Shown here one piece after another: positions 1 through 33,278 of a stretch of 33,278 nucleotides of DNA. The translations under genes and the position numbers were made by a program. The stretch is from contig JAPPIT010000003.1 in NCBI GenBank assembly GCA_028820505.1, positions 1 to 33,278 of the forward strand. The letters are read 5' to 3'. A model generated the notes under the pieces. That model made no database searches. It was not told where the DNA came from and saw only the letters and a program-made list of their open reading frames with translations. This DNA comes from Defluviicoccus sp. GTDB taxonomy: Bacteria > Pseudomonadota > Alphaproteobacteria > MPNO01. How positions within the stretch are numbered: the stretch's first letter is position 1; each line of letters starts with the position of its first letter.

Positions 1-157
1 GGGGGGGGGGGGGGGGTTGGGTTTTTTAAATTTTTTTAAAACCCCCCCCCCCCCTCCCCGCGCCCCGGGCCGCCCCCCCCCGCGCTCGCCCGTGGTGGGG
101 GGGGCCCCCCACGACAGAGGGGGCGTGGGACGGGATGAGAGCTTCGGAAACACGACA
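1..157. other. Low-complexity contig end, no gene
   Basis: The window opens with runs of G, then T, A, T, A and C (about 16 G, later about 14 C), then G/C-only sequence up to about base 110. Normal composition returns near base 120. Reading frames through this part give proline/arginine-rich nonsense. I see no gene, promoter or repeat family. The pattern of successive homopolymers looks like a sequencing or assembly artefact at a contig edge, so the region should not be interpreted biologically. Confidence 0.75.
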
Positions 158-832
158 CTAGGCCCGGGCCCCGTCGAGCCCGTCGAGCGCCGCGGCGAGC
201 GCATCGAAGCGATCGATCACCGCATCCGCGCCCAGCGCCGATACCGGCACCGGGCTGTAGCCGAAGCTGACCGCGACGAACGGGATCGATGCGGCGCGGG
301 CGGCATCGGCGTCGATCGGGCTGTCGCCGACCATCGCCGCCGGGCGCCCCGCCCCGCCGGCCCGCGCCACCGCTTCCAGCAGCGGCTCGGGGGCGGGCTT
401 CCTGACGGGAAGCGTGTCGCCCGCGACGACGCCGGCGAAATAGCCGGCGAGGCCGAACGTCTCCAGCACCAGCTCCGCCAGATGTTCCGGCTTGTTGGTG
501 CAGACCGCGAGCCCGGTTCCGCGCGCCGACAGCCCTTCCAGCGCGTCATGCACCCCGGGGAAGGGCGCGCTGCCCGCGACCGGCGCATCCTCATAGGCCG
601 CGATGTACGCGGCGAATGCGGCGTCGATCCGCGCCTCCGACGCCGGCTCTCCGGTCGCCTCGAAGGCATTCTTCATGAGCACCCGGCCGCCGCTGCCGAT
701 CAGCTGCCGCACCTCCTCGCGCGTCAGCGGGCGGCGCCCCTCCGCGGCGAGCGCCGCGTTCGCCGCCGCCTCGATATCCGGCAGGGTGTCGACGAGCGTT
801 CCGTCGAGGTCGAATACGACTGTTTCGGTCAT
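158..832 (-). CDS. gph: HAD-family phosphoglycolate phosphatase
   Basis: A 224-residue HAD hydrolase, probably dephosphorylating 2-phosphoglycolate in the cytoplasm, a salvage step for a product of DNA repair and oxygenase side reactions. The nucleophile motif FDLDGT has Asp8 and Asp10, an alpha-helical cap follows, then the motif II threonine in VCTNKPEHL, the lysine in RKPAPEPL and the acidic motif VGDSPIDADAA. Length and motif order fit Gph/CbbZ. The start is the ATG right before the DxD region and lies 79 bp from the divergent kdsB start, so the two may share a promoter region. The product name is by family; another small phosphorylated substrate is possible. The stop codon lies close to the damaged contig edge but the C-terminus looks complete. 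Confidence 0.85.
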   Translation of the reverse strand: MTETVVFDLDGTLVDTLPDIEAAANAALAAEGRRPLTREEVRQLIGSGGRVLMKNAFEATGEPASEARIDAAFAAYIAAYEDAPVAGSAPFPGVHDALEGLSARGTGLAVCTNKPEHLAELVLETFGLAGYFAGVVAGDTLPVRKPAPEPLLEAVARAGGAGRPAAMVGDSPIDADAARAASIPFVAVSFGYSPVPVSALGADAVIDRFDALAAALDGLDGARA

Positions 833-911
833 GTTCTGCCGCCGTACCCTCGCGCTTGATCTCCGGCGCGACTATTCTCAGCCGCGACCGATCCCGCAAG
901 GACCCCCTGCC

Positions 912-1661
912 ATGGCCGGCAGCCCGCCCGTCCTCGCCGTCATCCCGGCGCGCTACGCCTCGACCCGGTTCCCGGGCAAGCCGCTCGCCGCGATCGCGGG
1001 GACGCCGATGGTGGTCCGGGTATGGGAACGCGCGCGGCGGGCAAGGACCGTGGACCATGTCGTGGTCGCCACCGACGACGAGCGCATATCGGCGGTCTGC
1101 CGCGAGCACGGGATCGATTGCGAGATGACGGCCGCGACCCACGCCACCGGGACCGACCGGCTGGCCGAGGTCGCGGAACGCCGGTCCGCCGGGATCTACG
1201 TGAACGTCCAAGGCGACGAGCCGCTGATCGACCCTGCCAGCATCGATGTCGTGGTCGAAGCGCTCCGACGCGTCCGGGACGACGGGATCGAGGTCTCGAC
1301 CTGCTATCTGGAGGAGGCGTCGCCCGAGCAATGCGCCGATAGCTCCGTCGTCCACCTCGTGCCGGGCGTGGACGGCTGCGTGATGATGTTCACGCGCCTG
1401 CCGGTGCCGCTCGACTTCGCGGAATCCGCTCCGCGGCGGATCCATGTCGGCATGTTCGCCTTCACCGCCGCCGCGCTTGCCAGATTCCAGGCCTGGGAAC
1501 GGGGGCCGGTCGAACGCGCGGAGAGTATCGAGCTGATCCGCGTCATCGAGCACGGCGAACGCATCGCCTGCGCGCCGGTGCCGCCGGGCTCCATCGGCGT
1601 CGACCGGCCGGAGGACGTGGCGCTGGTGGAAGCGGCGCTCGCCGCCGAAAGCGCACGATGA
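912..1661 (+). CDS. kdsB: 3-deoxy-manno-octulosonate cytidylyltransferase
   Basis: Activates Kdo with CTP to CMP-Kdo for lipid A-Kdo assembly in lipopolysaccharide synthesis, in the cytoplasm. The 249-residue protein starts MAGSPPVLAVIPARYASTRF, which holds the nucleotide-binding IPARxxSTRFPGKPL signature. VNVQGDEPLIDP near residue 100 is the second family hallmark, and HVGMFAF and the E-x-IELIRVIEHG segment follow in the usual order. The ATG at 912 is chosen because AAGGA lies about 9 nt upstream and the protein begins directly with the conserved strand; an in-frame extension upstream would overlap gph. The stop overlaps the kdsC start as ATGA, so the two are probably translationally coupled. 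Presence implies a Gram-negative host with Kdo-containing LPS. Confidence 0.95.
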   Translation: MAGSPPVLAVIPARYASTRFPGKPLAAIAGTPMVVRVWERARRARTVDHVVVATDDERISAVCREHGIDCEMTAATHATGTDRLAEVAERRSAGIYVNVQGDEPLIDPASIDVVVEALRRVRDDGIEVSTCYLEEASPEQCADSSVVHLVPGVDGCVMMFTRLPVPLDFAESAPRRIHVGMFAFTAAALARFQAWERGPVERAESIELIRVIEHGERIACAPVPPGSIGVDRPEDVALVEAALAAESAR

Positions 1662-2167
1662 GCGACGCCGCCGACATCCGCGGCCGTATCCGGCTGGTCA
1701 GCCTCGACTGCGACGGCGTGATGACCGACGGGACGCTCTATTACGGCGAGGACGGGCGGCAATGGCGCGCCTTCCACGTGCATGACGGAGTCGGCATCCG
1801 CATGCTGATCGAGGCGGGACTCGAGGTGGCCTTCATCACCGCGAGCCGGACCGCGGCCATCGAACGCCGCGCCGAGGTGCTCGGCGTGCCCCATTGTCTG
1901 GTGGGCGTGGGCGACAAGCGGGAGGCGCTCGCCGATCTGTGCGAACGCCTCGGCATCGGCTTCGACGCTGTGGCCCATATGGGCGACGACCTCAACGATT
2001 TGCCGGTGCTGGAGACGGTCGCACTGCCCGCGACGGTTCCCAACGCGGTTCCGGCGGTCCGCGCGGCCGCCCGCTTCACCACCGGGCGGAGCGGCGGCGC
2101 GGGCGCGGTGCGCGAGTTCGCCGAATGGCTGCTGGACGGGCGCACGCAGACCGGGGAGCGAAGATGA
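1658..2167 (+). CDS. kdsC: 3-deoxy-manno-octulosonate-8-phosphatase
   Basis: Hydrolyses Kdo-8-phosphate to Kdo, the step just before KdsB. The protein has 169 residues, the normal size of the capless tetrameric C0 HAD enzymes. The nucleophile motif is [11 protein letters not shown] with Asp17 and Asp19, and the family segment [23 protein letters not shown] follows, then the motif IV region [12 protein letters not shown]. The start overlaps kdsB by four bases (ATGA) and the stop overlaps purH in the same way, so kdsB, kdsC and purH form a tightly coupled unit. Having both Kdo activation and Kdo-8-P phosphatase side by side strongly supports the call over other small HAD phosphatases. Confidence 0.94.
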
Positions 2168-3750
2168 GCGACGGCGACAGGGTCTTGGTGAAACGGGCGC
2201 TGTTCTCGGTCTCCGACAAGACGGGGCTGGTGGAGTTCGCGTCCGCGCTCGCGGAACGCGGGATCGCCCTGGTCGCGAGCGGCGGCACCGCGCGGGCGCT
2301 CGCCGATGCAGGGCTCGAAGCGAGCGACGTCTCCGACCTCACCGGCTACCCGGAAATGATGGACGGCCGGGTCAAGACGCTGCACCCGGCGGTCCATGGC
2401 GGCATCCTCGCCCGACGCGACCTCGCCGCGCACCGGGAGGCGATGGAGGCGAACGGGATCGCCCCCATCGACCTCGTCGTCGTCAACCTCTACCCGTTCG
2501 AGCGAACCGTCGCGGGCGGCGCGGACCGCGACGAAGCGGTGGAACAGATCGACATCGGCGGACCCGCCCTCATCCGCGCGGCCGCCAAGAACCATGAATT
2601 CGTCGTCGTCGCCACCGACCCGGAGGACTATGAAGGGATCGTCCGCGAGCTGGCGGAGAACGACGGCGGGACCACGCTCGACTTCCGCAGGTGTCTCGCC
2701 GCCGCCGCCTATGCGCGGACCGCCGCCTACGACGCGGCGATCTCGCAATGGTTCGCGCGCGAAGTCGACATACCGTTCCCCCGCCATATCGCCTTCGGCG
2801 GCACCCGCGCCGAACTGTTGCGCTACGGCGAGAACCCGCACCAGGAGGCGGCACTCTACCGCACCTTGCCGGAGCGGCCCGGCGCCGCTTCCGCTTCCGC
2901 GATCCAGGGGAAAGCGCTCAGCTACAACAATCTCGGCGATGCCGACGCGGCGTTCGAGCTGGTCGCCGAGTTCGACCGCCCGGCGATCGCGATCGTCAAG
3001 CACGCCAACCCCTGCGGCGCGGCGGTCGCCGATACGCTGGCCGAGGCCTATGCACGCGCCTTCGCCTGCGATCCGGTCAGCGCCTTCGGCGGCGTGGTCG
3101 CCGCCAACCGGCGGATCGACGAGGCGACCGCCCGGGCCATCACCGAGATCTTCGTCGAGGTGGCGATCGCGCCGCATATCGACGAGGCCGCACGCGCGAT
3201 TTTCGCCGAAAAGCCCAATATCCGGGTGCTCGAGACCGGCGCGATGCCGGATGCGACCGCGCCCGGCCTTGCGGTCCGCTCGGTCGCCGGCGGGTTGCTG
3301 GTGCAGGACCGCGACGGGGGACGGACCGGCGAAGCGGCGCTCCGCGCGGTTACGAAGCGCGCGCCGACCGAGGCCGAGGGTCGCGACCTTCTGTTCGCAT
3401 TCGCGGTCGCCAAGCACGTCAAGTCGAACGCCATCGTCTTCGCCCGGAACGGGGCGACCGTCGGCATCGGGGCGGGCCAGATGAGCCGGGTCGACTCGAC
3501 GCGCATTGCGGCCCTGAAGGCGGCGGACATTGCGCGCGAGGCGGGCCAGGGGGAGCCCGGCACGACCGGCTCGGTCGCCGCGTCGGACGCCTTCTTCCCC
3601 TTCGCCGACGGGCTCGTCGCCGCCGCGGAGGCCGGCGCGACGGCGGTGATCCAGCCGGGCGGCTCGGTCCGCGACGAGGAGGTGATCGCCGCCGCCGACG
3701 AGCGCGGCATCGCGATGGTGTTCACCGGCCGGCGGCATTTCCGCCACTGA
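2164..3750 (+). CDS. purH: Bifunctional AICAR transformylase/IMP cyclohydrolase
   Basis: Catalyses the last two steps of de novo IMP synthesis: formylation of AICAR with 10-formyl-THF, then ring closure. The protein has 528 residues, typical for PurH. The N-terminal MGS-like cyclohydrolase domain shows [16 protein letters not shown] at residues 11-26 and [15 protein letters not shown] around 68-82. The C-terminal transformylase domain has the Lys-His catalytic pair in KHANPCGAA at 279-287 and ends with [18 protein letters not shown] and [11 protein letters not shown], the standard PurH end. The ATG overlaps the kdsC stop. Linking a purine gene to Kdo genes by 4-bp overlaps is not the usual arrangement. 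Transcription probably ends in the repeat element just downstream. Confidence 0.97.
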
Positions 3751-3763
3751 CCGGACGTTCCCC

Positions 3764-4032
3764 TAGCCCGCATTTCTCGCCAGTGTCATGGCCTGCGCGG
3801 TGCTGTCCGGCCGACAGGGCAGGAGAGCCGCGCCGCGCGATGCGGGGACATCGGGCAAGCGGCGCGACGCACCCTGTCGGCCCGACAGCGCCGCCCGAAG
3901 GGTCGCGCCCGGGCGCCCGCCCGCGGCGTCGCGGGCCTCGACCGTAGTCCCCGCTACGCTCTTCGGCCCGCTCCTGACGGGCGGGCGCCTGGACGCGACG
4001 CAGGCCGTGACACTGGCGAGAAATGCGGGCTA
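3764..4032. repeat. Nested inverted-repeat element, possibly MITE-like
   Basis: Outer arms of 34 bases at 3764-3797 and 3999-4032 are inverted copies with one mismatch. Between them sit two further inverted pairs: 3802-3819 with 3872-3889 (18 bases, one mismatch) and 3912-3923 with 3978-3989 (12 bases, perfect). A single strand would fold into an outer stem carrying two side hairpins, a Y shape. No transposase is encoded; open frames inside are short and unlike any protein I know. No clear target duplication flanks it. The right arm ends on the TAG codon of the minus-strand transporter gene. It could be a non-autonomous transposable element, a dispersed palindromic repeat or a structured RNA, and may also terminate purH transcripts. 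Confidence 0.8.
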
Positions 4033-5313
4033 ACGTCTGGGCGCCGCCACGAAGGCCATCAGCACGAGCCCGACCGCGAAGAACGCGATGATCGTCGCCA
4101 TGCCGGCACGCTGCGATTCGAAGGCGAGCGTCGCCCAGGCGAGGACGGCGGGGCCGGCGAACGAGGTGACCTTTCCCGAGAGCGCGTAGAGGCCGAACAT
4201 CTCCGTCCGCAGCTCCACCGGGGCGAGATGCGCCATCAGCGACCGGCTCGCCGCCTGGACCGGCCCCATGAAGATGCCGAGCGGCAGCGCGAGCAGCCAG
4301 AACGCCGTCTTGCTCTCGACCACCAGCAATGGAACGCCGAACACGATCAGCCCGACGATCCCGATCTGGACCGTCCGCTTGGATCCGATGCGGTCGTCGA
4401 GCCAAGCAAATCCGGCGGCCCCCAGCCCGGCGGTGACGTTGAGCGCGATGCCGAACTGGATGATCTCCTCGAACGACATGCCGAACGTGCCGGCGGCGTA
4501 GATTCCGCCGAACGCGAACATGGTGTTCATGCCGTCGACGTAGAACAGGCGGGCCAGGAGGAACCGCGCGATGTTGGCGTGCCGCCTGATCTCGCGCAGC
4601 GTGGAGACCAGCTGGGCGAGACCGGTGCGGATCGCCTCGCCCGCGCGGACCCTGAGCCCGGCTTCGTCGGGAACCCAGAGAAAGGTCGGAATGGCGAAGA
4701 CCGCGAACCAGAGCGCGACCATCGGCCCGACGATGCGGATGTGCTCGGCCTGCCCCTTGTCGAGCCCAAACAGTGGACGCTCGGCCTGGACGAACAGCAC
4801 CAGCAGCAGACCGAGGCAGGCGAGGCCCCCCATATAGCCAAGACCCCAGCTCCAGCCGGACAGCCGCCCGATCCGTTCCCTGGACACGAGGCCGGGCAGC
4901 ATCGCGTTGTAGAACACGTTGCCGATCTCGAAGGCGGTGTTGGCGAGGACGAAGAAGACCAGCGCCCACAGCATGTCCGCCGGGTCGGGGCGCGTGTACC
5001 AGAGGAGCGCCGTCGCGGCGACGGTGATCGCCGCGAAAGCGCCGAGCCAGGGCTTGCGCCGCCCGGTGCGGTCGGCGATCGATCCCAGAATCGGACTCAG
5101 CACGGCGATCAGGATGCCGGAGACCGCGAGCGCATGGCCCCATGCGGCGGTCCCCTCGATCTGGTTGTCCGCCACGGCGCGCGAGAAATAGGCGGCGAAT
5201 ACGAACGTGACGATGACGGTGGGGAAGCCCGAGTTCGCCCAGTCGTAGAGGCACCAGGAGAATTGCGCCCGCCTGCCTGCTGTCGGCGCTTCGGTTTGGG
5301 GAACGGAGGCCAT
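4030..5313 (-). CDS. MFS transporter, UMF1 (Atg22-like) family
   Basis: A 427-residue integral inner-membrane permease with about twelve hydrophobic segments. The sequence CLYDWANSGF at residues 21-30 is the hallmark YDWANS motif at the start of the first membrane helix in UMF1/Atg22-like permeases. The MFS loop motif appears as GSIADRTGRRKPWLG near residue 85, and a central hydrophilic loop separates the two halves. Substrates of bacterial UMF1 members are mostly unknown; efflux of amino acids or other small molecules is possible but not shown here. The stop codon TAG (4030-4032) coincides with the end of the inverted-repeat element, so the last residues may have been altered by that insertion. 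The start lies 79 bp from the divergent cupin gene. Confidence 0.85.
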   Translation of the reverse strand: MASVPQTEAPTAGRRAQFSWCLYDWANSGFPTVIVTFVFAAYFSRAVADNQIEGTAAWGHALAVSGILIAVLSPILGSIADRTGRRKPWLGAFAAITVAATALLWYTRPDPADMLWALVFFVLANTAFEIGNVFYNAMLPGLVSRERIGRLSGWSWGLGYMGGLACLGLLLVLFVQAERPLFGLDKGQAEHIRIVGPMVALWFAVFAIPTFLWVPDEAGLRVRAGEAIRTGLAQLVSTLREIRRHANIARFLLARLFYVDGMNTMFAFGGIYAAGTFGMSFEEIIQFGIALNVTAGLGAAGFAWLDDRIGSKRTVQIGIVGLIVFGVPLLVVESKTAFWLLALPLGIFMGPVQAASRSLMAHLAPVELRTEMFGLYALSGKVTSFAGPAVLAWATLAFESQRAGMATIIAFFAVGLVLMAFVAAPRR

Positions 5314-5392
5314 GGATGGACACTAGCACCCTTCCTCTCCCCTGTGGCACCATATGTCGCAGATCTCGCCGCACATTCAGGGAGCGCAAGCC

Positions 5393-5935
5393 ATGGCATA
5401 TACGCTTGAGGAGTTCTGTCGGGACTGCCGCGCGCATCTTGAGGAAGACCCCGGCCCGCAGGGCCGCGAGCAGGTCCGCCTCGACCTCGAACGGCTGCTG
5501 CAGGTGCCCGAATTCGTCGAGGAATATTGCGGTCCGGGTGTCGAGCGCGGCGTCCATATGCTTTATGACGACCCCGATCTCGGCTTCCAGGTGCTGGCCC
5601 ACATCAATGCCAAGGGCCGGGTTTCGCCGCCGCACGACCACGGCGCGTCCTGGGCGATCTACGGCCAGGCGACGAAATACACCGACATGACCGAGTGGGA
5701 ACGCCTGGATGACGGTTCCGATCCCGGTCGCGGCGAAGTCAGGGAAGAGAAGAAATACCGCCTGACGCCGGGCCATGCGGGGATCTACGCCGACGGCAAG
5801 ATCCATTCCATCGACTATCCCGACGACGCCCGTTTCGTCCGGGTGACCGGAACCAATCTCGACGAGATCAACCGGATCGCCTTCAACCGCGAGACCGGCA
5901 CGATCCAGCAGATGGGCCCGCAGATCGCGAGCTAG
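5393..5935 (+). CDS. Cupin-fold protein, putative metal-dependent enzyme
   Basis: A 180-residue cytoplasmic protein with a double-stranded beta-helix pattern. An alpha-helical N-terminus (about 1-55) leads into the first cupin motif PPHDHGASWAIYG, with metal-binding candidates His81 and His83, and a later His138 in the segment GKIHSIDYPDD. This resembles the cysteine-dioxygenase-like cupins annotated as predicted metal-dependent enzymes of the double-stranded beta-helix superfamily. The substrate is unknown. The ATG at 5393 is preferred over an upstream in-frame ATG at 5354 because AGGGAG sits about 8 nt before it and the upstream residues look random. It stands alone, divergent from the MFS gene. 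Confidence 0.75.
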   Translation: MAYTLEEFCRDCRAHLEEDPGPQGREQVRLDLERLLQVPEFVEEYCGPGVERGVHMLYDDPDLGFQVLAHINAKGRVSPPHDHGASWAIYGQATKYTDMTEWERLDDGSDPGRGEVREEKKYRLTPGHAGIYADGKIHSIDYPDDARFVRVTGTNLDEINRIAFNRETGTIQQMGPQIAS

Positions 5936-6056
5936 GCCGCTACCTCTCCACCACGGCCCCGATCTCTCGTACGGCGACCGTCGGCATCGCGGCGGCGGCG
6001 CGCATCCTGTATTCCTTGCGCGAATCCGCCGTTCGCCATTTCGGGATGCCGCCATC

Positions 6057-7388
6057 TTGTCTGTCGCGTCGCGGCTCGGCCCTGCGGCGCCGGTCGCGCC
6101 CCTCTTCGCCGTCGTCTGGTTCCTCGTGCTCCTGCGCATTCTGTGGCGGGATGCGCCGGTCGACGACGCGGCGACGCTGGCGCTCGGGCTTCTGTTCGCG
6201 ATCGGCATCGCGCGCGTCCGGGGGCATACCCGGGTGCTCGCTACCGCATTGGCGCTGGCCGCCCTGGGCTCGGCCGCGGCGCTCGACGACTGGTGGGCGC
6301 TGTGGCGCGGGTTGAGCGACGCGACGACCTTCGCTGCCTTCTTCGTCACCCTCCTGGTTCTGCGCACGACGGCGGAACGGCGGCCCGAGACGCTCCGTAC
6401 CCGCCATCTGATGGCGCTTCTGGACCCCCGGCAGAGGTCCACGGCGACGCTATACGGCGCCAACGTCATGGGCTCGGTGCTGGTGGTCGGCGCGCACGCG
6501 ATCCTCGCCCCGGTACACGACCGGAACGCGCCGGAGCCGGAACGTCGGCGAGCCGCCATCATCGCCCTGCGCGGCATGGGACTCGCGGGGCTCTGGTCGC
6601 CGTTCTGGGTCGCGATGGCGGTCGGCTTCCAGCATTTGCCCGACGTGCCGTTGTGGTCGGTGATGACGCTGGGCCTCGCTCTCGCCATTCCCGGACTGAT
6701 CCTGGGCCAGGTCATGGCCGGGGCCTTCCAGGGTGGGGCGCGGACCGCGCTCGCCGCGCTCCTGCCGGTGGTGCCGCCGGTCGCGATCGCGGCGGCGACG
6801 GTCGTCGGGTTGGCGAGCTTCGCCCCGCTGCGGCCGCTGGAAGCGCTGTTGCTCGGAATCCCGCTGGTCTGCGCCGCCGCCCAGATTCAGCTCGGCCGGC
6901 GGGCGATTTGGGAGATCGTTCGCGTGTCCTACGACCGCATGCCTTCGGTGCTGGGCGAGATGGTGATCGTCACCTGCGCGTTCGTTCTGGGCCGGGTCCT
7001 GGTCAGCGGGCTCGGCGTCCTCGATCCGGCGCTCTGGCCCGGCCCGAAGGCGCTGCCGGCCCCCGCCATCATCGCTTTGATGGTGGTCGTCCCGGCGGCG
7101 CTCGCGCTGTTCGGCCTCCACCAGATCGTGACCATCACGGTATTCCTGGTCCTGTTCACCCAGGTGCCGACCGGGGTGGCGGACCTGGTCCTGTTCCAGT
7201 GCGGGCTTGTTTCCTGGTCCATCGCCTCGATGATCGGGCTGTCGGCGATATCGACCGTGGCGGCGGCGTCGTTCTTCCGCGTTCGCCTCGAGCGCGTCGC
7301 CTTCGGCGCCAACCTGGCCTTCGGCGCCGCGATAGCGGTGCTGGGCACGGCGATCCTGTCGCTGCTGAACGCCGCGCTCGTCGCATAG
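6057..7388 (+). CDS. Polytopic membrane protein of unknown function
   Basis: A 443-residue protein made almost entirely of hydrophobic stretches, roughly 10-13 membrane segments (for example about 12-30, 38-53, 90-103, 134-151, 199-222, 231-252, 300-319, 334-354, 357-371, 378-403 and 414-440). A cytoplasmic loop near 105-130 is rich in Arg and Glu. The arrangement of short polar breaks inside hydrophobic hairpins (such as around 180 and 383-390) recalls ion-transporter-superfamily permeases, but I recognise no specific signature, so no substrate is proposed. The start is TTG at 6057 without a strong ribosome-binding site and is uncertain. The next gene downstream is Rieske oxygenase 1, 82 bp away behind a palindromic operator, so joint function is not certain. 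Confidence 0.7.
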   Translation: MSVASRLGPAAPVAPLFAVVWFLVLLRILWRDAPVDDAATLALGLLFAIGIARVRGHTRVLATALALAALGSAAALDDWWALWRGLSDATTFAAFFVTLLVLRTTAERRPETLRTRHLMALLDPRQRSTATLYGANVMGSVLVVGAHAILAPVHDRNAPEPERRRAAIIALRGMGLAGLWSPFWVAMAVGFQHLPDVPLWSVMTLGLALAIPGLILGQVMAGAFQGGARTALAALLPVVPPVAIAAATVVGLASFAPLRPLEALLLGIPLVCAAAQIQLGRRAIWEIVRVSYDRMPSVLGEMVIVTCAFVLGRVLVSGLGVLDPALWPGPKALPAPAIIALMVVVPAALALFGLHQIVTITVFLVLFTQVPTGVADLVLFQCGLVSWSIASMIGLSAISTVAAASFFRVRLERVAFGANLAFGAAIAVLGTAILSLLNAALVA

Positions 7389-7412
7389 CGGTGCCGGGCG
7401 CGATGAATATTG

Positions 7413-7428
7413 TTTGTATACATACAAA
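7413..7428. promoter_or_regulatory. Operator-like palindrome before Rieske gene 1
   Basis: TTTGTATACATACAAA is a perfect inverted repeat of 7 bases around AC. Inside it TGTATACA (7415-7422) is itself a perfect palindrome. It is strikingly AT-rich in a GC-rich neighbourhood and lies 43 bp upstream of the oxygenase ATG. The shape and size resemble operators of GntR/FCD regulators, which often control aromatic oxygenase genes, but no regulator gene is in the window. The TATACA core could also serve as a -10 element, which would fit repression by promoter occlusion. Confidence 0.55.
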
Positions 7429-7470
7429 TTTGGCCCTAAGGTTCGGACGGTCCGAGCCTGGAGGAACGCG

Positions 7471-8499
7471 ATGACCTTCGTCAGGAACGCGTGGTACGTG
7501 GCGTCCTGGGCGAGCGAGCTGACGCAGGCGCTCCAACGCCGGACGATCCTCGGCGAGGATGTGGTTCTTTACCGGACCGGCGACGGCGCGCCGGTGGCGC
7601 TGCGCGACCGCTGCCCGCACCGGCTGCTGCCGCTGTCGAAGGGACGCCTGATCGATGACAGGGTCCAGTGCGGCTATCACGGGCTGGTCTTCGACCGGTC
7701 CGGCACCTGCGTCCACGTGCCGGGACAGGCGGTAATCCCGCCCAACGCCCGCGTGAGGAGCTACCCGGCGGCCGAACGGCTGGGGCTGATCTGGATCTGG
7801 ATGGGCGATCCGGACATGGCGGATCCGGCGGAGATCTACGACCTTCCCGAGTACCACCGGCCGGAATGGGGCGTCGCCCACGGGGATGCGCTCCACGTCA
7901 AGGCCGACTATCTGCTGCTGTGCGACAATCTGAGCGATCCTTCGCACGTCGAATACGTCCACCCGACCACCTTGGGCAGCCCGAGCTCCGAAGGGGTCGG
8001 CGTCGAGTTCGAGGAGGAGGATTGGGGCGTGACCACCCACCGATGGTCGCTGGACTCCGAACCCATCGGCTTCGCCAGGGCGTTCGGCAATTTCGACGGG
8101 CGGGTCGACCGCTGGCAGTACTACCATATGCACACGCCATCCACCGCGATCATCGATTTCGGAACCGCGCCGGCCGGGACCGGATTCAAGGCCAAGGCGG
8201 GCGGGTTCGACAACTGCATCCGGGTGTTCTCGTGCCACTTCATGACGCCCGAGACCGAGACGAGTTGCTACGATTACTGGCTGCACGTGCGCAATTTCGG
8301 CATCGACGACCCGTCCGTCGGAGAGGGCATTTCCGGGCAGTTCCGCATCGCCTTCGCCGAGGACAAGGAGGTGCTGGAAGCCATCCAGTGCGAGGAGGAC
8401 AGGTTCGAGGGCGGCACCCGGGTGGGACTCGACCTCGATGCGCCGGCGGCGCTGTTCCGCCGCAAGATCGACCGGCGGGTCAGAACCGAAGCAGCGTGA
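7471..8499 (+). CDS. Rieske non-heme iron oxygenase, VanA/dicamba-type (copy 1)
   Basis: Catalytic subunit of a Rieske oxygenase, which uses O2 and electrons from a separate reductase to hydroxylate or O/N-demethylate an aromatic substrate. The 342-residue protein begins NAWYVASW, typical of VanA-like enzymes. Rieske cluster ligands are Cys48, His50, Cys67 and His70. The mononuclear iron site is DNLSDPSHVEYVH with His159 and His164, and Asp298 in FAEDKEVLEAIQ; Asp156 can bridge the two centres. Spacings match vanillate O-demethylase and dicamba monooxygenase. The ATG at 7471 follows GGAGG by about 7 nt. It shares only the fold with the other three copies and has an unusual Cys-rich stretch near 250-266. 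A DUF1185 gene follows 10 bp downstream. The substrate is unknown. Confidence 0.9.
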   Translation: MTFVRNAWYVASWASELTQALQRRTILGEDVVLYRTGDGAPVALRDRCPHRLLPLSKGRLIDDRVQCGYHGLVFDRSGTCVHVPGQAVIPPNARVRSYPAAERLGLIWIWMGDPDMADPAEIYDLPEYHRPEWGVAHGDALHVKADYLLLCDNLSDPSHVEYVHPTTLGSPSSEGVGVEFEEEDWGVTTHRWSLDSEPIGFARAFGNFDGRVDRWQYYHMHTPSTAIIDFGTAPAGTGFKAKAGGFDNCIRVFSCHFMTPETETSCYDYWLHVRNFGIDDPSVGEGISGQFRIAFAEDKEVLEAIQCEEDRFEGGTRVGLDLDAPAALFRRKIDRRVRTEAA

Positions 8500-8509
8500 G
8501 GAGGCCGCG

Positions 8510-9094
8510 ATGAGCGCCGAAGTCAGGAAGACCAGCATCGTCGTCGAGGAAATCCGTTCGGACATAGGCCGCCCGGTCGACCCGCCGACCCGCAAGGCGG
8601 CGGCGATCGCGGTGATCAAGAACCCGTTCGCGGGACGCTACGAGGAGGATCTGACGCCGCTGATGGATATCGGCGCCGAGCTCGGCGGGACGCTGGGAGA
8701 CATGTGCGTGAACGCGCTCGGCATCCGCCCCGATGAGGCGGAGAGCTACGGCAAGGCGGCGATCGTGGGCGAGCAGGGAGAGTGGGAGCACGCCGCCGCG
8801 ATCCTGCATCCGAAGCTCGGCGCGCCGCTGCGCAAGGCGGTCGAGAAAGGCGCGGCGCTGGTCCCCTCGGTCAAGAAGATGGGCGGGCCGGGCACCCCGA
8901 TCGACATCCCGCTCGGCCACAAGGATGCGGCCTATGTCCGCAGCCATTTCGACGGGATGGAGGTCCGCCTCGCCGACGCCCCGCGCGCCGACGAGATCCT
9001 GGTCGCCGTCGCGGTCACCGACTCCGGCCGCCCCTTCCCCCGCGTGGGCGGCCTCACTACGGACGAGGCCAAGGGCGAGGACGGGCTCCGTTGA
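8510..9094 (+). CDS. Amino acid synthesis family protein (DUF1185)
   Basis: A 194-residue protein that I recognise as the AA_synth/DUF1185 family from segments such as EEIRSDIGRPVDPPTRKAAA, NPFAGRYEEDLTPLMDIGAELG, KAAIVGEQGEWEHAAAILHP and SVKKMGGPGTPIDIPLGHK. Despite the family name, the biochemical role is not established. The start ATG has a strong GAGGAGG 6 nt upstream that overlaps the end of the Rieske gene, so the two are one operon. Members of this family frequently accompany oxygenase and amidohydrolase genes, which hints at a catabolic job here, perhaps ring or amide processing; that is inference. The stop codon forms part of one copy of a 9-bp direct repeat around the next repeat element. 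Confidence 0.85.
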   Translation: MSAEVRKTSIVVEEIRSDIGRPVDPPTRKAAAIAVIKNPFAGRYEEDLTPLMDIGAELGGTLGDMCVNALGIRPDEAESYGKAAIVGEQGEWEHAAAILHPKLGAPLRKAVEKGAALVPSVKKMGGPGTPIDIPLGHKDAAYVRSHFDGMEVRLADAPRADEILVAVAVTDSGRPFPRVGGLTTDEAKGEDGLR

Positions 9095-9205
9095 GGCGCG
9101 TCCCTCGATACGGCGCTGTCGCGCCTACTCGGGATGAGGGGACAATGGAGAACCCCTCACCCTGAATAGCGGCGAAGCCGCGTATCGAAGGGGGGCTGAG
9201 GCGCG
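9092..9205. repeat. Palindromic element flanked by 9-bp direct repeats
   Basis: Two long imperfect inverted arms, 9102-9141 and about 9153-9193, surround an 11-base loop and would form a hairpin of about 40 bp. The sequence type (GATACG, GGCTTCGCC, CCTGA, CCCCTCACC) resembles dispersed intergenic palindromes common in high-GC alphaproteobacteria. TGAGGCGCG occurs exactly at 9092-9100 and again at 9197-9205, right outside the arms, like a target-site duplication. The element sits between convergent genes and probably also acts as a bidirectional terminator. Confidence 0.75.
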
Positions 9206-9208
9206 AAT

Positions 9209-10372
9209 CTAAAGAACCTCGGGCAAGCGCTCTGCCGGCGGGGTGTTGCGGCTTCGGCCGGAGGCGACCTTGCCGTCGATGATCACCATGCCGACGCCGG
9301 GAATATCGCCGATCCCGACCGACTCCAGCAGGTCCTTGCCGGCGGTGTGCTGGGCGCGGTCGATCAGGACGAAATCGGCGGCGCGGCCCTCTTCGATCAG
9401 CCCGCAGTCGAGCTCGCGCATCCGCGCGGTGTTCCCGGTCGCGAAGCAGAATGCGATCTCGGCCGGCACGTCGCCCAGCGCCGACAGCATCGAGACCATC
9501 CGGAGGATTCCGAGCGGCTGAACCCCCGAGCCCGCCGGGCCGTCGGTGCCGAGGATGACGCGGTGGAGCTGGTCGAGTTCGCGCGCGGTCCGGAGCGCGA
9601 ACAGGGCCGAGGCCTCGTTGCCGTTGTGGACGATCTCGATCCCGGCCTGGCACTGCTCGCAGAGGCACGCAATCTGGTCCCGCGGCAAAGAGGTGTGCCC
9701 GCCGTTGATGTGCCCGATGATGTCGGGTCCCGTCTCCAGCACGATGTCGGCGTCGATCAGCCCGGAGCCGGGGATCGAAGGCCCGCCGGTATGGATCGTC
9801 GACTGGATGCCGTACTTGCGCGCCCAGCCGACCATCTTCTTCGCCTCCTCGCCGGTCTTGACGCCGCCGAGGCCGATCTCGCCCAAGAGCTTGACTCCGG
9901 CCTCGGCGAGGAACCGGAAATCGTCCTCTTCCATCCCGGTTTCGAGGATCGGCGCGCCGGCGTGGACCTTGACGCCGCCCGGCGGAAAGGACGAGAAGGC
10001 GCGCTGCGCAGTGATGCCGAGGGCCACCACGCCCTTCGGGTCGCGCGGCCGCCCGGGGAGGTGGACCTCGCCGGCGGAGATCATCGTCGTCACGCCGCCA
10101 TGCATCGTGGAGTCGATCCAGTTGAGCTGGCTCTGGCGCGGCGTCCAGTCGCCGAATACCGGGTGGACGTGGCTGTCGATCAGCCCGGGCGCGAGCGCGA
10201 CCCCCTTGGCGTCGACCACGACGTCGGCACCGGCGGTGTTGCAGTCGGCCTCCTTGCCGAAGGCGGCGATCCGGCCGTCCTCGGCGACCACGGTGTCGGC
10301 GTCGAGAATGGGGTTCTCCAGCGCCCCGGACAGGAGCAAGCCGATATTCCTGATGACCAGCTTTTCAGCCAT
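9209..10372 (-). CDS. Enamidase-type amidohydrolase
   Basis: A 387-residue amidohydrolase closely resembling enamidase, which hydrolyses 6-oxo-1,4,5,6-tetrahydronicotinate to 2-formylglutarate and ammonia in anaerobic nicotinate breakdown. Metal ligands line up: His68 and His70 (DSHVH), Glu165 in LLGEIGLGGVK in place of a carboxylated lysine, His194 (IHTGGPSIPGS), His221 (GHINGG) and Asp277 (GTDGPAGSG). The segments LHGG/MHGGVTTMISAG, HLPGRP and the C-terminal SRNTPPA are also as I recall them from the characterised clostridial enzyme. It is the last gene of an operon with two Rieske oxygenases, 101 bp after Rieske 2. The exact substrate here may be another cyclic enamide. No 6-hydroxynicotinate reductase gene is visible. 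Confidence 0.82.
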   Translation of the reverse strand: MAEKLVIRNIGLLLSGALENPILDADTVVAEDGRIAAFGKEADCNTAGADVVVDAKGVALAPGLIDSHVHPVFGDWTPRQSQLNWIDSTMHGGVTTMISAGEVHLPGRPRDPKGVVALGITAQRAFSSFPPGGVKVHAGAPILETGMEEDDFRFLAEAGVKLLGEIGLGGVKTGEEAKKMVGWARKYGIQSTIHTGGPSIPGSGLIDADIVLETGPDIIGHINGGHTSLPRDQIACLCEQCQAGIEIVHNGNEASALFALRTARELDQLHRVILGTDGPAGSGVQPLGILRMVSMLSALGDVPAEIAFCFATGNTARMRELDCGLIEEGRAADFVLIDRAQHTAGKDLLESVGIGDIPGVGMVIIDGKVASGRSRNTPPAERLPEVL

Positions 10373-10473
10373 GACGCGCGCCCCCGGATCGGTGTTCCCA
10401 GGGCGCGAACATCCCCGAAGCGGCGGGCCGGTTCAAGACCCGCCGGCGGCTGCGAGAGGTATTGCGTGGCGGC

Positions 10474-11526
10474 CTATTCGCCGGCGGCGGCCAGCGGCGC
10501 AACGCCCCGCTCCGCGGCGATGCGGTTCTCGATGATGCGGCGCGCCTGGATGCCGCCGCCGTCATGGTTGATGTCGATCCGGGGCCGGTCGGGAGCGGTA
10601 TTTATGTTGTCCTGCTGGAGCTGGATGATCTCCAGGTCCTCCAGGAAGGCGGTGTGCACGTTCTCGTAGAGGAGATCGGTCACCCACGGCTCGTCGATGC
10701 GGAAATCGTGCGCCTGGGCCCAGAAATAGTGGGTCGTCGTCCCGGTCTCGGGCGTGATCGCGTTGAGGTTCCGCATGGAGAAGCCCCGGCTGCGGTCGCC
10801 CTCGGGCGCGCCGGTGCCGGCGACCGCCCCGCCGATGTCGAGGCGGACGAAGGCCGGCGGGGTGTACTCGATGATCTGCCAGCGGTCGATATGCTGGTCC
10901 GGCGCGAACCCGCCCGCCTTCTGGAAGAACGGCGGCGGCGGGCTGTCGAGCACCCAGCGGGTGACGCGGACCAGCTCGCCCTCGCGCTCCGCCTTCATCG
11001 GCGTCTCGGCGACCGCGTCGGTGCCGAGCGTCGTCGGGTGGATGTAGCTGAGATGGGAGAGATCGAGCAGGTTCTCGACCAGCAGCACGTAGTTGCCCTG
11101 GAGGTCGAGCTTTTCACCGCGGGCGCGCCAGTCGGGATCGTCGATCCAGTGGAAGTCCTCGATCAGGTCGGGGTCGGCCGCCGCCGGGTCGCCCATCCAG
11201 ATCCAGATCCAGTGGTAGCGCTCGACCGTCGGGAACGCCCTGACCCTTGCGCCGGGCGGGACCGCGGTCTGGCCGGGAACCCGGATGCAGCGGCCGGACG
11301 GGTCGTAGAGCAGGCCGTGATAGGGGCATTCGACATTGTCGCCCCGGAGCTTGCCCTTCGACAGCGGCGCGTGGCGGTGGCAGCAGCGGTCCTCGAGCGC
11401 CACCGGCGCGCCGTCCTCGCGGCGGTAAAGCACGACCGGGATGTCGAGCAGAGTCCGCCGCAACATGTTCTGGCGGCCGACCTCGCGGTCCCAGGCGGCC
11501 ACGTACCACGCGTTCTCGATGAACAT
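10474..11526 (-). CDS. Rieske non-heme iron oxygenase, VanA-like (copy 2)
   Basis: A 350-residue catalytic subunit. It opens MFIENAWYVAAWDREV; Rieske ligands are Cys48, His50, Cys67 and His70, and the catalytic iron site is ENLLDLSHLSYIH with His158, His163 and Asp297 (FLEDLEIIQLQQ). C-terminal ITPETGTTTHYFW and the IDINHDGGGIQARRII end are shared with copies 3 and 4, making these three a subgroup. GGGGAG lies 6 nt upstream of the ATG. It is the middle gene of a three-gene minus-strand operon, 88 bp after Rieske 3 and 101 bp before enamidase. No ferredoxin or reductase is encoded next to it. Substrate unknown; demethylation or hydroxylation of an aromatic acid is the usual chemistry. Confidence 0.9.
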   Translation of the reverse strand: MFIENAWYVAAWDREVGRQNMLRRTLLDIPVVLYRREDGAPVALEDRCCHRHAPLSKGKLRGDNVECPYHGLLYDPSGRCIRVPGQTAVPPGARVRAFPTVERYHWIWIWMGDPAAADPDLIEDFHWIDDPDWRARGEKLDLQGNYVLLVENLLDLSHLSYIHPTTLGTDAVAETPMKAEREGELVRVTRWVLDSPPPPFFQKAGGFAPDQHIDRWQIIEYTPPAFVRLDIGGAVAGTGAPEGDRSRGFSMRNLNAITPETGTTTHYFWAQAHDFRIDEPWVTDLLYENVHTAFLEDLEIIQLQQDNINTAPDRPRIDINHDGGGIQARRIIENRIAAERGVAPLAAAGE

Positions 11527-11614
11527 CCCGCTCTCCCCAGTGCGTCCCGTCCGGGTCCAGAAAAGCGAAGGGCGGCACCGGGATGCCGCCGTATCGCCGT
11601 CAACGGGCCGGAAG

Positions 11615-12688
11615 CTACTCGGCCGCGATCGCCGCTCCCGCTTCCGCCCGTTCGGCCGCGATCTTGCGGTCGATCATGGTGCGGGCGGCAATGCCGCCGG
11701 CGTCCTGGTTGGTCTCGATCGTCGGCCGGTCGTCCCAGTTTTCCTCCTGCAGGTCGAAGACCTCCCAGTCCTGGTGGAAGGCCTGCCAGATCTGCTTGTA
11801 CTGCATCTCGACGAAATCGGGCTCGATCGGCTTTCCGGGAACCTGATAGGAATTGGACCAGAAATAGTGCGTGCTGGTCTCGGTCTCCGGCGTGACGAAG
11901 TTGAGGTTGTGGAAGCCGAACCCGTTGCTCGGCACGTCGCGTTCGAGCTCGGTATGCCCGAACTCCTTGCCTTCCGCCGCGTCGGGAGCCGCGCCGGTAA
12001 ACAGCCGTACCGCGCCCGGCATCCGGAACTCGATGATCTGCCAGCGGTCGACGATGGTCTCCTCCGGCCAGTCGCACATCTTCTGGTAGGTGGGCGGCGG
12101 GTTCTGGCCGACGGTCCAGCGCGCTACCGTCACCGAGTCCTCGTCCTTCAGCGTCTTGAGCACCGCGTGCTCCGCGACCGCGGCGTTGCCGATCGTCGAA
12201 CGGTGGACGAACGCCAGGTGCGAGAGGTCCAGCAGGTTGTCGATGACCAGCTTGTAGTTGCCGTTGACGTGGAAATAGGTGCCCTTGTCGCCCCAGTCCT
12301 CGGCGGATTTCCACGGGTAGGGCACGATCAGGCTTTCGTCCGCCAGCGCCGGATCGCCTGTCCAGATCCAGATCCAGTTGTATTTCTCGACCACCGGAAA
12401 GGCGCGCACCTGCGCTCCCGGCGGGATCGTCGTCTGGCCCGGCACATGGACGCACTTGCCGCTGACGTCGAACTGGAGCCCGTGATAGTGGCAGGAAAGG
12501 ATATTGCCCTGCACGCTGCCCTTTCTGAGCGGCATGCGGCGATGGCAGCAACGGTCCTCGAAGGCCACCGGGTCTCCTTCCTCGGTGCGCCAGAAGACAA
12601 TCTTCTCGTTGCAGATCGTGCGTCCGAATGGCTGGCGCGTGATCTCGTGCGGCTCCGCGGCCACATACCAGCAGTTCTTGAGGAACAT
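11615..12688 (-). CDS. Rieske non-heme iron oxygenase, VanA-like (copy 3)
   Basis: A 357-residue catalytic subunit, first gene of its operon. It opens MFLKNCWYVAAEPHEI; Rieske ligands are Cys47, His49, Cys66 and His69; the iron site has DNLLDLSHLAFVH with His157, His162 and Asp307 (FHQDWEVFDLQ). It carries a small insertion near 232-255 (DAAEGKEFGHTELERDVPS) compared with the other copies and ends in an Ala/Glu-rich tail. AAGGAG precedes the ATG by about 6 nt and a promoter is visible 45-75 bp upstream. Two different oxygenases in one operon suggests two successive oxidations of one compound, or a hetero-oligomer; neither is proven. All catalytic ligands are intact, so both should be active. 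Confidence 0.9.
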   Translation of the reverse strand: MFLKNCWYVAAEPHEITRQPFGRTICNEKIVFWRTEEGDPVAFEDRCCHRRMPLRKGSVQGNILSCHYHGLQFDVSGKCVHVPGQTTIPPGAQVRAFPVVEKYNWIWIWTGDPALADESLIVPYPWKSAEDWGDKGTYFHVNGNYKLVIDNLLDLSHLAFVHRSTIGNAAVAEHAVLKTLKDEDSVTVARWTVGQNPPPTYQKMCDWPEETIVDRWQIIEFRMPGAVRLFTGAAPDAAEGKEFGHTELERDVPSNGFGFHNLNFVTPETETSTHYFWSNSYQVPGKPIEPDFVEMQYKQIWQAFHQDWEVFDLQEENWDDRPTIETNQDAGGIAARTMIDRKIAAERAEAGAAIAAE

Positions 12689-12732
12689 TGGGGGCTCCTT
12701 CCGTTCGCGCGAATTCGAACCTGTGAACCGCG

Positions 12733-12762
12733 ATTATTCGCCATCGCACCGCGTCAAGTCAA
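12733..12762 (-). promoter_or_regulatory. Sigma70-type promoter for the Rieske 3-Rieske 2-enamidase operon
   Basis: On the minus strand TTGACT (12762-12757) and AATAAT (12738-12733) are separated by 18 bases, five of six consensus matches each. Transcription would start near 12726, leaving a leader of about 40 bases before the Rieske 3 ATG. It points away from the RidA-like gene. Confidence 0.6.
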
Positions 12763-12832
12763 TCTCGGCCCGCCCGTCCGGGGCGGCTATAGTCGGGGAT
12801 CGGAAAAACCCGGAAGCCCGAGGGAGGCCGCC

Positions 12833-13225
12833 ATGCAAAACCGCGCGATGTACCCCGAAACCATCCATCCGCCGCTCGGCGCCTATGCGCACGCGATCGA
12901 GGTCCCGGAATCGGCCAAGACGATGTTCATCGCCGGCCAGGTCGGGATCGACGCCCACGGCAACGTGCCCGCCGACTTCGCCGCCCAGGCCGACCTTGCC
13001 TGGCAGAACCTCATGGCCATCCTCGAATTCAACGGGATGCGCATGAAGGACGTCGTCAAGATCACCCATTTCCTGACCGACGCGGCGAACCTGCCCGCCT
13101 ATAACGACGTGCGGAGCAAGTATCTCGGCGAGGAGCGGCCGGCATCGACGCTCCTGATCGTGGCCGGCCTCGCCCGCCCGGACCTGCTGGTGGAGGTCGA
13201 GATGGTGGCCGCGATCCAGCGGTAG
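12833..13225 (+). CDS. RidA/YjgF-family protein lacking the catalytic arginine
   Basis: A 130-residue trimer-forming Rid-fold protein. The pattern ETIHPPLGAYAHAIEV, FIAGQVGIDAHGNVPADFAAQ, NLMAILEFNGMRMKDVVKIT and the C-terminal LLVEVEMVAA is that of the family. In deaminating RidA enzymes, which hydrolyse reactive enamines and imines, a conserved Arg follows Pro-Ala near residue 105; here the segment is RPASTLLIV with Ser105. By family knowledge this points to one of the Rid subgroups without that arginine, so imine deaminase activity is doubtful. GAGGGAGG lies 5 nt before the ATG, and TATAGT at 12788 may be its -10. It is divergent from the Rieske-enamidase operon, which suggests a linked role in that pathway, possibly binding or isomerising an unstable intermediate. 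Confidence 0.85.
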   Translation: MQNRAMYPETIHPPLGAYAHAIEVPESAKTMFIAGQVGIDAHGNVPADFAAQADLAWQNLMAILEFNGMRMKDVVKITHFLTDAANLPAYNDVRSKYLGEERPASTLLIVAGLARPDLLVEVEMVAAIQR

Positions 13226-13245
13226 AGCGTTTCGCAGCCCGTCGG

Positions 13246-13278
13246 GCCGGTGAAAACGCGGCCACGCGCTTCACCGGC
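13246..13278. terminator. Hairpin after the RidA-like gene
   Basis: GCCGGTGAA (13246-13254) and TTCACCGGC (13270-13278) form a perfect 9-bp stem around a 15-base loop. It lies 20 bp after the RidA-like stop codon. There is no T-tract, so a strong intrinsic terminator is unlikely; it may slow readthrough into the methionine leader, whose -35 begins at the base of the stem. Confidence 0.4.
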
Positions 13279-13306
13279 TTGACGCCGCATCCGGTAGTGA
13301 TAATTT
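13279..13306 (+). promoter_or_regulatory. Promoter for the SAM-II leader and metZ
   Basis: TTGACG at 13279-13284 and TAATTT at 13301-13306 are spaced by 16 bases; GATAAT at 13299-13304 is a closer -10 match but with a 14-base spacer. Either places the transcript start at about 13311, directly before the riboswitch aptamer, which supports the reading. Confidence 0.5.
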
Positions 13307-13311
13307 AGCGT

Positions 13312-13371
13312 CACGTGGTGATTTGGCCCGACCGGCTTGCGGCCACGAAAAACAACCAGCTAAAAGGTCGG
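13312..13371 (+). ncRNA. SAM-II riboswitch aptamer
   Basis: The leader contains the SAM-II core GTGGTGATTTG, then CCGGCTTGC and CCACG, then CAACCAGCTAAAAGG. Stem P1 is CGTGG (13314-13318) with CCACG (13343-13347). The H-type pseudoknot pairs CCGACC (13328-13333) in the P1 loop with GGTCGG (13366-13371) at the 3' end. The conserved GCTAAA before the pseudoknot strand is present. SAM-II senses S-adenosylmethionine and in alphaproteobacteria typically sits before metA, metX or metZ genes, exactly as here. Confidence 0.9.
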
Positions 13372-13382
13372 AGGCACGACAC

Positions 13383-13410
13383 CCCCCGACTTTCCGGTCG
13401 GGGGTTTTTT
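13383..13410 (+). terminator. Intrinsic terminator (attenuator) after the riboswitch
   Basis: CCCCCGAC (13383-13390) and GTCGGGGG (13397-13404) make an 8-bp stem with a 6-base loop followed by six T. The descending arm's partner CCGAC (13386-13390) can instead pair with GTCGG (13367-13371), which is the 3' strand of the aptamer pseudoknot. With SAM bound that strand is occupied, so the terminator can form; without SAM it can act as antiterminator. The metZ start lies 25 bases further on. Confidence 0.85.
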
Positions 13411-13434
13411 GTTTGTGCGCGGGAGAACACGGAA

Positions 13435-14631
13435 ATGGATGATCGCCCCCGGAGCGAAGCGAGCTGGCGCCCTCAGACCCGGCTGGTGCGCGGCGGATTG
13501 CAGCGTTCGGCGTTCTGCGAGACATCGGAGGCGATCTACCCGACCTCCGGCTTCGTCTACGACGCCGCCGAAGACGCCGAGGACGCGTTTGCGAACCGGG
13601 TCGAGCGGTTCATCTATTCGCGGTACGACAACCCGACGGTCGCGATGTTCGAGGAACGGCTGCGGCTGGTGGAGGGTGCGGAGGCGTGCCGCGCGACGGC
13701 TTCGGGCATGGCGGCGGTTTTCGCCTCGCTCGCCTGCATGGTGGAGGCGGGAGATCATGTGGTGGGAGCGCGCGCGCTGTTCGGCTCCTGCCTCTATATC
13801 CTGACCGACATCCTGCCCCGGCTGGGGGTCGAGACGACGATCGTGGAAAGCCCCGACCTGGCGGAATGGGAGGCCGCGCTGGACCGGCCGACGCGGGCGG
13901 TGTTCCTGGAATCGCCCTCCAATCCGGGCCTCGATATCTTCGACATCGGGGCGATCTCCGCGCTGGCGCACGATGCGGGCGCGATGGTCATCGTCGACAA
14001 CGTCTTCGCCACGCCCCTGCTGCAGCGCCCGCTCGAGCTCGGCGCGGACATCGTCGTCTATTCGGCCACCAAGCATATCGACGGCCAGGGCCGGTGCCTG
14101 GGCGGCGCGGTGCTCGGCAGCGAGGCCTATTGCATGGACACGCTGAAGACCTTCATGCGCCACACCGGGCCGTCCATGAGCCCGTTCAACGCCTGGGTGC
14201 TGCTGAAGGGGCTGGAAACGCTGCAGCTTCGATTGCGGCAGCATTGCGTGGCCGCGCTCGAGATCGCGACCGCACTGTCGGAACGGAGCGACCTGCTCCG
14301 GGTGCTCTATCCGGGTCTGGAGAGCCACCCCCAGCACGAGCTGGCCAGGTCCCAGATGGCGGATTTCGGCAGCGTCGTCACCGTCGACGTCGCCGGGGGA
14401 AAGGAGCGCGCGTTCCGCTTCATGAACGCGCTCCGGCTGGTCGACATCTCCAACAATCTGGGCGATGCGAAAAGCCTGGCGACCCACCCGGCGACAACCA
14501 CCCACCAGCGCCTGTCGCCCGGGGAACGGGAAAGCCTCGGGATCACCGACGGGCTCGTGCGTCTTTCCGTCGGGCTGGAGGATCCGCAAGACCTGCTGGA
14601 GGATATCGCGGGGGCGCTGGACGGCGCCTGA
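13435..14631 (+). CDS. metZ: O-succinylhomoserine sulfhydrylase
   Basis: PLP enzyme of 398 residues that makes homocysteine from O-succinylhomoserine and sulfide in methionine synthesis. Features of the Cys/Met-metabolism PLP family: [16 protein letters not shown] at 61-76, [16 protein letters not shown] at 88-102, [13 protein letters not shown] at 158-170 and the PLP lysine Lys213 in [11 protein letters not shown]. The GQGRCLGG sequence after the lysine and the MetZ-like C-terminus favour MetZ over cystathionine gamma-synthase or O-acetylhomoserine sulfhydrylase. The ATG at 13435 has GGGAG about 8 nt upstream; in-frame GTG codons further upstream lie inside the riboswitch and are not used. 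Expression should fall when SAM is plentiful, through the upstream SAM-II attenuator. Confidence 0.93.
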
Positions 14632-14642
14632 CCCGCGCGCGA

Positions 14643-14670
14643 TTGACGCCGGCCCGGATCGTCCTACACT
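14643..14670 (+). promoter_or_regulatory. Putative promoter before apaG
   Basis: TTGACG (14643-14648) and TACACT (14665-14670) with a 16-base spacer lie in the 85-bp gap between metZ and apaG. Transcription would begin about 40 bases before the apaG ATG. There is no visible terminator after metZ, so readthrough is also possible. Confidence 0.45.
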
Positions 14671-14716
14671 TTATCCGGGCGCCGACCCACGGTTCGCGGA
14701 CGGCCAGGGAGACCCT

Positions 14717-15109
14717 ATGTACACAGCCGTTACCCGGGCGATCCGCGTGTCGGTGGAGCCGGTCTATCTCGACCGGCAATCCTCTCCCGCCGATGCCCAC
14801 TATGTCTGGGCCTATCACGTAAAGATCAGCAACGAGGGCGCGGGGACGGTGCAGCTTCTGACCCGTCACTGGAAGATCACCGACGGTCTGGGCCGGTTGC
14901 AGGAGGTGCGCGGCGCGGGCGTGGTGGGCGAGCAGCCGGTGCTTGCGCCGGGCGAGAGCTACGAATACACCTCGGGCACGCCCTTGCCGACGCCGTCCGG
15001 AATCATGCTCGGCAGCTACGGCATGCAGGGCGAGAACGGGGAACGCTTCGACATAGAAATCCCGGCTTTCTCGCTCGACTGCCCGGACGAACCCAGACAG
15101 GTCAACTAG
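14717..15109 (+). CDS. apaG: ApaG-domain protein
   Basis: A 130-residue immunoglobulin-like beta-sandwich protein. The pattern [91 protein letters not shown] is the ApaG domain, nearly full length as a stand-alone protein. ApaG was linked genetically to Co2+/Mg2+ resistance in enteric bacteria, and the same fold occurs in eukaryotic polymerase-delta interacting proteins; its biochemical role is unclear. GGGAGA is 6 nt before the ATG. In this genome it sits between metZ and folE rather than next to the ksgA-apaH genes. Confidence 0.93.
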
Positions 15110-15171
15110 GCCGCGGGGCACGGGGCCTCCGGGATTTCCGGGCGACAAACATAGACAGGAAGCGCATAGCA

Positions 15172-15810
15172 GTGTCGACACACCGAAGCTCGCTGAAGAC
15201 GGTCGAGCGGCCGATCGAGCGGCCGACATTCGAGGAGGCCGCGGAGGCGGTCCGCACCCTGATCCGCTGGGCCGGCGACGACCCGGTCCGCGAGGGGCTG
15301 AGCGAGACGCCGGGCCGTGTCGTGCGCGCGTTCGACGAGTGGTTCTCCGGTTATCGGGAGGACCCGTCGTCGATCCTCTCGAAGACCTTCGAGGAAACCG
15401 ACGGCTATGACGAGATGGTGGTGCTGCGGAACATCCGCTTCACCTCTCATTGCGAGCACCACATCGCGCCCATCGTCGGCCGCGCCCATATCGGGTATCT
15501 GCCGACCCGGCGGGTGGTGGGCATCTCGAAGCTCGCCCGGCTGGTCGACGTCTATGCCAGACGGCTGCAGATCCAAGAGAAGATGACGGCCCAGATCGCC
15601 AACACGATCAACGACATCCTGGAACCCCAGGGCGCCGCGGTGGTGATCGAGGCGAGCCATCAGTGCATGACCACGCGCGGCGCCGACAAGCCGGGGTCGA
15701 CGCTGATCACCAGCCAGATGACGGGCGCCTTCCGCGACGACCCCTCCACCCGGCGCGAGTTCCTGTCTGCCATCGGCAATCCCCAGATGGGGCAGACCTG
15801 GTCGGCCTAG
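15172..15810 (+). CDS. folE: GTP cyclohydrolase I
   Basis: Converts GTP to 7,8-dihydroneopterin triphosphate, the first step of tetrahydrofolate synthesis. The protein has 212 residues. Zinc ligands are Cys94 and His97 in SHCEHHIAP and Cys165 in SHQCMTTRG. Other signatures are [20 protein letters not shown] at 42-61, [27 protein letters not shown] around 117-143 and the C-terminal [19 protein letters not shown]. The start is GTG at 15172 with AGGAAG about 11 nt upstream; no ATG fits better. It is transcribed with apaG, 62 bp upstream. The Zn-dependent type IA enzyme is present, not the folE2 type. Confidence 0.96.
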
Positions 15811-15883
15811 CCGTCAGGGCGCCCGCCGCGCGTTAATCGCGGCGGGACGGCCCTCGGGCAGGGTCGCAATCGAGGGCGATGAC

Positions 15884-17332
15884 GTGGTCGATTTCCGTCC
15901 CATCTTCTTCGTCGTCGGAATACTGCTGACCACTCTCGCGCTTGCCATGCTGGTGCCGATGGCGGCGGACCTCGTCGACGGGCACGGCGACTGGCAGGTC
16001 TTCGCGGGTTCCAGCGGGCTCACTTTGTTCATCGGCGTGTCGATGATCCTGACGTCGCGCGCGCCCCGCTTCACCCTCGACATCCGCCAGGCGTTCCTGC
16101 TCACCGCCGGAAGCTGGCTGGTGCTGACCGCCTTCGCCGCCCTGCCCTTCAGCTTCTCGGAGATGGAGCTCAGCTATACGGATGCGTTTTTCGAGGCGAT
16201 GTCCGGCATCACCACCACGGGATCGACGGTGATCACCGGGCTCGACGACGCCCCGTCGGGCATCCTCCTGTGGCGCGCCCTGCTCCAGTGGCTGGGCGGG
16301 ATCGGCATCATCGTCATGGCGGTCGCCATCATGCCGATGCTGCAGATCGGCGGCATGCAGCTCTTCCACACGGAATCCTCGGACCGCTCGGACAAGGTGA
16401 TGCCGCGGATGACCCAGATCGCGAGCGGCATCGGCCTCACCTATCTCGGCCTCACCGTCGCCTGCGTGCTGCTCCTCATCGCGGTCGGCGTGGGCGGGTT
16501 CGACGCGGTCGTCCATGCCATGACGACGATCGCCACGGGCGGGTTCTCCACGTCCGATTCCTCGGTCGGCGGTCTGGGCAATGCGGCCGCCGAGGGCATC
16601 ATCGTCCTGTTCATGATCGTGGGCTCGCTGCCGTTCGTGCTCTATCTGCGGGCGATCGGCGGAAGGCCATGGGCGCTGTTCCAGGACAACCAGGTCCGCG
16701 CTTTCCTCGCCATCGTTATCGTTATCATCGCGATGATGGCGTTCTGGCGCGCCTGGTCGGGCGGCGTCACCGTCGTCGACGCGGTCCGGACCGCGAGCTT
16801 TAACGTCGTCTCGATCATCACCGGAACGGGATACAGCACGACCGGCTACGACAGCTGGGGCGCGTTCGCGACCGCGACGTTCTTCTTCATCATGTTCATC
16901 GGCGGCTGCGCCGGCTCGACGACCTGCGGGATCAAGGTGTTCCGGTTCCAGGTTCTCTACGCGACCGCCCAAGCCCAGCTGCGGCGCCTGGTGCAGCCTC
17001 ACGGCGTGTTCGTGCCTCATTTCAACCAGCGCCCCATAGAGCAGGACGTGGCGAGCTCGGTGATGAGCTTCTTCTTCCTTTTCGTGGCTTGCTTCGGCGT
17101 GCTGGCGCTCGCCCTCGGCGCGCTCGGGCTCGACTTCATCACCGCGGTGTCGGGGGCCGCGACCGCGATCTGCAACGTCGGACCCGCGCTCGGCGAGACC
17201 ATCGGCCCGTCCGGGAACTTCGCGTCGCTCCCCGATACCGCCAAATGGGTGCTCGCCGCCGGCATGTTGCTCGGCCGTCTGGAGCTATTTACGATCCTCG
17301 TCCTGTTCACGCCGTCCTTCTGGAGGGGGTAG
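15884..17332 (+). CDS. trkH: TrkH-family potassium uptake protein
   Basis: Ion-conducting membrane subunit of a Trk/Ktr potassium system, 482 residues with four M1-P-M2 repeats. The four selectivity-filter loops each keep a glycine: TTTGST at 110-115, TIATGGFST at 215-223, TGTGYST at 313-319 and NVGPALG at 431-437. LQWLGGIGIIVMAVAIMPML near 135-153 is the usual TrkH segment after the first pore. It needs a cytosolic TrkA-type regulatory subunit, not encoded in this window. The start is GTG at 15884 with GAGGG 7 nt upstream; an ATG five bases earlier is out of frame. It is followed by argE after 3 bases, an unexpected operon partner. Confidence 0.92.
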   Translation: MVDFRPIFFVVGILLTTLALAMLVPMAADLVDGHGDWQVFAGSSGLTLFIGVSMILTSRAPRFTLDIRQAFLLTAGSWLVLTAFAALPFSFSEMELSYTDAFFEAMSGITTTGSTVITGLDDAPSGILLWRALLQWLGGIGIIVMAVAIMPMLQIGGMQLFHTESSDRSDKVMPRMTQIASGIGLTYLGLTVACVLLLIAVGVGGFDAVVHAMTTIATGGFSTSDSSVGGLGNAAAEGIIVLFMIVGSLPFVLYLRAIGGRPWALFQDNQVRAFLAIVIVIIAMMAFWRAWSGGVTVVDAVRTASFNVVSIITGTGYSTTGYDSWGAFATATFFFIMFIGGCAGSTTCGIKVFRFQVLYATAQAQLRRLVQPHGVFVPHFNQRPIEQDVASSVMSFFFLFVACFGVLALALGALGLDFITAVSGAATAICNVGPALGETIGPSGNFASLPDTAKWVLAAGMLLGRLELFTILVLFTPSFWRG

Positions 17333-17335
17333 CGC

Positions 17336-18514
17336 GTGCCCGCCAAGAGCCGCGCCGGCCAGCGCGCGATGAGCGATGTCGAGGCGATCGGCTGGCTGGT
17401 CGGATTCGACACCACCTCCGCCAAGCCCAACAAGCCGCTGATCGACGCCGTGGCGGCCTATCTCTCGGCCTACGGCGCCACGATCCGCCTGGTGCCGGAC
17501 GAGACCGGGGACAAGGCCAACCTGTTCGCGACCTTCGGTCCGTCGGAGCCGGGCGGAATCGTGCTGTCCGGCCATTCCGACGTGGTGCCGGTGGACGGCC
17601 AGCCCTGGACCAGCGACCCGTTCGCCATGGCGGAGCGCGAGGGCAGGCTCTACGGCCGCGGGACCACCGACATGAAGGGGTTCATCGGCTGCGTCCTCGC
17701 CCTGGCGCCGGAGCTCGGCGCCGCCAGCCTGACCCGGCCGGTCCACGTCGTGCTGTCCCACGACGAGGAGGTCGGCTGTATCGGCGTGCGCAGCCTCATA
17801 GCGATGATCGGGAAGGAGCTGCCGCGGCCGGCCTTCGCGATCGTCGGCGAGCCGACGGAGATGCGGGTGGTCAACGCCCACAAGGGCATTTCGCAGCAGC
17901 GGACCATGGTGCTCGGCCGCGACGGGCATTCGAGCCGTCCCGCCGACGGGGTGAACGCGATCCTCTTCGCGGCCGAATACATCCGCCGGATCGAGGCGAT
18001 CGTGGGTGCCCTGCCCCGGGAAGGCGTCGCGGGATCGTTCGACCCGCCGGGCACGACCTTCAACATCGGCAAGATCGAAGGGGGTGCGGCGGTCAATATC
18101 ATCGCCCGCGCCTGCGAATTCCGCTGGGAGATGCGCCCCACCCCCGACGTCGATCCCGCCGAGGTGCTGGCGCGGCTGGATGCGTTCGCGAACGACGCGC
18201 TGGTGCCCCGCATGCGTGCGGTGGACGCGGAGGCGGGAATAACCACGACCGTGGATATCGCCGCGCCGACGCTGGGGCCGATGCCCGGCTCGGAAGCCGA
18301 AGCGTTCGCGCTCCGCCTTACCGGGCAGAACGAGCCCTCGACCGCGCCCTATGTGTGCGAGGCCGGCCTGTTCTCGGAAGCCGGGATCCCATCCATCGTC
18401 TGCGGTCCGGGCAGCGTCAGTCAGGCGCACCAACCCGATGAGTTCGTCAGCCTCGACCAGATCGCCGCCTGCAGCGCCTTTCTCAAGCGGGTGCTGGCGA
18501 CGGTCGGCGCGTAG
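17336..18514 (+). CDS. argE: Acetylornithine deacetylase
   Basis: M20-family zinc peptidase of 392 residues, removing acetate from N-acetylornithine in arginine synthesis. Metal-site motifs are SGHSDVVPVDGQPW (His80, Asp82), GRGTTDMKGFIG (Asp112) and SHDEEVGCIG (Glu144 as base, Glu145 as ligand), and a dimerisation domain follows. The end CGPGSVSQAHQPDEFVSLDQ carries the last metal histidine. The set matches ArgE closely, including PFAMAEREGRLYGRGTTDMKG. The GTG at 17336 is chosen because GGAGGGGG lies about 5 nt upstream; the ATG at 17369 is an alternative without such a site. Its partners argD and argF are encoded on the other strand about 2.5 kb away. An M20 deacetylase of another substrate is less likely. 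Confidence 0.88.
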   Translation: MPAKSRAGQRAMSDVEAIGWLVGFDTTSAKPNKPLIDAVAAYLSAYGATIRLVPDETGDKANLFATFGPSEPGGIVLSGHSDVVPVDGQPWTSDPFAMAEREGRLYGRGTTDMKGFIGCVLALAPELGAASLTRPVHVVLSHDEEVGCIGVRSLIAMIGKELPRPAFAIVGEPTEMRVVNAHKGISQQRTMVLGRDGHSSRPADGVNAILFAAEYIRRIEAIVGALPREGVAGSFDPPGTTFNIGKIEGGAAVNIIARACEFRWEMRPTPDVDPAEVLARLDAFANDALVPRMRAVDAEAGITTTVDIAAPTLGPMPGSEAEAFALRLTGQNEPSTAPYVCEAGLFSEAGIPSIVCGPGSVSQAHQPDEFVSLDQIAACSAFLKRVLATVGA

Positions 18515-18535
18515 TCCGGGCGGTCCGCGCGGGCC

Positions 18536-19132
18536 TCACTTGAGATACCCCGCGAGGCTTTTCTTCATCTCGCCTTCGAGCGCCCTGTCGAGCGCGTGCA
18601 TCATCGCCGTCGTCATCCGGTGCCACACGCGCTCGCGCTCGTTGAGCGTGACGCCCTCGGCGACGGTCCGCGAGTAGCGGGCAGTCGCGGACGCATGGGC
18701 CAACTCCTTCCCGAGCGAGTCGAGAATGTGGACCGAGATCGTAATGGCGGCGTCGTAGCGTTCCGCCTGGTCGGTGGTGAACGCGCCGCGGACACCCTCG
18801 GTGCGCTTGAGCGCCGTTTCGGTCGCCGATGCGGCGCGGATCACGGCCTCGGCCCGACCCGTGGTGCCGCCGGCGCGGAGGCGGTCGCGCGCCCATTGCA
18901 TGGCCGCATGCGACGGCCGCACAGGAAACAGATGCTCCACGTTGGGCGCCTTCAGCGGCGGCCGATAGGCTTCGACGATGTCGACCCTGGCAACGTCGAG
19001 ACGGATCGCCGGCTTGTCGGAGAAACGGATCTCCGGATAGGTCGGGGACGTGAGCGCGGACGTGCACCCGGCGACCGCGACGGCAAGCAGCAGCGCGGCG
19101 CATATGGGCAAGCGGAGAATCGGCGGTGTCAC
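18536..19132 (-). CDS. Putative lipoprotein of unknown function
   Basis: A 198-residue protein with a lipoprotein signal peptide: positive Arg7, hydrophobic core LPICAALLLAVAV, and lipobox VAGC with Cys23 as the acylated residue, so it should be anchored in the periplasm-facing membrane. The rest is soluble, with the segment SHAAMQWARDRL and repeated amphipathic helices, ending GEMKKSLAGYLK. I do not recognise a domain. The start is GTG at 19132, only 3 bases after the hslO stop, so it is the last gene of the argD-argF-hslO unit. It converges with argE, leaving 21 bases between stops. Function cannot be assigned; co-transcription with a redox chaperone gene may only reflect a conserved neighbourhood. 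Confidence 0.75.
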   Translation of the reverse strand: MTPPILRLPICAALLLAVAVAGCTSALTSPTYPEIRFSDKPAIRLDVARVDIVEAYRPPLKAPNVEHLFPVRPSHAAMQWARDRLRAGGTTGRAEAVIRAASATETALKRTEGVRGAFTTDQAERYDAAITISVHILDSLGKELAHASATARYSRTVAEGVTLNERERVWHRMTTAMMHALDRALEGEMKKSLAGYLK

Positions 19133-19135
19133 GGC

Positions 19136-20116
19136 TCAATTGGTCCGGTAGATGCGCTCGATATCGTCCTCGTCGAACCCGTAGCGCTCGCCGCAGAACT
19201 CGCAGGTCACGATGACCTGGCCGTCGATCTCCAGGTCCGCGATTTCCTCGCGCGGGAAGGAACGCAGCGTCGCTTCCACCCTGTGGCGGGAGCAGCGGCA
19301 TCCGTGTGCAAGCGCATGGGGCTCGAACACACGCACGCCGTCCTCGTGGAACAGCCGGTAGAGGAGATCGTGGGGATGCAGGCGAGCGTCCACGAGCTCG
19401 TCGGGCGTGCACGAACCCATCAGCACCAGCGCCCGGCGCCAACTCTCCTCGAGGTCTTCGTCCGGGCCCTCGCCCGATAACCTTGTCCGACCGCCGTCCG
19501 GCAGGCGCTGCATCATCATGCCGCCGGCGCGCCACGATCCGCTCGGACCCGTCGGCGCGACGGCGAGCTTGAACACCGCCTGGTTCTGGTCGGACTCGCG
19601 GAAATGGCGGCGCGCGCAATCGGCGAGCGACCCGCCGCTGAGCTCGACGATGCCCTGATAGCGTTCCACCTCCGGTCCCCGGTCGATGGTGAGGGCGAGA
19701 TAGCCCGTTCCGATCAGCCGGGGCACCGGGGCGGCCCGCCAATCGGCAGCATCCCCACCTGCCAGCATGCCATCCAGCGTCCGCCCATCGTACGCCGCGT
19801 AGGCGCGCAGGTCGCCGGAAGACGTCGCGTCCGCGACCAGCATGCCGACCGGGCCGTCACCCTTCACCTGGACGGTCAGTACGCCCTCGTCCTTCAGTGC
19901 CGAGGAGACCAGGGCGGCGAGCACCGCGAGTTCGCCCAGAAGCGTCGCCACCGGCGCCGGATAGTTCCGCCGCGAGAGGATCCTGTCCATCGTGCCGCCG
20001 AGGCGGACCAGCTTGCCCCGAGCCGCCTGGGTCTCGATCTGGAACGGCAGCACGATATCGTTGTCGATCAGCCCGGCCGGCCCCTCCGCATCGAAAGAGG
20101 CGCCGGCGCCGGTCAT
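19136..20116 (-). CDS. hslO: Redox-regulated chaperone Hsp33
   Basis: A 326-residue cytosolic holdase that is switched on by oxidative unfolding. The C-terminal zinc switch has Cys273 and Cys275 (HGCRCSRH) and Cys305 and Cys308 ([11 protein letters not shown]), the required CxC and CxxC pairs. The N-terminal part shows [30 protein letters not shown] and [28 protein letters not shown], all Hsp33-like. The ATG at 20116 overlaps the argF stop (ATGA), so translation is coupled. Length is slightly above the usual ~290, with an insertion of polar residues near 195-235. All four cysteines are present, so redox regulation should work. Confidence 0.94.
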
Positions 20117-21024
20117 TCGAGACACCAGAGCAGGATCGCCTTCTGGGCGTGGAGCCGGTTTTCGGCTTCGTCCCAGACTACCGATTGCGGCCCGTCTATG
20201 ACCCCGGCGGTGACCTCCTCGCCGCGATGGGCGGGCAGGCAGTGCATGAAAATCGCATCGGGCTTGGCGCGGGACATCAAACGCTCGTCGACCTGATAGG
20301 GCGCGAGAACGTTGTGACGGTGATCCTCCGCGTCGTCGCCCATCGACACCCAGGTATCGGTCACGACGCAGTCCGCCCCGCGCACCGCTTCGCAAGGGTC
20401 CTCGGTCAGCGCGATCCGTCCGCCGATCCGTTCGGCCCGTTCGATGATCGCGGCGGGCGGCGCGAGCACCGGCGGGCAGGCAAGGCGGAGCTCGAAGTTG
20501 AACGCCGCCGCCGCCTCGATCCACGAGCAGGCGACGTTGTTGCCGTCCCCCGACCAGGCGATCACCCGATCCTCGATCGGTCCGCGATGTTCCTCGAACG
20601 TCATCACGTCCGCCATGAGCTGGCACGGGTGGGAGCGCCCGGTCAGCCCGTTGATCACCGGGACCGTGGCGTGCTCGGCCAGGGCGGCCAGCGTATCGGC
20701 CTCGAAGGTGCGGATCATGATCGCGTCGACGTAGCGCGACAGCACCCGCGCGGTGTCCTCAATCGTCTCGCCGCGTCCGATCTGCATGTCGTTCGGGCTG
20801 AGGACGATTACGTCGCCGCCCAGGCTGCGCATCCCGACTTCGAAGGAAACCCTCGTCCGCGTCGAGGGCTTCTCGAAGATCATGGCGAGCGTCCGGCCGG
20901 CGAGCGGCGCGGGATCGTCCAGCGACGCGGGGTCCGCCTTCAGCGCGAGCGCCGTGTCGATCAGCCGGCGGAGCACCGCCGGCTCGTTCTCGGCAAGGTC
21001 GAGAAAATGCCGGGGACGGGTCAC
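20113..21024 (-). CDS. argF: Ornithine carbamoyltransferase
   Basis: Makes citrulline from ornithine and carbamoyl phosphate. The 303-residue protein has the carbamoyl-phosphate site STRTR at 54-58, HPCQ at 132-135, the ornithine-binding DTWVSMG at 223-229 and HCLP at 261-264, which distinguishes it from aspartate carbamoyltransferase. The start is GTG at 21024, giving a 4-base overlap (GTGA) with the argD stop; the stop in turn overlaps hslO. The argD-argF pair with a coupled hslO is a common alphaproteobacterial arrangement by my recollection. No ARG box could be recognised in the region upstream of argD. Confidence 0.96.
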
Positions 21025-22193
21025 TTGGCGATCTCGGCGCAGCTGGCCTCGACCGTCTCGAGCGCCTCCGCGATATGGTCTTCGCTCGCGATCAGCGGCG
21101 GCAGCAGGCGCACCATATTGTCGGCCGCGAGCACGTTCAGGAGGCCCTTGTCGAACATCTTCCCGCCGAGCTCCGCGTTGGGGCCGACGCATTTCATGCC
21201 CCACATGAAACCGACGCCGCGCACCTCCTCGATCACCCCCTGGTAGCGCCGGGCGAGGCCGCGAAGCGCCGCGCCGAGAGCCGCTCCGCGCTCCCTGACG
21301 CCCTCGAGGAACCCGTCCTCCAGCACGATGTCGAGCACCGCGTTGGCCGCGGCGCTGGCCAGCGGATTGCCGCCGAACGTGCTGCCGTGCGTGCCGGGCA
21401 CCATGCCGACGGCCGCCTCCTCGTCCACCAGGCAGGCGCCGACCGGGAAGCCGCCGCCGAGCCCCTTGGCGACCGCCATGATGTCGGGCGGTGCGTCCGC
21501 GGCCTCGTGGGCGAAGAGATATCCGGTCCGCCCGATGCCGCACTGCACCTCGTCATAGATCAGCGCCAGCGCGTGCTCGTCGGCGAGCGCGCGCAGCCCG
21601 CGCAGGAATTCGGGATCGGCGGGCCGGATGCCGCCCTCCCCCTGCACCGGCTCGACGACGATGCCTGCCGTCTCCGGGCCGATGGCCGCCTTCACCGCGT
21701 CGAGGTCGCCATAGGCCACCCGGTCGAAGGCGTCGAGCATCGGGCCGAAGCCGCGACGGTGCGCGTCGCTCGCGCCCGCCGCGATCAGCGCCAGCGTCCG
21801 GCCGTGGAAGCTGTCCGCGAAGACGACGAACCGGTAACGCTCCTCCCGCCCGGACTCGAACTGGAATTTGCGCGCCGTCTTGAGCGATGCCTCCATCGCC
21901 TCCGCGCCGGAGTTGCAGAAGAACACCGTGTCGGCGAAGCTCGCCGCCGTCAGGCGCTCCGCGAGCCGGGTCTGTCCGGGGATGTGGTACAGGTTCGACG
22001 TGTGCCACAACTGCCCCGCCTGGCGGGTCAGCGCGTCCACCAGATGCGGGTGGCAATGGCCTGCCACCGTGACCGCGATGCCGGCGCCGAAATCGAGGAA
22101 TCGTCGGCCGTCAGCAGCAAAGAGATAGGGTCCCTCTCCGCGTTCGAACGCGATGTCCGTGCGCCCGTAGCTCGGCATGACGGCCGGAATCAT
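21021..22193 (-). CDS. argD: Acetylornithine aminotransferase
   Basis: Class III PLP aminotransferase of 390 residues that converts N-acetylglutamate semialdehyde to N-acetylornithine, and may also serve the succinyl-diaminopimelate step. Signatures are [18 protein letters not shown] at 32-49, [19 protein letters not shown] around 91-109, DSFHGRT at 127-133, EPVQGEGG at 181-188, [13 protein letters not shown] at 212-224 and PLP lysine Lys243 in [14 protein letters not shown]. The ATG at 22193 has GGGGAA about 6 nt upstream. It is the first gene of argD-argF-hslO-lipoprotein. A leader hairpin sits just upstream. Confidence 0.95.
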
Positions 22194-22204
22194 GACTGTT
22201 CCCC

Positions 22205-22230
22205 GAAAGAAAGCGGGCGTCCCTGCCCGC
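22205..22230 (-). terminator. Hairpin with T-rich tract in the argD leader
   Basis: Read on the minus strand, GCGGGC (22230-22225) and GCCCGC (22218-22213) flank a 6-base loop and are followed by TTTCTTTC. It lies after a promoter candidate, TTGACT (22269-22264) with TATATT 19 bases further (22244-22239), and about 12 bases before the argD start. It could end transcripts from mscS or act as an attenuator for argD. No leader peptide is evident. Confidence 0.45.
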
Positions 22231-22293
22231 GGAACGCGAATATATGTTTCCCGTCCGCGATTTAGTCAACGCCGCTGCCGGTCCCGGCGGGCG

Positions 22294-23448
22294 TTATTCC
22301 TCGGCGTTGTCGGACTCCGGCGGGACGAAGATTTCCGGCGCGTCGCCGCCGCTCTCGACATAGAGCGTCCGGGACGGAAACGCGAAGTCGGAGCCGGCCT
22401 GTTCGACGATCGCCTTGATGCGGTAGGCGAGCCGCTCCTTGATCGCGAGCCACTCGCCCCAACTTGTCGTCACCGTGAAGCAATAGACCATGATGTCGAT
22501 CGAGGAGTCCGAAAACCTGTCGATGCGGACGAAAGTCGGAACTTCCGGCGGGTGGGCGAAGGCGTCGTCTTCGAGGAGAAACGTCTCGATCCCGTCCCGG
22601 ATTCGACGCAGTTGTTCGACGGTCGTGCGGTATTCCACCCCGATCATCCAGTAGATGCGCCGATGGGTCATCCGGGTGTAGTTGACGACGGCGGTATCGG
22701 ACAGTTTGGAATTGGGGACATAGATCGGCGCCTTGTCGAACTGCCGCACCCGGGTCGAACGAAATCCTATCGCCTCGACCGTGCCCTCGACGCCGCCGTC
22801 GATCTTGATCCACTCGCCATGCGCCAGCCGGCGTTCGCCGATGATCAGAAGCCCGGCGATCAAGTTGCGGAAAAGGTCCTGAGCGCCGAGCGCGACCGCG
22901 ACTCCGATCAGCCCGAGCCCGGCCAGGATCGGCGCGACCTCGATCCCCCAGATCTCGAGAACGGTGATCGCGCCGATTGCGACGAACGCGATCTTGAGGC
23001 CGCGTATCGTCCAGTCCACCACCTCGGCGCCGATTTTATCCTCGATCCGCGCGGCCAGGCCGCGCAAGGGTTCGGCGAGACGGTAGAGGGCCCAGAACAG
23101 GACGAACACCGCCAGCGACCGCAGCAGATCGTCGGCGATTCGTTCGGCCAGCCCGGCGAACGGCAGGATCGCCTTCGCCAGGAACAGGCCGATTACGAGC
23201 GGCAAGAACCGCAGGGGCGGCTCCAGCGCCGCGACCGCCTCGTCGTCGAGCCTGCTCTCGGTTCTCTCCGCCCAGCGCGCCAAGCGGCGGACGACCACGC
23301 GGGTGAAGACTCCGCGCAGCAGCAGACAGGCCACGAACACCAGCACGGCCGCCACGACCGTGCCGACCCGCAACCCGAGCACGTCGGTTTGCAATATATC
23401 GGCGACGGGCCGGACGAATGCCGAAACGATGTCCAGCGTCTGTTCCAT
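22294..23448 (-). CDS. Mechanosensitive ion channel of the MscS family
   Basis: A 384-residue inner-membrane channel that releases solutes upon hypo-osmotic shock. Hydrophobic segments lie at about 28-46, 80-98, 108-126, 148-168 and 172-203. The last contains the pore-lining helix ILAGLGLIGVAVALGAQDLFRNLIAGLLII, with the Gly/Ala packing pattern and the GAQDLFRN bend of MscS. The beta domain follows with DGGVEGTVEAIGFRSTRVRQFDKAPIYVPNS and then a cytoplasmic cage domain. It has more membrane helices than the three of E. coli MscS, so it belongs to an extended MscS type. The gene is divergent from the CoxL1 gene and 100 bp upstream of argD; no clear functional link. Confidence 0.92.
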   Translation of the reverse strand: MEQTLDIVSAFVRPVADILQTDVLGLRVGTVVAAVLVFVACLLLRGVFTRVVVRRLARWAERTESRLDDEAVAALEPPLRFLPLVIGLFLAKAILPFAGLAERIADDLLRSLAVFVLFWALYRLAEPLRGLAARIEDKIGAEVVDWTIRGLKIAFVAIGAITVLEIWGIEVAPILAGLGLIGVAVALGAQDLFRNLIAGLLIIGERRLAHGEWIKIDGGVEGTVEAIGFRSTRVRQFDKAPIYVPNSKLSDTAVVNYTRMTHRRIYWMIGVEYRTTVEQLRRIRDGIETFLLEDDAFAHPPEVPTFVRIDRFSDSSIDIMVYCFTVTTSWGEWLAIKERLAYRIKAIVEQAGSDFAFPSRTLYVESGGDAPEIFVPPESDNAEE

Positions 23449-23634
23449 CCCGTCCTCTTATACAGGACTTCGGCGGCCGGGATCGTGCCGGACGGCGGCG
23501 TTGTTGCCGCCCTGCCCTTCCCCTATCATCCGGCGTCCGCTAATGACAGCGCCGATTTCGGCGGCCGTGGAACGCATTGCCGCCCCGAGAGGGATTCGGC
23601 CGGCGGCAGCGGCGGAGCGAGTGGGAACTATTCG

Positions 23635-25959
23635 ATGACCAAGTTCGGTATCGGCCAGGGCGTGCCACGCTGGGAAGACCCGCGCCTGCTGCGGGGCGGC
23701 GGGCGTTACAGCGACGACCTGAACCGGCCAGGCCAGGCTTATGGCTACGTGCTGCGTTCGCCTCACGCTCATGCCGAGATACGCTCGATCGACACCGCCG
23801 CCGCGCGCGCCGCCCCCGGCGTGCTCGCGGTCTATACCCATGACAATGTCGAGGCTGCCGGGCTGGGCAGCATTCCTTGCGCGGTGCCACGCAACAAGGC
23901 GGACGGCTCGCCCATGTTCACCCCGCCCAACCTGCCGCTCCGCAAGGGCCGGGTCCGGCTGGTCGGCGACTACGTGGCGTTCGTCGTGGCGGAGACCCAC
24001 GACCGGGCGCGCGACGCCGCAGAGGCGATCGACGTCGATTACGCGCCGCTCCCCTCGGTCACCGCGACCGCCGACGCGCTTGCCGACGGGGCGCCCGCCG
24101 TCTGGTCGGAGGCGCCCGACAATGTCTGCTTCGTGTTCGAACAGGGCGACGAGGACGCCGTCGATCGGGCCTTCGCCAGAGCCCGCCACGTCACCAGGCT
24201 CGACTTCATCGTCACCCGCGTCGCCGTCGCTCCGATGGAGCCGCGCGCCTGCATCGGCGAGTTCGACCCGTTCACCGGGCGCTATACCCTTTACACCGGC
24301 ACCCAAGGTCCGCACGGGGTCCGCATGGCCACCGCTTCGCCCATCCTCAAGGTGCCGGAGGGCGACCTTCGCGTCGTCAGCCACGACATGGGCGGCGCCT
24401 TCGGGATGCGCTCCGGCCCGTATTGCGAATACACGATGTGCCTCTTCGCCTCCAAGATGCTCGGCCGCCCGGTCAAGTGGACGGGCGACCGGGCCGAGGG
24501 ATTCATGGTGGACGACCAGGCGCGCGACAACATCTCGACCGCCGAGCTCGCGCTCGCCGAAGACGGCGAGTTCCTCGGCTTCAGGGTCCGCACGACCGCC
24601 AATCTCGGGGCTTACCTGACCCTGCTCGGCCCGCACTCCTCGACCAACAATCTGGGCTCGCTCGCCGGCCCCTACCGGACGCCGGCGATCCATACCCATG
24701 TAACGGGCGTCTTCACCAATACCGCGTCGACCGGCCCCTATCGCGGCGCGGGCAGGCCGGAGGCGGCCTACGCGATCGAGCGGGCGATCGATACCGCGGC
24801 GGACGAGATGGGGATCGACCCCGCGGAGCTCAGGCGCCGCAACTACATCGCGCCGGACGCCTTCCCGTTCGCGACCGGCCTCGTCTTCACCTACGATTCG
24901 GGCCAGTTCGAGACCAACATGGACCGCGCGCTGGCGCTGGTGGATTACGGGGACCGCGATGCCCGCCGGGACGACGCCGAGTCGCGGGGCAAGTTGCTCG
25001 GGGTCGGCATTTCCAACGTGATCGAGCAATCCGCCGGCGGTTTTCCGGAATGGGCGCAGATCCGGTTCGACCCCTCGGGCTCGCTGACGCTGACCATGGG
25101 CACGCACAACCACGGGCAGGGACACGAGACGGTGTTCCGCCAGATACTGTCCGACAAGCTCGGCCTGGAGTTCGAGCAGATCCGCATCTCCCAGGGCGAC
25201 TCGGACGAAGTCATGGCAGGCACGGGGACCTTCGGATCGCGCTCTTCGGGCGTGGGCGGCGCCTCGATCGTGCTGGCGGCGGACAAGGTGATCGACAGAT
25301 GCCGCAAGATCGCCGCCCACAGGCTGGAAGCGGCGGAGGAGGATATCGAGTTCGCCGACGGCACCTTCACGGTCGCGGGAACCGATCGGACGCTCGGGCT
25401 GGTCGACGCGGCCAAGCTCGCCCAATCGTTCATGACGGTTCCCCCGGGATTCGAACCCGGAATCAACGAATGGGCCGCCTGGACGCCGCCCGCGCCGACC
25501 TTTCCCAACGGGTGCCATGTCTGCGAGGTGGAGATCGACCCCGAAACCGGCGCGGTCGAGGTCCTGCGCTATGCCGCGGTCGACGATGTCGGCACCGTGC
25601 TCAACCCGCTATTGATGGAAGGCCAGCTGCATGGCGGGATCGTCCAGGGGGTGGGCCAGATCCTGATGGAGAACGTGGTCTGGGACCGCGAGTCCGGCCA
25701 GTTGATCGCCGGATCTTTCATGGATTACTCGATGCCCCGCGCCGACGACCTTCCGAGCTTCGAGATGGAGATCAACGAGGTGCCGACCCCGACCAACCCG
25801 CTCGGGATCAAGGGCGCGGGCGAGGCCGGGTGCGTCGGCGCGATGCCTGCGCTGATGAACGCGATCGTCGATGCGTTGAGCCCCCTCGGCGTGGCTGCGA
25901 TCGACATGCCGGCGAGCCCCGAAACGGTGTGGCGCGCCATCGACCGGGCCCGCCATTAG
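23635..25959 (+). CDS. Molybdopterin hydroxylase large subunit, CoxL-like (copy 1)
   Basis: A 774-residue Mo-cofactor subunit of the xanthine dehydrogenase/CO dehydrogenase family. The fumarylacetoacetase-like a/b hammerhead lies in about 15-145 and the Mo-binding domains in 150-760. Cofactor motifs are GGAFG at 253-257, GPYRGAGRPE at 367-376 and GQGHE at 494-498. The likely catalytic Glu is Glu730 in GIKGAGEAGCVG. The PYRGAGR loop is of the form II type; the AYxCSFR loop of true form I CO dehydrogenase is absent, so CO oxidation is not expected. No genes for the 2Fe-2S (CoxS) or FAD (CoxM) subunits are near. The ATG at 23635 begins 22 residues before the conserved GRYSDD. CoxG follows 27 bp downstream, implying one operon. 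Substrate unknown, probably an aromatic or N-heterocyclic compound. Confidence 0.88.
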   Translation: MTKFGIGQGVPRWEDPRLLRGGGRYSDDLNRPGQAYGYVLRSPHAHAEIRSIDTAAARAAPGVLAVYTHDNVEAAGLGSIPCAVPRNKADGSPMFTPPNLPLRKGRVRLVGDYVAFVVAETHDRARDAAEAIDVDYAPLPSVTATADALADGAPAVWSEAPDNVCFVFEQGDEDAVDRAFARARHVTRLDFIVTRVAVAPMEPRACIGEFDPFTGRYTLYTGTQGPHGVRMATASPILKVPEGDLRVVSHDMGGAFGMRSGPYCEYTMCLFASKMLGRPVKWTGDRAEGFMVDDQARDNISTAELALAEDGEFLGFRVRTTANLGAYLTLLGPHSSTNNLGSLAGPYRTPAIHTHVTGVFTNTASTGPYRGAGRPEAAYAIERAIDTAADEMGIDPAELRRRNYIAPDAFPFATGLVFTYDSGQFETNMDRALALVDYGDRDARRDDAESRGKLLGVGISNVIEQSAGGFPEWAQIRFDPSGSLTLTMGTHNHGQGHETVFRQILSDKLGLEFEQIRISQGDSDEVMAGTGTFGSRSSGVGGASIVLAADKVIDRCRKIAAHRLEAAEEDIEFADGTFTVAGTDRTLGLVDAAKLAQSFMTVPPGFEPGINEWAAWTPPAPTFPNGCHVCEVEIDPETGAVEVLRYAAVDDVGTVLNPLLMEGQLHGGIVQGVGQILMENVVWDRESGQLIAGSFMDYSMPRADDLPSFEMEINEVPTPTNPLGIKGAGEAGCVGAMPALMNAIVDALSPLGVAAIDMPASPETVWRAIDRARH

Positions 25960-25986
25960 CCTGAAGCCGGCCAAGGGGAGGCTGCT

Positions 25987-26607
25987 TTGGAATTCGAGAA
26001 TACGTTCAACGTCCAGGTTCCGGTCGACGAGGCGTGGGCCATCCTGACCGATGTCGAGCGGATCGCCCCCTGCATGCCGGGCGCCGAGCTTACCGAAGTG
26101 ATCGACGAGAACAGCTTCAAGGGCAAGGTGTCGGTCCGTCTCGGCCCGGTCGCGCTGACCTTCGCGGGCGATGCCCGGTTCGAGGACCGCGACGACGCCG
26201 GCTACTCCGCCCGGGTCAAGGCCCAGGGACGGGACTCCAAGGGCCGCGGCGGCGCCAACGCGAATGTCGATTTCCGCCTGATCCCGGCCGAGGACGGCAC
26301 CACCGCGGTCGAGATCCGCACCGACCTGCAGCTCTCCGGCTCGGTCGCCCAGTACGGCCGCGGCGTCGGCATGATCAAGGACGTCGCGACGCAGCTGATC
26401 GACCGGTTCGCCGACGCGCTGCACGAGCAGATCGTGGCCGAACGCGGTGCGTCCGACGAGGCGAAAGAAGCCTCCGCCGACCCGGACGACGCCCCGCCCA
26501 CGCCCGCTGCCAAGCCGATCTCCGGTTTTTCGCTCGGCGCCAGCGTGATGTGGAATGCCCTCGTCCGCTGGCTGAAGGGTCTCTTCGGCGGCCGTTCAGA
26601 CGGCTGA
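25987..26607 (+). CDS. CoxG-type SRPBCC protein with C-terminal membrane anchor
   Basis: A 206-residue protein. Residues 1-150 form an SRPBCC domain with the CoxG hallmarks FNVQVPVDEAWAILTDVERIAPCMPGAEL, and GRDSKGRGGANANV and VAQYGRGVGMI follow. A flexible Asp/Ala/Pro linker (about 157-177) leads to an amphipathic, hydrophobic tail near 180-201 (SLGASVMWNALVRWLKGLF) that could sit on the membrane. By family knowledge CoxG ties CO-dehydrogenase-like enzymes to the membrane and to quinone. It may therefore link CoxL1 to the respiratory chain. The start is TTG at 25987 with GGGGAGG 5 nt upstream. Its last 12 bases overlap the end of the convergent CoxL2 gene. Only one CoxG serves three large subunits in this window. 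Confidence 0.85.
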   Translation: MEFENTFNVQVPVDEAWAILTDVERIAPCMPGAELTEVIDENSFKGKVSVRLGPVALTFAGDARFEDRDDAGYSARVKAQGRDSKGRGGANANVDFRLIPAEDGTTAVEIRTDLQLSGSVAQYGRGVGMIKDVATQLIDRFADALHEQIVAERGASDEAKEASADPDDAPPTPAAKPISGFSLGASVMWNALVRWLKGLFGGRSDG

Positions 26608-28929
26608 GTCCGTCTCCGCGGCCGCGATCAGGCCCCGGATGCGGTCCGGGCTCAGCGGCAGCCGCACGTCGTCGCATTCGAGGCCGAGCGCGTCGAACAC
26701 CGCGCCGGCGATCGCAGCGGGCGCGCCGATCGTGCCGCTCTCGCCCACCCCCTTGTAGCCGCCCTCGGTGATCGGCGACGGCGTTTCCTGGTGGACGATC
26801 TCGATTCCGGGCGCCTCGAACGCTCCGGGGATCATGTAGTCGGCGAAGTTCGCCGACTGGAGCTGCCCCGACTCGTCGTAGCGGACCTCTTCGAGGAGCG
26901 CGGCCCCGATACCCTGCATGACGCCGCCCCAGGTCTGGCCCTCGACGATCTCCAGGTCGGCGATCCTGCCGCAATCCTCGGCGACGACGTATTTGAGGAT
27001 TTCGACCTCGCCGGTCTCCGCATCGACGGCGACGACGGCGATGTGCATCGCCGCCGAGGTCGCGGCGCCGGGCGTGTCGAAGGTGGCCGCGGCCTGCAAC
27101 CCGTGCGTCAGCCCTTCCGGCAGGCCGGGGCTGGGCGAATGGGCGAAATCGGCGATTTCCTCGAAGGTCGCGAACCGGTTGGAATTTTGCCCGTCCGCAA
27201 ACCGGCCGTCGGCGAAGACCACGTCGTCGGGTTCGACCTCGAGCTTTATCGCGGCGAACCGCTTCATCTGTTCGAGCGCCTGACGCGCGGCCCGCTGCAA
27301 CGCACCGCCGCCCGAGACCAGCCCGCGGCTCGCGAACGCGCCCGAACCGTGCGGCATCGTCTCGGTGTCTGCGCAGGCGACGCGGACGCGCGCGGCTTCG
27401 ACCCCCAGCATGTCCGCCACCATCCGGCGCATCGCCTTGAAGGGCTCCTGTCCCATCGACGGGATGGTCACATAGGCCTCGACCGCGCCCGACCGGGCGA
27501 TCCGCAGCACCGCGGAATCGTAACCCGGGACGTCGACCATTCCGCGCCCGCGAAACACCGTGCAGCCCATGCCGGTGGGTTCGATGAAACAGGAAACGCC
27601 GATACCGACCCTGCGCCCGTTCCCGTCATGCTTCTCTTCGACATCGGCGGCATCCAGAAGCTTCGCAAGCAGTCCCTCGTAATCGCCGCTGTCGATGATT
27701 CCGCCGGTCGCCGTCCTGAACGGAAAGGAGCCGGTCGGCACGAGGTTCCGGCGCCTGACATCTATCCGGTCCGCGCCGATCCTGCGGGCGAGCGCGTCGA
27801 CCAGGCTCTCGGTGACCAGCGGGGTGAGGCCGAACCCGACGCCGCGATAGGCGCCGGTCGGGCACTTGTTGGTCGCGACCGCGCGGGAGGTGTAGTCGAT
27901 GAACGGGATCGCATAAGGTCCGGGCAGCCCGACCAGCGCGGTGTGCGGCTCGAGCGAGGGGCCGAGCGGATACGGGCAGTAAGCGCCGGTGTCGCACCAG
28001 ACTTCCGCCTTCAGCCCCAGAATCCGGCCGTCCCCGTCGGCGGCGAGCGAGGCCTCGATCACGGCGTCCCGGGCGTGGTAGCCGCGCTCGAGATGCTGGA
28101 GCCGGTCCTGGGTCCATTTCACGGCGCCGCCAAGACGTCGCGCCGCGAAGGCGACGATGGCTTCCTCCGGGTAGAGCGGCATCTTCACCCCGAACCCGCC
28201 GCCGATATCGGTCGGGCGGACCCGGATCCGGGATTCGGGCAGACGCAGGAACCGCGCGATGCCGTCCCTCAGGATATGCGGCACCTGGGTGGGCGACCGG
28301 ACTTCGACCACGTCTTCGCGGCGGTCGTAGACCGCCAGGCAGCCGCAGCACTCGATCGGCGACGGCGCGACCCGGGGATGGCGGAACCGGCCGGACACGA
28401 CGACGGGCGCGCCGGCAAACGGGTCGGCATCGGCATCGGTCACGAACCGGCTCTCGAACAGCGTGTTGCTGCCGAGCGAGTCGTGGACGAGGGGGGCGCC
28501 CTCGCGGAGCGCCGCGGCCACGTCGGCGATCGCGTCCGCAGGCTCGTAGTCGACAGCGACCGACGAGGCCGCGTCCTCCGCGGCGTAGGGATCGCGCGCG
28601 ATAACGGCCGCGACGATCTCGCCCGCGAAGCGGACTTCGGACTCCGCGATCAGCGGCCAGGCGGTAGGGCGGTAGCGGTACCAGTCGGCCTCGTCCATAC
28701 GCGCCGCAATGGGCGCGGTCGCGCCGGCGAGGTCGTGGCCGACGAAGATCGCGACCACGCCGTCCTTCGCAAGCGCGGCGCCGGCATCGATCCCGGCAAT
28801 TCGCGCCCGCGCGAAAGGGCTTCTCAGGAAGTAGACGTGAAGACATCCCGGCGGGTCGAAATCGTCGATAAAGCTGCCGCGGCCGAGCACCAGGGCCCGG
28901 CGGTCGTCGATCTCGTCTCGCGTGCTCAA
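26596..28929 (-). CDS. Molybdopterin hydroxylase large subunit, CoxL-like (copy 2)
   Basis: About 777 residues if started at the TTG at 28929, which has AGGGGG about 7 nt upstream; an in-frame ATG at 28983 lacks a ribosome-binding site. The N-terminus LVLGRGSFIDD and the hammerhead fit the family. Mo-cofactor motifs are GGGFG at 243-247, TGAYRGVGFG around 358-367, and the catalytic Glu near 730 in GYKGVGESGTIGAP. In the loop, phenylalanine replaces the arginine or proline seen in the two other copies, which changes the active-site wall and suggests another substrate. A Cys-rich insertion ECCGC lies near 193-197. The gene is divergent from the SDR gene (72 bp between starts) and tail-overlaps CoxG. 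No small or medium subunit genes nearby. Confidence 0.87.
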   Translation of the reverse strand: MSTRDEIDDRRALVLGRGSFIDDFDPPGCLHVYFLRSPFARARIAGIDAGAALAKDGVVAIFVGHDLAGATAPIAARMDEADWYRYRPTAWPLIAESEVRFAGEIVAAVIARDPYAAEDAASSVAVDYEPADAIADVAAALREGAPLVHDSLGSNTLFESRFVTDADADPFAGAPVVVSGRFRHPRVAPSPIECCGCLAVYDRREDVVEVRSPTQVPHILRDGIARFLRLPESRIRVRPTDIGGGFGVKMPLYPEEAIVAFAARRLGGAVKWTQDRLQHLERGYHARDAVIEASLAADGDGRILGLKAEVWCDTGAYCPYPLGPSLEPHTALVGLPGPYAIPFIDYTSRAVATNKCPTGAYRGVGFGLTPLVTESLVDALARRIGADRIDVRRRNLVPTGSFPFRTATGGIIDSGDYEGLLAKLLDAADVEEKHDGNGRRVGIGVSCFIEPTGMGCTVFRGRGMVDVPGYDSAVLRIARSGAVEAYVTIPSMGQEPFKAMRRMVADMLGVEAARVRVACADTETMPHGSGAFASRGLVSGGGALQRAARQALEQMKRFAAIKLEVEPDDVVFADGRFADGQNSNRFATFEEIADFAHSPSPGLPEGLTHGLQAAATFDTPGAATSAAMHIAVVAVDAETGEVEILKYVVAEDCGRIADLEIVEGQTWGGVMQGIGAALLEEVRYDESGQLQSANFADYMIPGAFEAPGIEIVHQETPSPITEGGYKGVGESGTIGAPAAIAGAVFDALGLECDDVRLPLSPDRIRGLIAAAETDSAV

Positions 28930-29001
28930 GGTTCGGCCCCCTACCAAAGTTCCGCGCGATGGCGATGATAGTTCGGCTGTCATGGCAAGGGGAGTTGCAC
29001 G

Positions 29002-29754
29002 ATGTCGAACCGTCACCAAGGCCGGGTCGCGGCGGTGACCGGCGGCGCCACGGGGATCGGCCAGGCCTTCGCCCAGCGTCTTGCGGCGGAGGGCGCGGCG
29101 GTCGCCGTGGTCGACCTGGAGGACGCGGCGGAAACGATGGCGATACTGTCCAACGCGGGGGCGGAGTGCGCATCGTTCCCGGGCGACGTCACGTCTGAGG
29201 ACGACGTCGCCCGCCTATCCGCCGAGATCGCGGAACGCTTCGGGCGCTGCGACATCCTGGTCAACAATGTCGGGATCTACCCCAACGAGCCGTTCGAGGC
29301 GGTGACCTTCGCCAAGTGGCGGCAGGTCATGGCGATCAACCTCGATTCGATGTTCCTGACGGCGAAGGCATTCGTGCCCGGCATGGTGGAGCGCGGCTGG
29401 GGCCGTATCGTCAACATGGCGTCCAACACCTTCGGCACGCCGGTGACCGGCTACAGCCACTACATCGCCAGCAAGGGCGGGGTGATCGGGTTCACCCGCG
29501 CGCTCGCCAGCGACCTCGCGGACAGGGGCATCACCGTCAACGCGATCGCGCCCAGCCTGGTTCGCACGCACGGAACGCAGGTGACCAACCCGCGGTCCGA
29601 CGAACGCTTCGAGGCCGTTTCTTCGATGCAGGCGATCAAGCGCACGCAGATGCCCGAGGACCTCGCCGGCACGCTCTCCTTCCTCGCGAGCGACGATGCC
29701 GCGTTCGTTACCGGACAGACCCTCTATGTCGATGGCGGCTGGGTGAGGCCGTGA
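29002..29754 (+). CDS. Short-chain dehydrogenase/reductase (SDR)
   Basis: A 250-residue classical SDR using NAD(P)(H). The nucleotide site is TGGATGIG at 13-20, with Asp38 after the second strand (VVDLED) favouring NAD(H). NNVG lies at 88-91 and the catalytic residues are Ser141, Tyr154 and Lys158 (SHYIASKGG). The end FVTGQTLYVDGGW is standard. It probably oxidises an alcohol or reduces a keto group of an intermediate in the local pathway; the substrate is not predictable. GGGGAG lies 8 nt before the ATG. Its stop overlaps the CoxL3 start as GTGA, so the two are translationally coupled, and Rieske 4 follows, forming an SDR-CoxL3-Rieske operon. Confidence 0.9.
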   Translation: MSNRHQGRVAAVTGGATGIGQAFAQRLAAEGAAVAVVDLEDAAETMAILSNAGAECASFPGDVTSEDDVARLSAEIAERFGRCDILVNNVGIYPNEPFEAVTFAKWRQVMAINLDSMFLTAKAFVPGMVERGWGRIVNMASNTFGTPVTGYSHYIASKGGVIGFTRALASDLADRGITVNAIAPSLVRTHGTQVTNPRSDERFEAVSSMQAIKRTQMPEDLAGTLSFLASDDAAFVTGQTLYVDGGWVRP

Positions 29755-32072
29755 CGCTCGGGAAGCGGGTCCCGCGGATCGAGGACCCGGCGCTCCTGCG
29801 GGGGCGGGCCTGTTTCGTCGACGATCTTCGCTTCCCCGACCTGCTGCACGCCGTCTTCGTCAGGAGCGGCGAGGCCCACGCGCGGGTTCGCGGGATCGAC
29901 ATCTCGACCGCCATGACCGTGCCGGGGGTCCGGGCGGTCCTCACCCTCGACGATTTGCGCCCCCACGTAACCCGAGTCGCCATGCCGCTCGCCCAGCCTT
30001 CGGGTGCGATCCGGCATGTGCTGGACCCGCCGATCCTCGCCGACGGGGAGGTTCGTTATGTCGGCGAACCCGTGGCGGCGGCGATCGCGGACAGCCCGTA
30101 CCGGGCGGAGGACGCGGCTGCCCTGGTCGAGATCGACTACGAGCCCCTCCCCGCCTCGATCGATTGCCGGCGGGCGCTGGAACCCGCCGCGCCGCCCGCC
30201 CACAGCGCCCTCCCCGACAATCTGGTCGCGGCGCTCTCCATGGCCTACGGCGATTGCGACCGGGCATTCGCCTCGGCCGCGCATACGGTCCGCGCGGACA
30301 TGCACCAGAACAAGGGGCTGGGCCACGCCATCGAGTGCCGGGGGTTGCTCGCCCGGCTCGATCCCAATGACGGCAAGCTCACCGTCTGGAGCGGCACCCA
30401 GATGCCTCACCGCGCCCATGCGGTGCTCTGCGATCTGCTCGGCCGCGGGGAGGACAGGCTGCGCGTGATCGCACCGGATGTCGGCGGCGGTTTCGGGCCC
30501 AAATTCGTCTTCTATGCCGAGGAAGCGGTGGTCGCGCTCGCCGCCTGCATCGTCGGCCGCCCGGTCAAGTGGATCGAGGACCGCCGCGAGCATTTCACCG
30601 CCACCACCCAGGAGCGCGACCAGTTCTGGGACATGGAGATGGCGCTGGATGCCGAGGGGCGCATCCTGGGCATCCGCGGCACGCTGATCCACGATCACGG
30701 CGCCTACAGCCCGTACGGGGTCAACCTGCCCTACAACTCGGCCACCAACCTGCTCGGCCCCTACGCGGTGCCGGCGTATTCGCTCGACATCAGGCTCGCC
30801 GCCACCAACAAGGTGCCCGTGACCCCGGTGCGCGGCGCCGGCCGCCCGCAGGGCACCTTCGTGATGGAACGACTGCTCGACCGCGCCGCCAGCCTGCTAG
30901 GAATCGGCCGTACCGAGATCCGCCGGCGCAACCTGATCGGACCCGAGGCGATGCCTTACGTGACCCCGGTGAAAAACCGCGACGGCACCGCGATGACCTA
31001 TGACAGCGGCGACTATCCGGCGACGCAGGTGCTGGCGCTGGAGGCGTCGGAGCACGACGCCTTCCGCGCGCGCCAGGCAGCCCTCCGCCGCGAAGGCCGA
31101 TATGTCGGCATCGGTATCGGCAACTATGTCGAGGGCACCGGGCGCGGCCCCTTCGAATCCGCTCGGATCAGGATCAACCCTTCGGGCCGGGTGACGATCG
31201 CGACGGGGGCGACCGCGCAGGGCCAGGGGCTCAAGACCGCGCTCGCCCAGGTCTGCGCGTCGGCGCTCGGGCTCGATCCCGGCGCGGTCGAGGTCACCGC
31301 CGGCGATACGGGTACGGTGTCGCTCGGCCTCGGCGCGTTCGCGAGCCGCCAGGCGGTGACCGCCGGCTCCTCGGTGCATGTCGCCGCCTCGGCCCTGGCG
31401 GACAAGGCGCTGCGAGCGGCCGCGCACATGCTGGAAGCCGCGCCCGACGACCTGGAACTCGCCGGGGGACGGGTCCGTGTCCGCGGCGTGCCGGACATGG
31501 CGGTCGAGCTGGGCGAGATCGCCCGCGCGCTCGCCGGGCAGCCGGGCTACGCGCTGCCCGGCGGGATTGAGCCCGGGATGGAGGCGCTCGGCACGTTCAC
31601 GCCCGAGACCGTGACCTATTGCAACGGTTGCCATGTCGCCGAAGTGGAGGTCGACGTGGAGACCGGGGCGGTCGGGATCCTGCGCTACACCGTGGTCCAC
31701 GACTGCGGACGGATGATCAACCCGATGATCGTCGACGGGCAGGTGATCGGCGGCGCGATCCACGGGATCGGCAGCGCGCTTTACGAGCGCATGGCGTTCG
31801 ACGACGCGGGGCAACCGATGACGGTCAATCTGGGCGAATGTCTGATGCCGGGCGCCTGCGAGATGCCGAGACTCGACCTCATCCACACCGAGTCGCCGAC
31901 CCCGCTCAACCCGCTCGGCGCCAAGGGCGCTGGAGAGGGCGGAGTGATCCCGGCGCCTGCCGCGATCGCCGCGGCGGTCGAGGACGCGCTTGCGCCGTTC
32001 GGCGTGCTCATCGACGATGTGCCCATTGCCCCCGACCGGATCGTGGCGGCCGTCGCCGCCGCGCGGCGCTGA
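29751..32072 (+). CDS. Molybdopterin hydroxylase large subunit, CoxL-like (copy 3)
   Basis: A 773-residue Mo-binding subunit starting with GTG inside the SDR stop. It shows the family N-terminus RVPRIEDPALLRGRACFVDD, GGGFGPKF at 245-252, the cofactor loop TPVRGAGRPQG at 358-368 and the catalytic Glu729 in GAKGAGEGGVIPAP. The VRGAGRPQ loop carries Val and Gln in place of Tyr and Glu of copy 1, another distinct active site. The end of the protein is complete. Rieske 4 begins 11 bases downstream, so a molybdenum hydroxylase, an SDR and a Rieske oxygenase are made from one transcript. Such a set would fit stepwise oxidation of one ring compound. As with copies 1 and 2, the electron-transfer subunits are not encoded here. 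Confidence 0.88.
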   Translation: MTLGKRVPRIEDPALLRGRACFVDDLRFPDLLHAVFVRSGEAHARVRGIDISTAMTVPGVRAVLTLDDLRPHVTRVAMPLAQPSGAIRHVLDPPILADGEVRYVGEPVAAAIADSPYRAEDAAALVEIDYEPLPASIDCRRALEPAAPPAHSALPDNLVAALSMAYGDCDRAFASAAHTVRADMHQNKGLGHAIECRGLLARLDPNDGKLTVWSGTQMPHRAHAVLCDLLGRGEDRLRVIAPDVGGGFGPKFVFYAEEAVVALAACIVGRPVKWIEDRREHFTATTQERDQFWDMEMALDAEGRILGIRGTLIHDHGAYSPYGVNLPYNSATNLLGPYAVPAYSLDIRLAATNKVPVTPVRGAGRPQGTFVMERLLDRAASLLGIGRTEIRRRNLIGPEAMPYVTPVKNRDGTAMTYDSGDYPATQVLALEASEHDAFRARQAALRREGRYVGIGIGNYVEGTGRGPFESARIRINPSGRVTIATGATAQGQGLKTALAQVCASALGLDPGAVEVTAGDTGTVSLGLGAFASRQAVTAGSSVHVAASALADKALRAAAHMLEAAPDDLELAGGRVRVRGVPDMAVELGEIARALAGQPGYALPGGIEPGMEALGTFTPETVTYCNGCHVAEVEVDVETGAVGILRYTVVHDCGRMINPMIVDGQVIGGAIHGIGSALYERMAFDDAGQPMTVNLGECLMPGACEMPRLDLIHTESPTPLNPLGAKGAGEGGVIPAPAAIAAAVEDALAPFGVLIDDVPIAPDRIVAAVAAARR

Positions 32073-32083
32073 CGGAGCGCGCG

Positions 32084-33103
32084 ATGGCCTTCCTCGAAAA
32101 CTGCTGGTACGCGGCCGCCTGGGACGACGAGATCGGGGAGTCTCCGCTGGCGCGGCGTATTCTCGACCGTCCGGTGGTTCTGTTCCGAGGCGAGGACGGC
32201 AGGGCCGCGGCACTCGCCGACCGGTGCATCCATCGCCACGCCCCGCTCTCGCACGGACGCGTCGAAGACGGCGGAATCCGGTGCGGCTATCACGGCCTGC
32301 TGTTCGCGAAGGACGGCACCTGCATCGAGGTGCCGGGACAGACCAGGGTGCCGCCGGGAGCCAGGGTGGAATCCTACCCCGTGGTCGAGCGCGACCGCTT
32401 CGTCTGGATCTGGATGGGCGATCCGGCGCGCGCGGACGCCGCTTCGGTGCCGGACTATCACTGGAACGACGATCCCGAATGGAAATCGGTGCACGGCCTG
32501 TTCCACGTCGCCGGCAGCTATCGGCTGATCGTCGACAACCTGCTCGACCTGTCGCACGTGCAGTTCGTGCACGGCGCCACCCTCGGCACCGACCGGGTCG
32601 CCGAGTTCCCGGTCGAAGTGAGCCGGGACGGCGACAGGGTTCATGTCGACCGTTGGATCATGGGCGGCAAGCCGCCGGGCATGTTCGCGCGGGCGGGCGG
32701 CATCGACTTCGACGTCGACCGCTGGCAGCTCATCGCCTGGACCCCGCCGACCCATGTCGTGATCGACGCGGGTTGCGCCCCGGCCGGGCAGGGCGCGCGC
32801 GAGGGCAACCGGGCGGGCGGGATCGAGCTGTACTCGAACCACACCATCACGCCGGAGACCGGGACCAGCGCGCATTATTTCTGGCACCACGCGCGGGGCT
32901 TCAACCTCGAGGACGATTCGATCACCGCCTATCTCGGTCGGGCGGCGGAAACGACTTTCGGAGAGGATGTGGGGCTGATCGAGGCGCAGCAGCGGAGCAT
33001 CGAGACGATGCCGGACGGCCTGCCGCAGGTCGACATCAACGCCGATGCCGGGGTGCTCGCCGCGCGCCGCATTCTCGACCGCCTGATCGCGGAAGAGGGG
33101 TGA
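32084..33103 (+). CDS. Rieske non-heme iron oxygenase, VanA-like (copy 4)
   Basis: A 339-residue catalytic subunit. It opens MAFLENCWYAAAWDDEI; Rieske ligands are Cys48, His50, Cys67 and His70; the iron site is DNLLDLSHVQFVH with His158, His163 and Asp295 (FGEDVGLIEAQQ). It shares ITPETGTSAHYFW and the VDINADAGVLAARRIL ending with copies 2 and 3. The ATG has GGAGCG about 7 nt upstream. It is the last gene of the SDR-CoxL3 operon. Shared electron-transfer proteins must come from elsewhere in the genome. A role in hydroxylation or demethylation following the molybdenum hydroxylase is plausible but the substrate is unknown. Confidence 0.9.
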   Translation: MAFLENCWYAAAWDDEIGESPLARRILDRPVVLFRGEDGRAAALADRCIHRHAPLSHGRVEDGGIRCGYHGLLFAKDGTCIEVPGQTRVPPGARVESYPVVERDRFVWIWMGDPARADAASVPDYHWNDDPEWKSVHGLFHVAGSYRLIVDNLLDLSHVQFVHGATLGTDRVAEFPVEVSRDGDRVHVDRWIMGGKPPGMFARAGGIDFDVDRWQLIAWTPPTHVVIDAGCAPAGQGAREGNRAGGIELYSNHTITPETGTSAHYFWHHARGFNLEDDSITAYLGRAAETTFGEDVGLIEAQQRSIETMPDGLPQVDINADAGVLAARRILDRLIAEEG

Positions 33104-33182
33104 CGGCCCGACCCGCATGTCTCGCTAGCGGCGGGCGGAATACCGAAAACGGCCAAAAATGATCTGAAAGAGATAAATAACC

Positions 33183-33211
33183 TTGACACGGGACGATTCC
33201 GATACCATATT
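33183..33211 (+). promoter_or_regulatory. Strong sigma70-type promoter at the window end
   Basis: TTGACA (33183-33188), a 17-base spacer, then CATATT (33206-33211). The -35 is a perfect match and the upstream bases 33150-33182 are AT-rich, like an UP element. Transcription would start near 33218 and run out of the window. It marks a new unit after Rieske 4. Confidence 0.65.
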
Positions 33212-33240
33212 TCGCACAGTGGAAGATTGGGGGTAGCGGG

Positions 33241-33278
33241 GTGGAACCGGAAGGAAGAAAAAACCTCGTGAAATCCGT
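33241..33278 (+). CDS. Possible start of an unknown gene, truncated by window end
   Basis: GTG at 33241 follows GGGGG by 7 bases and lies about 23 bases after the predicted transcript start. It stays open for the remaining 12 codons (Val-Glu-Pro-Glu-Gly-Arg-Lys-Asn, then more). A second in-frame GTG at 33268 is an alternative start. Nothing can be said about function from so few residues. Confidence 0.3.
   Translation, partial: MEPEGRKNLVKS

Follow-up and report, generated by a model that had tools for sequence, protein, structure and literature searches.

In the aerobic pathway of Azorhizobium and the Bradyrhizobiaceae, nicotinate is converted to 6-hydroxynicotinate, then to 1,4,5,6-tetrahydro-6-oxonicotinate (THON), and then to 2-formylglutarate, and the 6-hydroxynicotinate reductase (HNR) of strain SG-6C is 42% identical to its Eubacterium barkeri counterpart (PMC3511419). 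The HNR label is used here for a 480–500 amino acid protein with an N-terminal cysteine motif, and was assigned from its position in the gene clusters and from the description in that paper; a PDB search with this protein returned zero matches. The window (the whole stretch of 33,278 nucleotides that was analysed) lies on contig C69 of a metagenome-assembled genome (MAG) of 5.49 Mb in 228 contigs. It includes an enamidase gene, termed ENA, among three Rieske oxygenase genes (R1 to R3) and the following neighbors:

7471-8499, (+) strand: R3, VanA/DdmC-type Rieske oxygenase (Pfam Rieske and VanA_C; the ORF opens at 7414 and the conserved start is at 7471)
8510-9094, (+) strand: DUF1185/AA_synth protein, 10 bp downstream of R3 (PF06684, E 2e-74)
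9209-10372, (-) strand: ENA, probable enamidase (THON hydrolase) ortholog, 387 aa (phmmer, metal-ligand positions, HNR co-occurrence)
10474-11526, (-) strand: R2, VanA/DdmC-type Rieske oxygenase, 350 aa (Pfam Rieske and VanA_C)
11590-11571, (-) strand: terminator-like hairpin between R1 and R2, with an 8-pair stem and a T-rich tail (consensus match only)
11615-12688, (-) strand: R1, VanA/DdmC-type Rieske oxygenase, 357 aa (Pfam Rieske and VanA_C)
12833-13225, (+) strand: RidA-family enamine/imine deaminase, divergent from R1 (PF01042, E 4.8e-23 on 12800-13222)

Judged by its sequence, ENA is a genuine, full-length enamidase relative. The top match by phmmer was the E. barkeri enamidase structure 2vun (372.7 bits, E 2.2e-110, ENA residues 4-387), with 173 of 384 positions identical in the alignment (45.1%), while the runner-up in the PDB scored 30.8 bits (E 1.6e-6), a difference that sets ENA apart from other amidohydrolases. 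Residues H68, H70, E165, H194, H221, and D277, which we take to be the binuclear metal ligands (the HxH pair, a bridging Glu, two His, and an Asp), were matched in 2vun and were invariant across 11 orthologs. These two results bore out an earlier note on this DNA, which had named ENA an enamidase with the same metal ligands including E165. A grouping with imidazolonepropionase or dihydropyrimidinase, which the same note had proposed as a check, did not occur when judged by scores, with both PDB families matching ENA at E 1e-4 or worse and the hutI profile scoring 35 bits, below its cut-off of 298. The predicted model of ENA, built from an 11-row alignment, had a pLDDT of 47.9, too low for its active-site geometry to be used. 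ENA was the only ortholog-grade copy in its genome, which also carried one further paralog at 40%.

The distribution of enamidase and its co-occurrence with HNR were counted in a sample of 385 alphaproteobacteria. Matches were bimodal, with orthologs of 70–100% identity in 31 genomes and a separate set of paralogs at ~40%; a member of the enamidase family (E <= 1e-40) was present in 25 of the 27 genomes from the same genus, family, and order. Orthologs of at least 70% identity formed one clade (support 100/100) to which 2vun was the sister with weak support (82/51), and named representatives came from Bradyrhizobium, Afipia, Bosea, Rhodobacteraceae, Burkholderiales, and Granulosicoccus. The common layout around the orthologs comprised the FAD and Mo/FeS subunits of a Mo-hydroxylase, HNR, UPF0280, one to two DUF1185 genes, MarR, and a branched-chain-type ABC transporter, with a DUF1185 homolog at 67 of 100 ortholog loci. 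HNR was identified in 30 of the 31 ortholog-bearing genomes compared to 38 of the 354 others (Fisher p 1e-24, calculated over genomes that are not phylogenetically independent), and 21 of the 31 had both genes on one contig, mostly 4–12 kb apart. The exceptions were a single genome (G108) with an ortholog and no detected HNR and the 38 genomes with HNR and no ortholog. Enamidase is consequently not confined to anaerobic fermentation, as ~8% of the sampled alphaproteobacteria have a close ortholog tied to HNR.

The other nicotinate genes of the source genome were located on contig C67, which encoded the FAD and Mo subunits of a Mo-hydroxylase, an HNR with 68% identity to that of Bradyrhizobium, UPF0280, and DUF1185 but no enamidase. 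Adjoining this HNR were POR/TPP-type (2-oxoacid:ferredoxin-oxidoreductase-like) genes and a pyridine-nucleotide oxidoreductase, and HNR was found in all five family relatives. ENA was not clustered with the nicotinate dehydrogenase and HNR, the two groups lying on separate contigs (C69 and C67) of a MAG. Since contig C67 carries the other pathway genes without an enamidase and ENA is the sole ortholog, the simplest reading is that ENA would be the missing third step, relocated in the genome, and we consider it very probable that ENA is the enamidase of the described aerobic THON pathway of nicotinate degradation.

The computed results comprise homology, conserved ligands, co-occurrence, linkage, and tree position; beyond these, we infer the reactions and metals of the pathway enzymes and, most of all, the substrate of R3. 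The Mo-hydroxylase of contig C67 would hydroxylate nicotinate at C6 and the ferredoxin-dependent HNR would reduce 6-hydroxynicotinate to THON, with reduced ferredoxin plausibly supplied by the 2-oxoacid:ferredoxin-oxidoreductase-like gene product encoded beside it. ENA would then hydrolyze the cyclic enamide of THON at its binuclear metal site, yielding 2-formylglutarate and ammonia. The ENA gene would have moved away from the HNR operon in this genus to its present place beside three Rieske oxygenases. The aerobic setting that the earlier note gave to the enamidase was correct, the same enzyme occurring in the aerobic pathway of Azorhizobium and Bradyrhizobiaceae (PMC3511419). Its proposal of an undescribed pathway was not upheld, as the pathway is already in that paper, orthologs of ENA are in those clusters, and the other two steps are encoded on contig C67.

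R3, the third Rieske gene, and the DUF1185 gene converge on ENA, and both were absent from the earlier account. At a threshold of E <= 1e-95, R3 homologs were identified in 13 other genomes of the 385-genome sample, of which 12 had HNR and 10 had the R3 homolog 2.1–4.0 kb from HNR (start to start). Phylogenetic analysis placed R3 in a clade of 22 rows (support 99/97), 16 of which were linked to HNR or enamidase by the labels assigned in this analysis. The order HNR-UPF0280-DUF1185-Rieske-transporter was displayed by several lineages, and the typical gene order in full, HNR-UPF0280-DUF1185(-DUF1185)-Rieske-SBP-permease-ATPases, recurred in named loci of Rhodobacteraceae, Kiloniellaceae, and Granulosicoccus. 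The closest R3 orthologs, from the same genus and from G013 of the same order, were not beside HNR; within the genus, R3 adjoins ENA and DUF1185. Together, R3 and DUF1185 are a recurrent nicotinate-operon module. The enamidase and its pathway are known, and what is new is the gene arrangement and the association of R3 with nicotinate operons, which is under-described and well-supported.

The Rieske CxH...CxxH residues C48, H50, C67, and H70 of R3 and its iron-site residues N153, D156, H159, H164, and D298 were invariant across 16 sequences. The R3 model had a pLDDT of 90, and its top PDB match was dicamba monooxygenase (TM ~0.9, 36% identity) followed by guaiacol O-demethylase. From the HNR linkage, the clade, the operon order, and these demethylase folds, we infer a demethylase role, and tentatively suggest that the R3 clade might be a Rieske demethylase family specific to nicotinate catabolism, forming nicotinate from trigonelline (N-methylnicotinate) or from a different methylated pyridine carboxylate. 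R3 would in that case feed the THON pathway by oxidative demethylation, with trigonelline as the first and obvious natural candidate for its substrate. No formaldehyde-handling gene was recognized in the R3-bearing operons and no reductase gene in the immediate Rieske locus. Searches of the open-access literature found nothing relevant on Rieske enzymes with trigonelline as substrate or with a link to nicotinate degradation, nor on homarine, which is a weak negative. A separate idea, that the Rieske protein is an alternative electron donor to HNR, came from the observation that an FNR-like ferredoxin reductase and R3 were never together in the compared ENA loci; it was rejected as the catalytic domain of R3 is complete and both genes are missing from many loci.

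Should the proposed role of the R3 clade be true, aerobic and marine bacteria would have a route to methylated nicotinate that is distinct from oxidative ring opening. If R3 demethylated trigonelline, this compound, which is common in plants and algae, would enter vitamin B3 catabolism directly. The clade is a concrete and testable candidate, present in nicotinate operons of several lineages of alpha-, beta-, and gammaproteobacteria, with many marine ones among those named.

The two Rieske oxygenases upstream of ENA are of another kind, falling in a different part of the tree from R3. R1, R2, and ENA lie on one strand with gaps of 88 and 101 bp, in an order kept in five of five genus genomes examined, and the earlier note had the coordinates and families of the two O2-dependent oxygenases right. 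Its term operon agrees with the shared strand and short gaps and is called into question by the terminator-like stem between R1 and R2, although that signal is weak (four such sites in the region vs 2.4 in shuffles). Beyond the genus copies, the closest relative of R1 was a 65% paralog on another contig (C215) of the same genome. Four genomes from the order carried R2 orthologs of 66–69% that were far from enamidase, and those in G017, G010, and G013 adjoined genes for an HtrA-type protease and transporters. Outside the genus, no tie to enamidase or HNR was found for homologs of R1 and R2. The sister genus (G005) instead has an isochorismatase-family gene on one side of its enamidase and a Mo-hydroxylase on the other, and these flanks together with the R2 orthologs elsewhere indicate that R1-R2-ENA is a recent local arrangement. 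The source genome has 31 VanA_C genes and, therefore, Rieske neighbors alone tell little. R1 and R2 appear to be lineage-specific neighbors without a comparative link to the nicotinate pathway.

Two further roles for R1 and R2 were weighed against these data. ENA could keep its THON role with R1, R2, and R3 all supplying nicotinate through demethylation or dealkylation of different pyridine carboxylates, a rather doubtful reading that gains from the linkage of the R3 clade to HNR, from a second Rieske subgroup (~46% to R2) that other genera of the order have within ~10 kb of HNR or enamidase, and from all three proteins being of the demethylase-rich VanA/DdmC type, and that loses from the missing linkage of R1 and R2 outside the genus. 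The earlier proposal, that R1 and R2 oxidize an N-heterocycle and ENA opens the resulting cyclic enamide in an undescribed aerobic pathway, is improbable. The compact single-strand order and the ~46% subgroup agree with it, but the genus genomes are 95–99% alike at ENA and their shared order is nearly one observation, the large number of VanA_C genes makes Rieske neighbors less surprising, and the terminator-like site separates the two oxygenase genes. Furthermore, the enamidase ortholog tracks HNR rather than R1 and R2, the R2 orthologs reside elsewhere, and the sister-genus enamidase has other flanks. That ENA is a ring-cleaving oxygenase of the amidohydrolase fold rather than a hydrolase, as KpiC shows the superfamily can supply in pyridine catabolism (PMC7356986), is highly implausible and was rejected on identity and context, as ENA shares 45% identity and all of the ligands with enamidase and has orthologs in HNR pathways, whereas KpiC, by its published description, is only 28% identical to enamidase. 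Of the remaining neighbors, RidA is a possible, unproven helper; RidA and the Mo-hydroxylases at 22–32 kb were left out as parts of the system for want of linkage.

Compared with the E. barkeri enamidase (PDB 2vun, EC 3.5.2.18), ENA is alike in all six metal-ligand positions and in the SIPGS, HINGG, and SRNTPP motifs; the E. barkeri enzyme is from a nicotinate fermenter whereas ENA would act in an aerobic alphaproteobacterial pathway and is not encoded beside HNR. The THON clusters of Azorhizobium caulinodans, Bradyrhizobium, Rhodopseudomonas palustris HaA2, and SG-6C (PMC3511419) contain an orthologous enamidase and share nicotinate dehydrogenase, HNR, UPF0280, and DUF1185 with the source genome. 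Unlike in those clusters, the enamidase and HNR of the source genome are on separate contigs, and its ENA locus has an R3-type Rieske gene while the Bradyrhizobium loci compared are without one. KpiC, a 3,4-dihydroxypyridine dioxygenase (PMC7356986) judged here by its description, resembles ENA in belonging to the amidohydrolase superfamily, in its place in pyridine catabolism, and in having enamidase as its nearest characterized relative, and differs in its reported dioxygenase activity. Dicamba O-demethylase DdmC (3gke) and guaiacol O-demethylase (7qwt) are the best sequence and fold matches of R1 to R3; unlike these two enzymes, R3 belongs to a clade of its own that is linked to nicotinate operons.

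The 6-hydroxynicotinate reductase gene (HNR), whose product forms 1,4,5,6-tetrahydro-6-oxonicotinate (THON) in the aerobic nicotinate pathway, was accompanied near-constantly by genes of the UPF0280 and DUF1185 families, both at locus L170 (81-1557) and in many ortholog loci. The comparison of UPF0280 with the PDB returned only a weak match (2o34). A second enamidase-like gene was identified in the window's own genome, on contig C100 (L171:299-2103), a 40% paralog lying directly 3' of its own DUF1185 homolog, and this association suggests a second lactam or enamide pathway.

Between 22177 and 32072 the 33-kb window also contained genes for two molybdenum hydroxylase large subunits, together with one CoxG-like and one SDR gene:
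22177-25959, + strand, first CoxL-like molybdenum hydroxylase large subunit
29316-32072, + strand, second CoxL-like molybdenum hydroxylase large subunit

A fourth Rieske gene of the VanA_C type was located at 32510-33094. The VanA/DdmC-type Rieske oxygenase R3 was closely preceded by two genes (5354-7388), one for a 193-aa protein and the other for an apparent membrane protein of 443 aa; neither product had Pfam or NCBIfam matches. In many Bradyrhizobium-type loci (L096, L120, L135, L160, and L165), FNR-like ferredoxin reductase genes adjoined the cluster of enamidase and HNR; they were present in none of the nine R3-bearing enamidase loci compared.

Several HNR operons from genomes in which an enamidase ortholog was not found contained Hydantoinase_A/Hydantoinase_B (oxoprolinase-type) genes (L215:3570-7342; also L213, L214, L209, and L202), mostly immediately after UPF0280 or DUF1185, and these may be a non-homologous substitute for THON lactam opening.
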